Below, one piece after another: positions 1 through 64,000 of a stretch of 64,000 nucleotides of DNA; within the stretch, counting starts at the first letter, position 1, and every line of letters starts with the position of its first letter. Source of the DNA: Candidatus Abyssobacteria bacterium SURF_5 (GTDB taxonomy: Bacteria; Abyssobacteria; SURF-5). Both the position numbers and the translations under genes were made by a program. The stretch spans positions 1 through 64,000 of the forward strand of contig QZKU01000114.1 of NCBI GenBank assembly GCA_003598085.1. The letters run 5' to 3'. The notes beneath the pieces are model-generated. The model saw only the letters and a list, made by a program, of their open reading frames with translations. It was not told the DNA's origin and searched no databases.

Positions 1-116
1 CATCTCCAAAACCACAAAGGAAACCCAACAGAGCCAATAAGAAGGAGCAGTCAGCAAAAATCCGCCCCCAAGGGCCGATTTAGATGCGTAAGCCCTATTC
101 ACCTTTCCTTTCCCAC

Positions 117-145
117 TTGACACCCCACTTGCCTTATGATATAGA
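117..145 (+). promoter_or_regulatory. sigma-70 promoter of the metzincin gene
   Basis: TTGACA (117-122), a 17-bp spacer and TATAGA (140-145), five of six at -10. Transcription would begin near 152 and give a leader of about 147 nt before the GTG start at 299. The rest of 1-298 shows nothing else recognisable. Confidence 0.7.
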
Positions 146-298
146 ATTATCTCCAATCGGTTAAATGAAGCGATTTTTCTTGATGCACCACTTGAAACCG
201 TGACACCCCATGCGCCTGTTGCAGATATTCAACCTCTGGCACCCTCGGGCGCACTTCACAACCCTTTACCTGGCGGGAAGGCGAAAAGGAGGAGAATC

Positions 299-3200
299 GT
301 GAGGCACATGAGAAGAAATCTGCTGGCGGTTATTTCTCTCTTAGTTCTGGGCTTGCTTCTCGGTACCGCACCTGCCGCGGCGCTCGAGCATATACTCGGG
401 TTCGACGACCTGGCCGTCGGCACAAGATTCCGGCCGTGGTCACAGCCATACTCTTCCCTGGGAATCACCATCAATGGCGACGGCTATCCTACCGTCATTG
501 ATCCCACGGTGTCTCCATGCTCGCCCCCTCATGCCTTGTACCACGACGCATCATTCGGCTCCGAATTCGGCAGTTCGGATGAGGATCTGACGATGGAGTT
601 CGATTTCACTTCCGACCACGTCATTGTCTACGTCGGGCTCGAACAGAGCGCCCCTTACACCGTCACCGCTACCTTGCGCGGGTATCGCGACGGCGGCGCC
701 TTGCTTATTCCCGGGGCAGTGGATTCAGTCACGATGGGGCCCGGTACCGCCGGCATACTCAATCCTCTTGTCATTCATTCGGATGACGGCGCCATCGACT
801 CGATCGTCGTCTCGTATGGTATGGCGATGGAATCGGAACTGATTGACTGCGTCCATATAAACGTGTGGGAAGGCCCTCCACCGCCGCCGCCCGACGATCT
901 CATTCCTCCATCAGTGGTTATTACCGCCCCCGCGGATTTGTCTTCCACTTCATACACGGTTGTCAACGTCAGCGGCTACGTGGATGAAGACGTGGGACTC
1001 ACCAGCCTCGTCGTCTCTTCTCCCATCGACAGCGTCTCCATCGATATCAGCGGCCAGAGGGCGCCCCGGTACATTTTCGGCCAGCCGATTAACGTGCCGG
1101 CCGGCTCAAGCACCATTCGCGTCACGGCTGAGGATGGCGGCGGAAACGTCGATTATGAGGAGATCACCATCAACTGCAGTCCCTTGCCGCCTCCTCCCTC
1201 ACCCACACCAAGCACGCTTAATATCCGTGCCAGCGGCATGGAGGTGACGCAGGCGATTCAGGGTTGGGATATGATCGGTCCCACGCCCGACCCGAAGGAC
1301 CAGCAGACGAATATGGTGACCGGGAAAAAGACTTTGGTTCGCGTATATGGAGTGGCGGAAGGAACCGCTATGGATATCAGCGGCGTCGGATGCATGCTCA
1401 GAGCATATCGCCTGCCCGGCGTGCTGGAGCTGCCCGGCTCGCCCATCTTCTCCAATCGCGTCATGCTCAGGCCCGGCGAAGATTACCTGATACAGCGAAC
1501 GATGGGAGGAAAAAGCTTCAACTTCATTCTGCCCGATGATTGGACCACGCCGGGAACGATCAGACTCGAAGCCACCGTCAATCACTTCAATGGAGTGCCC
1601 GAGGAGACCGGCGCCTACGATTATTACAATTCCACCATTCTCGATGTGCAATTCCATGATACCGAGGATCTTTGTATCAGGGTGTATCGTCTCTTCGAAA
1701 GAGGCGGTTCTTCGCCCACGATTGCTGAATGCGACAGGAACATGGCGCTGATGCGCCTGATGTATCCGGTGAATCCCGAGAGATTTTCAACAAGCGGATA
1801 TTCCACGGATGAACATGGAGATTACGACCTCAGCAATGACGATGACCTGGCGGCATACCTGCATACCTTCTCGTATGCCAACGGTTGGCAATATGGGGTA
1901 GCAAGAGCATTGTGGTGCGACAATGTGGCCGACCTGGGGCTCACGCATCACACCGACACGCATCGGGGAATTACTCATGGCGATTTTCCCGTCTCCATAT
2001 CTGTCGCCAGCGACGCCTATAACCATAGGAACAGAACGGCTCACGAGATCGGGCATGCAATGGGGCTCGGACACATTCTGGGCGGCGATTGGTGCGACGT
2101 TCCGGCCGGTCCGTATGAACCATATCCCATATACACCGATCAATACGGCATGGATTTCCCCATCACTACACTGTTTGGGTCTCCTCCCACGCCCTCCATC
2201 GGAGATTGGGGAGCGATGATCCGGGATGACAATACGTTTTTCCTGCGGGATCCCGGCTTTACCGGCGATATGATGTCGTACTGCGACCCCGACACCTGGA
2301 TATCCGGCTACACGTGGAACTGGCTGTTTGGGCATTTCCATCCCGCTGCGTCTTCAGCCGATGGCGCAGCGCCTGAGGCCGCCCCTCAGATGGTTGCGCC
2401 TCTCGGGCCTCTCCCTTATTTCCATATCGGAGCGCGAATCATGTTCGGACAGGGAATGGCGTGGCTGAAGCCGGTATGGACAGTCCAGCACGAGGCTGGA
2501 ACCTATGATTACGTGGGCGAGGGAGAATATTCTCTTTCATTGGAAGACGGCAACGGAAACCTCTTATTTAGGCGCGACTTCGATCCCACTCCCCTCCCAA
2601 ACCTCGAATCGTATGCGTTGGTATTTGAAATACTGCCCGGCATCGCCCAGACAGAAATAGTCCGGCTCTCGAGCGCTCACCTCGCTCAAGACGTTGTCAT
2701 CTCGGCGGGAATCCACCCTCCCGACGTGAAGGTAATCATGCCGAACGGCGGCGAACTCTGGAACGCCACCGGCTACCAGGAAATCCAATGGAGCGCAAAA
2801 GACGAGGATGGCGACCCGCTCACGTATGCCGTCATGTTCAGCAACGATAAAGGCCTTACCTGGGATGTCATCGGATCGGAATTGACCGCAACCGGAATGG
2901 CGGTCCCCCTCGATAACCTTTCCGGCGGAGGCTCGTGCCTGGTAAGGGTATTGGCGAGCGACGGAATTCATCAGGGCGAGGACGTCTCGGACGGTCTCTT
3001 CTCCAAGGGGGGACAGCCGCCTCATGTCTCCATTCTCGTGCCGGATGCGGTCACCACTGTGCCGTATGGAGAGCCGGTTATCCTGGAAGGATTGGCGTGG
3101 GACCGGGAAGACGGAACAATCCCCGAAGCGGATATCAGGTGGGAATCCAACCTGGACGGCCCGCTCGGAACCGGCCAGGTCATCGGCGCCCTGGGTTTGC

Positions 3201-3655
3201 AGCCGGGGATGCATGAAATCAATTTCAAGGCAACCGATAGCGACAATATGACCGGGGCAGACTCAGCCAGTCTTTACATCGCGCCCAGACCAATCGTTAA
3301 CATCAAAGCGAACAATTCGGATGGCCCTGTGACTCTCTCGCGCTCGAACACGCTCAACCTGTCCTTCTCGCTGGATAACGGGGGCGTCACCGAACTGGCC
3401 GATTGGTGGCTCTTCGCCCAGTTGCCGAACGGCAAGAAATACTACTACACTTCCGGCGGATGGAAACCCACCGAACAGCCGGCGCGGCAAAGCCCGCTGG
3501 TCGCCGTGCCTTCATACAACCTCGCGCCGGTCTCGCTTTCGACGCTGCCGCTGGGGAAATATGTCATCTACTGCGGGACCGATCTGAATCCCGACGGGAA
3601 GACTTCCTGGGAAATTTTCTATTATGACTCTGTGACGCTCGAATTACAGCCGTAA
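299..3655 (+). CDS. large secreted metzincin-type zinc metalloprotease
   Basis: The GTG start at 299 is chosen because AGGAGG ends six bases before it; ATG 308 is an alternative, and the frame is open back to 200. The N-terminus is a signal peptide: basic residues, a leucine-rich core, then APAAA. Residues 582-592 read HEIGHAMGLGH, the metzincin zinc site HExxHxxGxxH, and MMSY at about 658-661 fits the Met-turn that supports the zinc. The N-terminal third and the region after residue 800 look like beta-rich adhesion or Ig-like modules (VKVIMPNGGELW, then PPHVSILVPD). I see no PEP-CTERM, LPXTG or other sorting tail. Probably secreted or exported to the surface, degrading extracellular protein; substrate unknown. 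Catalytic class is well supported; the non-catalytic domains are unassigned. Confidence 0.85.
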   Translation: MRHMRRNLLAVISLLVLGLLLGTAPAAALEHILGFDDLAVGTRFRPWSQPYSSLGITINGDGYPTVIDPTVSPCSPPHALYHDASFGSEFGSSDEDLTMEFDFTSDHVIVYVGLEQSAPYTVTATLRGYRDGGALLIPGAVDSVTMGPGTAGILNPLVIHSDDGAIDSIVVSYGMAMESELIDCVHINVWEGPPPPPPDDLIPPSVVITAPADLSSTSYTVVNVSGYVDEDVGLTSLVVSSPIDSVSIDISGQRAPRYIFGQPINVPAGSSTIRVTAEDGGGNVDYEEITINCSPLPPPPSPTPSTLNIRASGMEVTQAIQGWDMIGPTPDPKDQQTNMVTGKKTLVRVYGVAEGTAMDISGVGCMLRAYRLPGVLELPGSPIFSNRVMLRPGEDYLIQRTMGGKSFNFILPDDWTTPGTIRLEATVNHFNGVPEETGAYDYYNSTILDVQFHDTEDLCIRVYRLFERGGSSPTIAECDRNMALMRLMYPVNPERFSTSGYSTDEHGDYDLSNDDDLAAYLHTFSYANGWQYGVARALWCDNVADLGLTHHTDTHRGITHGDFPVSISVASDAYNHRNRTAHEIGHAMGLGHILGGDWCDVPAGPYEPYPIYTDQYGMDFPITTLFGSPPTPSIGDWGAMIRDDNTFFLRDPGFTGDMMSYCDPDTWISGYTWNWLFGHFHPAASSADGAAPEAAPQMVAPLGPLPYFHIGARIMFGQGMAWLKPVWTVQHEAGTYDYVGEGEYSLSLEDGNGNLLFRRDFDPTPLPNLESYALVFEILPGIAQTEIVRLSSAHLAQDVVISAGIHPPDVKVIMPNGGELWNATGYQEIQWSAKDEDGDPLTYAVMFSNDKGLTWDVIGSELTATGMAVPLDNLSGGGSCLVRVLASDGIHQGEDVSDGLFSKGGQPPHVSILVPDAVTTVPYGEPVILEGLAWDREDGTIPEADIRWESNLDGPLGTGQVIGALGLQPGMHEINFKATDSDNMTGADSASLYIAPRPIVNIKANNSDGPVTLSRSNTLNLSFSLDNGGVTELADWWLFAQLPNGKKYYYTSGGWKPTEQPARQSPLVAVPSYNLAPVSLSTLPLGKYVIYCGTDLNPDGKTSWEIFYYDSVTLELQP

Positions 3656-3685
3656 AGGGCATTTTTAAAGATCAACCGGCGCCTG

Positions 3686-5185
3686 CTACTTCCAATCCTT
3701 CGCCAACTGCGTCAGCAGGCGCACGCCGATCCCGGTGGCGCCCTTCGGGATGTACGGCCGTGATTCCTTGATCCAGGCGGTCCCTGCGATATCCAGATGC
3801 GCCCACGGGAAATCACCCACGAATTTCTTGAGGAACAGGCCGGCCGTGATCGTCCCCGCCGGCCGGCCTCCCACGTTTTTCACGTCGGCGATATCGCTCT
3901 TGATCTGCTCGGCGTATTCTTCGTCGAGCGGCAGGCGCCACACCTTTTCCGAGGTCTCCTTCGAGGCCGCCTCGATCTTCGCAAGAAACTCCTCATTGTT
4001 CCCCATGAGGCCGGTGTTGATGTGGCCGAGCGCGATCACGCATGCGCCGGTCAGTGTAGCCAAGTCGACAATTGCGGCAGGCTTGTAGCGGGCGGCATAG
4101 GCGAGCGCGTCGCTCAGAATGAGGCGTCCCTCGGCGTCGGTGCTGATGACCTCAATCGTTATGCCGGACATCGAGCGCAGCACGTCGCCGGGCCTGTACG
4201 CGCCGCCGCCGGGAAGATTCTCCGTGGCCGGAATCAGCCCCACGATATTGACCGGCAGCTTCAGCATCGCCGCCGCGGAAAGCGCCCCGATGACCGCCGC
4301 TCCGCCGGACATGTCGTGCTTCATTTCCTCCATCCCCTCGGACGGCTTTATTGAAATCCCGCCGCTGTCGAACGTAATGGCCTTGCCGACAAATACGAGC
4401 GGCTTTTCCGAACCGGCGCCCTTGTGCTCCAGAATGATGAATCGCGGCGGTTGATGGCTTCCCTGCGCGACCGCGAGAAAAGCACCCATGCCCTGCTTCT
4501 TTATCTGATCGGGCGAAAGAACCGTACACTTGAAACCATGCCGGCGCGCAAGCTCCTTCGCGCGGTCCGCCATCGCCGACGGTGTCAACACCCCGGCCGG
4601 CTCGCTGATCATGTCGCGCGCATGGCCGACCGCCATCGATATTTTCTCGCCCGCCGAGGCGCCTTTCTGCAGGTCGGCCCGGCGCTGTTTATCGCGCTCG
4701 GGAAGAATCAGTGTCTCCAACTGCTTCGAAAACTCTTGAACGGTCTCTTTCTCAGTCTTGTACTTGCCGAAACGATAGAGCGCCAGCAGCGTTCCCTCCG
4801 CCACAGCCTGCCCGATCATCTCCGCGCCGGCATCCTCCAGCCCCTGCGAATGAAGCGTGGAAACCGCCGTTTTAAATCCTTTATCACGCGCAAAAGCAGC
4901 CGATACCCCCGCCGCCTGACGCAATTTTTCGAGGTTGAATTCGGCTTTCTTGCCGAGACCCACAAGCACCAGTCGCTCGCTCGGAAGCTGGCCGAAGACA
5001 TGGAGAAGAGCCGTGGTATTCGACTTCGCTTTGAATTCGTCCGTCTTCATGATCTTGGTTATGCCACGGTCAATCCTTGCGTCAATTTCCTTCGCGACCT
5101 CATCCAGCCTGTCCTCGAAAATTCCGACAATCAAGGCATCCGCCCGCTCTTTTGCCGGTTCACCATCTTTAAAGTTGATTTTCAT
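3686..5185 (-). CDS. pepA: leucyl aminopeptidase, family M17
   Basis: Cytosolic hexameric dizinc aminopeptidase that releases N-terminal residues from peptides. The 499-residue length is normal for the family. The C-terminal catalytic half carries the metal-binding segments GKAITFDSGG and STDAEGRLILSDAL, the latter the family signature (usually NTDAEGR; here the first residue is Ser). The N-terminal half is the divergent macrodomain-like part. ATG 5185 follows an AAAGGGAAAG stretch. It converges on the protease gene with only 30 bp between stop codons, so the two are not co-transcribed. Identification is secure; whether it has a secondary regulatory role cannot be seen. Confidence 0.95.
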   Translation of the reverse strand: MKINFKDGEPAKERADALIVGIFEDRLDEVAKEIDARIDRGITKIMKTDEFKAKSNTTALLHVFGQLPSERLVLVGLGKKAEFNLEKLRQAAGVSAAFARDKGFKTAVSTLHSQGLEDAGAEMIGQAVAEGTLLALYRFGKYKTEKETVQEFSKQLETLILPERDKQRRADLQKGASAGEKISMAVGHARDMISEPAGVLTPSAMADRAKELARRHGFKCTVLSPDQIKKQGMGAFLAVAQGSHQPPRFIILEHKGAGSEKPLVFVGKAITFDSGGISIKPSEGMEEMKHDMSGGAAVIGALSAAAMLKLPVNIVGLIPATENLPGGGAYRPGDVLRSMSGITIEVISTDAEGRLILSDALAYAARYKPAAIVDLATLTGACVIALGHINTGLMGNNEEFLAKIEAASKETSEKVWRLPLDEEYAEQIKSDIADVKNVGGRPAGTITAGLFLKKFVGDFPWAHLDIAGTAWIKESRPYIPKGATGIGVRLLTQLAKDWK

Positions 5186-5310
5186 GTCTTTCCCTTTCTC
5201 TGGACCGTCATATCTCCGAATCTACACCGAAAGGGACTGACACCATTTACGGAACGCGAAGGGGACTGTCAATCTGTCCAACGGTTGCGAAGAGGACCGG
5301 CAAGTGCGGC

Positions 5311-5372
5311 GGGGACTGACACCATTTACGGAATTCACGCCTTTTTGAATTCGTAGAATGGTGTCTGTACCC
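5311..5372. repeat. dispersed inverted repeat, complete copy
   Basis: Left arm GGGACTGACACCATTTACGG plus AATTC, a short T-rich centre, then right arm GAATTCGTAGAATGGTGTCTG plus TACCC. The arms are near reverse complements, so a single strand folds into one long hairpin. Partial copies flank it: a left arm at about 5232-5254 and a right arm at 5474-5505. Together they occupy most of the 588-bp gap before gatB. REP/MITE-like; no transposase is adjacent. Confidence 0.8.
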
Positions 5373-5635
5373 AGAGCAAGAACCAGCGCTCAATCGTCGG
5401 ATAGTCTCACTGTCCCAAGAATTACGGACCGCGTCTTTCAGGCCGTAGATTCGGGGCTGTCCCCGTAGCTTGCCTTTTTGGATTCGTAGAATGGTGTCTG
5501 TCCCTAAATGCCATGTCTTGGCTCCGCTCAAGTTTTACGGCCTTCCATATGGTGTACAATGATATTCAAGAAAATGTCGGTGCGCAAGACTACCAAGTCC
5601 CGGCAAACCGAATTGACATGCTATAATAAAATAGG

Positions 5636-5664
5636 TTGGCAAACAATGAAACTTATGCTATATT
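5636..5664 (+). promoter_or_regulatory. sigma-70 promoter of gatB
   Basis: TTGGCA (5636-5641), a 17-bp spacer, TATATT (5659-5664). A second possible start signal lies just upstream, an extended -10 TGCTATAAT near 5618-5626. The leader to gatB would be about 100 nt. Confidence 0.5.
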
Positions 5665-5773
5665 ATCATAAAATCGTCTTAGAGCAGGGGGTAGTTTGTT
5701 GAAAATGTGGTGAAGGCAGTTTATCTAGGGCCCTCCCTGCCATGCCCACTGAAGGAGTTGATGCTGTCTCGCA

Positions 5774-7207
5774 ATGGAATATGAAATAGTTATTGGCCTC
5801 GAGTTCCACACTCAGCTTTCCACCAACTCTAAAATCTTCTGCGCCTGCAGCACAAAATTCGGCGCTGAACCGAATACCCAAGTCTGCCCCGTCTGCATGG
5901 GCCTGCCCGGTGTGCTTCCCGTCCTGAACAAGAAAGTGGTCGAAGACGCAATCATGACCGGTCTCGCCCTCAACTGTGAGATAGCGAACTACTGCAAATT
6001 TGCCCGCAAGAATTACTTCTACCCCGACCTGCCGAAAAATTACCAGATCTCGCAGTACGAGGACCCGCTCGCCAGGAACGGATACATGGACATATCGGTC
6101 AGCGGCACAACCAGACGCATCGGCATCACCCGCGTCCATATGGAGGAGGATGCCGGCAAGTTGATCCACCCGGAATCCGGCCCGGTCAGCTATGTCGACT
6201 TCAACCGCACCGGTGTGCCGCTGATGGAAATCGTGACGGAACCCGATATCCGCTCGCCCGAGGAAGCATATGCCACCGCCGTCACTTTGAAGGCTGTCTT
6301 GCAATATCTCGAGGTGAGCGACTGCAACATGGAAGAAGGTTCGCTCCGCTGCGATGCCAACGTCTCCGTCAGGCCGAAAGGACAAACTGCCTTCGGCGTC
6401 AAGACTGAAGTAAAGAATATGAACTCGTTCAAGGCGGTGCAAAAGGCGCTTGAATACGAGGCCGCCCGCCAGATAAAAGTTCTTGCTGAAGGCGGCAGAA
6501 TCCTGCAGGAGACGCGCCTGTGGGACGCCGATCATGGTGTCACCCGCTCGATGCGCAGCAAAGAGGAAGCGCACGATTACCGCTATTTCCCGGATCCCGA
6601 CCTCATTCCGCTCATCGTGAGCAAGGAATGGATCGAGGAAATCCGGGCAAAGCTGCCGGAGCTGCCCGCCCGGCGCAAGCAGCGGCTGCAGGAGCAGTAT
6701 GCGATACCGGAATACGATGCCGAGGTGCTGACGGCCTCGAAAAGCATGGCGGATTATTTCGAGAAGGCGGCTTCGCTCTACCCGAATCCGAAGGCGGTCG
6801 CAAACTGGGTGATGGGCGAGTTGCAGCGGTATCTGAATCTTCAGCAAATTGACATCCGGCAGAATAAGATTTCACCTGAACATCTGGTGGAACTCCTGAA
6901 GCTGATTGATGACGGCACCGTCAGCGCCAGCATGGCCAAGACGGTATTCGCAGAGATGTTCGATACCGGAAAAAGCGCATCGACGATCATCCGCGAAAAA
7001 GGGATGGTCCAGATCACGGACGAAGAGGAGTTGGTTGGCATCACCGAAAAGGTAATTGCAGACAACCCCGGCCCTGTTGCCGAGTTCCTCGGCGGGAATG
7101 AGCGCACCTTCGGCTTTCTCATGGGACAGGCCATGAAAGCAAGCAAAGGCAAGGCAAACCCCAAACTGCTGAATAAGCTGCTGCGGGAGCGCCTGCAAAA
7201 GACATGA
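5774..7207 (+). CDS. gatB: aspartyl/glutamyl-tRNA amidotransferase subunit B
   Basis: Subunit B of the GatCAB complex, which converts Glu-tRNA(Gln) and Asp-tRNA(Asn) to the amidated forms. The 477-residue length is typical. It opens with the characteristic [12 protein letters not shown] and contains [20 protein letters not shown], ending in a YqeY-like helical tail. ATG 5774 is the first in-frame start because TGA lies at 5759; AAGGAG is 16 bases away, rather far. gatA and gatC are not in the window, so the subunits are encoded apart. A YqeY paralogue of the tail domain is at 13543. Confidence 0.97.
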
Positions 7208-7220
7208 CAGGTAAGACGCA

Positions 7221-7637
7221 TTGGGGGTGCCGCTCTTGGCGCGGCAAAAGGAGCTAAAGATCAAACCATTAGATTTGGCAAAAAAGGCTGCGCAGGTCGC
7301 CGATAGCAAAAAGAGTCAGGATGTTCTCATTTTGGACCTGCGGAAACTCTCGAGCGTCACCGATTTCTTCGTTATCTGCGGAAGCGAATCCGTGCTGGGC
7401 GTGAAAGCGATAGCCGAAGCCATTCTTCTCAAGTTGAAAGAGGAGAAGATCACCCCAAACCACGTGGAAGGCCTGGATGAGGGCAATTGGGTTCTTGCCG
7501 ACTATGGAGATGTGATCGTTCACGTGTTCCTCGAGCGCGTGCGTACCTATTACGACCTCGAATCTCTCTGGGGCGATGCGCCCAGGAAAAATTTCAGGCC
7601 ACGAGCCAGAAAGAAAGTGTCGGGCAAGAAGACCTGA
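7221..7637 (+). CDS. rsfS: ribosome silencing factor RsfS (Iojap family)
   Basis: Binds the large ribosomal subunit at L14 and blocks subunit joining when nutrients are low. The core VLILDLRKLSSVTDFFVICG and the later EGLDEGNWVLADYGDVIVHVF are family hallmarks. It starts 13 bp after gatB. The start is uncertain: TTG 7221 is the longest, with GTG 7227 and TTG 7236 in frame; the AAGGAG at 7248 lies inside and no ATG follows it closely. The basic C-terminus (RPRARKKVSGKK) is a lineage-style extension. The usual partner nadD is absent here. Confidence 0.9.
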   Translation: MGVPLLARQKELKIKPLDLAKKAAQVADSKKSQDVLILDLRKLSSVTDFFVICGSESVLGVKAIAEAILLKLKEEKITPNHVEGLDEGNWVLADYGDVIVHVFLERVRTYYDLESLWGDAPRKNFRPRARKKVSGKKT

Positions 7638-7705
7638 CGGTTTCCCTTCCGCATGCCCCGACATACAGTCTCGATTCTTCGCGGGCTTCGAATGGATTCC
7701 TCTTC

Positions 7706-8731
7706 ATGGAACGCTTCGTCATAGGGCATAATGCCGATCCTTCGAACTGGCGCACCCGCCTTGAAATACTCAATCCCCAATGTCTCGAAATCTTTGTCCC
7801 GCCTCGATACTGTACCCTCGAAGGCCTGTCCGGTCTTGAAAACGTATTCAAGCAGATGGCAAGCCATCCCGCCGTCCAACAACTCGAGTTCCTTTCCTGC
7901 CATTTCCCGTGGGGTGAAACGATCGACGGTTATTCGCGATACCATCTGATTGACGATAGCTATTTCAGATCATTGTGGCGGATTGCTGCGGCATTCGACA
8001 AGCTGTGCCGCACGCTCGACCTCGTGCCCGAGAGGAGCGCTCTCAATTTTCACAACCTCTACGAGCTTCCGCGCCCATTTCTCCTTCAACTCAAACAGAA
8101 AGGGAAACTGCCCGCGTTGCGCGACATCTTCCTGCGCCATGCCGACGAACAAACGCTGGCGGCCAGAAAACTCCTTGAAGTCCTCGATCTCCGCCTTATG
8201 CTCGCTACCGAAAATAATCCGCCCATCGGCGCCGCCGAATACATGAGCATAATTGATGTATTCGCCGCCGATCTGGCAAATCGGGCTGCCCGCATGGGAA
8301 TCAAGACCTGCCTCGATCTGTCTCACTTCTTTATGACGAAATTCTATTATGATCTCGAGCCGGACAAGCGTCCTGTTTTCCCCTATCTGGACCACGAATG
8401 CGAAAATCCAAATCAGTTCCCGCTCGATTTCGAGTCTTTCCAGCGGGCGCTCGATCCGCTTTACTATCACGTTTCCGATACGAAAGCGCCGGGAACCGAT
8501 CGCAACCAGGAAGGCGTTGCCATCGGAACCGGCGATACTCCCTGGATCGACGTGCTGACATCCCTGGGAAAGCACGCCTTCAAGTGCAACCAAAAAGCGT
8601 TCTTGATAATCGAGATCAAGGGCGCTTATACTACTGAAGGAATGGAGTTGTGCCGAAAATCGGAGCAGGCGTTGCGGGGATACATCGAAGACTGCTTCGC
8701 CAGCGGGTTTCTCGAAGCTCTGGAACAATAA
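7706..8731 (+). CDS. sugar-phosphate isomerase/epimerase-like TIM-barrel protein
   Basis: Xylose-isomerase-like TIM barrel. A glutamate in LATENN, an aspartate and histidine in CLDLSH, a histidine in YYHVSDTK and a glutamate in LIIEIKG occur in the order expected for the metal site of this superfamily. The frame stays open back to 7487 inside rsfS; ATG 7706 is the first methionine after rsfS ends, though a non-ATG start just after 7637 is possible. UDG follows 12 bp later, suggesting co-transcription. Substrate unknown; the AP-endonuclease-2 fold is shared with endonuclease IV, so a DNA-repair role next to a glycosylase cannot be excluded, but the sequence is not typical of Nfo. Confidence 0.7.
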   Translation: MERFVIGHNADPSNWRTRLEILNPQCLEIFVPPRYCTLEGLSGLENVFKQMASHPAVQQLEFLSCHFPWGETIDGYSRYHLIDDSYFRSLWRIAAAFDKLCRTLDLVPERSALNFHNLYELPRPFLLQLKQKGKLPALRDIFLRHADEQTLAARKLLEVLDLRLMLATENNPPIGAAEYMSIIDVFAADLANRAARMGIKTCLDLSHFFMTKFYYDLEPDKRPVFPYLDHECENPNQFPLDFESFQRALDPLYYHVSDTKAPGTDRNQEGVAIGTGDTPWIDVLTSLGKHAFKCNQKAFLIIEIKGAYTTEGMELCRKSEQALRGYIEDCFASGFLEALEQ

Positions 8732-8743
8732 GGATACCCCCTC

Positions 8744-9469
8744 ATGAAACACGATGAACGAGCAAGTGCAGAACTGCTGGAAGTGATTGAGCTCGCAAAG
8801 CGATTTCTCGAGCAGCAGAAGACGCTCGGACTTCAGAAGATCAGGTTAAGCCGGGCGGCCTTGAGCGAGCTCGATAACGTCGCCTCAAGCGATTCCGCAG
8901 AAAGACAAAGAGATGCGGCCGCGGCCATTGCAGAACTGGCGTCCGCCGTCCAAACCTGCACAAAATGCCATCTCTCGAGGAGCCGAAAAAACGTCGTGCC
9001 CGGCCAGGGAAACCCGTACGCGAAGCTCATGTTCATTGGCGAAGCACCCGGAGCCGACGAAGACGAGCAGGGGTTACCATTTGTGGGAAAGGCCGGCCAA
9101 CTTCTGACCAGAATCATCGCTGCAATCAACCTGAAAAGGGAAGACGTCTACATCTGTAACATTCTCAAGTGCCGCCCGCCGGACAATCGAACCCCCTCAT
9201 CCGATGAGATTGAATGCTGTCTTCCGTTTGTGATGGAGCAGGTTCGCGTGATACATCCGAAGTTCATTTGCGCGCTCGGCAATGTCGCCGCTCAAACGCT
9301 CCTGCAGACGAAGGCGCCGATGAACCGGCTGCGGGGAAAATTTCACAAGTTCGGAGAAGCGCTTTTGATGCCGACCTACCATCCGGCGGCGCTGCTGAGG
9401 AATGCCGACTACAAGAAACCCACTTGGGAAGACATGCAGATGATCCAGCGAGAACTGGAGAAACTGTAG
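8744..9469 (+). CDS. family-4 uracil-DNA glycosylase (iron-sulfur type)
   Basis: Removes uracil from DNA in base-excision repair. The C-terminal 170 residues carry CTKCHLSR (first two cluster cysteines), [20 protein letters not shown] (uracil pocket), [14 protein letters not shown] and the distal cysteines in IECC, then YHPAALLR, the second active-site motif. The four cysteines that hold the 4Fe-4S cluster are present. An N-terminal helical extension of about 70 residues precedes the catalytic part, as in many phage-polymerase-related UDGs. It is 12 bp downstream of the TIM-barrel gene. Confidence 0.93.
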
Positions 9470-9556
9470 TCCTTCTTTTCAGTGAAAGACGTTGTCGCCC
9501 CTTCCACTCCGGGAGAAGATGACGCTCCACCCGCCGTTCAGTCCGCCAAGCGAAGA

Positions 9557-9616
9557 GGACTGGCTCCATTTACGGAATTAATGCCTTTTTAAATTCGTAG
9601 AATGGCGCCTTCCCCC
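9557..9616. repeat. dispersed inverted repeat, diverged copy
   Basis: GGACTGGCTCCATTTACGG and its partner arm TTCGTAGAATGGCGCCTTCCCC, a degenerate copy of the element at 5311. The following sequence to about 9680 (AATCGTCGGACA...GCTGTCCCC) resembles 5390-5470, so the repeated unit may extend beyond the hairpin. Confidence 0.65.
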
Positions 9617-9723
9617 GAAGCAAGAACAATCAATCGTCGGACACATTCGCTGTCCCCGGAGCTTGCCTGATTCTGTCCCCAGTGTAAGCGTCGCTCAATC
9701 GCAAGAAACCAAATGAATCAACA

Positions 9724-11025
9724 TTAGACAGCCTCACTGTCCGCAGCGGTCTGCGGCAGTTGCCCCGCCCGCGCAGGCTCTCCCTGAAGCAGCAGGCACG
9801 GCTTCGCGAAGAAGATGGCTATCCCGGCGAGAAAGAACGCGCCCGCAAAAACGCTGAACGCAAGAATATAATCATGTCGCACATCGAAGAGCTTGCCTCC
9901 CGCATACATCCCGAGCGCCATCCCGATGGTGTACGGAATACCGAGCAGGCCCATGATCTTCGCGAAATTTTTCACGCCGAAACTCTCGCTGATCAATAGC
10001 GGGTTTGTGACAGCGTTACAGCCCATCCCCGAAGCGTACACCAGGATGAGAAGGCCCGCGGCAATGGCGAGAGGTAAAACATGCAGCGCAAACAGGAGCA
10101 GGCTGAACAATGCGATTACTCTTGAGACATTGGCAGCCGCCGCGAAATATCGCTTCTGCCGACGCTCCGACAGGTAACCAAACAAAAATCGGGCGGCAAT
10201 GCTGACGCCATGCACCGCGGCCCAGACGCCGGCGGCGCGGGTATGGGGCAACCCCATATCGGAGAGGAACGGAATGATGTGGAGCCCGAAACCGGAGGAG
10301 GCAAATACGACAAAAAATGTCGCGCTTACCACCAGCCAGAAGGTGCCGGTCCGCGTTGCCTCCTTCAGCGTGTATCCGGTTGCATTTCCCCGCGCTGCTC
10401 CAGGAGCTTGCAACGATTCAAGATAATCGTCAACTTGAATACCCATTGATTCGGGATTATTTCGAATGATCAGGAAAATGATCGGCAGAGAGACTGCAGC
10501 CATGAGCAGTCCCAGCATCAAGTACGCATGTCGCCATCCGTAGGATTCGATCATCGCGCTCGTTATGGGGATCCACAGGACCGACCCCAACGCGCTTGCC
10601 GTGGTTACGATCCCCATGGCTCTACCCCGCCGCCGTTCGAACCAGCGGGAGACCAGCGTCTGCGATGGCAGAATCGTGGTGGCGGCCAGGCCAAGCCCCA
10701 CCGCCAGATTGAGAAAATATAGCTGTCCGAGGGAATGAATCCGGCTCAGCAGCACGTATGCGGAAGAAAGCATTACGGCCCCTGGCAGCATCACCGTCCG
10801 CAGGCCGAATCGCTCGATGATTCCCCCGATAACAGGTGTAGCGAATCCGGCCGCAAGAGCGGCAATCGCACTCGCTATCGAGAGACTGGTGCGGTCCCAT
10901 TTCATATCCGCTTCCAGATACTTCAAGAACACCGGAAACGTCGAAAAACCGATTCCCGCGCACACAAACAACGTGATGAATGCGCCGACAACAATCCACC
11001 AGCCGTAGTACAATTTCCTCTTCAT
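9724..11025 (-). CDS. MFS transporter, monocarboxylate/oxalate-formate-like
   Basis: Major facilitator with about 12 membrane segments and 433 residues. The N-terminus KLYYGWWIVVGAF and the loop SRWFERRRGRAMGI are typical of the MCT/OFA subgroup of MFS carriers, which move small organic acids. ATG 11025 is preferred over the longer frame (to 11088) because AAAGGAG lies upstream and the hydrophobic first helix begins right after. It follows the kinase gene by 90 bp on the same strand and may be read from it. Substrate not determinable. Confidence 0.85.
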   Translation of the reverse strand: MKRKLYYGWWIVVGAFITLFVCAGIGFSTFPVFLKYLEADMKWDRTSLSIASAIAALAAGFATPVIGGIIERFGLRTVMLPGAVMLSSAYVLLSRIHSLGQLYFLNLAVGLGLAATTILPSQTLVSRWFERRRGRAMGIVTTASALGSVLWIPITSAMIESYGWRHAYLMLGLLMAAVSLPIIFLIIRNNPESMGIQVDDYLESLQAPGAARGNATGYTLKEATRTGTFWLVVSATFFVVFASSGFGLHIIPFLSDMGLPHTRAAGVWAAVHGVSIAARFLFGYLSERRQKRYFAAAANVSRVIALFSLLLFALHVLPLAIAAGLLILVYASGMGCNAVTNPLLISESFGVKNFAKIMGLLGIPYTIGMALGMYAGGKLFDVRHDYILAFSVFAGAFFLAGIAIFFAKPCLLLQGEPARAGQLPQTAADSEAV

Positions 11026-11115
11026 GAACCTGACGCTCCTTTTCAAGAAGGCTATTGCGAGGGTGCCCCCATCACTGGGGAAAAACAAATGAAATGATTC
11101 GCCGGTTAGAGGCGG

Positions 11116-13041
11116 CTAGCGTTTCGGCTCAACGTCCTTTGCACATCGGAAACCGATACTTGCCTTCTTCTCATTCGGCTCGAAGAAATGCCGGTATCCC
11201 GCCCGAGCGTAGAGATTGATGTTGCTGTCCCATGCGCCGCCGCGCGCCACTCTCAAGGTTCCGGTATGAGGGCCGGGAGGATTTTTCTGAGGAGCATTCG
11301 AGTAGTAGTCTTCAAAATACCAGTCGTTCACCCATTCCATTACGTTGCCCGCCATATTGCAGCATCCGTAAGGACTTTTTCCGGCGGTCAGCAGGTGCAC
11401 CGGCTGTGTCATATTGATGAAACTCTCGCGGATATTGCAGTAATTGATGTTCCAGGTGTTCCCCCATGGCCAGATCCGTGCGTCTGTTCCTCTCGCCGCT
11501 TTCTCCCATTCGGCTTCCGTCGGCAGTCGTTTTCCCGCCCACTTCGCGTATGCCGCGGCATCGAACCAGCTCACAAGGGTAACAGGATGATCGGCCTTGC
11601 CCGGTGGATACGTGTTATTGCGCCAATTAAAAGGCTCCGCCCAGAAAGCGTTGACAAAAGGAACCGGGTGATTCGTTGCATCGATGAATTTCTTGTAGTC
11701 GGCGTTAGTTACTTCAAAAACATCGATAAAATATTCTTTGAGGAAAACTCTCCTCATGGGACGCTCATTCTCAAATTCGGAATCGCTCCCCATAACGAAC
11801 TCGCCCGCAGGAACAAGCGTCATATTCAAGGGCGCCCCCGGAATCTGCACCGACCATTCCGGCGGAGGCGCGGTCGGCGGAAGGTCAGGAACGGGGGGCT
11901 TCCGAACCGGCTGCCCCTCGTGCACGGCCGAAAACAGTCCAAAGAGCCCGGCGATAACCACCCCTACCAGCACGACGGAGGCGACGATCTTCAAATCAAG
12001 CATGCGCCTCCAACTCTCGGTCTGCAGAATCAGCGACAGGCGGGCCTTGATCTTGCTCAGCACAGATTCTTGAATCTCCTGCCTCAAGTCGTTCGCCAGT
12101 TCAAGAATCGTCTGGTACCTCTCGGCGGGATCCTGCCGAAGCGCCTTCAAGATAATGCCGTCCATCCGCTTGCTCAGCTCCGGATTGACCTGGCTGGGAA
12201 GCGCAAAATTCCCCATCGGAAGCCTTCCGGTAAACGTCTCATACAACATGACGCCGTAGGAGAAGATATCGGCTCGATGATCGACCGAGCGCGCGTCAAT
12301 CCGCTGCTCGGGGGCCATATAATCCGCCGTCCCCATATAACTGCTGGTAACCGTAATCGAGCTGATTGGCAAGCCGGAACGGGTCATCTGAGCGATCCCG
12401 AAATCGGCGATCTTTGCGCGGCCGGTTCTGTCAATCAGCACGTTGTCCGGCTTGACGTCACGATGAACAATCCCCCTCCGGTGCGCGTAATCGAGCGCAG
12501 CGGCGACCTGCAGCAGAATCTGAGCCTTCGTGTTGAACGTCAATTTCCCGTGCTTCAACAACCGGGATAAACTGGCGCCGTCAATATATTCCATCACGAA
12601 GTAATTGATCCCGCTTTCCTCGCCCTTATCCAGAACGCGAACAATATTCGGATGATCCAGAGATTCCAGCGCAAGAAATTCACGGTCAAATCGCGCCAGC
12701 GCTTTCGAACTGGAGGAAAAACGTCTCTTCAAAATCTTCAAGGCGACCACCCGTTGCTTTGACGTGTCCATGGCGCGATAGACCACCGCCATGCCGCCGC
12801 GCCCAATCATTCGGTCCACCTTATATATGCCGATGGTGTCGCCGGATTTCAGCTCGAGCACAAGCCTGCTGTCGGGGCGGGATTTTTCGGGTTCGGAGGG
12901 AAAGGGAACTTCATTTTCGGGAGATTTCACAGCTTCCTCTTCGCCTTGAGAGATTTCATCGGCAGGAGGAGTTGATTTAATGGAGACTCCATCCTTTTCT
13001 CTGTTTCTCTTATCGCCGTCGGAGTCTTTCGCAAAATTCAT
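11116..13041 (-). CDS. membrane Ser/Thr protein kinase fused to an FGE-sulfatase-type domain
   Basis: Residues 72-340 form a Hanks-type kinase: glycine loop GRGGMAVVY, catalytic lysine in VALKIL (K102), HRDVKPDN and DFG. A short juxtamembrane part leads to one membrane helix at about 350-375 (VASVVLVGVVIAGLFG). The rest, from about 405, is a formylglycine-generating-enzyme/SUMF1-like domain (LVPAGEFVMGSD, RLPTEAEWEKAARG, GNVMEWVNDWY, GFRCAKD) that would lie outside the cytoplasm. In kinase fusions this domain usually acts as a binding or sensing module rather than a sulfatase activator; that is inference here. The 70-residue N-terminus is acidic and disordered. Confidence 0.92.
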   Translation of the reverse strand: MNFAKDSDGDKRNREKDGVSIKSTPPADEISQGEEEAVKSPENEVPFPSEPEKSRPDSRLVLELKSGDTIGIYKVDRMIGRGGMAVVYRAMDTSKQRVVALKILKRRFSSSSKALARFDREFLALESLDHPNIVRVLDKGEESGINYFVMEYIDGASLSRLLKHGKLTFNTKAQILLQVAAALDYAHRRGIVHRDVKPDNVLIDRTGRAKIADFGIAQMTRSGLPISSITVTSSYMGTADYMAPEQRIDARSVDHRADIFSYGVMLYETFTGRLPMGNFALPSQVNPELSKRMDGIILKALRQDPAERYQTILELANDLRQEIQESVLSKIKARLSLILQTESWRRMLDLKIVASVVLVGVVIAGLFGLFSAVHEGQPVRKPPVPDLPPTAPPPEWSVQIPGAPLNMTLVPAGEFVMGSDSEFENERPMRRVFLKEYFIDVFEVTNADYKKFIDATNHPVPFVNAFWAEPFNWRNNTYPPGKADHPVTLVSWFDAAAYAKWAGKRLPTEAEWEKAARGTDARIWPWGNTWNINYCNIRESFINMTQPVHLLTAGKSPYGCCNMAGNVMEWVNDWYFEDYYSNAPQKNPPGPHTGTLRVARGGAWDSNINLYARAGYRHFFEPNEKKASIGFRCAKDVEPKR

Positions 13042-13085
13042 GTGACGATGCCGGCCGCTGAAGCTTGCTTGTATTTATCGATCAA

Positions 13086-13091
13086 ATTATA
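13086..13091 (-). promoter_or_regulatory. extended -10 of the kinase gene
   Basis: On the minus strand TGCTATAAT forms an extended -10; no convincing -35 is seen. Transcription would start near 13079, some 38 nt ahead of the kinase ATG. Confidence 0.4.
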
Positions 13092-13335
13092 GCACATCTG
13101 CAACGATCGAAGAATTTGAACTCCTTTACTCGCGAAGCAGAACTCCTTGGAGAACCTGAACCGAAACCTTCACAAGAAATCTTGTCCAAAGGATACCATA
13201 ACTGCCGTCTGCATTACAAGTTAGTTGTTTCCGGCCGTTTTACCTGCGTTGAATTTTGGTTTTGTTGGTGTTAGAATGACGGGCGGCTCCCGAAGCTGGT
13301 TATCTCATTCCACTTGTACAGCTCGAGACGGTCGA

Positions 13336-13525
13336 GGACCGACACCATTTACGGAATTCACCGAAAGGGACCGACACCATTTACGCAACCGAAAGGGACT
13401 GACACCATTTACGGAATTCATGCTTTTTTGAATTCGTAGAATGGTGTCTGTCCCTAAAGTCCAATTCCAGAATGGTATCTGTCCCTAAAGTCCAATCCGT
13501 AGAATAGGGTCTTTCCCTAAAGTCC
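13336..13525. repeat. nested cluster of dispersed inverted repeats
   Basis: Three left arms (GACYGACACCATTTACG at 13338, 13370 and 13398) are followed by three right arms (AGAATGGTGTCTGTCCC near 13438 and two diverged versions near 13470 and 13502). The inner pair, 13396-13455, is a near-perfect hairpin. The order left-left-left-right-right-right allows one nested structure. It fills the gap between the kinase promoter and yqeY; the last arm ends just before the yqeY ribosome-binding site. Confidence 0.8.
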
Positions 13526-13542
13526 AAAAGGGGGATTTCTGT

Positions 13543-14013
13543 ATGCACATAAAAGAAAAAGTCGAAGCCGGGATCAAGGAGGCCATGAAGTCAAAGGATC
13601 AGGAACGGCTTTCCGCCCTCCGCATGATCAAAGCCGATCTCCTCTTGAAGGAGAAGGAAACGGGTCGCCTCGATGATGCGGCAGCCGAGCAAGCCCTCCA
13701 GAAAATGTTCAAGAAATATAAAAAAGCAAAGGAAGAATACGAGTCGCTTGGCAAACACGATGAAGCTCGTCGCTACGAACGAGACCTCCAAATCATCGAG
13801 CAGTTTATGTCTGCACCAATGATGGAAGAAGGGCAAATCAAACTCGAGTTGCAGCGCCTGGTGGAAGAAATGCAACCGGCCGGCCCTCAGGATTTTGGAA
13901 AGATCATGAAGAGCTTCATGGCCGGTCATAAGAACGTCGAGGGAAAACTCGTCTCATCTCTTCTCAAAGAGATATTGGATAAAAAAGAGAAGGCAGGCCC
14001 GAACCTCCAATGA
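13543..14013 (+). CDS. yqeY: GatB/YqeY domain protein
   Basis: The 156-residue helical protein matches Yqe[17 protein letters not shown] near the start and a C-terminal helical bundle ending with [17 protein letters not shown]. The fold equals the tail domain of GatB and is thought to bind tRNA; its precise role is unsettled. AGGGGGA precedes ATG 13543. It overlaps ilvD by four bases (ATGA), so the two are translationally coupled, an uncommon pairing. It usually sits near rpsU or dnaG, neither of which is present. Confidence 0.92.
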
Positions 14014-15689
14014 ACCAGAAACGACGCGATCCGGAAAAGTCGTATCAGCGAGCTCTTTATAAAGCTGTCGGATATTCCGACCGTGATCTCGAAAAACCCT
14101 TGATTGCGGTCGTTAACTCATGGTCCGAGCTTAATCCCGGCCACTCGCATCTCCGCGGCATCGCCGAGCACATCAAGCAAGGCATCTGGCAGGCCGGCGG
14201 CATGCCCGCCGAATTCAACACCATCGGCCCCTGCGACGGCATCGCCCAGGGAGCGGGCATGCATTACGTCCTCCCCTCCCGCGATATCATCGCGGCATCG
14301 GTCGAACTGATGGCCGGCGCACACCAGGTCAAGGGCATGGTGCTCCTGGGTTCATGCGATAAGATCATTCCCGGCATGCTGATGGCCGCGCTCCGCCTTG
14401 ATGTCCCCTCCATCTTCTTCACCGGCGGCATCATGAGTTCGCGGGGGGGCCTCGTAACCTGTGACATCAAAGAAGCTATCGGGAAACATATCTCCGGAAA
14501 AATCACCGCGGACGAACTGAACGAGACAGAATCGGCCGCATGTGCAAGCGCGGGCGCGTGTAATATGATGGGAACCGCGAGCACAATGGCATGCTTGCTC
14601 GAAGTCCTCGGCCTCGCTTTGCCCGGCACGGCCACTCTTGCCGCCGTCGATCCAGCTCGCCTGCGGCTTGCGCAATCGGCGGGCCGGCGGATTGTCCAGC
14701 TTGTGAACGCAACAAAGCGAACCGCTTCACGTCCGGCCAGACCATCGCAACTCCTCAACCAAAATTCTTTTCGAAATACGATTCACGTGCTCTGCGCCTT
14801 CGGCGGTTCAACGAATGCGCTGATCCATCTTCCGGCAATTGCGGCGGAACTCGATATCGAGCTTCCGCTTGATGAGTTCGACCGGATCAGCCGGTCAACT
14901 CCCCTCCTGTGCAAATTCAAACCCGCCTCTCAATTGAATCTGCTCGACTTCCATCAGGCCGGCGGGATTCCCGCGCTGATGCACGAACTTGCGCCCCTTC
15001 TTCACCTCGAACAGATTACCGTCACGGGCAAATCCCTCAAGCACATCATCCGCCCCACCGCGAAAGACGGCCGGCATGTGATCGCGCCGCTCAAGCAACC
15101 GCTCGAGCCGGAGGGCGGAATAGCCATCCTCCGCGGCTCCCTCGCACCCGAAGGCGCGGTCGTTAAGACCAGCGGCGTGAACAAAAGCATGCGGCAACAC
15201 GAAGGGCCCGCAGTTGTTTTCGATAGTGAGGAAGAAGTCCGAGCGCATCTGCTCGAACGCAAGGTGAAACCCGGCAGCGTGCTGGTTGTCAGGTATGAAG
15301 GCCCGCGCGGCGGACCCGGCATGCGCGAGATGTCAATCCCCGCAGCCATGCTGGTGGGAATGGGGCTCGGCGATTCGGTAGCAATGGTGACAGACGGCCG
15401 CTACTCGGGCGCCACGCGCGGCCCGTGCATCGGTCACGTCTCGCCCGAGGCCGCCGACGGCGGTCCACTGGCCGCTGTCTATGATGGTGACATGATAGTG
15501 ATTGACATTCCGAACCGGAAGCTCGACATAAAAATTCCAAAGGCAGAGCTGGCGCGGCGGATGAAGACATGGAACCCGCCGGACAGGCCGGCGAAAGGAT
15601 TCCTCGAACTGTACCGGCGAATTGTCGGCGCTGCCGCCGATGGCGCCCGGCTCGTTGCGCCCGCCGAAAAAAGGAGACGACCAAAATGA
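14010..15689 (+). CDS. ilvD: dihydroxy-acid dehydratase
   Basis: Iron-sulfur dehydratase of valine, leucine and isoleucine synthesis, converting 2,3-dihydroxy acids to 2-keto acids. The 559-residue length is typical. Cluster cysteines are seen in [21 protein letters not shown] and [18 protein letters not shown], and the C-terminal part has [12 protein letters not shown] and [21 protein letters not shown], where the serine acts as base. It overlaps yqeY upstream and the ThDP enzyme downstream, each by ATGA, giving a tight three-gene unit. Confidence 0.96.
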
Positions 15690-17485
15690 AGATGACCGGT
15701 GGCGAAATCGTCGTCGAATATCTGATACAGGAAAAAGTGCCTTATGCAGCGGGCATCCCCGGACACGGATGCCTGGCTCTCGTGGACGCACTCTTCAAGG
15801 CGAAGAAGAGGATCGGCGTCATCCAGGTCCGCCAGGAAATGAGCGCCGTCCACCTCGCCGACGGCTACTATCGCGTCTCAGGCAAGCCTCTCGCCGTCTT
15901 CACCTCCATCGGGCCCGGCGCAATCAATACCGCCATCGGACTGGCGACGGCGTACGTCGATTCGACCGCCGTCCTCGCTCTGACCGGCGATACGCACGTC
16001 CACATGTTCGGGCGCGGCGTGCTCCAGGAGATCGAGCGCACGCACAGCTCAAATTTCCCGCGCGTACTCGAGCCCATTGTCAAACGATACTGGCAGGCAG
16101 TCAATGTTGAACAGCTCCCGCATATCATGCAGCGCGCCTTCAGCCAAATGCTGTGCGGCAGGAGAGGTCCCGTTCTCGTAGACTTGCCGATGGACGTGCA
16201 GGCCGCCTCGGCGGACGTCAAGCTGCCCGCCCCCCAGGCGCACAAGTGCAGCGCCCGTGTCAAGCCCGATCCGGCGGCCATCGAGCAGGCGGCGCTCCTT
16301 CTCGTGCACGCGAAACGGCCGGTCATCCTCGCCGGCGGCGGCATTCATTCGTCCGCCGCCCATGAAGAACTGCGGGTGCTCGCCGAATTCCTCGGAGCGG
16401 CGGTCGTAACCACCATGATGGGCAAAAGCAGTTTCCCTGAAAATCACACGCTCTACGGATGGCATGCCGGAAGCAAGGGAACGACCATCGGCAACACACT
16501 GTGCTCGAAGGCGGACGTTCTGCTTGCGGTCGGCTGCCGGTTTGCAGATGAGACGACCTCCTCCTATCGCCGCGGCGTGAGCTTCTCAATCCCGCCCACA
16601 AAACTGATTCACGTCGACATCGACGCCGGCGAAATCGGAAAAAATTATCCGGTCGAAGTGGGCATCGTGGGCGACGCAAAAGTCGCCCTCAACGATCTCC
16701 TGAATGCGGTCATCAAGCTGGCCCCCAAGGGCGGCAAAAAAAAGAATGAGTATTTCAAGGAAATCCAGGCGCTCCAGAAGAAATGGCTGGCATACGTCAG
16801 GAAATTGCAGACCAGCGACCGCACTCCCCCAACCATGTCGCGCGCATTAAAGGAACTCAGGGACGAGTTGCCGGAAGAGGCAATAGTGGTTTGTTCGTCC
16901 GGCAACTCGCAAGCGCAGATTCTGCAGGAATTTTCTTTCACAAAACCGGGAACGCTGCTCACAACCGGCGGGTTCTCCACCATGGGTTGGTCATTGCCGG
17001 CCGCAATGGGCGCAAAACTTGCCAGACCCAATACGCCGGTCGTGGCGGTGATCGGCGACGGCGACTTCATGATGACCATGCAGGAACTCGCGACCGCCGT
17101 GCAGTATGACATCCCGGTCGTCGTATGCCTGCTGAACAACTCAGGATGGATTTCAATAAAGGATTTGCAGATGAACGCCTTCGGCCGCGACCGCGCTTAT
17201 GCGACCGATTTCGAGAAGGATGGGAAACCATATACTCCCGATTTTCGAAAGGTGGCCGAGGCATTCGAATGTCACGCCGAAAAGGTGACCGCGCCGGACA
17301 AGATCAGGCCGGCCATGAGACGTGCACTCGAAAGCGGAAAACCGGCCCTCGTTGAGGTCATCGTCAACCGGCAGTTCCCTCACACCGGCAGCCCCGCCGT
17401 CGGCTGGTGGGATGTTCCCGTGCCCGCCTACCTCGAAGAACGCCGAAAAGAATACGAAAAAGCGGCCGCCGAGGAAGTCCTGTAA
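15686..17485 (+). CDS. thiamine-diphosphate enzyme, acetolactate-synthase large-subunit-like
   Basis: 599 residues in the three-domain PYR/transhydrogenase-like/PP layout. The catalytic glutamate is E51 ([13 protein letters not shown]); the ThDP/magnesium motif is [12 protein letters not shown] followed by NNSG. ATG 15686 overlaps the ilvD stop by ATGA and has AAAAAAGGAGACG upstream; the longer frame from 15569 is an overlap artefact. Co-translation with ilvD suggests branched-chain amino-acid synthesis, but no ilvN or ilvC follows and the match to true IlvB is only general. A decarboxylase or carboligase with another substrate is possible. Confidence 0.8.
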
Positions 17486-17492
17486 AAAATAT

Positions 17493-17563
17493 GGGGACAG
17501 AGACCATATTTAGACTGTTATTATACCTTAATTTGTGAAAGTAAACATGTGGGCTCTGTACCC
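17493..17563. repeat. inverted repeat with GGGACAGAG/CTCTGTACCC ends
   Basis: GGGGACAGAGACC and GGGCTCTGTACCC form the ends of an imperfect hairpin with a 45-bp AT-rich centre. The ends resemble the dispersed repeat of 5311 and 13396, but the inner sequence differs. It lies just after the ThDP-enzyme stop and may help end transcription. Nothing else is seen up to 17670. Confidence 0.55.
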
Positions 17564-17670
17564 AGAAGTAAAAAACACCTCTCAAAAGTTTGTTTCTCTG
17601 AACGCAGCAGGGAATCCCTCTTCAGCGCGTGAATTGAAGAAAAGGAAATGCAAAGCGCAATGAATCTGGG

Positions 17671-19287
17671 CTAGTTGACAACCGCCGGCAGTACAATCTC
17701 GACGGTTGTACCTTCCTGCAGCGCGCTTTGAAAACGGATCGTTCCGTGGTGGGCTTCTATGATCTTCTGGCAGATCGGGATGCCAAGGCCGGTCCCGCGG
17801 GCCTTCGTGGTAAAGAAAGGCTCAAAAATCCGGTCGAGGTCTTGCGGACTGATCCCGGGCCCGTTATCCCTGATCGAAAGATTAAGAAAACTCTTTCCAT
17901 CATGCAGTGAAAAACGGGAGGTGATCCAGATGCTCCCTTGCCCCGACATTGCCTCCGCCGAATTGGAAAGCAGATTTACAAGGACGCGGATCATTTTCGG
18001 CGCGTCAAGCGGAACGACCATTTGATCCTGCTCCAAGTCGATGTGAACCTCAATACCTTTGAATTTCTCGGCAAGCGCTCTTAATGCCCGCTCTATGATT
18101 TCCGCAATATGCCAGGTGGTTGTATTTAGTTGGGTTGGTCTTGAATACTCCAGCAATTCGGAAATGATCGAAGTCAGCGAACTGATGCCGTAATCGATTT
18201 CCTCCAGAATCTGGGCCAGTTCCCGATGATCGCCGACTTCTTTTCGGAGCGCATCGATGCCCATGCTGATATTCTGCAGCGGGTTCCTCACCTCATGGGC
18301 CACGACCGAAACCATCTGCCCGATACTCGCCAGTCGCTGCGCAAGCTTCAATTCGTTCACTTTCTCTTCTACCTTTTCCTCCAGGTGCTCCGAGAGAAGC
18401 CGATATCTCGCTTCCGATTCCCGCAACGCCCCTTCACTCAGCTTCAAATTTCGAAAAAGCAGGTTATACGGATTTCTCAACCCCGTGTGTATGAGTGCCC
18501 GATAGAGGAAGTAGAAGGAAAAGATCATGAAAACATGTCCCACCAGATTCGAAGCGCCATAGGGATGCATGTACAAAGTAAACAAGAACTCGGCGGCCAC
18601 CATGAACAATATTGAAGCCGACAGCAGATACAACACCCAGCGATCGAAATGGTCTTTTTGCCAGATCAGTGCAGCCATCGCAAGCAGGAAAATCATCGAG
18701 ATCACGTACTCGCTGATTATCTTGAAAGAAGTTAACCCCTCGCCCTCCTCAAAACATGTGGGAAAGATGTCCCAGGCAAAGATGGAAAGAAGGAGGATCA
18801 GAAAGACCCCCAAATAAATTGCGAACGTCAGCCTTGGGCGAAGCCTCCGATGCAGAAAAAACGGCGCGATAAGAAGAGAAAAGCTCTGCAGGTAGCGAGC
18901 GGAAACCCACAGTTGCGTGGCCAGATCAGTTCCATAGCCCTTGAATATCGGCATCCCTTGATAGGCAAGAGTGTGAAAGACTCCGATGATTCCGACAAAA
19001 AGCGATGCGATTCCCACCAGAAGAAGATAATTGTTCTCCATGAATCTGCGCGAATTCCACGCAATCATGAAGATGCTCGAGGCTACAACGATGCCGAATA
19101 TCTCAACGAGCGTGTGGAACAGGAGGTAATTACGATCGCTGATAAGGAGAAGAGCCGCCAGAAGGAGCGCCCATAGCAGAATATAAAGGAGAAGACCTTG
19201 GCCTCTCTGAAGGAGGCGAGTATGAGCAGGGACTTCTTCCTTCCAAACTGATCGATCGCTTCCGCGGGAAGACGCCTCAGTGGCCAA
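17671..19287 (-). CDS. sensor histidine kinase with MASE3 membrane domain
   Basis: The N-terminal 270 residues hold about seven membrane helices in the MASE3 style (LLFHTLVEIFGIVVA, FMENNYLLLVGIASLFVG, HTLAYQGM), an integral-membrane sensor of unknown ligand. A short coiled coil leads to the H-box VVAHEVRNPLQN and an HATPase with N-box NLLSNSAEAM, DNGPGI and GTGLGI. The start is TTG 19287, the longest reading, as no ATG lies nearby; a consensus promoter about 120 bp upstream supports it. No response regulator is adjacent; the nearest receiver proteins are in the 24-42 kb cluster on the same strand. Confidence 0.9.
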   Translation of the reverse strand: MATEASSRGSDRSVWKEEVPAHTRLLQRGQGLLLYILLWALLLAALLLISDRNYLLFHTLVEIFGIVVASSIFMIAWNSRRFMENNYLLLVGIASLFVGIIGVFHTLAYQGMPIFKGYGTDLATQLWVSARYLQSFSLLIAPFFLHRRLRPRLTFAIYLGVFLILLLSIFAWDIFPTCFEEGEGLTSFKIISEYVISMIFLLAMAALIWQKDHFDRWVLYLLSASILFMVAAEFLFTLYMHPYGASNLVGHVFMIFSFYFLYRALIHTGLRNPYNLLFRNLKLSEGALRESEARYRLLSEHLEEKVEEKVNELKLAQRLASIGQMVSVVAHEVRNPLQNISMGIDALRKEVGDHRELAQILEEIDYGISSLTSIISELLEYSRPTQLNTTTWHIAEIIERALRALAEKFKGIEVHIDLEQDQMVVPLDAPKMIRVLVNLLSNSAEAMSGQGSIWITSRFSLHDGKSFLNLSIRDNGPGISPQDLDRIFEPFFTTKARGTGLGIPICQKIIEAHHGTIRFQSALQEGTTVEIVLPAVVN

Positions 19288-19409
19288 GACCCGCTCGCCC
19301 GTGGCTTTTCCCGAGCCTCCCGAATGCTCCTCTTCAATTTCGAAGGGTTGGGTTCGCTCTCTCGTATCTATTTGTCTGTTCCCCCGTGCGCGAAAAGGTT
19401 TTCACTTTT

Positions 19410-19439
19410 ATTATAAATTAACCACGAAAGCTATGTCAA
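19410..19439 (-). promoter_or_regulatory. sigma-70 promoter of the MASE3 kinase
   Basis: Minus strand TTGACA (19434-19439), 18-bp spacer, TATAAT (19410-19415): full consensus boxes. The transcript would begin near 19403, about 115 nt before the kinase start. The remainder of 19288-19594 shows no gene. Confidence 0.75.
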
Positions 19440-19594
19440 TCGGGCACGAGGAAATGCTTAATATGAGTATTTCAGCCGGAACCTCCCGCAAACCTTGCTC
19501 AGACTGACACATGAGACTGACCTGCCACGGCCGCTCCAGGGTTTATCCAAAGTAATTTTCGCCTCTTGGCGAGTGCCGGCGGAACCGCGGCATT

Positions 19595-19867
19595 CTAAGA
19601 CATGAGCTTCGTTTTTAGCCCCTCAATGGAAAGCTCGACATTTTTCAAGCGGTCATCTCCGGCCAATTCCACCAGCAGATAAAATAACTCGATCGCCCGC
19701 ACTCGGGAGGCACTTGAAAAATCCAGGCTGAGCCTTTCGAAGGAAGTGCCGCCCGCAAGCTCATCGACATGCTCAAAGGCTTGTAAACCGTCGAATTCTC
19801 CTCGAATACGCAACCGCATGTCCTGATCCTGACAAAGGGTGCCACACACTTTCTGAAACATTGTCAT
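19595..19867 (-). CDS. small STAS-like hypothetical protein
   Basis: 90 residues with a good ribosome-binding site (AAAGGGGATGACA before ATG). The pattern RLRIRGEFDGLQAFEH, then LDFSSASRVRAIELFYLLVEL, resembles the strand-helix rhythm of STAS/anti-sigma-antagonist-like domains, but no phosphorylatable motif can be named and the similarity is by eye only. It lies 54 bp downstream of glgC on the same strand with no terminator between, so it probably shares the glgC transcript and the sigma-54 promoter described at 21277. Function unknown. Confidence 0.55.
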   Translation of the reverse strand: MTMFQKVCGTLCQDQDMRLRIRGEFDGLQAFEHVDELAGGTSFERLSLDFSSASRVRAIELFYLLVELAGDDRLKNVELSIEGLKTKLMS

Positions 19868-19921
19868 CCCCTTTCTGGTTTCACGAGGACTACGCCAACC
19901 TTTTCAAAAGGAGCAGCGCGC

Positions 19922-21205
19922 TTAGCCAAAGGCGGGAACCAGGTCACTCCGTTTCCGCGCATAGGTACTGCTTATCGAAACCGCGGGCAGAACAGTTCCT
20001 TTCGGAATGACAACTATGCCGAGGGAAGAGACGGTAAAACGTCTGCGATCTTTATCAAGATCGTATCCGATTTCCTCTCCGGGTGGGATGATGACGCGCT
20101 TGTCAATAATGGCTTTGCGGATGCGCGCGTGCCGCCCCACTTGCACGCCGTTCATCAGGATGGATTCGGTTACCTCAGCATAACTATTTACCTTCACCCC
20201 AGGCGACAGCACGCTGTTTTGAACGCGGCCCCCGCTGATGATGCAGCCGTTGGAAATGATGGAATCGAGCACCAGCCCTATTCGCTTGCCGTCCCCGCCG
20301 CCCGCAAAAACGGTTTTGGCCGGCGGGTACTGCTCATGATACGTCCTGATTGGCCAATCGGCATCGTAGAGATTGAAGATGGGATCGACCGATACCAGGT
20401 CCATATTGGCCTCCCAATACGAGTCGATGGTGCCCACGTCCCGCCAGTAGCTCTGCTTCTTCTTGTTCTCGTCAACGAACGGGTACGCCATGACGCGGTG
20501 CGAACGCAGCATTGAAGGAATAATGTCTTTCCCGAAGTCGCGCCCCCCGCCACGGGCGCAACTCCGCTCGAGCACATCCGCCAGGACATCCATGCTGAAA
20601 ACGTAAATGCCCATTGAACCCAGGCAGCCATTACCGTTTGTAGGAACATCTTCCAGGCTCTTCGGCTTTTCTGTGAAGCCTTTGATCCGCCCCTCGCCGT
20701 CTGTCTGCAAAATGCCGAACCGACTCGCTTCGCGCGCGGGCACTCTGATGGAGCCGATAGTGAGATCGGCGCCCGTTTGCTCGTGGTACTGCACCATCTT
20801 CGCGTAGTCCATCTTATAGACGTGGTCGGCCGAGAGGATGAGCACATAACGCGGCCGCATCATACGAATTGAATACAGATTTTGATGGACCGCCGCCGCT
20901 GTGCCCGTATACCATTCTTCATTAATCCGTTGCTGGGGCGGCAGCATGGTAATGAATTCATTAACCTCGCCATTCAAGATGTTCCAGCCCTGCCTGATGT
21001 GCCGGTGGAGCGAGAGGGACTTGTACTGGGAAAGAATGAATATCTTCCTGACGTCGGAATTTATCGCGTTGCTCAAAGTGAAATCGATCAGACGGTACGT
21101 CCCTCCAAAACTGACAGCCGGCTTTGCCCGGTCCCGCGTCAGCGGATATAATCTTTTACCTGCTCCCCCCGCGAGAATAACCGCCAAGACCTCCTTCATC
21201 TTCAT
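19922..21205 (-). CDS. glgC: glucose-1-phosphate adenylyltransferase
   Basis: Makes ADP-glucose from glucose-1-phosphate and ATP, the committed step of glycogen synthesis. The N-terminus VLAVILAGGAGKRLYPLT is the nucleotide-binding signature and KPAVSFGG follows; the C-terminal left-handed beta-helix ends the 427-residue protein. ATG 21205 is chosen because GGGAGG lies seven bases before it; the frame extends slightly upstream. No other glycogen genes are near. It is preceded by a sigma-54-type element and an upstream site shared with the transporter cluster (see 21277 and 21397), which is unusual control for glgC. Confidence 0.96.
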   Translation of the reverse strand: MKMKEVLAVILAGGAGKRLYPLTRDRAKPAVSFGGTYRLIDFTLSNAINSDVRKIFILSQYKSLSLHRHIRQGWNILNGEVNEFITMLPPQQRINEEWYTGTAAAVHQNLYSIRMMRPRYVLILSADHVYKMDYAKMVQYHEQTGADLTIGSIRVPAREASRFGILQTDGEGRIKGFTEKPKSLEDVPTNGNGCLGSMGIYVFSMDVLADVLERSCARGGGRDFGKDIIPSMLRSHRVMAYPFVDENKKKQSYWRDVGTIDSYWEANMDLVSVDPIFNLYDADWPIRTYHEQYPPAKTVFAGGGDGKRIGLVLDSIISNGCIISGGRVQNSVLSPGVKVNSYAEVTESILMNGVQVGRHARIRKAIIDKRVIIPPGEEIGYDLDKDRRRFTVSSLGIVVIPKGTVLPAVSISSTYARKRSDLVPAFG

Positions 21206-21276
21206 TGCACGACCTCCCAAACAAGATCATCCATCCGCTAACCTCGCCTTTTTGTCAAACCTGCTTTTGTAACGAA

Positions 21277-21292
21277 AGCAATTGACATGCCT
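21277..21292 (-). promoter_or_regulatory. sigma-54 (-24/-12) promoter of glgC
   Basis: Minus strand AGGCAT-N5-TTGCT: GG and GC dinucleotides are separated by exactly ten bases, and the rest fits TGGCAY-N5-TTGCW except the first base. The predicted start is near 21266, leaving a 61-nt leader. No good sigma-70 promoter is seen in the gap 21206-21470. Confidence 0.65.
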
Positions 21293-21396
21293 AAATCTCC
21301 GGCAGGAATATCCAAAAAAAATGACCGTAATATGGGGCTTTTCTCGGGAAAGCGGAAAAAAAATCAACAGGAAAGAGAAGAGAGATGGTAGAAGGC

Positions 21397-21423
21397 TTTA
21401 CAGTTTGTAAGAAATCCTGACAA
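21397..21423 (-). promoter_or_regulatory. candidate activator site upstream of glgC
   Basis: Contains the core TGTAAGAAATCCTGACAA (plus-strand reading, 21406-21423) preceded by TTTACAGTT. The same 18-bp core, TGTAAGRAATYCTGACAA, recurs at 41072-41089. Its inner edge is 140 bp from the predicted glgC start, a usual distance for a sigma-54 enhancer site. Confidence 0.6.
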
Positions 21424-21470
21424 CCGGAAGGGCCATCACGGGTGCAAACCCAGCGACTTCTGTAACCTCT

Positions 21471-22886
21471 TCAGAATTCGAGCTGCCACTGGACGAAAAG
21501 AACGTCCTCGTCGTCGACGCTCTCGCCCTCAAGAATCAATTCGTCCTCGAATTCCGTGTGTTCAAAATCAAAAATCATCCGCATGTTCGCGTTCAGGTAC
21601 CAGTTCAGTCCTGCGGTAAATGCTTCGGCTTTTTCCGTCCCTTCGGCGAAGCCAAGGTCAAACAAATCGTCCTCGCTTGCGAACAGCGAATAGCGTGCGG
21701 CGAGCTCCCATGCACCCCATGTCCTCTTGAAAGGATCGAACGGCTTTAACGGAATAAGCCTGCCAAGCGTCTTTTTTTCGCCGGTCAACAGATACGTGCC
21801 CGATACATACCATCCATCGAATGAAACATCCTCTTCTACAACGGTGGCCGTATTCCGCAGATCATCGAACCACATCCGCATCCATTCCGATTTTATCGAT
21901 GCGGGACCGATCGGCCATATGAACTCCGTACCCAGACGCGTGCGCGTCCCCTTGAGGAAGGAATCGGGTAGGAACTGCACGAATTCGGTGCCGGCTATCG
22001 TTCGAAACGCAGTGTCTGAAAGATCGGTATTCTGATCACCATATGTACCCGACGCTCCCAGAAGCATGGAGGATGTCAGTTCATTATCAAATTCCACGAA
22101 TGGAAGCAGCGCAACCCGGGCCGCAATATCCTTTGAGCTGTTGTTGTCGCCCCGGTTCTCGCCCGAACCGTTCAGCACCGCCAACTGATAACTGATCAGA
22201 TCGTCGAAGAGCACGCCGTGCACCATCGCGCCGATATCCCGGCTGCCGCGCATGTTGTTAACCGCAAGCGAAAGATCGGCGAAATCAAGATACTTATGTG
22301 ATTGAAGCGCCTCCCAACTGAAGGGGACCTTGAATTGCCCGGCGCGCAACCTCGCTTCGGGGAAATAATGAACATCGATATAGCCGTCCTTTAACTTCGG
22401 CGAATCCGCGAATTCGACCGTTACCCTGAGCGTGTAGTAATCGAAGACAGTCGCGTCGGTCTCCAGGCGCGCTCTCTCCAGTGAAAACTCGTCGTAAAGA
22501 GGATAATCGGATTCGAAGACGGTAAGGCGGCCGGTGACTCGGCCTCCCAGTTGGAGAGCGAACATGTCATCGTCCGAAGCTATAAAAAACCCGTTCTTGT
22601 AGCCGACATCAAATTGCGGCGCCACTTGCGCTTCCGTCACGGGAGACGCTTCCAGCGACCCATCCGAAGCCAGAATGCCCAACTCGGCCCCCGGCTCTTT
22701 CACTATCTCCCTCAGCAATTGAACCTCCTGCTCGAGAATTTCGTTCTTCCGCTGAAGCTCCCTGATCTCCTGCTCCATCCGCAGCACGCGATCTTCAACG
22801 GAGAGCGACTCCTCCGCAAAACAGGGACGGTCGCCGCATATGGCGATCGCCGACAGGAACACGAAGAGATAGGTAAAAGCCCGCAC
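21471..22886 (-). CDS. outer-membrane porin with N-terminal coiled coil (OprP/OprO-like)
   Basis: GTG 22886 is chosen because GGGGAGG lies six bases upstream and the signal peptide begins directly (VRAFTYLFVFLSAIAI, cleavage after CFA); the frame is open to 22961. Residues after the signal form a short heptad coiled coil (VLRMEQEIRELQRKNEILEQ), as in trimeric porins. The remaining 390 residues alternate in beta-strand fashion (LQLGGRVTGRLTVFE, RLRAGQFKVPFSWEALQS) and end in WQLEF, an aromatic C-terminus typical of outer-membrane barrels. It lies 29 bp after the SLC13 symporter gene, suggesting it supplies the same anion across the outer membrane. Confidence 0.88.
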   Translation of the reverse strand: MRAFTYLFVFLSAIAICGDRPCFAEESLSVEDRVLRMEQEIRELQRKNEILEQEVQLLREIVKEPGAELGILASDGSLEASPVTEAQVAPQFDVGYKNGFFIASDDDMFALQLGGRVTGRLTVFESDYPLYDEFSLERARLETDATVFDYYTLRVTVEFADSPKLKDGYIDVHYFPEARLRAGQFKVPFSWEALQSHKYLDFADLSLAVNNMRGSRDIGAMVHGVLFDDLISYQLAVLNGSGENRGDNNSSKDIAARVALLPFVEFDNELTSSMLLGASGTYGDQNTDLSDTAFRTIAGTEFVQFLPDSFLKGTRTRLGTEFIWPIGPASIKSEWMRMWFDDLRNTATVVEEDVSFDGWYVSGTYLLTGEKKTLGRLIPLKPFDPFKRTWGAWELAARYSLFASEDDLFDLGFAEGTEKAEAFTAGLNWYLNANMRMIFDFEHTEFEDELILEGESVDDEDVLFVQWQLEF

Positions 22887-22915
22887 GAGAATCCTCCCCG
22901 CCCGTTTTCGGTGCA

Positions 22916-24469
22916 CTAATTCGCTAAAACCGGCATTCCCATCAGCGGCCAGATCAGCCACACGAAAAGCGCCAGCAGCGCCATCAGGAGAATACTTGCG
23001 GGAATGCCCGCCACGAAAAATTCGCCCGAGGTGAACTGTTTGCTTTCATAGGCGATTGCGTTCGGCGCCGCGCCCACCAGCAGCAGGAACGGCATGCCGG
23101 CAGTGGCCAGCGAGGCGAAAAGGATTACCTCGGGAGCTACCCCAAGATAAGGCGCAATCACAAGCGCCACCGGCAGCGAAATCGCGATGGCCGCCACGTT
23201 CATGATGAAATTCGTCATGACCAGCACAAAGAATGCAATCGCAAGGACGAATACAAACGCAGGCGCATGCTGGAACATGACCAGCCATTGTACGGCGATC
23301 CAATTCGCTGCACCGGTTTCCCACAGACAAAAACCAATGCTCATCGCCCCGCCGAATAAGAGGATGATATTCCAGGGTATTTCCTCCAGATCTTTAATGT
23401 TCAGGATGTTGAACACGAAAAACAGGATTGTTGTGATCAGGATGATCGCGCTCTTGTTCAGCGGATCCAGAATCGGGATGAAGGAGCGAAGACTCAGCAC
23501 CGCAATCGCCGAAAAAACAATAATCAAAGTTAGGATTTCAGTGGGGGAAATCGGCCCCAGACGCGCATTCAGCGCCTTCGCCCGCTCGCGCAGGCCCGGG
23601 ATCGTCTTTCTTTCCGGTTTGAAGAAGACCATGAAGAACGCCCATAACAGAAACAGCATCGCCCAACCCAGAGGAAACATGTAGTAGGACAATTCGAAAA
23701 ACGAGATCTCCCTGCCCACCATGTCCTTGAAAAAGCCGATCGCGACCGCCCCGCGAGCGGCCCCAAGCAGCGTTACAATACTGCCGGCGCCCGCCACAAA
23801 TGCCATCCCGATAAAGAGTCCCTTGCCGAAACGGGTAGGTTTGTCTTCATCGTTGTATAGCGTGTAGATCGCCATCAGCAGCGGATAAACAGCGGCCGCC
23901 ACCGCAGTGTGCGCCATGATAAGCGTCAGCGCAGCAGTCATCACAAAGCAGCCAAGATAAATCATGCTGGTCCGCTCGCCGACCAGCGTGAGCATCTTAT
24001 ACGCCATCCTCTTCGTCAGGCCGGTCCTCGAAAAGGCCATGCCGATAATGATCGACCCAAAGATGAACCACACCGACGGGTCCATGAAATCGTTGAAAGC
24101 CGTCTTCGCCGCTCTGATAAGAAACAACGCCTGCACCACGCCAACCATGATGCTGGTTATACCGATCGGGACCACCTCAAAAACCCACCACGTGGCTGTC
24201 AGCAGAAATAAGCCAATCGCTGCTTTTCCCTCTCGACTCAATTCGAAGTGCTTCCCGATCGGGTCAACTGCATCGGGCCAAGGCGGTGAGGCGTAAACCA
24301 GGACAAAAAGGCTTATGCCGCCGACCATGAAAAGAATCCGCTTCCAATCAACGCCGCGGAAGATTCGGCTCAGTTGCGAAGCTTCCCGGATGGCAGTGAC
24401 CTCTCCTCGCCCTATTTCACCGGCTTTTCCCGTCCCCAGGCCGGTCTCTAGACTTCTCTCCTCCGTCAT
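22916..24469 (-). CDS. SLC13/DASS-family sodium:anion symporter (third of the cluster)
   Basis: 517 residues with about 11-12 membrane helices of the divalent anion:sodium symporter fold. After a 40-residue polar N-terminus, helix 1 is near 44-60 and a short loop leads to ATWWVFEVVPIGITSI. The late loop GAAPNAIAYESKQF corresponds to the family signature TPxNAIxY, here with AA in place of T. Family members carry dicarboxylates, citrate or sulfate; the ion here is not readable. AAAGGGAG precedes ATG 24469. It is followed by the porin and preceded by a CBS-pair protein, so entry and regulation are probably encoded together. Confidence 0.9.
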   Translation of the reverse strand: MTEERSLETGLGTGKAGEIGRGEVTAIREASQLSRIFRGVDWKRILFMVGGISLFVLVYASPPWPDAVDPIGKHFELSREGKAAIGLFLLTATWWVFEVVPIGITSIMVGVVQALFLIRAAKTAFNDFMDPSVWFIFGSIIIGMAFSRTGLTKRMAYKMLTLVGERTSMIYLGCFVMTAALTLIMAHTAVAAAVYPLLMAIYTLYNDEDKPTRFGKGLFIGMAFVAGAGSIVTLLGAARGAVAIGFFKDMVGREISFFELSYYMFPLGWAMLFLLWAFFMVFFKPERKTIPGLRERAKALNARLGPISPTEILTLIIVFSAIAVLSLRSFIPILDPLNKSAIILITTILFFVFNILNIKDLEEIPWNIILLFGGAMSIGFCLWETGAANWIAVQWLVMFQHAPAFVFVLAIAFFVLVMTNFIMNVAAIAISLPVALVIAPYLGVAPEVILFASLATAGMPFLLLVGAAPNAIAYESKQFTSGEFFVAGIPASILLMALLALFVWLIWPLMGMPVLAN

Positions 24470-24508
24470 CGGAACTCCCTTTCCGCTCTTGCGAAACTTG
24501 GGGGTGTT

Positions 24509-25033
24509 TTAGAGCAAGAGCTGCGCCACTTCGTGCAGCACGTCAACGGAACGAACCACTCCAACAACCTTGCCCTCCTTCACCACCGGGAGCAGGCTGA
24601 GGTTGTTGTCCACCAGTTCGTAAATGACCTTGACTATATGATCATTGAAATCGACCGTCTCGACAACCGGAAGCATGACGTCGCTTACCGGCCTCTCCGC
24701 CCGCTTCCCCAACCCCTCCAGCACATGATCATACGAAAGCTCAGCCAGATTCGGATCGACTTTGACATCGAACAGCTTCTTGCGGTACTGCATCGGCTTG
24801 CTCGAAAGGAAATCGGGCTCGAGTCCCCGTAAAATGTCGCGCCGGCGCACTTGCCCGACCAACTTTCCTTCACTATCGAAGACCAGCACGATCCGGGGAA
24901 GGGAATTGCGCCCCCCAACATTCAATTGCGACCGCTCCATCACCTCAACGACCTCCCGCAACGCGGCCTTGTGCGAAACGTGCGGGTACTGATCCAGCGG
25001 GATCATGATCTCGTGAGCGCGCTTAGCTTCCAT
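24509..25033 (-). CDS. CBS-domain pair protein
   Basis: Two CBS motifs: first IMIPLDQYPHVS to VRRRDILRG, second VSDVMLPVVETVDFND to VVRSVDVLHEV. CBS pairs bind adenine nucleotides and control transporters and enzymes. ATG 25033 is used; the frame opens with GTG 25081 overlapping the receiver gene upstream, so a longer form is possible. The same CBS arrangement (IMVP or VMVP near the start, DILRGL/DILEGL) is fused to receiver domains at 29746 and 31346. Here it stands alone, 39 bp before a symporter, suggesting it gates that symporter. Confidence 0.85.
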   Translation of the reverse strand: MEAKRAHEIMIPLDQYPHVSHKAALREVVEVMERSQLNVGGRNSLPRIVLVFDSEGKLVGQVRRRDILRGLEPDFLSSKPMQYRKKLFDVKVDPNLAELSYDHVLEGLGKRAERPVSDVMLPVVETVDFNDHIVKVIYELVDNNLSLLPVVKEGKVVGVVRSVDVLHEVAQLLL

Positions 25034-25074
25034 ATCAATAGCCCTGACCCTTCTGTTCGGGCGGCATCCTCGGT

Positions 25075-25506
25075 TCACCACCCCTTGCTCTTCAGAATCT
25101 TCTTGATCTTTTCTTCGTTCTCTTCTTCCACCAGGAGCATCTTGTTCGTCTTTGCCTGGTCGATCTTTTCCAAGAGCTGTTTGATGTCCGCCGGTTTCTC
25201 CAGAAAATCGAGCGCTCCCAGCTTGGTCGCTTCGATTCCGGTTTTCACGGTCGCGTGTCCGGTCAGCATGATCACCTGCAGCTTCGGGTTGATCTCGCGG
25301 AGCCGCCGCAGCGTTTCGATGCCGTCCATGCCGGGCATCATGATGTCCAGGATGATTGCGTCAAACGACTCCTCTTCAGCCTTCCTCAAGGCTGTCGGGC
25401 CATTCTCGGCCGTCACAACCTGGAGTCCTCTCGACTCCATCCGTTCCGACAGTGTTTGCGTAAACTCCTGCTCGTCGTCTACCAAGAGAACTTTCTCATT
25501 CGCCAT
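25075..25506 (-). CDS. single-domain response regulator
   Basis: 143 residues: a receiver domain with phosphoacceptor D54 (ILDIMMPGMDG), switch threonine in MLTGHAT and lysine in LEKPAD, then a short charged tail (EEENEEKIKKILKSKGW) and no DNA-binding domain. ATG 25506 has GGGGGAGG seven bases upstream; the frame runs 22 codons further. It sits between a degenerate histidine kinase and a CBS protein. It must act by binding another protein or passing phosphate on. Confidence 0.9.
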   Translation of the reverse strand: MANEKVLLVDDEQEFTQTLSERMESRGLQVVTAENGPTALRKAEEESFDAIILDIMMPGMDGIETLRRLREINPKLQVIMLTGHATVKTGIEATKLGALDFLEKPADIKQLLEKIDQAKTNKMLLVEEENEEKIKKILKSKGW

Positions 25507-25588
25507 ACAATCCTCCCCCTCTCGGGTCATAGGTTGCTCACGTCCAGCTTGATATTTCATCCGCGCCAACACCCGGGGGGTCGGATTC

Positions 25589-26287
25589 TCAGGGGGTAAT
25601 CCGCCCTCTACCGCCTGCCAGCGAGCGAGGGATGAACAGCGCGATAGAGTGTTCAGTATTATGCGCGGGTTTTATCTCAAAACGTCCTCCCAACTCTTTC
25701 ATCAGAATCGAAAGGACCTCTCTTTTTTCATTGATGTCCGCGGCATCGGCAACCGGTGCGCCCGCCACGAAAATCCTGATTTCCGACGCCTCCGGCTTCA
25801 GGCCGATGTTGATTACTGCATTACTGCCCGCCGTCGAGAGCGCAAGCTGAATGCACGTGAAGACCGCCTGCTGCAGTGCGAACGGATCGGTCTCGACAGT
25901 CACCGAATCAGCGGAATCAAATTCCGTTTTGATGCAAATCCCTTTGAGGAAAGCGAATCTTTCAGCTATCGCGGATATCAGGAACAGCAGCTCTCCAAGG
26001 TTCACCTGCTTCACCGGGTCGTCGACGCTGTGCGCGAAGCGGTTCAGGCGCTTAATGATTATTTTCCCCTTGTCAACCTGTTTCGACAGTCTGCTGGAAA
26101 GCCCCTTCAATTTTTCGGAATTCAGCGGGCGCCCCTGTTCACTCGCAGACAGAAGATCGTCGAGCAAACCGGTCAGCTCACCCACGATCGCAACCACATT
26201 GTTGATCTCGTGCGAAAGACTGGCTGTAACGACTCCGAAAAAAGCCAGCTCTTTTTCCCAAAGGATGCGGATTTCCTTTTCCGTCAT
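25589..26287 (-). CDS. degenerate histidine kinase / phosphotransfer-like protein
   Basis: 232 residues, no membrane helix. The dimerisation and phosphoacceptor helix is intact (TASLSHEINNVVAIVGELTG, H26), but the ATP-binding half is eroded: the N-box asparagines are missing (FTCIQLALSTAG), the D-x-G-x-G box is absent and there is no GTGLGL. It therefore should not bind ATP, and may act as a phosphotransfer protein of Spo0B style, or as a scaffold or phosphatase. It is encoded between two single-domain receivers (26301 and 25075), the position expected of a relay intermediate. Confidence 0.75.
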   Translation of the reverse strand: MTEKEIRILWEKELAFFGVVTASLSHEINNVVAIVGELTGLLDDLLSASEQGRPLNSEKLKGLSSRLSKQVDKGKIIIKRLNRFAHSVDDPVKQVNLGELLFLISAIAERFAFLKGICIKTEFDSADSVTVETDPFALQQAVFTCIQLALSTAGSNAVINIGLKPEASEIRIFVAGAPVADAADINEKREVLSILMKELGGRFEIKPAHNTEHSIALFIPRSLAGGRGRITP

Positions 26288-26300
26288 TTCCGGCGGCCCC

Positions 26301-26669
26301 TCAGCTGTTTGCGGCCAGTTTCATCCTTCCGATAAGCTCCTCGATATCAATCGGCTTGATCAGATAATCAAAAGCGCCCTCGGCAAGCCCGACTTCGCAT
26401 TCCTTTTCTGAACCGCGCCCGGTCAATAAAATCACTTGCACCAACGGATGCTTCACCTTGATCTTTTTCAAGAGTTCGAGGCCGTCCATGCCGGGCATCT
26501 TGACATCGAGAACCACAACGTCGATGTCTTCTTCTTGCAGCTTCCGAAGAGCCTCTCTGGCCGTAATGGCGCCGTAAGCGTCTATCGACCTCAACATCAT
26601 TCGCTCGACCAGGGCGGATACCAACTCCTCTTCATCGTCGATTACGAGAACGCGCAGGTGATTTTTCAT
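26301..26669 (-). CDS. single-domain response regulator
   Basis: 122-residue receiver with D55 (VVLDVKMPGMDG), switch threonine in LLTGRGSE and lysine in IKPIDIEEL; nothing follows the domain. AGGAG precedes ATG. It lies 9 bp downstream of the third dCache kinase, its likely partner, and 13 bp upstream of the degenerate kinase. Confidence 0.92.
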   Translation of the reverse strand: MKNHLRVLVIDDEEELVSALVERMMLRSIDAYGAITAREALRKLQEEDIDVVVLDVKMPGMDGLELLKKIKVKHPLVQVILLTGRGSEKECEVGLAEGAFDYLIKPIDIEELIGRMKLAANS

Positions 26670-26678
26670 CGGTGGCTC

Positions 26679-28445
26679 CTATAGAGGCGGCTTCCTGATC
26701 GGCAGCGCAACGATAAAACTTGTGCCCTGGCCCACCTTGCTCCTCACGCTGATGCCCCCCCCCAGCTTCTCCATGATCCCATACGTAATCGAGAGACCGA
26801 GGCCGGTGCCATAATCCTTTTTCGTCGTGAAAAACGGTTCAAAAATATGGTGAAGATGCTCCTCTGGAATACCGCGCCCGTTGTCCGAAATGGTTATCTC
26901 CACGGTCTCCTGGTCCTGCTCTCTCAGCAAAATATCTATCTGTCCGCCCCCCTCGAGTTCCTCGATCGCATTATTGATGATGTTCAAGAACACCTGCTGC
27001 AATTGGCCGCGATCGCTCTCGATGGATGGCAGCGTGTTGTCGCTCCGGACGCTGACCGCGATGTTGCGGTAGCCCGCCTCCTTCTCCACAAAACCGAGAA
27101 CTTCTTGTATAAGCGCCTCAAGGTCGATCTTCTCGGTCTTCACGTCCATCCGCTTCGCAAAACCGAGCAGGCGATGCGTGATCGTGCTGCAGCGCGTGAC
27201 GGAGGCGAGAATGGAATCCATCAGCTTTTCGAACTTCTCCCTCTGCGGAAATCCGTTCGAAAGCGCAATCAGGTCCTTGGCAAGGCCCGCTTTTTCATTG
27301 ATGATGGCCAAAGGATTATTCACCTCATGCGCCACGCCAGCCGCCAGCCTGCCTATCGACGCCATTTTGTTTGAATATTGGATATGATGAAGCGCCTTCG
27401 CCTGGCGTAAGTCGGCGTCGCGAATGCGCGAGACCAGATATGATGAGGTGCCCATGATCAGGAGAAGAATAATCCCGACACTGATCGCAAGAAACCCGAA
27501 CATGCGCCGCCGCAGCCCGAGCCAGTTCTCCATCAAATCCTCGGGCCCCTTCACGACAACGAAGATGAACGGCGATTGATCTATGTAGGCGTAGCCGAGG
27601 ACGTATGGGTTCCCGCTTCCATCATATTCCTCGACCACTTCAGGCCTGTTGGAGTATGGCGGAACCGGAATCGGGGCGGGGGTGAGCACATTTCCGTGGA
27701 AACGAGAGGCAGTTTGAAAAATCCCTTTATCGTTGATAATGAACGCGTCGCTCGCCGGCCTCAGACCCAGCGAGTAAATCTGGTGATTGAACACCTTCGT
27801 GTCGATGGTCGCCCGCAGCACGTAGAAATCGCCGTTCTGTCTCTCGTGTTTCACGGCCACCACAAAATGAGGAAATTTGCGGTACCCCATAAAGACATCG
27901 CTCACGTAGGCGCCCCGCAGCTTGACCTCGTTGAACCAATCCTGTTCCTGATAATTCATCCCCTGAAGCTCGTATGGTCCGACGTAGGTCCGCTGCTTGC
28001 CCGTCGAGTCGATCAGCCCGACATCCACAAAGCCGCCGAAAGTATTCTTCATGTTCCGCAGGATTCGAGCAAGGATTTCCTGATCTGCGAGTTCATCAAA
28101 TGATTTATCCTCGATGATATAAGCCAGAGCGGAACGCCGCTCCTCCAGGAAGAATTCCATCGAGTGCTTCATCGTTGACGTGAGGCGGAGAATGGGGTAC
28201 ATCATCTCCTGGCGAAACGCTTCGCGATATTGGTAATAATCGTAGATCGTGATGATAATGAGAGGAGTGACTGAGACGCCGGCCGTGATCAGAACGGTGA
28301 AACGCCACAGGCGCGCATAACGGGAGGAGCGCTTTTCGCCGTTTTCCCTTTCCCACCAGCCGCCGGGTATGACTCTTCGCACAAACGATTTCAATCTGTC
28401 CCGGATAGCAAGCCGGTCCGCGTCTTTTCTGCTAATCGTTTCCAA
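26679..28445 (-). CDS. dCache sensor histidine kinase (third copy)
   Basis: 588 residues. Helix 1 at about 48-68 and helix 2 at about 312-334 enclose an extracytoplasmic dCache-like domain with GFVDVGLIDSTGKQRTYVGP, WFNEVKLRGAYVSDVFMGYR and PHFVVAVK. The kinase core has AAGVAHEVNNPLAI, N-box NNAIEEL, DNGRGIP and GTGLGLSITYG. The start is TTG 28445 (AAGGTGG nine bases upstream), overlapping the preceding gene by 14 bases. Paralogues are at 34739 and 39063; the sensor domains share the pattern YVGPY/YAGPY plus SDVF or SDIY. Likely partners are the receivers at 26301 and 28432. Confidence 0.92.
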   Translation of the reverse strand: METISRKDADRLAIRDRLKSFVRRVIPGGWWERENGEKRSSRYARLWRFTVLITAGVSVTPLIIITIYDYYQYREAFRQEMMYPILRLTSTMKHSMEFFLEERRSALAYIIEDKSFDELADQEILARILRNMKNTFGGFVDVGLIDSTGKQRTYVGPYELQGMNYQEQDWFNEVKLRGAYVSDVFMGYRKFPHFVVAVKHERQNGDFYVLRATIDTKVFNHQIYSLGLRPASDAFIINDKGIFQTASRFHGNVLTPAPIPVPPYSNRPEVVEEYDGSGNPYVLGYAYIDQSPFIFVVVKGPEDLMENWLGLRRRMFGFLAISVGIILLLIMGTSSYLVSRIRDADLRQAKALHHIQYSNKMASIGRLAAGVAHEVNNPLAIINEKAGLAKDLIALSNGFPQREKFEKLMDSILASVTRCSTITHRLLGFAKRMDVKTEKIDLEALIQEVLGFVEKEAGYRNIAVSVRSDNTLPSIESDRGQLQQVFLNIINNAIEELEGGGQIDILLREQDQETVEITISDNGRGIPEEHLHHIFEPFFTTKKDYGTGLGLSITYGIMEKLGGGISVRSKVGQGTSFIVALPIRKPPL

Positions 28446-29664
28446 GCTTCTTAGCCACCTTTTCTTTTCTTATCTTTTCATAGGCAGCTTTTACCGTCTG
28501 TGCGAGTTTTTCAATTTCCACGGGCTTCTCTAAATAGGCGAATGCCCCGAGTTCGCGAGTCAGAATCGCGTCTTTTTCGGTTCCATGACCGGTGAGAATG
28601 ATCACCTCGACATTCGGATGCTCCTTCTTGACGCGCCGCAACACATCCACTCCATCAATTCCGGGCATGCGCAGGTCGAGAATCATAACTTCGGGCTCTT
28701 CTTCATTCAAATAGGAGAGGGCTTCCTCGCCGTTATATACGACCGCAGTCGAAAGGTCCCGCATCTGGAGACGCTCCGAGAGGGTTTGCACGAATTCCCG
28801 CTCGTCGTCCACCAACAGCACCTTTGACGGAAGCTCGAATTCGACCGCAGGATAAATTGCCGGGCGCTTGTACTTCGGGCCGACTCGCACTTCGATATTC
28901 CTTACCCCCGGTATCCCGCCTGCTATTTCCCGCAGCTCATTCTTCAGGCTCTCGAGCCTCACGGTGTACTTATTGATGAGGATAGTAACGTTTCCGCTGT
29001 CGGAAACAACATCGACATCGTGTCCCCGTTCCACGAGCGCAACATTCACCCGGCTTGCAAAAGCGAAATCGTTCATCATCTTCAATGAACTCGCCGTCGT
29101 TCGGACCGCATCCGAGCGGGCATTGGTGCAGATCAGTTCGGCCGTCTCACCCGGCGAAGTCGTTTGCATCGGAATCTTTATGTCATAAAGGCTCTTGTCC
29201 CACGGGCCGAGATCAAACAAGTGCTGCGTCCACTTCTTTCGCTCTTCGTCATCCTTCTGAATCCTTTTCAGCGCGTCCCTTTTGCCGATTCCCGCCTCCT
29301 CCATCGCGAGCGGAATCCGGTAGTCGCGATTGGCGACCAGGCACACCTTCAAGACGTGGCTGATCGTCCTTGGCAGAAGATGCCCGGCAAAGCCGTGATA
29401 AACGACGTTGTCACTCTGAACCAGGTGCGCAATCGCGGCTTTGATATAGGCAATATGCCGCTCCTTCTCGTGGACAAACTTTTCCAACAGCGAGGTCGAA
29501 CCGTGAAGAGTCCGGTGAAGTTTCTCCTCGGGAACGCCAAACTCCTTTGCCGCCCAGCTCAGCACCTGTCCATTGATGCAGGAATACCCGAGCTTGGCGG
29601 CAACCGTTCCGGCGACCTCATCTCCTCTGCAAAATGAAGCGCTGAAAATCGTTACAACAGGCAT
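28432..29664 (-). CDS. cytidylate-kinase-like / BON-like / receiver fusion
   Basis: Residues 1-185 match the cytidylate-kinase-like P-loop family (PVVTIFSASFCRGDEVAGTV, VVYHGFAGHLL, KRIQKDDEERKKW), though the Walker A glycines are not classical. Residues about 198-265 look like a BON domain (VTILINKYTVRLESLKNE, GVRNIEV). Residues 280-400 are a receiver with D330 (MILDLRMPGIDG), LTGHGTE and EKPVEI. No DNA-binding domain. GGGAGG precedes ATG 29664. Immediately upstream of and overlapping the third dCache kinase, its probable phosphodonor. The kinase-like domain could bind or transfer a nucleotide under receiver control; this is inference. Confidence 0.88.
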   Translation of the reverse strand: MPVVTIFSASFCRGDEVAGTVAAKLGYSCINGQVLSWAAKEFGVPEEKLHRTLHGSTSLLEKFVHEKERHIAYIKAAIAHLVQSDNVVYHGFAGHLLPRTISHVLKVCLVANRDYRIPLAMEEAGIGKRDALKRIQKDDEERKKWTQHLFDLGPWDKSLYDIKIPMQTTSPGETAELICTNARSDAVRTTASSLKMMNDFAFASRVNVALVERGHDVDVVSDSGNVTILINKYTVRLESLKNELREIAGGIPGVRNIEVRVGPKYKRPAIYPAVEFELPSKVLLVDDEREFVQTLSERLQMRDLSTAVVYNGEEALSYLNEEEPEVMILDLRMPGIDGVDVLRRVKKEHPNVEVIILTGHGTEKDAILTRELGAFAYLEKPVEIEKLAQTVKAAYEKIRKEKVAKKLGND

Positions 29665-29745
29665 AATCCTCCCTCACTGAATCCAAATGCTCGGTGCCAA
29701 CTGCTGGTCAAATGAAACGGGTCACATGGTATATTAGGGTGTATT

Positions 29746-30753
29746 CTATCTTACGTGAGTTGTCTTCATTGTGTCAAACAGGGACGGACAAACCCCTTCG
29801 AGCCCCGCCTTCGGCGTCGCCTGCGGTTCCATCTGATGGTCCTTGATTATCTTGGCCATCTCGAGAAACAAATCTTTTTCCCTGAGGACTCCCACGGGAA
29901 CATTCTGGTCGACCACCAGCAGGTTGGTCACTTTGAGTGAGAGAATTTTCTCCGTGGCTTCCATCAATTCCGCATTCTCATCAATAGTGGTCGGCTTGGG
30001 GGGAAGAAGTCCTCTCACGGTTCTGGAAGCGTTCTCACGCACCATCGTGGCAAAACCGCCCACATAGCTTGAGGCCTCCAGGTATATCGAATGGGAACTG
30101 AGAGAATCCTTTTCCATCAGTCCCGCGCACGGCTCCTGGAGGGCTCGTAAAAGATCGGAAAAGCTGATGACGCCGATGACCCGCTCTTCTTCATCGGTTA
30201 CGAGAATCGGACGGTGGAGCGAATCATGCGGCTTGCCTTCACGAAACGGTTCGTCAAAAAATTGGAGCACGACATCAACCGCCTCCGCCACTGATTGATC
30301 GGCACGGACTCTGCTCATCAACGCGAAAAACGGCACCATGATATCCCGGGCGCGGCGACTGTATTCGGGAACTCCCTTTTTCTTTGCAAACGCTTCCTCA
30401 ATCCGCTCGGCCAGAAAATCGATGCTGCACGGCTTCGTGAGAAATGCAAATACGCCCCGGCGCCGGTCGGCAAGCGCGGAACCGAGCGATCCGTAGCCGG
30501 TAAGCATGATCACCTCGAGATTCGGCTTGAGTTTCTTTAGTTCCCGCAGTGTCTGATGCCCGTCCATCGAGGGCATCTTGATGTCCAGGATTACCACGTC
30601 CACTTCGCTTTTCTTCAGTTCTTCGATCGCCTCGATTCCGCTGGCGGCCGCCTTGACGGCAAAGCCGCGCTTCTTCAGCGTGGCTGCGGTCGTGACTCGG
30701 AACCGATCTTCATCATCGACAATCAATACCTGGATGCCTTTCTCCTCTTCCAT
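29746..30753 (-). CDS. response regulator with receiver plus CBS pair
   Basis: 335 residues. Receiver at 6-125 with D57 (VILDIKMPSMDG), LTGYGS and TKPCSI; then a CBS pair from ARDIMVPFFALM through GVISFSDLLRAL to VGVLREKDLFLEM. The switch region of the receiver departs from its paralogues. ATG 30753 has AAGGAG seven bases upstream. It is the last of three tandem related genes (32284 to 29746). No DNA-binding output: the CBS pair is the likely effector, binding adenine nucleotide or an adjacent symporter. Confidence 0.9.
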   Translation of the reverse strand: MEEEKGIQVLIVDDEDRFRVTTAATLKKRGFAVKAAASGIEAIEELKKSEVDVVILDIKMPSMDGHQTLRELKKLKPNLEVIMLTGYGSLGSALADRRRGVFAFLTKPCSIDFLAERIEEAFAKKKGVPEYSRRARDIMVPFFALMSRVRADQSVAEAVDVVLQFFDEPFREGKPHDSLHRPILVTDEEERVIGVISFSDLLRALQEPCAGLMEKDSLSSHSIYLEASSYVGGFATMVRENASRTVRGLLPPKPTTIDENAELMEATEKILSLKVTNLLVVDQNVPVGVLREKDLFLEMAKIIKDHQMEPQATPKAGLEGVCPSLFDTMKTTHVR

Positions 30754-30840
30754 CCCGGCGCTCCTTTCTCGCATGCGGGTTCCCGATCTCGCCGGGCTGC
30801 CCGAAAACGCTGCAAGTGACTTTCTCCTTTTGCCGGCCCT

Positions 30841-31275
30841 TCAGTCGGTTATATCCACCCGGTCCTTCCATACGGTGTACCAGAGAGCGCTGTCGATGCC
30901 CCTTCGTTTGGCGGCTGCGTCCCTTATTTTCTCGGCCAGAATATCGACGTCGATCGGTTTCGTCAGATACGCAAACACCTGATCGCGCCATCCGGCGAGC
31001 GCCGAATCGACTGTTCCATGCGCCGTAAGCATGACCACCTCGAGGTCGGGTTTGAGAATCTTGATCTCCCTCAGCGCCTCGTTGCCGTCCATTCCCGGCA
31101 TCTTGACATCCAACACCACAACATCAAAATCGTTCGTCTTCAGATTATTGATCGCCTCAAGACCGCTCCCCACCGCCTCCACTTCGAATCCCCGCTTCTT
31201 CAGCGTCGCAGTCGCGGTCTTTCGAAACCTCTCCTCGTCGTCCACCACCAGCACTCGGATGTTTTTCTTGTCCAT
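30841..31275 (-). CDS. receiver-only copy of the REC-CBS family
   Basis: 144 residues, receiver with D56 (VVLDVKMPGMDG), LTAHGTVDSAL and TKPIDVDIL. It is closely similar to the receivers of its two neighbours, through AKRRGID, but stops where their CBS part begins (tail SALWYTVWKDRVDITD). So either it lost its CBS module or the flanking genes gained theirs. AAAGGGG precedes ATG 31275. Phosphorylation residues are intact, so it is not an obvious pseudogene. Confidence 0.9.
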   Translation of the reverse strand: MDKKNIRVLVVDDEERFRKTATATLKKRGFEVEAVGSGLEAINNLKTNDFDVVVLDVKMPGMDGNEALREIKILKPDLEVVMLTAHGTVDSALAGWRDQVFAYLTKPIDVDILAEKIRDAAAKRRGIDSALWYTVWKDRVDITD

Positions 31276-31345
31276 AACTCAGCACCCCTTTCTGTGGAGC
31301 TTCCTCTTCATCCTCATGGGAAAGCTGATTCAGTCCCCAGCCGTT

Positions 31346-32284
31346 TTACCGCGGAGGTCTCGTTCCCCGGATGATGTTCGCTATCTCGAAAATCAAATCC
31401 TGCTCGCGGATTACGCCGATTGGCCTGCCCTGCTCCGTCACCAGCAAGCGCCGTACTTTCAAGGCAAGAATTTTACTGGCCGCGGCCATCAAATTATCGT
31501 CTCCTTCGATCGTCGGAGGAGCTTCAGACATCAGGTCCCGCACCTTCTTCTTGGCCAGGTCCCGCGCCATAACCGTGAAAATCCCCGAATAATTGGGAGC
31601 TTCGAGGAATTGGCTGACGGTATCGGCCATCATCGGGCGCTGATTCTTCGCCATCCTCATGTACTCCGGCTGGAGCCCCTCGAGGATATCGGTGAAGCTG
31701 AGCACCCCGATAACACGGTCGCGATCATCCAAAATCAGCGTCGAACGATGAACCGACTCATGAATGGTGGCCGTGCTGATTGCCGCCTGGAATGAGCGCA
31801 GAATGATCTCGATCGCTTCTCCAACGGTGCAATCCTCATGTACGGTGCTGAATGAGGACAACGGAACCATGACATCCTTCACCCGCGCCTCTTCCTTGAC
31901 TACCCCTCTCTCTTTGGCGTACGCGCTGCGAATCTTGCGGGAGAGCAGGTCGATGTCGCATGGCTTCCCCAGGTAATCGAACACTCCTTCCCTCAGGCCC
32001 GTAAACGCGGACTCGGGCGTCCCGTGCCCGGTCAGCATGATGACCTCGAGATCAGGCTTGATCCTCTTTATCTCCCGAAGCGCTTCGTGGCCGTCCATGC
32101 CCGGCATCTTGATGTCGAGCACGACCACGTGGTATTGGTTCTTCTTTATCTCCTCGATCGCTTCGATCCCGCTCCCTACGGCGGTTACCGAGAACCCGCG
32201 CTTGCGCAGAATTGTCGCGGTGTTCGCCCGAAATCGTTCCTCGTCGTCTACGATCAGTACGTGAATGGTTTCGATGCCTAACAT
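31346..32284 (-). CDS. response regulator with receiver plus CBS pair
   Basis: 312 residues: receiver with D57 (VVLDIKMPGMDG), LTGHGTPESAF and GKPCDIDLL, then the CBS pair from VKDVMVPLSSFS, through VIGVLSFTDILEGL, to PIGVIREQDLIFEIANI. GAGGGG lies just before ATG 32284. It begins 13 bp after the second symporter gene, so it is probably co-translated in equal amount and is the best candidate regulator of that carrier. Same architecture as 29746. Confidence 0.92.
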   Translation of the reverse strand: MLGIETIHVLIVDDEERFRANTATILRKRGFSVTAVGSGIEAIEEIKKNQYHVVVLDIKMPGMDGHEALREIKRIKPDLEVIMLTGHGTPESAFTGLREGVFDYLGKPCDIDLLSRKIRSAYAKERGVVKEEARVKDVMVPLSSFSTVHEDCTVGEAIEIILRSFQAAISTATIHESVHRSTLILDDRDRVIGVLSFTDILEGLQPEYMRMAKNQRPMMADTVSQFLEAPNYSGIFTVMARDLAKKKVRDLMSEAPPTIEGDDNLMAAASKILALKVRRLLVTEQGRPIGVIREQDLIFEIANIIRGTRPPR

Positions 32285-32297
32285 GTCATTCCCCTCT

Positions 32298-34253
32298 TCA
32301 AATTCCCGGCAAGCCGCCGAACCCTCGGATCATCCAGTAAAAGGAAACCATAAGCAGCAACACGACATTTGCGACCACCCACAGGATAACCCCTACACGC
32401 AAGTAATCCTTCGGCTCGAGATACCCGCTCGCATACACGATGGCGTTGGGCGGGGTTCCAATGATCAAACAATAGGCGAAGCTGGAGGCGCAGGCCGTGA
32501 CCATCGCCATGAACGGCAATACGAAAGTGCCCGGATGCACGATGCCCGCCATGTTCAGTGTAATCGGACCAACGGCGGCCGCGGCCGGCCCGTCCGCCAT
32601 GATCTGCGTCATTCCGCCGGTCAGAATGCCGGCCAGAGCGATGAGCGGGAGACCCGACGACATGCCCAATTGGGCAAGCCCCTCAACGGCGGAACGCGCC
32701 AGATAAAACGCCGCCCCAGCCTCATCCAGCACTTTCCCGAATATTATAGCCCCTGCATAGAGCCATACGACACCCCAGTCCACTTTCTCCTGATAATCGC
32801 GCCAGTTGACCACTCCGGCCAGAATATACGCTATCCCGCCCGCTATCGCAACTACGCCGATTCCCAGGCGGACCGGATAAATGCCTAATTGATAAAACTC
32901 TTTTTCGGTAAACCACAGCCACACCATTACGGCAAAGATGATCAGTGTTACGATCTGCTGCCGATTCCATTTTCCCATCCGGCTGATATCTTGCTGCAAA
33001 TACGTCATGGCGCCCGACAGGTCGCTCGTCTTCGGTTTGAAGCGCCACCGGATGACCAGCCACGTCAGCGGCATCATGACGACCACAAACGGCATCGCAT
33101 ACGTCACCCACGTGAAGTAGCCGATGTCCAGCCCGAACATATCGTTCAAGTACGTCATCATGATCACGTTTCTGGCGCCGCCGCTCGGGGCACCGAAGCC
33201 GCCGATGTTGCAGGCCATCGCCACCGTGATCATCAGCATCTTCGCCAGCTCCATATCCGGCGGGTGACCCTCCTTCTGGCTCCCCCTGAACAGGATAATC
33301 GCAATCGGCAGGAAAATCGCCGCCAGCGCGTGGTCGGATATGAAAGACGATGCGGGCGCTATCACCGCAATGAGAACAAACGTTATCGCCGCCACGCTTG
33401 GTTTCGCCAGCTTGTTGAAGAGCGCCAGACAGATGCGCCGGTCAACGCCCGTTTTCACGAAAGCGGCGGAAAACATGAGGCTCCCCAGAATGAACCAGAC
33501 CGCGTCGCTCCAGTAGAGCGATGCAACGTCCTCCCGCGAGACCACTCCGGTGAAGGTAAATGCTATTCCGATGAAGAAAGCCACCGCCGGCAACGGGATA
33601 CATGCGGTGACGAAGCATCCGACGGTGAATACCATCACCCCGAGCGCTACCTTCAGCTTCCAGATTCCTTTGTCGGCCACCTTCTTCTGCGCAGGAGTGA
33701 GATCGTCATAATTCAATCCGTCGGTTCGCAGAGACGCAGCCGATACCATGACAGCGGCATAAGCGTCGTCTGACAAGGCTTCCACAAACGCCTTCGCTCT
33801 CGCCAGGTTCTGTTTGTCCACAGGAATCCCGTAGCTCCTGCACCACTTCTCGTCTCGCTTCAGAAATCCGGAGCGCTTCATCGCGGCATTGCGGATCGAT
33901 TGCTCCTGGATTCTTGCGGTAAGCAGTTGCCACTGCTCAAGGTCGGCCCCCGATTTGTTGAAATGCTGGAGAGCAAGATGCTCGATCACCATGCTCGAGC
34001 CCAGGCTGTATTCGGTCCCTACGTCGATCATCCCTTTGGTCGGAGGCATATAGATGATGCCAAACAACAGCGCCAGCGGAATGATAAATATCTTCCAGTC
34101 AATATATTTGTCGTAGCCTGTCGCTTTCTTTCTTTCCGCCGGGCGTGCTTCCCTTTCAATGGCCATCCGTTTCCGTCGCGCTGACGACCAGGGAAAACTG
34201 GCCAGCACGTTCGCAAGCAGGCCGCTTCTCATATCATTATTGCCACCAGTCAT
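32298..34253 (-). CDS. SLC13/DASS-family symporter with large loop after helix 1 (second of the cluster)
   Basis: 651 residues, longer than the usual 450-550. A basic cytoplasmic N-terminus of 50 residues is followed by helix 1 (about 53-70), then about 130 polar, largely helical residues (72-200) before helix 2; if helix 1 spans the membrane this insert is outside. The symporter core follows, with DAVWFILGSLMFSAAF, the hairpin region FISDHALAAIFLP, and the signature SFAYCLIIGTPPNAIVYASG. Substrate class: sulfate or di/tricarboxylates. AGGAG precedes ATG 34253. It lies between a receiver gene (34290) and a REC-CBS gene (32284). Confidence 0.92.
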   Translation of the reverse strand: MTGGNNDMRSGLLANVLASFPWSSARRKRMAIEREARPAERKKATGYDKYIDWKIFIIPLALLFGIIYMPPTKGMIDVGTEYSLGSSMVIEHLALQHFNKSGADLEQWQLLTARIQEQSIRNAAMKRSGFLKRDEKWCRSYGIPVDKQNLARAKAFVEALSDDAYAAVMVSAASLRTDGLNYDDLTPAQKKVADKGIWKLKVALGVMVFTVGCFVTACIPLPAVAFFIGIAFTFTGVVSREDVASLYWSDAVWFILGSLMFSAAFVKTGVDRRICLALFNKLAKPSVAAITFVLIAVIAPASSFISDHALAAIFLPIAIILFRGSQKEGHPPDMELAKMLMITVAMACNIGGFGAPSGGARNVIMMTYLNDMFGLDIGYFTWVTYAMPFVVVMMPLTWLVIRWRFKPKTSDLSGAMTYLQQDISRMGKWNRQQIVTLIIFAVMVWLWFTEKEFYQLGIYPVRLGIGVVAIAGGIAYILAGVVNWRDYQEKVDWGVVWLYAGAIIFGKVLDEAGAAFYLARSAVEGLAQLGMSSGLPLIALAGILTGGMTQIMADGPAAAAVGPITLNMAGIVHPGTFVLPFMAMVTACASSFAYCLIIGTPPNAIVYASGYLEPKDYLRVGVILWVVANVVLLLMVSFYWMIRGFGGLPGI

Positions 34254-34289
34254 AGTTCGCTCCTCATGGTATCGCCGGAATGTCAGGAG

Positions 34290-34742
34290 TTATTCTTCTT
34301 CCTTGTCAAAAACGGCCATGGGATGGCGGATGATGTTTTCAACTTTGCTCTTCCGCGCTTTCTCCTCTTTTGCCACTTTCCGCTCATACGCGTCCCTTAC
34401 CTTGTCGAGAATGTCGGGGATCGTGGACGGTTTCATCAGATAGTCGAAGGCCCCCAGTTTCAGTCCCTCCACAGCCGACTCGACCGAGGCATGACCGGTC
34501 AGCAGAATGACCTCAATGTCGGGGTGGTTCTGCTTGATCTTTCGAAGCACTTCGACTCCATTGATTCCCGGCATCTTCAGATCGAGCAGTACAACGTCAA
34601 TGCGCCGCTCCTTCAGAATCCTGATGGCGTCAAACCCGTTGGTGCACACGAATGTGCTAACACCGCGTTTTTCCATCAGCCTCTTCGCTGTCGAAAGGAA
34701 CTGCTCCTCATCGTCCACCAGTAACAAATTTATCGAGTTCAT
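34290..34742 (-). CDS. single-domain response regulator
   Basis: 150 residues: receiver with D54 (VLLDLKMPGINGVEVL), LTGHASVESA and MKPSTI, then a basic helical tail (RDAYERKVAKEEKARKSK). GGAGGG precedes ATG, which overlaps the second dCache kinase by four bases; the kinase is surely its phosphodonor. The second symporter follows 36 bp later. Closest in sequence to 36484 of the cluster. Confidence 0.93.
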   Translation of the reverse strand: MNSINLLLVDDEEQFLSTAKRLMEKRGVSTFVCTNGFDAIRILKERRIDVVLLDLKMPGINGVEVLRKIKQNHPDIEVILLTGHASVESAVEGLKLGAFDYLMKPSTIPDILDKVRDAYERKVAKEEKARKSKVENIIRHPMAVFDKEEE

Positions 34743-36487
34743 TTTGGTATCCCTCCTTGCTCATGAGCGTTTAACCAGCTCCTGGTCTTCCCCCCCGGCG
34801 ACCCCGAGATCGGGAGGCGGACCGTAAAGGTCGAGCCAACGTTCACTTCACTGCTCACCGAAATGTCTCCTCCAAGGCGTTCGATTATGCCGTAGCACGT
34901 GCTGAGCCCCAGTCCGGTGCCTTGCCCGACCGGCTTTGTCGTGAAGAACGGCAGAAATATCTTTTCAATGTGCTCAGGCAAGATTCCGCACCCGTTGTCT
35001 TGCACCGAGATGATCACGTCTTCTCCTTCCTGCGCGGCAGTCAGGCGGATCTCGCCGCTGTCCGCCATTTTGCTTACCGCATACATCGCATTATTGATAA
35101 GATTCAGAAACACCTGCTGGAGTTGGCCCGGGTCGCTTTTGATGGGAGGCAGATCGCTCTGCACCTCTTGCAAAATGTTCACATTCTCCACGTGCGCCCT
35201 GCGCTCGACCAATGCAATGACCTCCGGCAGCAACGTCTTAATGTCCACTGCCTGAATATTTGTTTGGGATTCCCGCGCAAACTTCAGGAGCCCCTGTGTG
35301 ATCCTTCCGCATCGGTCAATCTGCGCACCCATCTGGTCTATCGAATTGCGCAGCATCCGAAAGTTTTCCGCCTGATCGGGTCCGTTCGCTTCGATATCCG
35401 CCAAAATGTCCTTCATCAGCATCTCTTCGGATTTCATCACCTGGAGCGGATTGTTTATTTCATGGGCGACTCCCGCGCTCATTTCGCCAACCTCGGCCAG
35501 CTTGCCCGCCATGATGAGCTGGCTTCCCATCCGCTTCTTTTCCATGTCCGCCATGGTCAACTGCTGAGAAACGCCGGTTGCGAGAAAAAACCCCATCGTC
35601 ACGACGGCGACCCCGCCGGCAAGAATGATCCCAACAGCTATGAGAACGGCTCGCAACAGCGGCGCATAAGCATCGCCGATCTCCTGGCGCACCACGAGCA
35701 GCCACCCGGTCGGCTCCAGCCTGCTGACGGCATACAGGTGGCGCGCGCCCGCGCGGTCATCAGCGGCAAACGAAGTGGTTTGCTTCTGGTTGACCTGATA
35801 AGCGATATAATCAGGATCGTCCTCCATCAGGTTCCCGCCCGATCGGCGCCTGGTCTGAAATATACCATTCCGATTGACCAGATACGCCTCGCCGGTCTTG
35901 CCAATCCGGACGTTCTCAACCAGATCGTTGAAGAAGAATGTGTCGATTGTCGCCCGGATATACCAGGGGCGCTCACCCTCGAACCTCCGGACCGCGATGA
36001 CGAAATGAGGGATATTGCGATAGCCGAGAAACACGTCCGAGATAAATATCTCTTCGTTCTGGACCCGCTTAAACCACTCGGCCTGAGCGTAATTCTTCCC
36101 CTCCAGATCATACGGGCCGACGTAGGCGACATGATTCCCCTCCGCGTCGAAGACGCCCAAATCCAGGAAGCCGCGCGACAGGTTCTGCAGACGCTCGAAT
36201 TCCGCCTTGATGTTGCCGTTTCCGCTGAGCTCCGAAAGACTACTCGAGGCAGCAACGTACCTCAGGTCCGCCGAGCGCTCGAGCAGAAACTGTTCGACCA
36301 GGTTTCGTTGACCTTCGGCCAGATACGCCAGCCTGGCACTCACCTGACCGCTCAGATTGGTCGCGAAATAGTAGATGAGCGTTCCAAAAACCAGCATGAC
36401 CGCCACGAATGGAACCAGCAGCACCCGCAGCAGGATCATCCGCCTGGTATTCTCGAAATTGACCGTTTTTTCGATAATGGAGTTCAT
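34739..36487 (-). CDS. dCache sensor histidine kinase (second copy)
   Basis: 582 residues. Helix 1 at about 17-39 (MILLRVLLVPFVAVMLVFGT) and helix 2 near 283-305 flank a dCache-like sensor with FLDLGVFDAEGNHVAYVGPY, WFKRVQNEEIFISDVFLGYR and PHFVIAVR. Kinase core: SAGVAHEINNPLQVM, N-box NNAMYAV, DNGCGI and GTGLGLSTCYGI. ATG overlaps the upstream receiver stop by ATGA and its stop overlaps the next receiver start, so three signalling genes are translationally chained. Confidence 0.93.
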   Translation of the reverse strand: MNSIIEKTVNFENTRRMILLRVLLVPFVAVMLVFGTLIYYFATNLSGQVSARLAYLAEGQRNLVEQFLLERSADLRYVAASSSLSELSGNGNIKAEFERLQNLSRGFLDLGVFDAEGNHVAYVGPYDLEGKNYAQAEWFKRVQNEEIFISDVFLGYRNIPHFVIAVRRFEGERPWYIRATIDTFFFNDLVENVRIGKTGEAYLVNRNGIFQTRRRSGGNLMEDDPDYIAYQVNQKQTTSFAADDRAGARHLYAVSRLEPTGWLLVVRQEIGDAYAPLLRAVLIAVGIILAGGVAVVTMGFFLATGVSQQLTMADMEKKRMGSQLIMAGKLAEVGEMSAGVAHEINNPLQVMKSEEMLMKDILADIEANGPDQAENFRMLRNSIDQMGAQIDRCGRITQGLLKFARESQTNIQAVDIKTLLPEVIALVERRAHVENVNILQEVQSDLPPIKSDPGQLQQVFLNLINNAMYAVSKMADSGEIRLTAAQEGEDVIISVQDNGCGILPEHIEKIFLPFFTTKPVGQGTGLGLSTCYGIIERLGGDISVSSEVNVGSTFTVRLPISGSPGGKTRSWLNAHEQGGIPK

Positions 36488-36975
36488 TTTCCCTCTTGGT
36501 CCAACTGCTTGATGCGCCGCAGGATGGCCAGCGGAGAACTCGAGTCGGCCATGTCGAGAATCGCATCCATCCGCTCTTCTTTGATCTTATTTTTGTTCAT
36601 GACGCGACGCTTATAGGCATCGGTCAACACGGATAGGAGTCGCTCGAGTTCGCACGGTTTCTGGAGGTAAAAATAGGCCCCTTTCTTCGTGCATTCAACC
36701 GCCGATTCGGTCGAGCCGTGACCGGTGAGGATGATAACCTCCATCCACTTATGTTCCTTCTTCAGCGCCTCGAGCGTCTGTTCCCCGTCCATTCCGGGCA
36801 TCTTCAAATCGACCAGCGCCACATCGATCGGGTGCTTCCTGGCCGCCTCAAGCGCCTTTTCCCCCCGGTTGACAGTGATGACGTTGAAATCCCTCACTTC
36901 GAGTCTCTTCTTGGTCGATTCAAGAAAGCGCTCTTCATCGTCGACGATCAAGAGGTTGATTTTGTCGTTTTGCAT
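36484..36975 (-). CDS. single-domain response regulator
   Basis: 163 residues: receiver with D56 (ALVDLKMPGMDGEQTL), LTGHGSTESAVE and QKPCELERL, followed by a 40-residue charged helical tail ending in RRIKQLDQEGK. ATG 36975 is chosen since GGAGG lies six bases upstream; the frame has one earlier ATG. It is 18 bp after the REC-symporter fusion and overlaps the second dCache kinase, so it links the first and second kinase-transporter modules. Confidence 0.92.
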   Translation of the reverse strand: MQNDKINLLIVDDEERFLESTKKRLEVRDFNVITVNRGEKALEAARKHPIDVALVDLKMPGMDGEQTLEALKKEHKWMEVIILTGHGSTESAVECTKKGAYFYLQKPCELERLLSVLTDAYKRRVMNKNKIKEERMDAILDMADSSSPLAILRRIKQLDQEGK

Positions 36976-36993
36976 TTTTTCCTCCATGCCCCG

Positions 36994-39060
36994 TTAGAAG
37001 CCCATCCAGCGCCAGTAGCCGAAGAAGGTCCATCCCCACAGCACGATGAAAGACAGGAGCAGAACGACCGACCCGTGAATCAGAAAGTCCTGCGTGGTCA
37101 CCAACTGCTCGCCCGTCTCCGGATCCTTTGCCATGCTGTACGCGATTGCATTGTTCGGCGTCCCAATGATGAGCATGAACGCGAAAGAAGAAGCGAAAGC
37201 CGTCGCCAACCCGACCATGATCGGGGAAGTGCCGGAGAGCGTCGCCATGGGAACCGTGATCGGCCCGATCGCCGCCACCGTCGCTCCGTCGCTCATGAAA
37301 TTCGTGATCACGCCTGAAAAGATGCTTGTGGCCACGCACAGGCCGATACCGCTCGTCATCACTTCGGGAAGCGCTCCGATAAATGCATCGGCCATCCACA
37401 GGGCAGCGCCCGTATATGCCAGTCCCGCTCCCATTGCGCTCGCGCTGGCATACAGAGCAACAACGTCCCAGTGAATCTGGTTGATGTCCCTCCACCGCAA
37501 AATCCCGAGCACATTCAATAGCACAATACACAGCAGTACAGGACCGCCCATTCCATACTTGCTGGAAACCGTCGACCACAGGATGATTAACAGGACCAGA
37601 ACCGCCGCCGTCCTGTACTCGTTTTTCGTCATTTTCCCTATCTTCTCGGATTCCTTGCGGACCTCGGCGGCCACATTCAGATTCTTCACTTTGATCTTCT
37701 TCCGGAACAGAAGGAAGAAGTACATGCTGATCACCAGCGCCATCACGGGAACCGTCGGCAGCCCATATTTCACCCATTGTGCGAATGGGAGCGTGATCCC
37801 GTAATCCGACAGGATGCCAAGCATCACCGCGTTACGCCCGCCGGCGGCAGGAGAGCCGGGCCCCCCCACATTGGCGACAAAGGTCAACATCAGGATCATC
37901 ATCACCGCCAGATTGCGATCCTTGTTGATGCCTGCGGCCCGTACCGCGCCGCCGTACACCAGGATGAAGATCGGTGCGATGAAAGCAACCAATGCGTGCT
38001 CCGAGAGGAACGCTGCCGATACCGCCAGCAGCGGCGCGAAGATAAGCGCCAGCTTTGCCAGTGAGGAGCTGGTCCCCAGCAATAACAGCCCGATTCTTCG
38101 GTCGAGTCCCGTTTTCGCAATCGCGGCGGACACGGCAAGGACTCCGAAGATGAATATGACCGAATCTTTTGCATAGGCCGCGGCAACCCGATCCGGCGGC
38201 AAAACTCCGAAGAAGTACATCAGCATTCCCACAAGAAGTGCGGTCACCCCGACCGGCATCGCGCCGGTCGCCCAGAAAAGCGCCGCGACCACCAGCGTCC
38301 CGATCATCACGCGCGCCCGAAAAGCCGCCTGCTTCGGGCTTAACCCGACCTTCACGTTCTTTCCATCTTCACGGGTGACCGTGTGCGTGTAACCGGCTTT
38401 CTCGCTGTAGTAATCCGTGATCGTCTGGCCGGCTTTCATCTTCCTGTATTCGGAGTAGCCCATGATCGACTGGGGCTGATTTTCAAGTTTCTCCGTGCTC
38501 AGGAGAGTCAGAAGCTTTTGTGGAGCCGGGGTCGCTATGATCGCCAGGAACAGCAACAGCCCCAGGATGATGTACATCGGCCGCGCATTATGTGCTCCAA
38601 TCAGCCAGCGCCTCAGGCTGCCCCGCTTGATGTGCGGAATTTCGTGCCGCGCCATCGCGTACACCCGCTCTTTCCGGGCCGCCTCGATCACCTCGACCAG
38701 ATCATTGAGCACGCACGGCTTCTGCATGTAATGAAACACGTCATATTTGCCGGTAAGACGCGCCGATTCAGTGCTGCCAAATCCAGTCAGCATGATCACC
38801 TGCACCTCGGGCCTGATTTTCTTGATCTCCTTCAGGGTCTGGATGCCGTCCATCTTCGGCATTTTCTGGTCGAGGATGACCACCTCCGGGTTTTTGTGGC
38901 GGACTATCTTGATAGCGTCCTCGCCATTGTCGACATCCCAGACCTTGTATTCGCGGACCTCAAGCTGCTTTTTCATTGCGACACGGAATTTTTCCTCGTC
39001 ATCAACGAGTAACACCCGTGCCACGCCGTCGGTGACGGCAGACGTTGCTTGTGTGGCCAT
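36994..39060 (-). CDS. receiver domain fused to an SLC13/DASS symporter (first of the cluster)
   Basis: 688 residues. Residues 14-130 are a full receiver: acidic pair D20/D21, phosphoacceptor D64 (VVILDQKMPKMDG), T92 (MLTGFGS) and K114 (QKP). A basic linker of 30 residues leads to helix 1 (about 161-178), a polar insert of about 65 residues, then the symporter core: DSVIFIFGVLAVSAAI, SEHALVAFIAP, FMSDGATVAAIGPITVP and the signature IIGTPNNAIAYS. ATG 39060 has GGAGGAG seven bases before it; the longer frame to 39108 lies inside the kinase gene. The receiver is cytoplasmic and covalently attached, so phosphorylation by the kinase encoded 2 bp upstream could gate transport directly. Confidence 0.95.
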   Translation of the reverse strand: MATQATSAVTDGVARVLLVDDEEKFRVAMKKQLEVREYKVWDVDNGEDAIKIVRHKNPEVVILDQKMPKMDGIQTLKEIKKIRPEVQVIMLTGFGSTESARLTGKYDVFHYMQKPCVLNDLVEVIEAARKERVYAMARHEIPHIKRGSLRRWLIGAHNARPMYIILGLLLFLAIIATPAPQKLLTLLSTEKLENQPQSIMGYSEYRKMKAGQTITDYYSEKAGYTHTVTREDGKNVKVGLSPKQAAFRARVMIGTLVVAALFWATGAMPVGVTALLVGMLMYFFGVLPPDRVAAAYAKDSVIFIFGVLAVSAAIAKTGLDRRIGLLLLGTSSSLAKLALIFAPLLAVSAAFLSEHALVAFIAPIFILVYGGAVRAAGINKDRNLAVMMILMLTFVANVGGPGSPAAGGRNAVMLGILSDYGITLPFAQWVKYGLPTVPVMALVISMYFFLLFRKKIKVKNLNVAAEVRKESEKIGKMTKNEYRTAAVLVLLIILWSTVSSKYGMGGPVLLCIVLLNVLGILRWRDINQIHWDVVALYASASAMGAGLAYTGAALWMADAFIGALPEVMTSGIGLCVATSIFSGVITNFMSDGATVAAIGPITVPMATLSGTSPIMVGLATAFASSFAFMLIIGTPNNAIAYSMAKDPETGEQLVTTQDFLIHGSVVLLLSFIVLWGWTFFGYWRWMGF

Positions 39061-39062
39061 AA

Positions 39063-40805
39063 TTAACTCTCCTCCGCTGAGTTCAATGGGAGCACAACAG
39101 TGAAACAACTTCCGGCGCCCGGCATGCTCTGAACTTCAATCTGTCCCCCCATCGCCTGCACTATGCTCAAACTGATGCTCAAGCCAAGCCCGGTCCCCTT
39201 TCCGACCTCTTTCGTCGTGTAGAAGGGATTGAATATCCTGGACATCTGATCCGAGGTCATTCCCTTGCCCGTGTCGGTAATGCTTATTCGTACATCGTTT
39301 TCATTGAGGCGGGTCGCCAGCGTGATAGTGCCTGAATTCACGATCGCATCGCCCGCATTATTGATGATGTTGAGGAACACCTGGCGCATCTGATCCGGGT
39401 CGACCTTCAGCTTCGGCAACAAAGGATCAAAGTCTCGCACCACCTGAATATCGGACACCGATAATTCGCGCTCCTTCAATCCGCAAATCACTTCCTCAAG
39501 CAGTCGGTTTATATCCGTCGGCGCCAGGCGCGGCTCGCTTTTTCTCACGAAATTGAGCAATTTCTGAGTGATATCGCGCGCGCGAAACACAGCTTCGTCA
39601 ATATAGTCAAGTTCCTGCCTGATCTTCTCCGGCGTACACTCCAGACCGAACTGGGGATCGAGCAGGTCCCGGATCACCCCGCATTCCGAGGAGATGATGG
39701 CGAGTGGATTATTGATTTCATGCGCGACGCCGCCGGCAAGCTCCCCGACAGCCACCAGTTTGGCCGCATGGAAAAGCTGTGATTTCAGTTCCTTGCGGGA
39801 TTCGTCAGTTGCCTGCGCCCGGCGCAGCAGCCTGTTTGTAGCCGCCCACGTGATCGTCGCCAGCACGACCACAAAGAGGCCGGTGACCGCGATCATGATC
39901 CGGCGAACGCGATACATATCGGCGTAAGCCACTTTGAGCGGCTGACGGACAACTAACACCCAGGGCGCCTCCTTCAACCAGGAATAGGCGAATAGCTGCG
40001 GGTCGCCGTTCGAAGCAACTTCGTTCGCGCCCGAACCGCTGCCTTTCGGCGGCATGTACGGGCTGATTCCAAGCAGGCCGCCCTCGCCTGGATCGACCAC
40101 CTGGTACTTCCCTTCCCGATTAATGAGAGCCGAATTCGCCACTTTCCCCTGACCAATCGTCCGTATGAAGCGGTAAAACTTGTCGGGGTCCAGGGTCGCC
40201 CGAACCACGTAAGCACGGCCTTCCACCATCTGTTTTACCGCAATCGTAAAGTGAGGCTTCTGGCGGAATCCAAGATAAATGTCGCTGATGTAGTAGTTCT
40301 GATTCTGACTCATCAGTGTCTGATACCATGCTTCCTTGCTGTAGTCTTTCCCCCGCAGATACGAGTAAGGTCCGGCATAGCCGATCTGCGTCCCCCTTTC
40401 ATTGAGGAAACCGACATCCACAAATGCATCGCTCATTTCAAGAAGCTGCTGCAACGCCTTGCCCATGTCTTCCTGGGCGGGAGGAAAATCCAGGTAGCTG
40501 CCATGAAAGAGATTGAATATATTGACCACCCGCTCCTGCAGGAAGAGGTCGATCGTGTTGCGCTGGGTTTCGGCCAATGTTGTCAGATGCAGCTTCCCGC
40601 TTTCCTTCAGCGTCACATTGAACTGAAAATGGAAGTAAAGAGAAAGAATTGCGAGGGGCGTCAGGAACGCGATCAGCAAGCCCACGGACAATCGGTGGCG
40701 CAGTCGGCGGTAGTATTCCCGCATTCCGACCCGGGGAAGCGGCGGGATCGTCCTGGGAGATCTGGGCCTCTCCGTTGGCTCCATGGTCTCGGCGCTCTTA
40801 TGCAT
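39063..40805 (-). CDS. dCache sensor histidine kinase (first copy)
   Basis: About 580 residues. Sensor between helix 1 (SVGLLIAFLTPLAILSLYF) and a second helix (IMIAVTGLFVVVLATITWAA), with AFVDVGFLNERGTQIGYAGP, YYISDIYLGFRQKPHFTIAVK. Kinase core: AGGVAHEINNPLAII, NIINNAGDAI, DTGKGM and GTGLGLSISLSI. The frame runs to ATG 40922, but the inferred sigma-54 start at about 40929 leaves that ATG almost no leader; ATG 40805 has GAGGAG five bases upstream and ATG 40883 has AGGAA, so 40805 is preferred. It ends 2 bp before the REC-symporter fusion, its probable target. Confidence 0.9.
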   Translation of the reverse strand: MHKSAETMEPTERPRSPRTIPPLPRVGMREYYRRLRHRLSVGLLIAFLTPLAILSLYFHFQFNVTLKESGKLHLTTLAETQRNTIDLFLQERVVNIFNLFHGSYLDFPPAQEDMGKALQQLLEMSDAFVDVGFLNERGTQIGYAGPYSYLRGKDYSKEAWYQTLMSQNQNYYISDIYLGFRQKPHFTIAVKQMVEGRAYVVRATLDPDKFYRFIRTIGQGKVANSALINREGKYQVVDPGEGGLLGISPYMPPKGSGSGANEVASNGDPQLFAYSWLKEAPWVLVVRQPLKVAYADMYRVRRIMIAVTGLFVVVLATITWAATNRLLRRAQATDESRKELKSQLFHAAKLVAVGELAGGVAHEINNPLAIISSECGVIRDLLDPQFGLECTPEKIRQELDYIDEAVFRARDITQKLLNFVRKSEPRLAPTDINRLLEEVICGLKERELSVSDIQVVRDFDPLLPKLKVDPDQMRQVFLNIINNAGDAIVNSGTITLATRLNENDVRISITDTGKGMTSDQMSRIFNPFYTTKEVGKGTGLGLSISLSIVQAMGGQIEVQSMPGAGSCFTVVLPLNSAEES

Positions 40806-40939
40806 TTCGCTCCTCGAGCCCGGCCACAGAGGTGGCATCTGCGGTTTGTACTTAACCGCCCCTTCCTCTTTTCGCCGGGTCATTGGTTTCCTGCTGTATG
40901 GATAGGCGGGAACCTGCTCCATACTTTCAGTTACCTATC

Positions 40940-40955
40940 TGCAATCGATATGCCG
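40940..40955 (-). promoter_or_regulatory. sigma-54 (-24/-12) promoter of the kinase-transporter cluster
   Basis: Minus strand CGGCAT-N5-TTGCA; GG and GC are ten bases apart, and only the first base departs from TGGCAY-N5-TTGCW. Predicted transcription start near 40929. It precedes 15 same-strand genes, ending with the porin at 21471, with no gap larger than about 90 bp. Confidence 0.7.
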
Positions 40956-41063
40956 AGTGAAGAAGAAAAGAAGGAAAAGCAAAATTTGCGGAAATTACGG
41001 GGTTTTTTTGCGTCCCGAATGCTGTGGGATCATCCGGAGAAGGAGTGATTGCTGACGAAGGAT

Positions 41064-41089
41064 TTTACAACTGTAAGGAATTCTGACAA
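41064..41089 (-). promoter_or_regulatory. candidate activator site upstream of the cluster
   Basis: TTTACAAC followed by TGTAAGGAATTCTGACAA (41072-41089, plus reading), the same 18-bp core as at 21406-21423. It lies 143 bp upstream of the predicted start at 40929. It is located just past the stop of the NtrC-type activator, the likely binder. Confidence 0.6.
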
Positions 41090-41107
41090 GGGAACCCCGA
41101 GATGTTG

Positions 41108-42538
41108 TTATTCCTGAGGCTGTTCGGAGGACTCAGTCAAGTTGCACTTTTCCATCTTGGCGTGGAGGGTGGGTCGCGAGATGCCCAGAAGCTTGGCGGC
41201 TTTCGTCCGGTTCCCATGCGTCAGATTCAGCGCCTCCGTTATCAGGAGTTCGGTGAAATGATCTATGAGAGACGAGAAAAGATTATTCCGTCCTCCGGCC
41301 ATTATGCTGCCGCGCACCCATTGGCGGATGCTCTCTTCTATATTCCTGTTGGCGACAACGTCCTTAGCCGCATCATTATGGACCGCCTGTGAGATATCCT
41401 CCGGCCGGATCGGATAGCCGCGACTGAAAATCAGCGCCTTCTGGAGCGTGTTTGCCAGCTCACGCACATTGCCGTGCCACGGATGATTTTCCACCATCGA
41501 CAACGCTTCATTTGTGATGCCGGGACTCTCCATCCCCATTTCCGTTGCGAAACGGGTCAGGAAATAATGGCAAAGCAGCCGAGTGTCGCCCTTGCGGCTC
41601 CGAAGCGGGGGAATCTCAATCGTGACCACCTTCAAGCGATAGTACAAATCCTCGCGGAATCGGCCTTCTGAAAGGGCGGCCTCAAGATTGCGGTTGGTCG
41701 CCGCCAAGATACGCACGTCCACCGGGATCGGCTCCCGACCGCCCAACCGCTCGATATTCTTCTCCTGAAGCAAGCGCAGGATTTTCGCCTGAATGCTCAG
41801 GGGCATATCCCCGATCTCATCGAGAAAGATCGTCCCCCCGTTTGCCTGCTCGATCTTCCCGATCCGCCGGGCTACGGCGCCGGTGAACGTCCCCTTCTCA
41901 TACCCGAATAACTCGCTCTCGAGCAATGTCTCCGGTATCGCGACGCAATTGATTACCGTGAACGGCTTGTCGGCGCGCAGGCTGTGCTGATACAATGCCC
42001 GCGCAACCAGTTCCTTGCCCGTTCCGGATTCCCCGCGAATCAGGACGGTCGCATCGGTCGGGGCAACCCGCCCTATGGCCTTGTAGATTTCCTGCATCGC
42101 GGGAGATCGCCCGATTATGGCTTCAGGCGCCGCCGTATCCGGGACCGAATCCATTTCAACGCGCGAGCGCATGAACCTGCCCGCCTCAATCGCCTGCTCG
42201 ATGAGACTGAGGATATCGGGAATGTCGAACGGCTTGAGGACGTAATCGAAGGCGCCCAACTTGGTCGCCTCAATCGCCGTGTCGGTCGTGCCGAAAGCTG
42301 TCATGATAATAACCGGGAGCTTGGAGTCGATCTTGCGGATCGCCTGGAAAGCTTCCATTCCGCTCATGCCGGGCAGGCGCACGTCCATGATGAGCAGGTC
42401 GGGAACGAACTGCTTGAGCGCCTCGATACCTTCTTCTCCGGAGGATGCCGTTCTGACCAAATAGCCTTCTTCCTGCAACAGCTTGTCAAAACTCTGCCGC
42501 AGTTGCACATCGTCTTCAACAATCAGAATCGAACTCAT
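41108..42538 (-). CDS. NtrC-family sigma-54-dependent response regulator
   Basis: 476 residues: receiver with D52 (LLIMDVRLPGMSG), AAA+ domain with Walker A GESGTGKE, sigma-54 contact loop KGTFTGAV, Walker B GGTIFLDEIGDM and arginine fingers, and a Fis-type helix-turn-helix at the C-terminus (GNRTKAAKLLGISRPTLHAK). The loop has GTFTGA in place of the common GAFTGA. It overlaps the kinase gene upstream by ATGA and ends 18 bp before the proposed activator site. It is the only DNA-binding two-component regulator in the window, so it probably drives the sigma-54 promoters at 40940 and 21277. Confidence 0.96.
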   Translation of the reverse strand: MSSILIVEDDVQLRQSFDKLLQEEGYLVRTASSGEEGIEALKQFVPDLLIMDVRLPGMSGMEAFQAIRKIDSKLPVIIMTAFGTTDTAIEATKLGAFDYVLKPFDIPDILSLIEQAIEAGRFMRSRVEMDSVPDTAAPEAIIGRSPAMQEIYKAIGRVAPTDATVLIRGESGTGKELVARALYQHSLRADKPFTVINCVAIPETLLESELFGYEKGTFTGAVARRIGKIEQANGGTIFLDEIGDMPLSIQAKILRLLQEKNIERLGGREPIPVDVRILAATNRNLEAALSEGRFREDLYYRLKVVTIEIPPLRSRKGDTRLLCHYFLTRFATEMGMESPGITNEALSMVENHPWHGNVRELANTLQKALIFSRGYPIRPEDISQAVHNDAAKDVVANRNIEESIRQWVRGSIMAGGRNNLFSSLIDHFTELLITEALNLTHGNRTKAAKLLGISRPTLHAKMEKCNLTESSEQPQE

Positions 42539-44148
42539 GCCGGTTCCTCTTTGATGGGGAGAGCGATGATAAAGGTGGCCCCCAGATTCTCTTCAGACCG
42601 CACCGTCAACCGCCCGCCATGTTCCTCGACAATCCTGGCGGCGATGGAAAGACCCAGTCCCGTTCCTTCCTCTTTGGTCGTGAAGAACGGCTGAAAGATC
42701 TTGTCGCGGATCGATTCAGGAATTCCAGGACCGGTATCGGCTATCTGGATAAGCGCCACCCTCCCAATCTCCTCCGCCAGTCCCTCTTCCTCCGTAATCA
42801 ATATCTTGCCGCCCTCCCCCATCGCATCACATGCATTTACGATCAGATTCACCATGACTTCCTTAAGCAACTCCGGGTCGGCATCGATACAAGGAATACT
42901 ATTGCGCCGCTCTCGCTCCAGCTTCACCCCATGGCGCTCCAGTCGCTTTTCCAGCAGTTGAAGGACCGAATCCACCGCATCAGATACGTCCACCTTCTGC
43001 ACCTTCAGCTTCGGCGGCCTCGAAAACTCCAGAAAATTCCTGACAATGTTGTCCAGATGACGCAGCTCCTCAGAGATAACGTCGAAATCGTCCCGCGCGA
43101 CCGCGGGACCAATCGACCGCTGCAGAGAGAACAATCGCATCTTTATTGACGTCATCGGATTGCGAATACTGTGAGCCGCTTCCGCAGCCAGCTTTCCTAC
43201 CAGAGCCATCCGCTCCGACTGCAGCAGCCGAGTGCGGCTGCGCTCCAGTTCCAGATGAGTCTGGTCGACGTCCTCCATCAAACCTCGAACGCCGCTCTTC
43301 AATGCAGCCACCTCATCAAGCGATCTATCGGACCCGTTTTTGCCGCTCGTCTGGATCGCCAGCCGTCGGATTGGATCAAGTATCTGCACCACCAGAACAA
43401 AGGAAAGGAAACCGCCGATCAGAACCGCCGCCGATACAGCCGCAGCGGCTATCCCGCGAAGTCCGCGCGCTTGAGCCTGCCCCCTCAACCACATCTCATG
43501 TATTTCCCGGTTGTGCATCTCGTTATACTCGCCGCACAATTCGAGAACTTTAGAAAACTTTTGCCTCAAATCCCGGTGGAGCTTCTCTCCCTCTTCACGA
43601 TGCCCCGATAAATATAAAGTAATGGTTTCATCCTTTCCATCGATATACGTCCGGTATTCCGCCTCGATCTTGTCAAGGATCTGCGCATGACCGCCAACGC
43701 ATTCCAGCGCCCGAGCCTCACGCATCCGCTCGTCAAAGTCCTGGCGAGACCGTCCAAGTTCTTTCAGCCAATCCGGATTCTTCTCAAGCAGATAGTATGA
43801 GACATAGCCTCTTTGATTCAAAAGAGCCGTTTCCAGCCCCTTCGCTACTTGAAGAGACGCCACGTTTTCCTCCAGCACGCTCATCAGCAGCTTTTCCATC
43901 CGGTAAGTGTACCAGATCATTACAATGCCGCCTGCGGCCGTGATAACAACAAGGCCTCCCAGTGTAATGAGGATCCGGGAGCGAAGCCCTAAACGACTCC
44001 AAAAAGCCAATAAACCGGCAGGCCTGCCATCGCTTTGGTTCCCGCCGGCGGGAGTAACGGTACTTAATTGATTATCCATATCACACGCGGAGCAACATCC
44101 CGCCTCAGAAAAAAGTTCCAGTGCACGCCATGCAAATAGCGCATTCAA
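42535..44148 (-). CDS. sensor histidine kinase, four-helix-bundle sensor, partner of the NtrC regulator
   Basis: 537 residues. Helix 1 about 57-80 and helix 2 about 235-258 flank a helical extracytoplasmic region (LQVAKGLETALLNQRGYVSYY), like 4HB_MCP or CHASE3-type sensors. A HAMP-like linker (ILDPIRRLAIQTS) precedes the H-box AAEAAHSIRNPMTSIKMRL and an HATPase with VNACDAMGEGG, DTGPGIP and GTGLGLSIAARIV. The start is unsure: the frame begins at 44148 and ATG 44079 (MDNQLS) is an alternative; neither has a strong ribosome site. Cognate of the overlapping NtrC-type gene. Confidence 0.92.
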   Translation of the reverse strand: MNALFAWRALELFSEAGCCSACDMDNQLSTVTPAGGNQSDGRPAGLLAFWSRLGLRSRILITLGGLVVITAAGGIVMIWYTYRMEKLLMSVLEENVASLQVAKGLETALLNQRGYVSYYLLEKNPDWLKELGRSRQDFDERMREARALECVGGHAQILDKIEAEYRTYIDGKDETITLYLSGHREEGEKLHRDLRQKFSKVLELCGEYNEMHNREIHEMWLRGQAQARGLRGIAAAAVSAAVLIGGFLSFVLVVQILDPIRRLAIQTSGKNGSDRSLDEVAALKSGVRGLMEDVDQTHLELERSRTRLLQSERMALVGKLAAEAAHSIRNPMTSIKMRLFSLQRSIGPAVARDDFDVISEELRHLDNIVRNFLEFSRPPKLKVQKVDVSDAVDSVLQLLEKRLERHGVKLERERRNSIPCIDADPELLKEVMVNLIVNACDAMGEGGKILITEEEGLAEEIGRVALIQIADTGPGIPESIRDKIFQPFFTTKEEGTGLGLSIAARIVEEHGGRLTVRSEENLGATFIIALPIKEEPA

Positions 44149-44227
44149 AAGCGACCGACCTCTTCACCGGGTCATTTTGTCGCCATTTTCGCTTTGATTG
44201 GGCTTTCATGGCGCCATGGGGTCCTTT

Positions 44228-44241
44228 TTATGATATCATAA
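44228..44241. other. 14-bp perfect palindrome in a divergent gap
   Basis: TTATGATATCATAA lies between the divergent kinase (44148) and thioredoxin-like (44416) genes. On the minus strand TTGTAA-N18-TATCAT overlaps it and could be the kinase promoter, so a repressor site is conceivable. No further support. Confidence 0.35.
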
Positions 44242-44352
44242 GAACTTGCTGATTTACAAAATGGTCCCAATTATACAGTGAGACGGAAAAAAGCCGCATC
44301 GATCCATGAAAAATCCGGCAATAATTTTTTTACCGGACTTTTCAAGTATCTG

Positions 44353-44381
44353 TTGACCGGAGAATCTCGTTTAGATATGAT
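44353..44381 (+). promoter_or_regulatory. sigma-70 promoter of the DsbA-like gene
   Basis: TTGACC (44353-44358), 17-bp spacer, TATGAT (44376-44381); predicted start near 44388, 28 nt before ATG 44416. It rules out the longer reading frame from 44278. Confidence 0.7.
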
Positions 44382-44415
44382 TTACCAGCCAATATCTGCA
44401 AAAAGGAAAGGGAAA

Positions 44416-45300
44416 ATGAAAATGAAAAGAATCGGTCGGTACGAATCCCAAAGCAGAGAGTTCATGGTCTTGCTGGTTCTCTTCTCGGTCTTGCTTTTTA
44501 CCCCGTCGGCGGACGCTGACTTTTCAAAACACATTGAATGGGAAATTGTTGAACGCCTTGAACTGGAGTATCCGCCGCTGGATGTGGCGGCATCGCCCGA
44601 CGGCAAACGGCTCTGCATCCTCTTACCGGGCGAAATCCTTCTGTATTCCCTCGCCGCGCAAAAAATAGAGGAGCGCATTTCCGTCGATGAAGGATTCGAC
44701 ATGATCGAAATCACCCGCGATGAGCAGATAGCCCTATTCAGCACCTCAATAAGAAAAATGAAATTAATTCGTCTGCAAGCAGTGTATGATTTTTCCGTCG
44801 AGGATCTCCCTCGTTTCGGGACGCCCGATGCTGCGGTCACTGTCGTGGTATTCAACGATTACCAGTGCCCCTATTGCAAGAATGTCGGCGGTCTGCTCAC
44901 CCAAATAATGGAAAAATTTCCGGGCCAGGTCAGCGTCGTCTACAAAAATTTCCCGCTCCAGATGCATAAAGCGGCTCGGCTGGCGGCAGCGGCCGCTCTC
45001 GCCGCCGAGCGCCAGCGGAAATTTCCGGAATTCCACGACAAGTTATTTGAAAACCAGCACCTCCTGAATGAAGCCAAGATCGAGGAAATAGCGCAGGGAC
45101 TGGAACTGGATTTGGAAACATTTAAGGCCGACCTGAAAGATCCGGCTCTTCAAGAAATTATCTCGAGGGACATCCGTGAAGGACAACTGGCCGATGTTCG
45201 GGGAACACCCACTGTCTTCGTCAATGGGAAACGTTTGGAACAGCGCAGTCTGGACGAACTCAGCAAAATGATCGAAGCTGAACTGGAACCACACGATTAA
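44416..45300 (+). CDS. secreted DsbA-like thiol:disulfide oxidoreductase
   Basis: 294 residues. ATG 44416 follows AAAGGAAAGGG and a promoter. A signal peptide ends at about ADA (MVLLVLFSVLLFTPSADA). Residues 45-130 are a small beta-rich domain (LDVAASPDGKRLCILLPG) resembling repeat-propeller blades. The C-terminal 170 residues are a thioredoxin-fold DsbA/DSBA-like domain with CPYC (VVVFNDYQCPYCKNV), YKNFPLQMH and GTPTVFVNGKRL, the latter holding the cis-proline. It acts outside the cytoplasm, oxidising or isomerising disulfides. Similar proteins with this propeller-like N-terminal part are common in Deltaproteobacteria-like groups. Confidence 0.88.
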   Translation: MKMKRIGRYESQSREFMVLLVLFSVLLFTPSADADFSKHIEWEIVERLELEYPPLDVAASPDGKRLCILLPGEILLYSLAAQKIEERISVDEGFDMIEITRDEQIALFSTSIRKMKLIRLQAVYDFSVEDLPRFGTPDAAVTVVVFNDYQCPYCKNVGGLLTQIMEKFPGQVSVVYKNFPLQMHKAARLAAAAALAAERQRKFPEFHDKLFENQHLLNEAKIEEIAQGLELDLETFKADLKDPALQEIISRDIREGQLADVRGTPTVFVNGKRLEQRSLDELSKMIEAELEPHD

Positions 45301-45368
45301 CGCTTTTTGGCAGTAGGAAAGATTTTCCCGCCCGCCCCACTCGGGCCGGTAAACAAGACTCTGCGCCT

Positions 45369-45397
45369 TTGACTATTCCAACCCCTCATGGTATAAT
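45369..45397 (+). promoter_or_regulatory. sigma-70 promoter of the PHP gene
   Basis: TTGACT (45369-45374), 17-bp spacer, TATAAT (45392-45397). Predicted start near 45404, supporting ATG 45426 as the gene start and not the TTG that begins the open frame at 45369. Confidence 0.75.
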
Positions 45398-45425
45398 CAG
45401 CGCAATAGCTTGGGTACAACAGACA

Positions 45426-46112
45426 ATGAAGCCACAAGAATTGCTGATCGACCTCCACATGCACACATTCCTCAGCGATGGAGATCTGCTGCCTTCGGAA
45501 CTTGTGCAGAGATGCATCGCCGCCGGCTATAGCGCTATGGCCATAACCGATCACGCTGATCAATCCAATCTGAAATTCCTGGTTGAATCGGCAAATAAAA
45601 TAGCCGGCGAATTCAATTCCACCCTCGCTTCGCCTATTTGCATTGTGCCGGGAGTCGAACTGACTCACGTGCGCCCTTCCGCGATCCGGGACCTGATCGA
45701 GGAGGCTCGTATGCTGGGTGCGCGGCTTATCGTCGTTCACGGCGAAACTGTTGTCGAGCCGGTGCCCAAGGGAACGAATCGAGCGGCTATCGAGGGGGGA
45801 GCCGATATTCTGGCGCATCCAGGGTTGATCACCAGGGAAGAGGTCGAGCTTGCCCGCGACAAAGGAGTGGCGCTCGAGTTAACAACGCGAAAAATGCATG
45901 GGATGACAAACGGTCATGTGGCCGGCCTCGCGCGCGAGGCGGGAGCGATCCTTGTTGTTAATACAGATTCTCATTCGCCGGGGGATCTCATGACTCCGCA
46001 TATGCGAGAACACGTAATCTTGGGTGCAGGATTGGATGCGGATTATCTGAAAAAGACGGCCGAAAACTCTCGGCTGCTCGTTAACAGGCTTATGGGCAAA
46101 ATCTTAGGCTAG
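45426..46112 (+). CDS. PHP-domain phosphoesterase (histidinol-phosphatase-like)
   Basis: 228 residues. Metal-binding motifs of the PHP fold appear in order: LIDLHMHTFLSDG, ITDHAD, PGVELTH, VVHGE and NTDSHSP. Members hydrolyse phosphomonoesters such as histidinol phosphate, or act as exonuclease-type enzymes. Protein length and lack of a his context leave the substrate open. It is 10 bp ahead of a lipoprotein gene and shares its transcript. Confidence 0.88.
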   Translation: MKPQELLIDLHMHTFLSDGDLLPSELVQRCIAAGYSAMAITDHADQSNLKFLVESANKIAGEFNSTLASPICIVPGVELTHVRPSAIRDLIEEARMLGARLIVVHGETVVEPVPKGTNRAAIEGGADILAHPGLITREEVELARDKGVALELTTRKMHGMTNGHVAGLAREAGAILVVNTDSHSPGDLMTPHMREHVILGAGLDADYLKKTAENSRLLVNRLMGKILG

Positions 46113-46122
46113 GAGGCTGAAG

Positions 46123-46587
46123 ATGAGAATGAAAATGGCTGTGGCGATTTTTGCTCTTCTCGCCGTTGTCGCAATGGGCTGCGCAACAACGTCTCGCGCG
46201 CCTGAACCGGAAGCCGCCACCGAGCTTTCAACGGGGATCCCGCTGGCTCCCGATTTCCGCATCTCCGACATCCCTGTTCCGGCAGGATTCGAGATCGTGC
46301 GGGAAGGCACATTTGTTTTCCAGAACCCGCTCCTCGATGTCGGAAAAATCCGCTACGTCGGAAAACAGCCGCTTACATCCGTTGCACAATTCTATATCGA
46401 CGAAATGCCGCGATATGGATGGAAACTGCTCAATATCGCCGAGCATGATACCATTACCCTCTACTATGATAAGACGGACAAAACGGCAACTATCCTGATC
46501 AGCCCGAAAGGCAGCCGAAGCTCCTTTATCGATGCGTCTTTCTTCCCAAAATCCACGGAGGCGGCGCCTCCAGTCAGCCTGAGGTAA
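46123..46587 (+). CDS. small lipoprotein, function unknown
   Basis: 154 residues with AGGAGG nine bases before ATG. The lipobox VVAMGC places the lipidated cysteine near residue 20. The mature part (ISDIPVPAGFEIVREGTF, VGKQPLTSVAQFYIDEMP, ITLYYDKTDKTATILISP) reads as an alpha/beta fold of the kind seen in lipoproteins of unknown role in delta-type Gram-negatives. It sits 10 bp after the PHP gene and three bases before the TPR gene. Confidence 0.8.
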   Translation: MRMKMAVAIFALLAVVAMGCATTSRAPEPEAATELSTGIPLAPDFRISDIPVPAGFEIVREGTFVFQNPLLDVGKIRYVGKQPLTSVAQFYIDEMPRYGWKLLNIAEHDTITLYYDKTDKTATILISPKGSRSSFIDASFFPKSTEAAPPVSLR

Positions 46588-46590
46588 CGA

Positions 46591-47277
46591 ATGGCGGGGC
46601 CCAAAGTAACACGAAAAGACCTGAAAGAAGACAAAATATACACCACGATAGCGCGCGTTACTGACTTCATTGTGCGCCGTCGTCTCGAACTTGCCATCGG
46701 AATCTTCGCCCTTTTGGCCCTGTTCGCGTTGGGGTACTATCGACATATACGCGCAAATCGCCTCGCTTCGGAGGCTTCACTCGCGCTCTATCGGGCCGAG
46801 GGGCTCAAAGATAATGAAAAAGAACAGGGGCTGCTGAACGTTTCTGAAGATTATGCGGGAACACCGGCTGCCGTGCTGGCGAAATACCAACGGGCGAATT
46901 TCCTGTATAACCAGAGAAAGTATGAGGAAGCCCGTAGGGAATTTTTCAATTTTGCCAAAAACCATCCCAACCATCCGGCCGCACCCGCGGCTTTGGAAGC
47001 GGCCGGTTATAGCCTCGAATCTCTCGGCCTATGGGCAGAAGCAATAAACGAATATGAGCGCGTAAAGAAAAAATATCCGTCCCACCCGGCGGCAACAAGA
47101 GCAAGGTACCGGCTGGGCCTGTGCCATGAACGAATGGGGAACGTGCAGGACGCAATAGAAGCATATGAGAGTGTTTCGGAATTGCTCCCCGACAGCCTCT
47201 GGGCCGACTATGCGCAAGAACGTCTTGCCTCGCTCGGCGTAAAGAAAACGCCGGAACCCGACGCCACCCAAAGCTGA
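46591..47277 (+). CDS. membrane-anchored TPR protein
   Basis: 228 residues. Basic N-terminus, one membrane helix at about 34-50 (LELAIGIFALLALFALGY), then tetratricopeptide-like helices (AEGLKDNEKEQGLL, YNQRKYEEARREFFNFAK, LGLWAEAINEYERVKKKYP, MGNVQDAIEAYESV). Layout is like YfgM/YbgF-type periplasmic scaffold proteins. It begins three bases after the lipoprotein stop, and both may form an envelope complex. Nothing recognisable lies between it and the convergent gene at 47374. Confidence 0.82.
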   Translation: MAGPKVTRKDLKEDKIYTTIARVTDFIVRRRLELAIGIFALLALFALGYYRHIRANRLASEASLALYRAEGLKDNEKEQGLLNVSEDYAGTPAAVLAKYQRANFLYNQRKYEEARREFFNFAKNHPNHPAAPAALEAAGYSLESLGLWAEAINEYERVKKKYPSHPAATRARYRLGLCHERMGNVQDAIEAYESVSELLPDSLWADYAQERLASLGVKKTPEPDATQS

Positions 47278-47373
47278 ACTTAGTCCGCGCCTGACGCTGT
47301 CATACGGTTGCCAGCAAACAGCCGATAAAGACATGCGTCGGGCGTCTTCTCTTTTACCCGTGCGCTTGCAGCT

Positions 47374-48828
47374 TCAGCCCCCCTCAGGTTCGACAATCCC
47401 TTTTCTCCCCTCCGTCGTGGCGGAGGATGACTGAAAGAGCGAGTTTCCCGCTCCCCGGGTTAAAACAATAATATCCACATTCTTTATTCCAGCCTCGATC
47501 GGCTCGTCGGAGAAATTCAGATATCGAAACCAGTCCAGCAGTGCATCCTTGGCGCTGACCGTATAATAGATGTCCTTATAAACGAGGACAAGCCAGACCC
47601 GCCGCGGCTCATCTGTGTCACGACTCACTCCTGAAATGGGAATGATCTGCGCGTCAGGCCAGTAATAAAGGAGGGCGTCATTCAGGTCCGGACAAATAAG
47701 AACCTTATCACCCGGATGCATATGTGTCTGCAGATACTCGCTGCAGGCTTTCCAATCAGGTATAGGCGTCTGCAGCGGAATCATCAGCGCCGCCAGTGCG
47801 ACGCCGGCGCCAATTACGTATCCGGTTTTCCCGAACTTGAGCAGCGCGTGCGCAACCGCTAACACAAAGGCCGGGAGCAGGTAGGTGAAGTGGTAGGGCT
47901 GAAAAAACTTCAATCCCGCCGCGTTCGACAAAATCGCTACCACGAGCATTGGTGTGGCGAGCACCAAAAGCAACAGCTTGTTCTGCCGTAATGGAAGCAG
48001 CCCGAACGCCGCAAGCGCGGTAAAACAAGCGGCGACGCCGAACATTATCGCCGAAATATGGGGTGAATACTTTTGCGAGAGCGGACTCATCGAATAAAGC
48101 AGTCGAACGAAATTCGAGAACGAGAGGATATCGGCGCCCCCGCTCGGGTTCACCATCCGTAGTTGATGAGTGGCTGCAATGTACGCGAAAGGCAGGAAGA
48201 GGATTGCTGCAGCGCCTTGGAAGATCAACCACTTGTTAAGCTGAGGCCGCCGGCTGCGAAAATCGATTAAAAGGTATAACAACTGGCACATCGCAAAAAA
48301 TATGGCGTAATAATGTAGGAAAAAAGCCCCAAGGATCGCGGCAGAATTTAACAGATGACTTCGGGTCCTGTTGTCCCGAATGATTTCCAGAAAAGAAACC
48401 AGAGACATCAGAAATAACAGCGTCATGAGTGCATACGGGCGAATTGAGTTTGCGGCTTGCACGTTCAATCGTGTGACGGCAAACAGAAGAGCGGCAAGAG
48501 CGCCCGTATTGGCATCAAATAAGCTCCTGCCCGCCTTATACACGAGCAGAATAGACACCAGCGAAAAGATCAACGAAGGAAACCGGAGAAAAATCTCGCT
48601 CTTTCCCGCCGCTTTCTGCCAGTAGCGCATGAAAAGATAGAAGCCCGGCGGGTGCATGTCGTCGATTTTCAGCAGTTGAATCGGAGTCCGTGAGGCGGCA
48701 TATATGAGGTTGTGGCTCTCATTGTAATTGAGGCTGTTTCCGGAATAGCGAGAGAAAAGGTAGATTGTGCAAACGGCTGCGGCGCTCAGAAATAGGAGCG
48801 GAAGGAGGGAAGCCTTTTTTTCATCCAT
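47374..48828 (-). CDS. GT39/PMT-like membrane glycosyltransferase
   Basis: 484 residues with about ten membrane helices, of the GT-C superfamily that uses lipid-linked sugars (ArnT/PMT-type). Helix 1 is followed by YNESHNLIYAASRT, where family members usually carry a DE pair; here it is N-E. Then HPPGFYLFMRYW, LRFPSLIFSL and NSIRPYALMTLL are typical. It follows coaBC by 24 bp and likely belongs to the operon starting with yicC, although its role differs. The acceptor is unknown. No strong ribosome site is seen before ATG 48828. Confidence 0.82.
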   Translation of the reverse strand: MDEKKASLLPLLFLSAAAVCTIYLFSRYSGNSLNYNESHNLIYAASRTPIQLLKIDDMHPPGFYLFMRYWQKAAGKSEIFLRFPSLIFSLVSILLVYKAGRSLFDANTGALAALLFAVTRLNVQAANSIRPYALMTLLFLMSLVSFLEIIRDNRTRSHLLNSAAILGAFFLHYYAIFFAMCQLLYLLIDFRSRRPQLNKWLIFQGAAAILFLPFAYIAATHQLRMVNPSGGADILSFSNFVRLLYSMSPLSQKYSPHISAIMFGVAACFTALAAFGLLPLRQNKLLLLVLATPMLVVAILSNAAGLKFFQPYHFTYLLPAFVLAVAHALLKFGKTGYVIGAGVALAALMIPLQTPIPDWKACSEYLQTHMHPGDKVLICPDLNDALLYYWPDAQIIPISGVSRDTDEPRRVWLVLVYKDIYYTVSAKDALLDWFRYLNFSDEPIEAGIKNVDIIVLTRGAGNSLFQSSSATTEGRKGIVEPEGG

Positions 48829-48852
48829 AATACGGTAAGAGCTGTGTGGCCC

Positions 48853-50049
48853 TTAGAGGAGCAAGCGAACTCTATCAAGAATCTTGTGTGCGGTTTCAAG
48901 TTTCGACAGCTTCGGCAGTTGTTCGGTTGCGCCGTTCGAGTCCAGAATGGTGACGATGTTCGTGTCCGTTGCGAAACCTGCTCCCGGCTGGGTGACGTCG
49001 TTGCACACAATCAAATCCAAATTCTTTCTTTTCAATTTCTCCTTCGAGTTCTGTATCAGGTCGCGGGTCTCGACTGAAAAGCCCACCAGCACTTGCCCGC
49101 TCTTTCTCCTTCCCAAGTCCGCGATAATATCTGTAGTTGGTTTCAAGCTTATCGTCATCGCTTCATCCGTTTTCTTGATCTTCTGATCAACAAAACGCTC
49201 GGGAGTATAATCCGAAACGGCCGCAGCCCCAATGATGACGCGGCAGCCGGCGCTCTTCTGTTTCACCGCTCGAGCCATCTCCTTCGCCGTTGTCACGTTC
49301 ACCACCTCCACGCCCGCCGGCGCCGTCAAATTAGTCGGCCCCGAAACCAGGACAACTTCGGCTCCGCGTTCCTGCGCGGCCTGCGCGAGAGCGTACCCCA
49401 TTTTGCCGGTTGACGGATTGGTAATATAGCGGACGGGATCGATCGGCTCGTGTGTGGGACCTGCGGTAATAAGTACCTTGATCTTCTCAAAATCGCCGGG
49501 CTTGCCAAGCAGCGACAGGGCGCGTTCGATGATCGTCTCCACCCCCGCGAGCCGGCCCTTGCCCGTATCGCCGCACGCAAGCGCCCCTTCTTCCGGCTCC
49601 ACAATGTGGAATCCCCGCGCCCGCAGCCGGCCGAGATTTTCCTGGACGACGCTGTTTGCGTACATCTCACAGTTCATCGCGGGACATACCACGATCGGCG
49701 CTCGAGTAGCCAGGACAAATGTCGTAAGGAAGTCATCGGCTATTCCGCCGGCAATCTTCCCGATAACATTCGCCGTGGCCGGCGCGATAATCCCCAAAGA
49801 AGCCCGATGCGCGACCGCAATGTGCTCGATCTCCCATTCCTCGATCGGAGAAAACAGGCTCGTTATCACCGGGCGATGCGTGAGCGATTGAAACGTGAGA
49901 GGCGTGACGAATTGCTGGGCCGCCGCCGTCATGATAACCGTCACCTCCGCCCCCGCCTGGCTAAACTTGCTCGCAAGATCACAGGCTTTATATGCGGCAA
50001 TGCCGCCGCATACGCCCAGCACGATGGACTTGCTATCCAGCCTCTTCAT
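48853..50049 (-). CDS. coaBC: bifunctional phosphopantothenoylcysteine decarboxylase/synthetase
   Basis: Joins cysteine to 4-phosphopantothenate and decarboxylates the product, in coenzyme A synthesis. N-terminal flavoprotein part: VLGVCGGIAAYKACDLA, PAMNCEMYAN and ACGDTGKGRLA; C-terminal CoaB part: VLITAGPTHEPIDPVRYITN and GKMGYALAQ. The 398-residue length is normal. ATG 50049 is used; the frame also has an upstream TTG at 50073. It overlaps the rpoZ end by 17 bases. Confidence 0.97.
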   Translation of the reverse strand: MKRLDSKSIVLGVCGGIAAYKACDLASKFSQAGAEVTVIMTAAAQQFVTPLTFQSLTHRPVITSLFSPIEEWEIEHIAVAHRASLGIIAPATANVIGKIAGGIADDFLTTFVLATRAPIVVCPAMNCEMYANSVVQENLGRLRARGFHIVEPEEGALACGDTGKGRLAGVETIIERALSLLGKPGDFEKIKVLITAGPTHEPIDPVRYITNPSTGKMGYALAQAAQERGAEVVLVSGPTNLTAPAGVEVVNVTTAKEMARAVKQKSAGCRVIIGAAAVSDYTPERFVDQKIKKTDEAMTISLKPTTDIIADLGRRKSGQVLVGFSVETRDLIQNSKEKLKRKNLDLIVCNDVTQPGAGFATDTNIVTILDSNGATEQLPKLSKLETAHKILDRVRLLL

Positions 50050-50251
50050 CGGGTTTGGCCTTCTTATCGGCAATCCACACTTTCCCTTCGGCTATCTCCT
50101 GAAGCGCTATCGTGGAATTCTTCTTTGAAGCCGGCTTCACAAGTGGCGGCATGCCATTGTTCAGTTGATGCATCCGCTGAAACGCCATCTCCAGAAGTCG
50201 ATACTGGCCTCCACAGGCTTGCAAAAGTTTCTCCGATGAAATTTTGAACAT
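50033..50251 (-). CDS. rpoZ: RNA polymerase omega subunit
   Basis: 72 residues. It stabilises the beta' subunit. RLLEMAFQRMHQLNNG and IALQEIAEGKV fit the omega family. It is the fourth gene of the yicC-remA-gmk-rpoZ-coaBC set, an arrangement conserved across many bacteria, and it overlaps coaBC. Start ATG 50251; AGGA lies close by in the sequence before it. Confidence 0.9.
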   Translation of the reverse strand: MFKISSEKLLQACGGQYRLLEMAFQRMHQLNNGMPPLVKPASKKNSTIALQEIAEGKVWIADKKAKPDEEAG

Positions 50252-50290
50252 TCGTTCCTCCCGGACTACAACAAAATTTGATCCACATTG

Positions 50291-50974
50291 TTAGAGAATC
50301 CTGTTCAACCGATGACGCTCGCTGAGAACAATGGACTTCAATACGCTCACGGCGCTGCTCATATCATCATTGACCACCAGATAATCATACAGCCTGTAGC
50401 GGCTGAGTTCGGTCAAAGCGTTTTGAAGACGCACGCTGATATCGTCGGCGGAGTCGGAACTGCGAGTCCGCAGCCTCCGCTCGAGTTCAGCCAGCGACGG
50501 CGGAAGAAGGAAAATCAGCACCGCCTCCCGAAGAGTTTCCTTCACCGATTGGGCGCCCTGCACGTCGATGTCAAGAACAGTGTCCTTACCCTGCTCGATC
50601 CTCGTCGCAACCGGCTCGCGAGGAGTGCCGTACAGATGTCCGTAAACTTCGGCCCACTCAAGCAGACCACCGCTCCTCATCTCCTCCTGAAATCGCTCCC
50701 GTGATATGAAATGGTAATCACGCCCGTCCTGCTCATCCCTTCTTGGCGATCGCGTCGTAACCGAGACAGACAGGCTGAGATCCGGTATTTCCCGAAGCAA
50801 CTGCCTGCAAAGAGTAGTCTTCCCGGTTCCCGACGGGGCCGAAATTACCACCGCCAGTCCGCGTCTGCGATGCAGGGCCCGGACAAGCTCATCGGGTTCA
50901 ACATCTTTTCTCGATGAAAACACCTGATTATGTGGCACTGCTTTCTTTGATCCTCTGAATAATAGTTTCAGCAT
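50291..50974 (-). CDS. gmk: guanylate kinase
   Basis: Phosphorylates GMP to GDP. P-loop APSGTGKTTL, GMP-binding TTRSPRRDEQDGRDYHF and LDIDVQGAQSVK are all present. The frame begins at ATG 50974, giving about 36 extra N-terminal residues compared with usual gmk; it overlaps the remA-like gene by 47 bases. GTG 50938 is a shorter alternative. Two internal starts cannot be ranked from sequence. Confidence 0.95.
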   Translation of the reverse strand: MLKLLFRGSKKAVPHNQVFSSRKDVEPDELVRALHRRRGLAVVISAPSGTGKTTLCRQLLREIPDLSLSVSVTTRSPRRDEQDGRDYHFISRERFQEEMRSGGLLEWAEVYGHLYGTPREPVATRIEQGKDTVLDIDVQGAQSVKETLREAVLIFLLPPSLAELERRLRTRSSDSADDISVRLQNALTELSRYRLYDYLVVNDDMSSAVSVLKSIVLSERHRLNRIL

Positions 50975-51176
50975 TAATGCCGCACAAAATCACATGATTG
51001 CTTGTCGTAATGATAAGGGCCCGCGTCTTGTGTCCCTGGGTGGCATCGATCAACCTGTTCTCGTTCCGAGCCGCATCACGCAGGCGAACCGACGGTTTCG
51101 AGTCGGGCAATATGACGGCCACCACCTTCTCAACCATGACCGCGCCGCCGAACCCGATGTTTATTATCGCTGACAT
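50928..51176 (-). CDS. RemA/DUF370-family regulator
   Basis: 82 residues from ATG 51176 (the frame reads back to TTG 51191). The DUF370 pattern IINIGFGGAVM, PSVRLRDAARNENRLIDATQG and NHVILCGINAETI is complete. In Bacillus this family (RemA) activates matrix genes; in Gram-negatives it is usually found between yicC and gmk, as here. Its role outside Firmicutes is not known. Confidence 0.88.
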   Translation of the reverse strand: MSAIINIGFGGAVMVEKVVAVILPDSKPSVRLRDAARNENRLIDATQGHKTRALIITTSNHVILCGINAETIIQRIKESSAT

Positions 51177-51194
51177 GGCCGAAGTTTTCAAAAG

Positions 51195-52079
51195 TTACTC
51201 GACATTCTGGACCTGCTCGCGCATCTTCTCCAGAAGCCCCTTTACTTCCACAACATCATGCGAAATAGCGGCATCGCGGGCTTTCGAGCCGATAGTTGTA
51301 ATCTCCCGGAACATCTCCTGCAGAAGGAAATCCAGCCGCCTCCCCACATTGCCATGCTGCTGTCCTATCGCATGAAACTGCTCAATATGGCTTGCGAGCC
51401 TCACGAGTTCTTCGGAAATATCGGCTTTCTCACCGAAGAGACCCACCTCCGCCAGCAGCCGCTGCTCGTCCAGTGCGGCGCCCTCCGGCAACAGGCTGTC
51501 AATGCGCTCCTTCAGCCGCTGGCGATAATCGTCCACAACGCCAGGCGCGCGCGATGATATCTGCTTGATGAAAGTGTTGATGTGATCTATTCTGCCGCAG
51601 AGGTCCGCCCAGATTGCCGATCCCTCCTGCTCGCGCATCCGGGTCAACTGCTCAATCGCAACCGTCAGAGCCTTCTTGGCCGCTCCGAGAAGTTTCTCGA
51701 GGTCTTCCGCGGCCGGGCGTTTTGGATTCCACAACGTGCTCAAGCGGAGGATGGACGTGAGGCTCAGGTCGTCCCTGAGATCGGATTCCAGGGAAAAAGC
51801 GCGCACTTGATCAAGGTACTGCTGGGCAAGATGCCGATTGAATTCGACCTCGGTCGCCTCGGATAATGCGCCTTCCGAAGTAAGAGAAATATTGATTCTC
51901 CCCCTCTCAAAGAACCCTTGCACAAATTTTCTGAGTTCATGCTCGAAAGAAAGAAAGACAGATGACAGCTTGAGGTTCAGATCCAGATACCGATGGTTAA
52001 GCGAAGACACCTCAGCCCATACCGACAATCCGTCGGTTTCGGCAGCGCCTTGTCCAAATCCCGTCATGCTCCGAATCAT
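51195..52079 (-). CDS. yicC: YicC-family protein (endoribonuclease-type)
   Basis: 294 residues, opening with IRSMTGFGQGAAE and continuing with SLNHRYLDLNLK, both family hallmarks; ends with a conserved helical region (DFLLQEMFREITTIGSKA). YicC proteins are linked to RNA processing or decay. ATG 52079 has AGGA directly upstream (GTGAGGAACGA); an earlier ATG at 52103 lacks such support. First gene of the operon, with a consensus promoter 45-70 bp upstream. Confidence 0.93.
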   Translation of the reverse strand: MIRSMTGFGQGAAETDGLSVWAEVSSLNHRYLDLNLKLSSVFLSFEHELRKFVQGFFERGRINISLTSEGALSEATEVEFNRHLAQQYLDQVRAFSLESDLRDDLSLTSILRLSTLWNPKRPAAEDLEKLLGAAKKALTVAIEQLTRMREQEGSAIWADLCGRIDHINTFIKQISSRAPGVVDDYRQRLKERIDSLLPEGAALDEQRLLAEVGLFGEKADISEELVRLASHIEQFHAIGQQHGNVGRRLDFLLQEMFREITTIGSKARDAAISHDVVEVKGLLEKMREQVQNVE

Positions 52080-52120
52080 TCGTTCCTCACCTGAACATTC
52101 CACTTGAAGGGGATTAAAAA

Positions 52121-52149
52121 ATTATAGCCCTGACGCCTGGATTTGTCAA
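52121..52149 (-). promoter_or_regulatory. full-consensus sigma-70 promoter of the yicC-coaBC operon
   Basis: TTGACA (52144-52149), exactly 17 bp, TATAAT (52121-52126) on the minus strand. Both hexamers are perfect. Predicted start near 52114, about 35 nt before ATG 52079. Nothing else is seen in 52150-52282. Confidence 0.85.
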
Positions 52150-52282
52150 ATGAAAGAGGATTCTGGAGGATGATCTAAGTTGCTAAATCGTCAGCGGTTA
52201 GAGAAGCAGCCTTCGCCCTGCGCATGCGCTTCACTGCCGGATCGCCGGTCGGTTCCGCTCTGCCGGCCCCGGTTAGGGGATA

Positions 52283-52864
52283 CTAATTGGTGGTCGTGCG
52301 GAAGAACTTGTCAAAGTAATGCTTCTTGTCGATGAGATTCAAATCGATCTTCACGAAATCCTTGACCTCATCGGCGGAAATCTCGGGTGCATCCATTTGT
52401 TTGATGGATGGCACGGGGCGGGCCGAGGCTATCTCCTTGGCCGGTTGTGGTTTCTCAGTCATGCGTTTCCTCCTCCGACGGCGACTCTCCACCATCTCGA
52501 TATCAACATTCACATTGACCATCCGATCAATGTGTCCAAAAACATTTTCCGCAAACTTGCCGGCAAAGCACTGAACGGTATTGACAATATGCTTCCGCTT
52601 CTGTGCGTCCGTGCCTTCAGTCATTATCTGCTGGTCAAGCTCAAGGATGTTCCCTGCGACGTACACGTTGTGCTGGCCGCACTCGTAACATTTGAACAGC
52701 AGCACTATATTGAGTTGCTCGATCAAGAGAGTGTAAACAGATTCACACGCCGAACACTTCATGTTTATGAACGACAGCATTCGCTGAACGACCCCCTTTT
52801 TGTGAAGATGATAAATTTCCTTTATATTTTGACTCACCAGGAATAAGTTATCTGTAAGCCGCAT
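52283..52864 (-). CDS. hypothetical protein with zinc-ribbon-like cysteines
   Basis: 193 residues from the longest start; ATG 52780 (LSFINMKCSAC) with AGGGGG upstream is an alternative. Paired cysteines MKCSACES and FKCYECGQHN resemble a zinc ribbon, followed by a helical region and a strongly basic stretch (VESRRRRRKRM) and an acidic tail (ISADEVKDFVKIDLNLIDKK). Could bind RNA or DNA, but no family is recognised. It lies 15 bp upstream of the end of the lipid-kinase gene and may be co-transcribed with it. Confidence 0.7.
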   Translation of the reverse strand: MRLTDNLFLVSQNIKEIYHLHKKGVVQRMLSFINMKCSACESVYTLLIEQLNIVLLFKCYECGQHNVYVAGNILELDQQIMTEGTDAQKRKHIVNTVQCFAGKFAENVFGHIDRMVNVNVDIEMVESRRRRRKRMTEKPQPAKEIASARPVPSIKQMDAPEISADEVKDFVKIDLNLIDKKHYFDKFFRTTTN

Positions 52865-52879
52865 TACGTAGCGCAGTTC

Positions 52880-53845
52880 CTAGACCGCGATCCGAATGCT
52901 GCCCCAACGCGTAATCTTGAGGAGATGATCGGCCGACAGAGCATCGAAAGCCGCCTCTCCATCGATCTGGCACGGCGCAGGTCCGTGCAACTGGATTTCC
53001 GCCCGCTCCGCTCGAACCTGGACGATCCCGCGCGGCAACGTCAAAAAGCGAAGGAAACGGGTGAGAATCACTATGATGAACTGGAACAGCGTCTCTACCA
53101 CCGTAATCTCAAATCGGCCGTCGTCCAATCGGGCACCCGGATTGATCCTTGTTCCTCCCGCATATACCGGCAGATTCGTCACGATTACAGCGCGTACAGG
53201 CTGATCAAAAGTAAGACGCTTCTCGGCACCGGAATATTCGATTGAAACAACTACGGGCGGCGACAAGCGGAAGCCCGCGTTTTTGACGCCCATCAGAAAG
53301 TAAATCAGGTTGTTCACGAACCGCCCCCGTGGGAGCAGCCGAATCCAGCGCGATTTGCGCATCTGGGCGAAATCGCTTACAATGATGGCGTCGAATCCCA
53401 TGCTGAAGTAATTGCAGAAGAAGAATCTCCCGTTGATCGCAAGAATATCCAGCAGTATCGGCCGCGCGGAAAGAAGTCTGTCAATGGTTGCGCGTAGGAC
53501 GCGATCATCGGTAAAATCGGCTCGTAGCGGCGCGCCGAGAGCGCGCGCCAGATCATTGCTGGTCCCGACCGGTACGACGCCCAGCGCCGGCGTCCTCTTC
53601 GACTGCATCATACGGCTGATCAACTGGCTGACGGTTCCGTCGCCGCCGACAGCAATAAGCATTTCCGATTCCGAGATAAGGCTGATCATTTCATCTTCAG
53701 ACAGCCTGTCTACCGTGAATACCGCCGCTTCTCCCTCCCCGAGCCGAGGATGATCCTTGACAATTCGCATCAGCATTGCGGCAATCTGAGCGCCTTCGCC
53801 TGCACCCGAAGCGGGATTCACTATAAATGCGTATTTTCGCTGCAT
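52880..53845 (-). CDS. diacylglycerol-kinase-like lipid kinase
   Basis: 321 residues of the DAGK catalytic family (YegS/BmrU/LCB5). FIVNPASGAG at the start, LIAVGGDGTVSQLI (nucleotide loop GGDGT) and VPVGTSNDLARALG are the diagnostic motifs; the C-terminal beta sandwich ends with CQIDGEAAF. ATG 53845 is preferred, preceded by GGAG, over the frame start at 53971. Phosphorylates a lipid alcohol at the membrane face; the exact lipid is unknown. Confidence 0.9.
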   Translation of the reverse strand: MQRKYAFIVNPASGAGEGAQIAAMLMRIVKDHPRLGEGEAAVFTVDRLSEDEMISLISESEMLIAVGGDGTVSQLISRMMQSKRTPALGVVPVGTSNDLARALGAPLRADFTDDRVLRATIDRLLSARPILLDILAINGRFFFCNYFSMGFDAIIVSDFAQMRKSRWIRLLPRGRFVNNLIYFLMGVKNAGFRLSPPVVVSIEYSGAEKRLTFDQPVRAVIVTNLPVYAGGTRINPGARLDDGRFEITVVETLFQFIIVILTRFLRFLTLPRGIVQVRAERAEIQLHGPAPCQIDGEAAFDALSADHLLKITRWGSIRIAV

Positions 53846-53989
53846 AATCTCCACGCCTGCCTCCAAACCACGATCGATTGAAGCCCCTCCTGCAAAGGTA
53901 ACATATACTTTCCTCTTATTCAAATACCGGGAGGTTTCCACCATCTCAAGAACCCACCGCAGGCGCGACATCCTAACAACATCGTCATT

Positions 53990-54028
53990 CTGACCACGCG
54001 CTTCGCGTGGGAAGAATCTCTCCTCGGC
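53990..54028. repeat. hairpin repeat CCACGCG-N4-CGCGTGG, first copy
   Basis: ATTCTGACCACGCGCTTCGC and GTGGGAAGAATCTCTC; the inner arms CCACGCG/CGCGTGG make a 7-bp stem. A second copy, with one substitution in the loop, is at 58571-58610. Both lie in intergenic space. It sits between the lipid kinase and the promoter at 54094. Confidence 0.7.
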
Positions 54029-54093
54029 CCGGATATAGGCACTCCACGGCGGAATTGCTCATCGACGCATTCTCTGTCCCCGAAGCCCCAGAA

Positions 54094-54123
54094 TTGAAGA
54101 ACCCTACGCGAAACTGGTATAAT
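54094..54123 (+). promoter_or_regulatory. sigma-70 promoter of the M24 peptidase gene
   Basis: TTGAAG (54094-54099), 18-bp spacer ending in TGG, TATAAT (54118-54123): an extended -10. Predicted start near 54130, 36 nt before ATG 54166. Confidence 0.65.
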
Positions 54124-54165
54124 CGTGCGTCCCACCATCAACATGAAACAGCCGGAGGAGAGATA

Positions 54166-55338
54166 ATGAACATCTACATAGATTACCCCGCCAGGATGGA
54201 AAGAATTCGTCGAGAGATGGCCGTAGAAGGAGTCGACATCCTTCTGGCCACTCGCGAAAAAAGCGTTTGTTACATCAGCGGCGCCTTCGTTCCGTGGAGA
54301 AGCTACGCTCTTATGTCGTCGGACGGCAGAATCGAAGTGAACACCCTCCTCATGGACTTCGAACGCGTGAAGGCCGAATCCTGGCTTGGCGACAGAGTCG
54401 TCGGATCAGGTCCGGTCCTTCCCGGATTCTCGCTCATCGAGCAAGCCGTTGCCCGCATTCAATCCTGGGGATACGCGGAGAAAACGATTGGCGTCGAACT
54501 CGGACATTCTCCTCGATTGGCGGCAGGTTTCCTGTTTGCCACCGAATACGAGATGCTCCTCAAAGACCTGCCAAAGGCGACCTTCGTCAATGCAATCAAC
54601 GTCGTCGATAAAGTCTCCGCAACCAAAGAAACCGGCGAGATCGCCCTGATGAAGCGGGCGGCAGCCATTTGTGATGCCGCACAGGAAGCCGTGAGGAACG
54701 AGCTTCGCCCGGGCTTGACAGAACTCGAAATAGCAGGCATCGGCGAGCTGACAATGCGTCAGCTTGGGAGCGAGTTCCACTGGCCGATCACCGGCAGCAA
54801 CGAGATCGCCTCCGGCGAGCGCACCGCTTACGCCCAATGCGGATGCACTCCGCCCACCGATCGAATCGTACAGCCCGGCGACAACGTGCTCGTCGACCTC
54901 CACAGCACATATGGCCACTATTACTCCGACCTGTCACACAACTACATCATCGGAAAACCGACAAGAGAACAGGAAAGACTCGCGGAAGCGTATACCGGCG
55001 CCGCCGAATTCCTGATCAGCAAACTTGTCCCCGGGGCGCGCGTGCCCGATATCTGGCAGGAAATGATGGATTACCTCAGTTCCGCCGGCTACGTGCAGGA
55101 CGCGCTCGCTGCATTCGGGCATGGCATCGGCATCGTCGGCCACGAGTGGTACCCGGCAATAACCAGCGGCGAGGAGTTCAGCCACATCGTGCTCGAACCG
55201 AATCTGACCGAAGTGGCCGCACTCGTGATCAACCGGCCCGGTGTCGGCGGACACCGCCTTGAGTGCCCCGTCCTCATCACACAGTCCGGAAACGAAGTCC
55301 TGACAAAAACTCCGATCCGGCCGACCATCATTGCGTGA
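54166..55338 (+). CDS. M24-family metallopeptidase (Xaa-Pro dipeptidase/aminopeptidase-like)
   Basis: 390 residues. ATG 54166 has GGAGGAG upstream and a promoter; the longer frame from 54007 is not supported. The N-terminal creatinase-like domain (MERIRREMAVEGVDILLATRE) is followed by a pita-bread domain with the five metal ligands: D in VLVDLHS, D in YYSDLSH, H in FGHGIGIVGHEW, E in VLEPN and E in RLECPVL. All are present, so it is probably an active dimetal peptidase; creatinase-like members lack metals. Substrate unknown. Confidence 0.9.
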   Translation: MNIYIDYPARMERIRREMAVEGVDILLATREKSVCYISGAFVPWRSYALMSSDGRIEVNTLLMDFERVKAESWLGDRVVGSGPVLPGFSLIEQAVARIQSWGYAEKTIGVELGHSPRLAAGFLFATEYEMLLKDLPKATFVNAINVVDKVSATKETGEIALMKRAAAICDAAQEAVRNELRPGLTELEIAGIGELTMRQLGSEFHWPITGSNEIASGERTAYAQCGCTPPTDRIVQPGDNVLVDLHSTYGHYYSDLSHNYIIGKPTREQERLAEAYTGAAEFLISKLVPGARVPDIWQEMMDYLSSAGYVQDALAAFGHGIGIVGHEWYPAITSGEEFSHIVLEPNLTEVAALVINRPGVGGHRLECPVLITQSGNEVLTKTPIRPTIIA

Positions 55339-55518
55339 AAATAGAAGATCGGCATTTACGTGCGAAACGGGAAGCGGATTAGGCTGGCTCCATTAGCGGC
55401 AGCGGCGCACAGGTGTCATATTCAAAAAAAGTCCTGTCCGCCCTTGTCTTTCACAACTCCTGTGGTTATGCTTAGAAAGCCGCCCCTTCACTTCGACAGC
55501 AGAATTTGAGGGATCGAT

Positions 55519-55872
55519 ATGCCAACAATTGATGTCCTCCTCGTGGAAGACGACGCGATGCAAAGACGGCAACTCGTCAGAGTCTTGAAATCGGAAGGGT
55601 ATCAAATAAGCGAATCCTCTACAGTGGAAGAGGCTATTCGTATTCTCGGCGCCGAAAGAATCGATCTCGTGGTGACCGATAAATTCATGCCCGATCGTGA
55701 TGGCCTTTCACTGCTCGAACATGTCCGCCTCCATCACCCGGGTGTCCCCGTCATCATAATGACCGGCCATGCAGAAGAGGAAATGCATCCGGAACCGGAT
55801 GCCTTGCTCATAAAACCCTTTAGCAGCGAAGAGCTGAAAAAAATAGTCCGCAGCCTGATTCAGCTTTCTTAA
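55519..55872 (+). CDS. single-domain response regulator
   Basis: 117 residues, only a receiver: acidic pair EDD at the start, phosphoacceptor in VVTDKFMPDRDG, MTGHAEEE and IKPFSSEEL. GAGGG precedes ATG 55519. It is isolated: the nearest kinase is far away and the preceding gene is a peptidase. It runs convergently into an SDR gene with a 4-bp overlap of stops. It could serve in chemotaxis- or relay-type signalling. 55339-55518 shows no other feature. Confidence 0.88.
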   Translation: MPTIDVLLVEDDAMQRRQLVRVLKSEGYQISESSTVEEAIRILGAERIDLVVTDKFMPDRDGLSLLEHVRLHHPGVPVIIMTGHAEEEMHPEPDALLIKPFSSEELKKIVRSLIQLS

Positions 55873-56705
55873 TGCGCGCCGAACTCCATCCCGCCGGTCA
55901 CCGCCACCGTTTGCCCCACCATGTAGTTGGATTGTTTCGACACCAAAAAAGCAACCACATTGGCGATATCAGCGGCAACGGCCGGGCGTCCGAGCGGAAT
56001 CTGCGAGATGATGCGCCGGCGCGCTTCCTCAGGCGTCCCGCCCCGCACAAACGAGAGAAACTCATACTCTTCAAAGCCGAGATCGGTCTCGACCATTGCC
56101 GGACACACGCAGTTGATGTTGATGTTGAATTGCGAAAATTCGGCGGCCATGATCTGCGTCATTCCGACAACTGAAAATTTGGAGGCGCCGTAAGCCCCAT
56201 ACTGCGCGGACCCGCGCAGCCCTGCGGTCGAGGCAATGTTGACGATCTTGCCTTCTCTCCTCTCCATCATCCCCGGAAGCACCGCCTGGCAACACAAAAA
56301 AGTGCCCTTTGCGTTTACGGCAAACGTCTTGTCCCAGGCTTCTTCGCTGATGGTTAATATCGGACCGACGCCAACTCCGGTGCCGGCATTATTCACCAAA
56401 ACATCGATTCGCCCGAACGCATCCACAGTTTCATTTACCATCTGCTCGATTTCATTTTTTTTCGCAACATCGACCCTGCATGCAAGCGCTCGGCGACCCA
56501 TTGCCTCTATTTCTCTTACCACTGCCTGCAGTTGTTCCCAATCACCGAGATTGTAAAATGCAAGGTCCCCCTCATACCTGCGGCAGATATCGCTGATGAC
56601 AATATCCGCACCCATTGAAGCCAGTTTTAGTGCGCATGCCCGGCCGATGCCGCGGGGACGTCCAACTCCCGTTACGACTGCAACCTTCCCCTCTAACTCC
56701 CCCAT
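55869..56705 (-). CDS. short-chain dehydrogenase/reductase
   Basis: 278 residues. Nucleotide motif TGVGRPRGIGRA (TGxxxGxG with an insertion), NNAG at about 93, catalytic serine in IASTAG and YGAYGASK (Tyr/Lys pair). NAD(P)-dependent oxidoreductase. ATG 56705 has GGAGG seven to eight bases upstream; the frame to 56798 runs into the spacer. Last of the TetR-headed cluster, 55 bp after the ThDP enzyme. Substrate unknown. Confidence 0.9.
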   Translation of the reverse strand: MGELEGKVAVVTGVGRPRGIGRACALKLASMGADIVISDICRRYEGDLAFYNLGDWEQLQAVVREIEAMGRRALACRVDVAKKNEIEQMVNETVDAFGRIDVLVNNAGTGVGVGPILTISEEAWDKTFAVNAKGTFLCCQAVLPGMMERREGKIVNIASTAGLRGSAQYGAYGASKFSVVGMTQIMAAEFSQFNININCVCPAMVETDLGFEEYEFLSFVRGGTPEEARRRIISQIPLGRPAVAADIANVVAFLVSKQSNYMVGQTVAVTGGMEFGAH

Positions 56706-56760
56706 TTTCTTTTCCTCCGTTTCATTCGCTCCGTCGGCCCGGCATAACCGGCCGCAAATG

Positions 56761-58482
56761 CTACTCGGCAGCTTGCTCGCCGCTGTAAACCCGAGCAAAC
56801 TCGAGCAATCCCGGCGGCCAGGTGTTCGCTTCCTTGTTGGTTACCACGTGGATAACCGAAGGCTTGGCCGAAGCGACAGCCCTCTCCAAAGCGGGCTCAA
56901 GATCAGCAATATTGTCTACGTATTCGCCGTGGCAGTCCATCGCGTCCGCTATCTTATCATAGCGGATCGGGTAATGCGCCACGCCAACCATGAATTCCGG
57001 ACCGCCAAATTCCATGATTTGGCCGGGCGCCTCCATCCCCCACTGATAATCGCAATTGATGATCACCACAATCGGCAAATTCTCGCGCTTCGCCGTCTCC
57101 AGTTCCATCAAATTGAATCCGCTCGCGCTGTCGCCCGTAACAACGTACACGAGCTTGTCGGGACATGCCAGCTTCGCCCCGAGCGCGTATGGGATCCCCG
57201 TCCCGAGATGGCCGAACTTCGACGTCCACAGCATACAGTCGGGCTCGAAAATGTGATGGTAGTGCGCCGTATACAGGCCATTGTTTCCGCCATCCAGCAC
57301 CATGATCGAATCCCGCGGAAAGAACCTCCTGACCGTTGCCGCCATTGCGCCGGGATGAACCGGCGAATCGGGCGAATCACCTGCTGTGGAAAGAAGTTCC
57401 TTGATCCACAGATCCTGTGTGGCGCGAAAAGACTCGACCCGCGCCCCCGGTCCGCGCCTCGGCCCAAGTTGTCTCACCCGCTCAAGAATGTCGGCGACGA
57501 CTCTGCGCGCATCTCCAATGATCGCGATATCGACCTCGCGGCTAACCCCTATCCTCTCCGGATCGATGTCGATCTGTATAACCCGCTGCGCCTCCGGTTT
57601 CCCCCAATCGGGCGCCTGCCCCCGAAACTCCGTCTCGCCGAATTGACTGCCAATGACAACCACGACGTCCGCATTCTTGCGCGCCTCGCGCACCGCCGGG
57701 CTCAGGCAGTGAAAACACTGGGGATGATCTTCGGCAACGACTCCGCGCGCGCCCGCGGATGTCGAAACCACCGCTCCCAGATATTCCGCAAGCTCGCATA
57801 CGACTGCAGCCGCCTTCGAATGCTTCACGCCGCCGCCCGCATGAAGCAGCGGGAGCTTCGCCTTTGTCAGCAACTGCGCCGCCTCCTCCACCAGTTCCGG
57901 ATTGGCCGCCAGCCTGTAGCCGACCCGGTACCGCTTGGGAGAAACCACTCGCACGGAATCTTCGTCGCCGGTCGCATAAAAAATGTCATCCGGAACATCG
58001 AGCTGCACGGGACCCGGCTTGCAGGACGTTGCCGTCCGAAACGCCTTCTGTACAAGCTCGGGAATGCGAGCCCAATCGTTCACTACCGCATTCCACTTCG
58101 TTACCGGCTTGAACAGGTCCACCTGATTACAGTACTGAAAAGATCCTCCCCTGTCGGGATAGATGACCGGCCTGCGCCGATTGCACGTTATCGCCACGAC
58201 CGGACTCCCTTCAGCATAAGCGGTAGCAATGCCTGAAACCAGATTCGCCGTGCCGGGACCCGCCCCAGACATGCAAACAGCGGGCCGGCCGGTCATGCGA
58301 GTCATCGCATCGGCCATGTGCGCCGCGGCAGCCTCGTGGCGCGGCGGCACGAGGCGTACTCCATAATCCTTGAGTTTTCCGAGCACAGGATTATATCCCG
58401 CATCCGGAACCGCAAAAATCGTCTTGATATCCTCCTGAGCCAAACATCGCAGGATGAGCTCACCACCGGTTATTTGTCCCAT
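56761..58482 (-). CDS. thiamine-diphosphate enzyme, acetolactate-synthase/carboligase-like
   Basis: 573 residues; three-domain ThDP fold. E50 in PPRHEAAAAHMADAM activates the cofactor; metal motif GDSASGFNLMEL with NCDYQWG. It is only distantly related to the ThDP enzyme at 15686. ATG 58482 is preceded by GGAGG. With two SDRs and a class-III aminotransferase in one cluster, it may ligate or cleave a C-C bond in a small-molecule pathway; the substrate is not visible. Confidence 0.85.
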   Translation of the reverse strand: MGQITGGELILRCLAQEDIKTIFAVPDAGYNPVLGKLKDYGVRLVPPRHEAAAAHMADAMTRMTGRPAVCMSGAGPGTANLVSGIATAYAEGSPVVAITCNRRRPVIYPDRGGSFQYCNQVDLFKPVTKWNAVVNDWARIPELVQKAFRTATSCKPGPVQLDVPDDIFYATGDEDSVRVVSPKRYRVGYRLAANPELVEEAAQLLTKAKLPLLHAGGGVKHSKAAAVVCELAEYLGAVVSTSAGARGVVAEDHPQCFHCLSPAVREARKNADVVVVIGSQFGETEFRGQAPDWGKPEAQRVIQIDIDPERIGVSREVDIAIIGDARRVVADILERVRQLGPRRGPGARVESFRATQDLWIKELLSTAGDSPDSPVHPGAMAATVRRFFPRDSIMVLDGGNNGLYTAHYHHIFEPDCMLWTSKFGHLGTGIPYALGAKLACPDKLVYVVTGDSASGFNLMELETAKRENLPIVVIINCDYQWGMEAPGQIMEFGGPEFMVGVAHYPIRYDKIADAMDCHGEYVDNIADLEPALERAVASAKPSVIHVVTNKEANTWPPGLLEFARVYSGEQAAE

Positions 58483-58570
58483 ACAGACCTCCAAAGATCG
58501 CTACCGACGCTCTTGTGCCTTCGTGCTTTCCCGTTCTTTCTGCTGAAAAGCGCAAGTCCTCCCAACGGAG

Positions 58571-58612
58571 TCATTCTGACCACGCGTTTCGCGTGGGAAG
58601 AATCTCTCCCGA
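58571..58612. repeat. hairpin repeat CCACGCG-N4-CGCGTGG, second copy
   Basis: CATTCTGACCACGCGTTTCG then CGTGGGAAGAATCTCTC, matching 53990-54028 over about 36 bases with one or two changes. It lies in the 147-bp gap between the aminotransferase and ThDP genes and may form an RNA hairpin in that message. Confidence 0.7.
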
Positions 58613-58629
58613 CCCTCTCTTCTTGCTGC

Positions 58630-59988
58630 TTATTCCAGTATCCCGTCCCGCTTCATCGCCATCAACGATTTTTTGAAACCCTCTATTATCAGTTCGATAT
58701 CCTCATCAGTATGTGCGGCCGAAACGAAGACCGTGTGCAGATCAGGCATATACACCTTGTTGTACCGCATATAGTGGCCGAGAGCCGTTCCCTTCGCCCA
58801 TCCTTCCGGGCTGAGGAGATCGCGCGGGTTCTCAGCTTTTCCCCAATGGAAATGAGGGACGAACCATGAGCCGAGTCCGAACAGTTGAAGCGGAAACTCG
58901 TTGTCCTTGCAAAACTCCTGAACCTCGCGCTTTATTCGCGCCGCCCGGCTATTGATGTAATCGTAAATCTCCGGATGATCGCCCAGATATTTCAGGACCG
59001 CGGCGCCGACTCCCGTGCTGATAGGATTGCCGCTGAACGTGCCGATGATGGCGCATTTCTCCTGGATGTCCTGGAAGAAGTCGCCCGTGGTGACAAGCGG
59101 CTGGAGCGCGTCGACGCTGCCGGCTATGGCGCCGATGGGGAAACCCCCGCCGATTATCTTGCCGTACGTTGCCATATCCGGCACGACTCCAAAATATTCC
59201 TGCGCGCCTCCGTACGCGAGACGGAACCCGCTGATGACCTCATCGAAGATCAGCAGCACACCGCACTCCCTCGTCACCTTTCGGAGTTGCCTGAGGAAAT
59301 CGCCCATATCTATGGGGAGCGCGCTCGGAACCGGTTCGATGATGACCGCCGCCAGTTCATCTTTGTGTTTTCGAATCTTCTCGATACTCTCCGGTCGATT
59401 GTAAGAAAGCACCATGACTTGATCGACCGCCGCCTGCGGGATGCCCCTGGTGTCGGGCACGCTCAATGGGTCCTCAATCGTGCCGCCCCCAACTGAAAAG
59501 AGGCTGCTCACCTGAGCGTAATCATGCACTCCATGATAGCCGCCCTCGAACTTCGCAATCTTGTCCTTCCCGGTTCGGGCGCGGGCAACCTTCATCGCGT
59601 GCATCGTGGCTTCCGTGCCTGAATTCGCAAAAGCGACCCTCTCGGCACAGGGAATCGCCTCAACCAGAATCTCGGCCATGCGCACTTCATTCTCGTGGGC
59701 GATCGCATACACCGTGCCCCTGCGCACCAGCTTTTCAACCGCATCGACAACGACGGGATGGCTGTGCCCGAGTATGAGCGGACCATACGCCATGGTAACG
59801 TCAACGTATTCATTGCCGTCGAGATCCTTGATCCGACCCCCCTTTCCTTCCTTGACAAATACAACTGCCCTGGGCGCGCGAAACGGCCCGGTCGCCACAG
59901 GTGAGAGGAGCACCTTCTTCGCCCGTTCGAGCACCTCGTTCGACCTGCCCAGTTTTTCGGAAAATTTGCTCTCGATGTCGCTGCTCAT
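58630..59988 (-). CDS. class-III (glutamate-1-semialdehyde aminomutase-like) aminotransferase
   Basis: 452 residues, PLP enzyme of fold type I. Evidence: GNEYVDVTMAYGPLILGHSH, AFANSGTEATMHAMKVAR, the aspartate in LIFDEVISGFR and the PLP lysine in MATYGKIIGGGFPIGAI. ATG 59988 has GAGGGGG upstream. It resembles HemL and acetylornithine-type enzymes, but location with a ThDP enzyme and SDRs and without heme genes suggests a specialised amino-ketone or amine role. 107 bp after the SDR gene. Confidence 0.88.
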   Translation of the reverse strand: MSSDIESKFSEKLGRSNEVLERAKKVLLSPVATGPFRAPRAVVFVKEGKGGRIKDLDGNEYVDVTMAYGPLILGHSHPVVVDAVEKLVRRGTVYAIAHENEVRMAEILVEAIPCAERVAFANSGTEATMHAMKVARARTGKDKIAKFEGGYHGVHDYAQVSSLFSVGGGTIEDPLSVPDTRGIPQAAVDQVMVLSYNRPESIEKIRKHKDELAAVIIEPVPSALPIDMGDFLRQLRKVTRECGVLLIFDEVISGFRLAYGGAQEYFGVVPDMATYGKIIGGGFPIGAIAGSVDALQPLVTTGDFFQDIQEKCAIIGTFSGNPISTGVGAAVLKYLGDHPEIYDYINSRAARIKREVQEFCKDNEFPLQLFGLGSWFVPHFHWGKAENPRDLLSPEGWAKGTALGHYMRYNKVYMPDLHTVFVSAAHTDEDIELIIEGFKKSLMAMKRDGILE

Positions 59989-60094
59989 ATTGTCCCCCTC
60001 ACTTTCGAATGAGTTAATTCTCGAATCGTCCATTGGAAAGATGAGGGAACGCCGATTGCCGGCCCGCCCCCCGCTCTCCAGCGCCGTCCAATTC

Positions 60095-60865
60095 TTACAG
60101 CATCTCCAGCAAAGGCATTACCAGGCCCATACTCAGGCCGGCCGTCATGCCGCCGTCTATACAGATGGCCTGGCCGGAGATAAACGAACAGTCGTTCGAG
60201 CACAGAAAATGGAATGCGGCTGCCACCTCCTCGGGTTTGCACAGCCGGCCGAGCGGCATCATCAGCTTCGAAAGCTTCAATTCAGCTTCGCCCCCCGGCC
60301 CGTAAGCCATCGGTGTGTCCACCGTCCCCGGACAAACACAGTTGACGCGAATGTTGCGACCCGCCAGTTCCAGCGCGGCCGTCTTCGTTATGGCAATAAC
60401 CGCGGCCTTGGATGCGACATACGGGGAATACATGGCTACCCCCTGTATGCCCGCCACCGAGGCCGTGTTCACTATCGAGCCGCCGTTGTTCATGTGGTCG
60501 ACTGAATGCTTGATCCCGAACAAGACTCCCATTGAATTCAGGCGAAAACTCGATTCATAATCCTCCGCGGGAAGCTGCGAAATAAAATTCGCGCCACTGC
60601 CGTCTCCTCCCCCGGCATTATTGATCACAATGTCGATGCGCCCGTGCCTTCGCGCCGTTTCGTCCATCAGCGCCTTCACCTGCTCCTCGCGGGTCACATC
60701 CGTCCTGATGAACAGGCCGCCGATCTCCCGCGCAACCGAGGTCGCATCATTCTTATCCGCAACCACCACCGTGGCGCCCGCGTGGGAGAACCGGCGAGCC
60801 GTAGCCAATCCTATCCCCGACGCGGCGCCCGTTACCACAGCCACTTTCCCTTCAAGCGAAAACAT
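60095..60865 (-). CDS. short-chain dehydrogenase/reductase
   Basis: 256 residues. TGAASGIGLA at residues 12-21, NNAGGG, catalytic serine in NTASVAGIQG and YSPYVASKAA. NAD(P)-dependent. AAAGGAG precedes ATG 60865. It is the third gene after the TetR regulator, 15 bp behind the acetyltransferase. It is distinct from the SDR at 55869; both probably act on intermediates of one pathway. Confidence 0.93.
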   Translation of the reverse strand: MFSLEGKVAVVTGAASGIGLATARRFSHAGATVVVADKNDATSVAREIGGLFIRTDVTREEQVKALMDETARRHGRIDIVINNAGGGDGSGANFISQLPAEDYESSFRLNSMGVLFGIKHSVDHMNNGGSIVNTASVAGIQGVAMYSPYVASKAAVIAITKTAALELAGRNIRVNCVCPGTVDTPMAYGPGGEAELKLSKLMMPLGRLCKPEEVAAAFHFLCSNDCSFISGQAICIDGGMTAGLSMGLVMPLLEML

Positions 60866-60880
60866 CCTGCCTCGCTCCTT

Positions 60881-61513
60881 TCATTTAATCCCGTTGCGTA
60901 CCATATGGTGGTTCGGGACCCCCAGAGGACTTGTTATTGAAATCGTATTGAATCCGAATCTCTCATAAAGCGGGAGAGCCTTGGGATTCGTCGAGCTGAG
61001 ATAGATGGCCGTATTCTCTTTATCCGCTCGTTCGATCAGATACTTCAGCAGAACACTGCCAATACCGTTTCCCTGCCGCTTTGGCTCGATCCCGAGTGTG
61101 CTCAGGTAATAGTGCGGCTCGCACGGACGATGATGCTCATCGTCCTGCGCCGAGACCCAGCCGCGCCGAAACGAACCCGGATTGAGCTGCAACAGCATCC
61201 TCAGGAAAAATCTCGCCAGCTCCTTCACGCCTATCGGCTCCTCTCCCGGAGCGCACACCAGCATGACCCCGACCAGCTCTCCACCCGCCAGCACACATGC
61301 CGACGCATTGTAGCGCAAGAATGAAGAGATCAGAATCGAATAGTGGGATTGAAGTATCCTCTGCCGAACGCGGCGCGGCTTTCTGATAATGGTAATGACT
61401 TCCGAATCCTCCACAAACGCGCGCGCCAGGAGCGCCGCCGCCCGCTTTTTGATCATCTTCTGCAGCGGAACGATGACAACGTCTTCAAAAATCACGTCTC
61501 CCCGAATCTCCAC
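60881..61513 (-). CDS. GNAT-family acetyltransferase
   Basis: 210 residues. The acetyl-CoA loop is LGIEPKRQGNGIGSVLL and the C-terminal beta bulge LPLYERFGFNTI is typical of the superfamily. The N-terminal 60 residues are basic and helical. It begins 27 bp after the TetR gene. The acceptor amine is unknown; aminoglycoside- or metabolite-type activity is possible. Confidence 0.85.
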   Translation of the reverse strand: MEIRGDVIFEDVVIVPLQKMIKKRAAALLARAFVEDSEVITIIRKPRRVRQRILQSHYSILISSFLRYNASACVLAGGELVGVMLVCAPGEEPIGVKELARFFLRMLLQLNPGSFRRGWVSAQDDEHHRPCEPHYYLSTLGIEPKRQGNGIGSVLLKYLIERADKENTAIYLSSTNPKALPLYERFGFNTISITSPLGVPNHHMVRNGIK

Positions 61514-61540
61514 CGACCTGCACTACCTTTCCTCGGCCGT

Positions 61541-62149
61541 TCATCTGGACCGGTTCTCTTCTCTTATGTATAACCGAATCATCTGCTTTGTCATGCTCGC
61601 TGCCTTCTTGAGAGAGACCCCGTTGGGAAGCATCTCCCATTGCAGCGAGATCCCGTCCTGTATCGCCATGATCATATCCGCAAGCTCTTGAATCTTCGCA
61701 GAAGACAGACCGGCGGCACCTTTGTTCTGGGCGAGCAAATCGATTATGGCCTTCCGGAAACGAGTATACAGCATCTTAAAGCTCTCGCGTATCCGCGGGT
61801 TGCGCTTGGCCTCCGCCCAGCAGTCGTAAAAAAAGCTCGCATACTCGTCATTAATCATGACCGGGTTGAAAAGGAAATCGATTCCCTCCTCGAACCGCTT
61901 TTCGGGATCATCATGGCGCTGAAGCTCCTCAAGATACTTCGCGCTCACCTCATTGACAATCATCTCGACCATCTCCTCGATGATTTCGTCCCGATCCTTG
62001 AAGTAATGATGCAGAATGCCCGGCTGGACACCGGCCTTCCGCGCAATATTCTTGATGGTCGTTTTCTGAAGCCCATACTCGGCGACACACCGATTCAGAG
62101 CACGGACAATTTGCTCGCGCCGCTCTTTCGCAAGACTCTTTCTTCCCAT
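61541..62149 (-). CDS. TetR-family transcriptional regulator
   Basis: 202 residues. DNA-binding helix-turn-helix near the N-terminus (TTIKNIARKAGVQPGILHHYF) and a variable helical ligand-binding C-terminus. ATG 62149 is chosen because AGGAG lies just upstream; the frame reaches 62176. A palindrome overlapping its promoter suggests autoregulation (see 62166). It heads a same-strand run of five metabolic genes, the likely regulon. Confidence 0.92.
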   Translation of the reverse strand: MGRKSLAKERREQIVRALNRCVAEYGLQKTTIKNIARKAGVQPGILHHYFKDRDEIIEEMVEMIVNEVSAKYLEELQRHDDPEKRFEEGIDFLFNPVMINDEYASFFYDCWAEAKRNPRIRESFKMLYTRFRKAIIDLLAQNKGAAGLSSAKIQELADMIMAIQDGISLQWEMLPNGVSLKKAASMTKQMIRLYIREENRSR

Positions 62150-62165
62150 GACTCTCCTGTTATTT

Positions 62166-62204
62166 TGGTTGGTCAACCATACAATATACCGGGCGCAATG
62201 TCAA
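62166..62204 (-). promoter_or_regulatory. TetR-gene promoter with overlapping operator palindrome
   Basis: Minus strand TTGACA (62199-62204), 17-bp spacer, TATGGT (62176-62181). The palindrome TGGTTG-GT-CAACCA (62166-62179) overlaps the -10 box, the place where a TetR dimer would block transcription. Confidence 0.65.
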
Positions 62205-62295
62205 CTGAAAAATGCGCGACCATCAAGATCGGCAAACACCGGATTGAAAAAAGGAACCGTCCAAATGGCTTGAAATAGGCGGAATCTTCAACATG

Positions 62296-62358
62296 TCTGA
62301 CAGGTCCGACTGGTCCGACCTGTCCGACTCGTCCGAACTGTCCGACCCGTCCGACAGT
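62296..62358. repeat. 9-bp tandem repeat, seven units
   Basis: Units of the form TCCGACYKG (TCTGACAGG, TCCGACTGG, TCCGACCTG, TCCGACTCG, TCCGAACTG, TCCGACCCG, TCCGACAGT) run without interruption. It lies in the gap between TetR and the small secreted protein. No spacers, so it is not a CRISPR array. Confidence 0.85.
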
Positions 62359-62401
62359 TCTTCTTGCTTTGGCATGCGCAGTTGGAGCGGGCAGTTACTC
62401 T

Positions 62402-62815
62402 CTAGTATCCTCGATCGCGTCTCATACAAGCGACTCCGGCCGAATCCGCTGCCTTAACCGCTCGCACTCCCGCAAAAACGTCTGGCCCGGACGCGATAAA
62501 CGAGAAGGGAGCTTTGTATTCGGTCGAATATAAGCAGGAGGCGACTAGTTCATGCAAAGACGCCACTTCGGCAAGACATTCAATCATTTGCCTGAGGCCT
62601 GGAGCGCAGGAAATGAGAGGCGGCTCTTCGACGGGCGCCTCAAGGAACGAATCACTTTGTCTATCCACCGGCTCATCCCCAAGTAGGTCGGAATTGAAGG
62701 CCGCACCTTTGATTTGGGCGGCTGTTGCTTCTTCTTCAACTGAATCGGCGGTCGCGGGTCTTGCGGTAAATGCGGCGAACAAAATCAAGATGATGAATGA
62801 ATAAGCCTTCCTCAT
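62402..62815 (-). CDS. small secreted protein of unknown function
   Basis: 137 residues. Signal peptide RKAYSFIILILFAAFTARPA, cleavage near ATA; the mature part has four or five cysteines (ISCAPGLRQMIECLAE, ASCLYSTEY, GVACMR), implying disulfides. ATG 62815 has GAGGAG upstream; the frame to 62860 is not favoured. No family recognised. A weak promoter TTGACC-N17-TTTACA may lie upstream near 62880-62910. Confidence 0.65.
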   Translation of the reverse strand: MRKAYSFIILILFAAFTARPATADSVEEEATAAQIKGAAFNSDLLGDEPVDRQSDSFLEAPVEEPPLISCAPGLRQMIECLAEVASLHELVASCLYSTEYKAPFSFIASGPDVFAGVRAVKAADSAGVACMRRDRGY

Positions 62816-63230
62816 GTACTGATTCTCCTCAACGGGACTACTGCTGTCGGTGTAACTCACGCTTCTGGTTTGATATGTAAAATATGCCGTATCCGTTCGG
62901 TCAATATCTTCATACGCTACTGCTTAAAAGAAGAAGGGTTTTCCCCAGATCACCTCCTTGACGTGCCGCATTCTCGGGCAAAATGATCCTGAAAATTATG
63001 AAATTGTTCGTGAGACGCTCTGGCGTGGGTTTTTATTCAGCCAGCGTGTTGGTTTTTTCAGTGGGGGCTAAGCCAAACACGTCGCCAAGAATAGCAATTT
63101 CTATTCCAGCAAAAGACTTTGTTATTTTCATGGTAAGTGGACAGTAATTACCTGATTTCCGGTACATACACCCGAAATCGGGAATATGAATATATACAAA
63201 TCTGATGATTCCCGCAACTACAATCCTGAA
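62816..63230. other. intergenic region without recognised gene
   Basis: About 415 bp with low coding character. I see only the possible promoter for the minus-strand gene and no RNA gene, repeat or conserved motif. The last part (63100-63230) is AT-rich. Confidence 0.6.
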
Positions 63231-63270
63231 AAATTAAAAAATCCGGCGACGACAATGCCGCCGCCGGATT
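63231..63270 (-). terminator. rho-independent terminator
   Basis: On the minus strand AATCCGGCG and CGCCGGATT form a 9-bp stem around a 13-base loop and are followed by a T-rich run (63231-63240). It lies directly after the stop of the gene ending at 63288. Confidence 0.85.
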
Positions 63271-63287
63271 GTCAATTCAAAAAGAAG

Positions 63288-64000
63288 CTATTCCCATTCG
63301 CCCTCGAAAAGCGGCTTGGTAGGATGCTTGGATCTATCAAGTTTCAAGTCTTTGAAGACATCGGCTGAGGCTCGAGATTCATTCTCGGTCTCCAAATCGA
63401 TTCCCATGTCCTCCTTAATATCCTCTAATGCAGCGACAAGAACAAACTGCGTGCCTTCATGATCCATGAATTCCGGCGGATCCACGTCCGCAAACCGGCG
63501 ATCTCGAAAGACCTCCTGCAACTTCTTCGGGTATTCAGCTTGCCGCGCCTCCCCCAGCCCGGCTGAAGGCGGCGTAGGCTTCTCCGGGTTCTTGATGCTC
63601 ATAATGTAGCTGGCCTCTTCCTCGATCTGAAACTCCTCTTGCGGTTCACCCGGTTCTTTCGGCAGCTCAAGCGAATACAACAAATGCGTGTGATTGCCGT
63701 GCCGGGCGATACGATAGATTCCTTCACCGAGCGGCCGTGCAGCGGGTATTTCTCTCTCCCCGCGGGTCTTCGTTCGATACTTCTCCTCTCTCAATTCGTC
63801 TCGGATCGCCTTCGGATCTTTTCTGACCACCTGGACGAATCCCCAGTACCGCTCTTTTCCGGATACCGCCGGATCGGGCATCCTTTTTCTTCCAATTATC
63901 GACAACCGGTACTTCTTCTCTTTTTCAGGATGAAGAACCATATATAGCCGCTGGACATCCTCACGGCTTTCCGGGCTTTCCTCCTCCACCTTCGGCCTGT
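63288..64000 (-). CDS. hypothetical protein, 5' end outside the window
   Basis: At least 233 residues. No stop is found between GTG 63989 and the window edge, so the start may lie beyond 64000. The sequence is charged and alternates beta and helical segments: DVQRLYMVLHPEKEKKYRL, IPAARPLGEGIYRIARHG, HTHLLYSLELP, EEEASYIMSIKNPE, FMDHEGTQFVLVAALED. It looks like a conserved uncharacterised family seen in several bacterial phyla, but I cannot name it. A terminator follows it. Confidence 0.75.
   Translation of the reverse strand, partial: RPKVEEESPESREDVQRLYMVLHPEKEKKYRLSIIGRKRMPDPAVSGKERYWGFVQVVRKDPKAIRDELREEKYRTKTRGEREIPAARPLGEGIYRIARHGNHTHLLYSLELPKEPGEPQEEFQIEEEASYIMSIKNPEKPTPPSAGLGEARQAEYPKKLQEVFRDRRFADVDPPEFMDHEGTQFVLVAALEDIKEDMGIDLETENESRASADVFKDLKLDRSKHPTKPLFEGEWE

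Follow-up and report, generated by a model that had tools for sequence, protein, structure and literature searches.

Here, we describe a protein encoded by Candidatus Abyssobacteria bacterium SURF_5 in which a complete two-component receiver domain (REC) is covalently joined to a membrane domain of the DASS fold. The protein is probably a response regulator with a secondary transporter as its output, under direct control by phosphorylation. Its gene lies in a window of 64,000 nucleotides (positions 1 to 64,000 of contig QZKU01000114.1), the whole stretch of DNA that was analysed (Table 1). A scan of our genome collection together with two genome searches yielded 35 distinct fusions, 34 of them complete and one (L074) shortened in the DASS part, so that the combination of Response_reg and Na_sulph_symp in one protein, which the initial annotation had proposed to look for across genomes, is indeed recurrent. 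The unit is usually a compact four-gene cassette and not a single protein. Both this cassette and the occurrence of the fusion beyond its source genome had been missed by the initial annotation.

Table 1. Features of the REC-DASS locus and of the surrounding two-component cluster in the window.
Feature	Coordinates	Strand	Basis or remark
REC-DASS fusion gene	36994..39060	-	688 aa, single open frame without stop
Receiver (REC) domain	38686..39015	-	residues 16-125, Pfam Response_reg E 5.6e-25
Linker, end of helix alpha5 and basic segment	38578..38685	-	residues 126-161
First transmembrane helix (TM1) of DASS part	38521..38577	-	residues 162-180, hydropathy peak
Hydrophilic segment between TM1 and TM2	38323..38520	-	residues 181-246, predicted periplasmic
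DASS-fold membrane domain	36997..38322	-	residues 247-688, Pfam PF00939
First motif S353-E354-H355 replacing Ser-Asn-Thr	37996..38004	-	aligned to VcINDY SNT motif
Second motif S590-D591-G592 replacing Ser-Asn-Thr	37285..37293	-	aligned to VcINDY SNT motif
Sensor histidine kinase, dCache, presumed phosphodonor	39063..40922	-	Pfam HisKA, HATPase_c
Lone receiver, 167 aa, directly downstream of fusion	36484..36987	-	Pfam Response_reg
Sigma-54 (NtrC-type) response regulator, upstream	41108..42538	-	Pfam Sigma54_activat, Response_reg, HTH_8
Second dCache histidine kinase, paralogous module	34739..36487	-	Pfam
Separate receiver, paralogous module	34290..34742	-	Pfam
Unfused DASS transporter, 651 aa, paralogous module	32298..34253	-	Pfam and TIGR00785
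REC-CBS protein, paralogous module	31346..32284	-	Pfam Response_reg and CBS
Second REC-CBS protein	29746..30774	-	within cluster 21471-31260
Cytidylate kinase-like domain (PF13189) and C-terminal receiver, one protein	28432..29664	-	Pfam
dCache-type kinase	26679..28445	-	within cluster 21471-31260
Kinase-like ORF	25589..26287	-	within cluster 21471-31260
Third DASS gene	22916..24469	-	within cluster 21471-31260
Porin_O_P-family porin	21471..22961	-	within cluster 21471-31260

The receiver of the fusion scores 88 bits against the PF00072 cut-off of 30, is modelled with a pLDDT of mostly 80-93, and is matched by Foldseek to the solved receivers 3crn and 3kcn (TMt 0.81-0.92). The complete set of phosphorylation residues listed in the initial annotation is present and invariant in 35/35 fusions, namely the acidic pair D20/D21, the phospho-accepting D64 (codon 38869-38871), the switch residue T92 and the lysine K114. 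E22, M67, P68, Y111 and P115 are equally invariant, and K51, R83, Q87, G104 (alpha4) and R129 (alpha5) are specific to the fused receivers and absent from the lone ones. The linker, counted as residues 126-162, is 37 residues long with zero indels in every fusion, and A128, E140, G155, N158, R160 and P161 never vary. It is basic, with a mean net charge of +3.5 over residues 129-161 across the fusions and +7 in the window protein. Since this basic segment precedes TM1, the positive-inside rule would place the receiver on the cytoplasmic side.

The membrane domain is recognized by Na_sulph_symp (PF00939; DASS/SLC13 family, TC 2.A.47) at residues 248-686 (E 3.8e-39, 135 bits against a cut-off of 27), a match that spans model positions 29-469 of 472. 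A profile of the fused DASS domains recognizes VcINDY (E 2e-25) as well as members of the human SLC13 family, and in Foldseek the structural model pairs with NaS1, NaCT and VcINDY at E about 1e-15 and a TMt of 0.7-0.8. The whole-chain AlphaFold model has a pLDDT of 79 and a pTM of 0.69, and was built from 28 sequences that include the window's own receivers and DASS paralogues, with the unfused DASS rows misaligned at the N-terminus; an input of seven sequences gave a pLDDT of only 38. TM1 is modelled as helix 161-176. Between TM1 and TM2 lie 63 to 72 residues that form the least conserved part of the fusions (median pairwise identity 44%); within them, a motif MGY.(D/E)YRKM was shared by the eight fusions that were aligned first. 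The structure prediction of receiver against symporter suggested by the initial annotation thus delivered both folds, but, as the linker falls below a pLDDT of 50 at residues 139-147 and 155-158, no contact between receiver and transporter is predicted with confidence.

The two Ser-Asn-Thr (SNT) motifs, which in VcINDY hold substrate and Na+ (PMC7553777), are replaced in the fusions by SEH at the first site, invariant in 35/35, and by SDG at the second, without exception among the 34 fusions whose sequence extends over it. Unfused relatives carry SDH/ADG, SEH/SN and SAH/SDA types at these positions, and a GGRN loop with its arginine is common to the fusions and most unfused relatives. The fusion also scores below the curated cut-off of TIGR00785 (179.7 against 198.6 bits). 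LaINDY, an exchanger, has basic side chains where Na+ would otherwise sit (PMC7553777), and the Drosophila INDY is H+-coupled (PMC11782487). Because of the replaced motifs we file the protein as DASS-fold and do not treat Na+-coupled anion symport as established, and transport by the DASS part is putative. The protein could equally well be an exchanger, an H+-coupled carrier or a Na+ symporter, and it may also have lost transport. Of the initial description of a receiver joined through a basic linker to an SLC13/DASS symporter, the fusion, the linker and the fold therefore stand, while the label "anion symporter" is too strong. The genes around the fusion vary from genome to genome and do not point to one substrate.

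The kinase reading frame ends at 39063 and the ATG of the fusion starts at 39060, which confirms the two-base spacing noted earlier for the window. In 34/35 loci the fusion has a histidine kinase upstream, in equally many it is followed within about 70 nt by a lone receiver, and a CBS-domain or REC-CBS protein adjoins it in about 28. The usual gene order in Zixibacteria is dCache kinase, CBS protein, REC-DASS and lone receiver. In the L022 cassette Pfam confirms every part, with dCache at E 2.3e-09 yet under its cut-off, and in the window kinase dCache_1 likewise reaches 44.5 bits, just below the cut-off of 45. No DNA-binding response regulator occurs in the four Zixibacteria cassettes that were read together with wide flanks, and the genes outside them vary between genomes. 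The NtrC-type regulator upstream in the window is possibly a transcriptional arm of the Abyssubacteria lineage, and a receiver-led, regulator-like ORF of 457 aa lies near the fusion in G189. Their proximity suggests that in these two cases the kinase may also serve a transcriptional arm. In the genome G001, the neighbourhood of the fusion (L015 1571-9292) holds two TauE/SafE transporters, a PPDK_N and PEP-utilizers protein and a lone receiver.

Direct phospho-control is the best reading of three observations, namely a linker that is constant in length and conserved in sequence, a phospho-site that never varies, and kinase cassettes that lack a DNA-binding regulator. It is weakened by the replaced SNT motifs, by the low-confidence linker in the model and by the possible transcriptional arms in Abyssubacteria and G189. 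According to this reading, the adjacent membrane sensor kinase would sense an extracellular ligand through its periplasmic dCache domain and phosphorylate D64 of the cytoplasmic receiver. The receiver would be joined by an extended alpha5 helix and the constant-length linker to the first scaffold helix of the DASS domain, and phosphorylation could alter its packing on the transporter dimer, or its pairing across it, so as to open or block the elevator movement. One may speculate further that the downstream lone receiver drains or buffers phosphate and that the CBS protein adds a second, cytosolic (nucleotide) control. We consider it slightly on the likely side that the fusions constitute a new class of response regulators with a secondary transporter as output, encoded in a portable four-gene cassette that is conserved in several uncultured phyla; its dCache kinase would act directly on a DASS-fold anion carrier, both phosphorylating and gating it, and the CBS protein and the lone receiver would serve as further controls.

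Signalling could also run in the opposite direction. The transporter would then be a co-sensor, its receiver docking the kinase and sinking phosphate, and transport flux would tune signalling to the lone receiver and, in the window, also toward the NtrC-type regulator. Transporters are established as co-sensors of kinases in DctA and DcuB with DcuS, kinases with transporter inputs such as CbrA, CrbS and RpuS are known, and in CbrA and CrbS the transport domain is fused to the kinase. The near-constant presence of a lone receiver would supply the other output that this reading needs, but in the Zixibacteria cassettes that receiver is itself without visible output, and a rigid linker of constant length running into a scaffold helix is not something that the reading itself predicts. 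We regard this arrangement as unlikely, yet as the one that has to be taken most seriously beside direct phospho-control.

The replaced motifs are open to a different interpretation, in which the DASS part is a transceptor that binds its anion and no longer transports, making the protein a membrane-anchored, ligand-gated receiver. Substrate and Na+ motifs are both swapped invariantly, and the missed NCBIfam cut-off points the same way. Related variants nevertheless occur in unfused relatives (SDH/ADG, SEH/SN), where they may mark another coupling ion, and DASS exchangers with basic residues at the Na+ sites retain transport (PMC7553777). Moreover, the DASS part is the sole visible output of the protein, and a pure transceptor is in our judgement quite improbable.

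It has also to be asked whether the fusion is a mere tether, ensuring 1:1 production or membrane localisation of the receiver without allostery, as the paralogous module at the same locus manages with receiver and DASS transporter as separate proteins. Neither a passive tether nor a decayed receiver is expected to keep invariant phospho-residues and an indel-free linker in 35 fusions. The invariant linker length, the conserved linker residues and the fusion-specific receiver residues instead point to specific contacts, which leaves the tether very improbable. That the fusion is an assembly or annotation artefact is next to inconceivable, for although all named records with it are metagenome assemblies and a few copies are broken (e.g. 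by the scaffold gaps of CP070742 or the frameshift of L097), the 35 distinct and independent copies across different assemblies and phyla rule this out.

An internal start that would yield the transporter as a separate protein, named in the initial annotation as a finding that would speak against a fusion, was considered and rejected, as it is not conserved among the 35 fusions. Met136 in the linker is missing in 7/35, its Shine-Dalgarno complementarity is moderate only, and L067 has a linker without any start codon. No start codon that lies inside the linker and comes with a ribosome-binding site is conserved across the 35 fusions, and in most of them the N-terminal start has the better signal. 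In the window gene the values are -6.1 kcal/mol at ATG136 and -9.5 at the N-terminal ATG, and occasional initiation at ATG136 may take place within this gene itself.

The fusion is present in all three genomes of Candidatus Abyssubacteria in the collection, among them Candidatus Abyssobacteria SURF_17; these represent three genera of one family and carry it at full length with 68-69% identity. In Zixibacteria it occurs in about 30 of 133 genomes, some of which have two copies, and two more small phyla contribute one genome each, G208 (57% identity) and G189 (56%). Independent genomes thus hold the same full-length fusion at 56-69% identity along the whole length, which together with the uniform 37-residue linker contradicts a frameshift or assembly join at the junction, a concern raised at the outset. 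At E<=1e-90 no fusion was detected in the phyla of G046 (82 genomes), G231 (8) and G059 (1), and the absence from these three further phyla makes the distribution patchy and narrow. Viral contigs gave no match when scanned for the fusion or DASS, and a scan of them for receivers returned eight REC loci, all unrelated. Two damaged copies should be mentioned separately. The Zixibacteria "chromosome" CP070742 contains 100-N scaffold gaps (L026 6425-6524; L075 8025-8124) at which the fusion gene is seemingly split over two distant places, suggestive of mis-scaffolding, and the gene of G465 (L097 418-2453) has an apparent frameshift inside the DASS part, away from the junction.

In a maximum-likelihood tree, which has long branches and is unsure in its deeper joins, all fused DASS domains group together in a single clade (support 97/96), and the sister group consists of unfused DASS proteins. 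Such a clade is consistent with a single fusion event. Two of the sister proteins (L094 and L095) are encoded directly behind a CBS gene without kinase or receiver, and have only about 20 residues ahead of TM1. The simplest history would be that a CBS-DASS pair gained a kinase and a receiver, and that the receiver became fused once.

Two-component systems are best known for controlling transcription, enzymes, second messengers or motors. The fusion shares with classical response regulators the same complete receiver and a presumed cognate dCache kinase next to it, but in place of a DNA-binding, enzymatic or protein-binding output it has a polytopic membrane transporter. Compared with the DASS/SLC13 proteins VcINDY, LaINDY, NaCT and NaS1, which it matches in fold and profile over nearly the whole membrane domain, it differs by the N-terminal receiver, the conserved linker, the TM1-TM2 segment of about 65 residues, the SEH and SDG motifs and the score under the TIGR00785 cut-off. 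In the SLC5/STAC kinases (CbrA, CrbS, RpuS), too, a secondary transporter and a two-component module are covalently linked; there the transporter domain provides the input to a kinase, whereas here a different transporter family sits at the receiver, or output, end, and Pfam finds neither a kinase core nor an SLC5 match in the fusion protein. DctB/DctD and DcuS with DctA/DcuB similarly link a kinase with a dCache or periplasmic ligand domain to a dicarboxylate-type transporter, but their control is transcriptional and the transporter is a non-covalent co-sensor. We could not find a receiver-transporter fusion, or a transporter described as an output class of response regulators, in a library of 5.39 million open-access papers, and such a fusion may be described elsewhere. 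If direct phospho-control holds true, a bacterium could switch uptake within seconds by phosphorylation, without turning genes on. REC-DASS would then be a compact and testable system for phospho-control of an elevator-type transporter, with an elevator fold that is shared with the human SLC13 proteins.

The unfused DASS transporter of the paralogous module is 34% identical to the fused DASS domain. Beyond this module the two-component cluster continues over 21471-31260 (minus strand) and includes further lone receivers, and its PF13189-receiver protein is another unusual receiver fusion. A corresponding unfused module of kinase, REC, DASS and, in some cases, REC-CBS protein in Zixibacteria (L096 177-5722, L076 7308-13582) adjoins NiFe-hydrogenase or heterodisulfide-reductase-like genes, and the L086 fusion cassette adjoins hydrogenase maturation genes (hypD, hypE-like). 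These DASS systems, the unfused module and the L086 cassette alike, may be connected with hydrogen metabolism.
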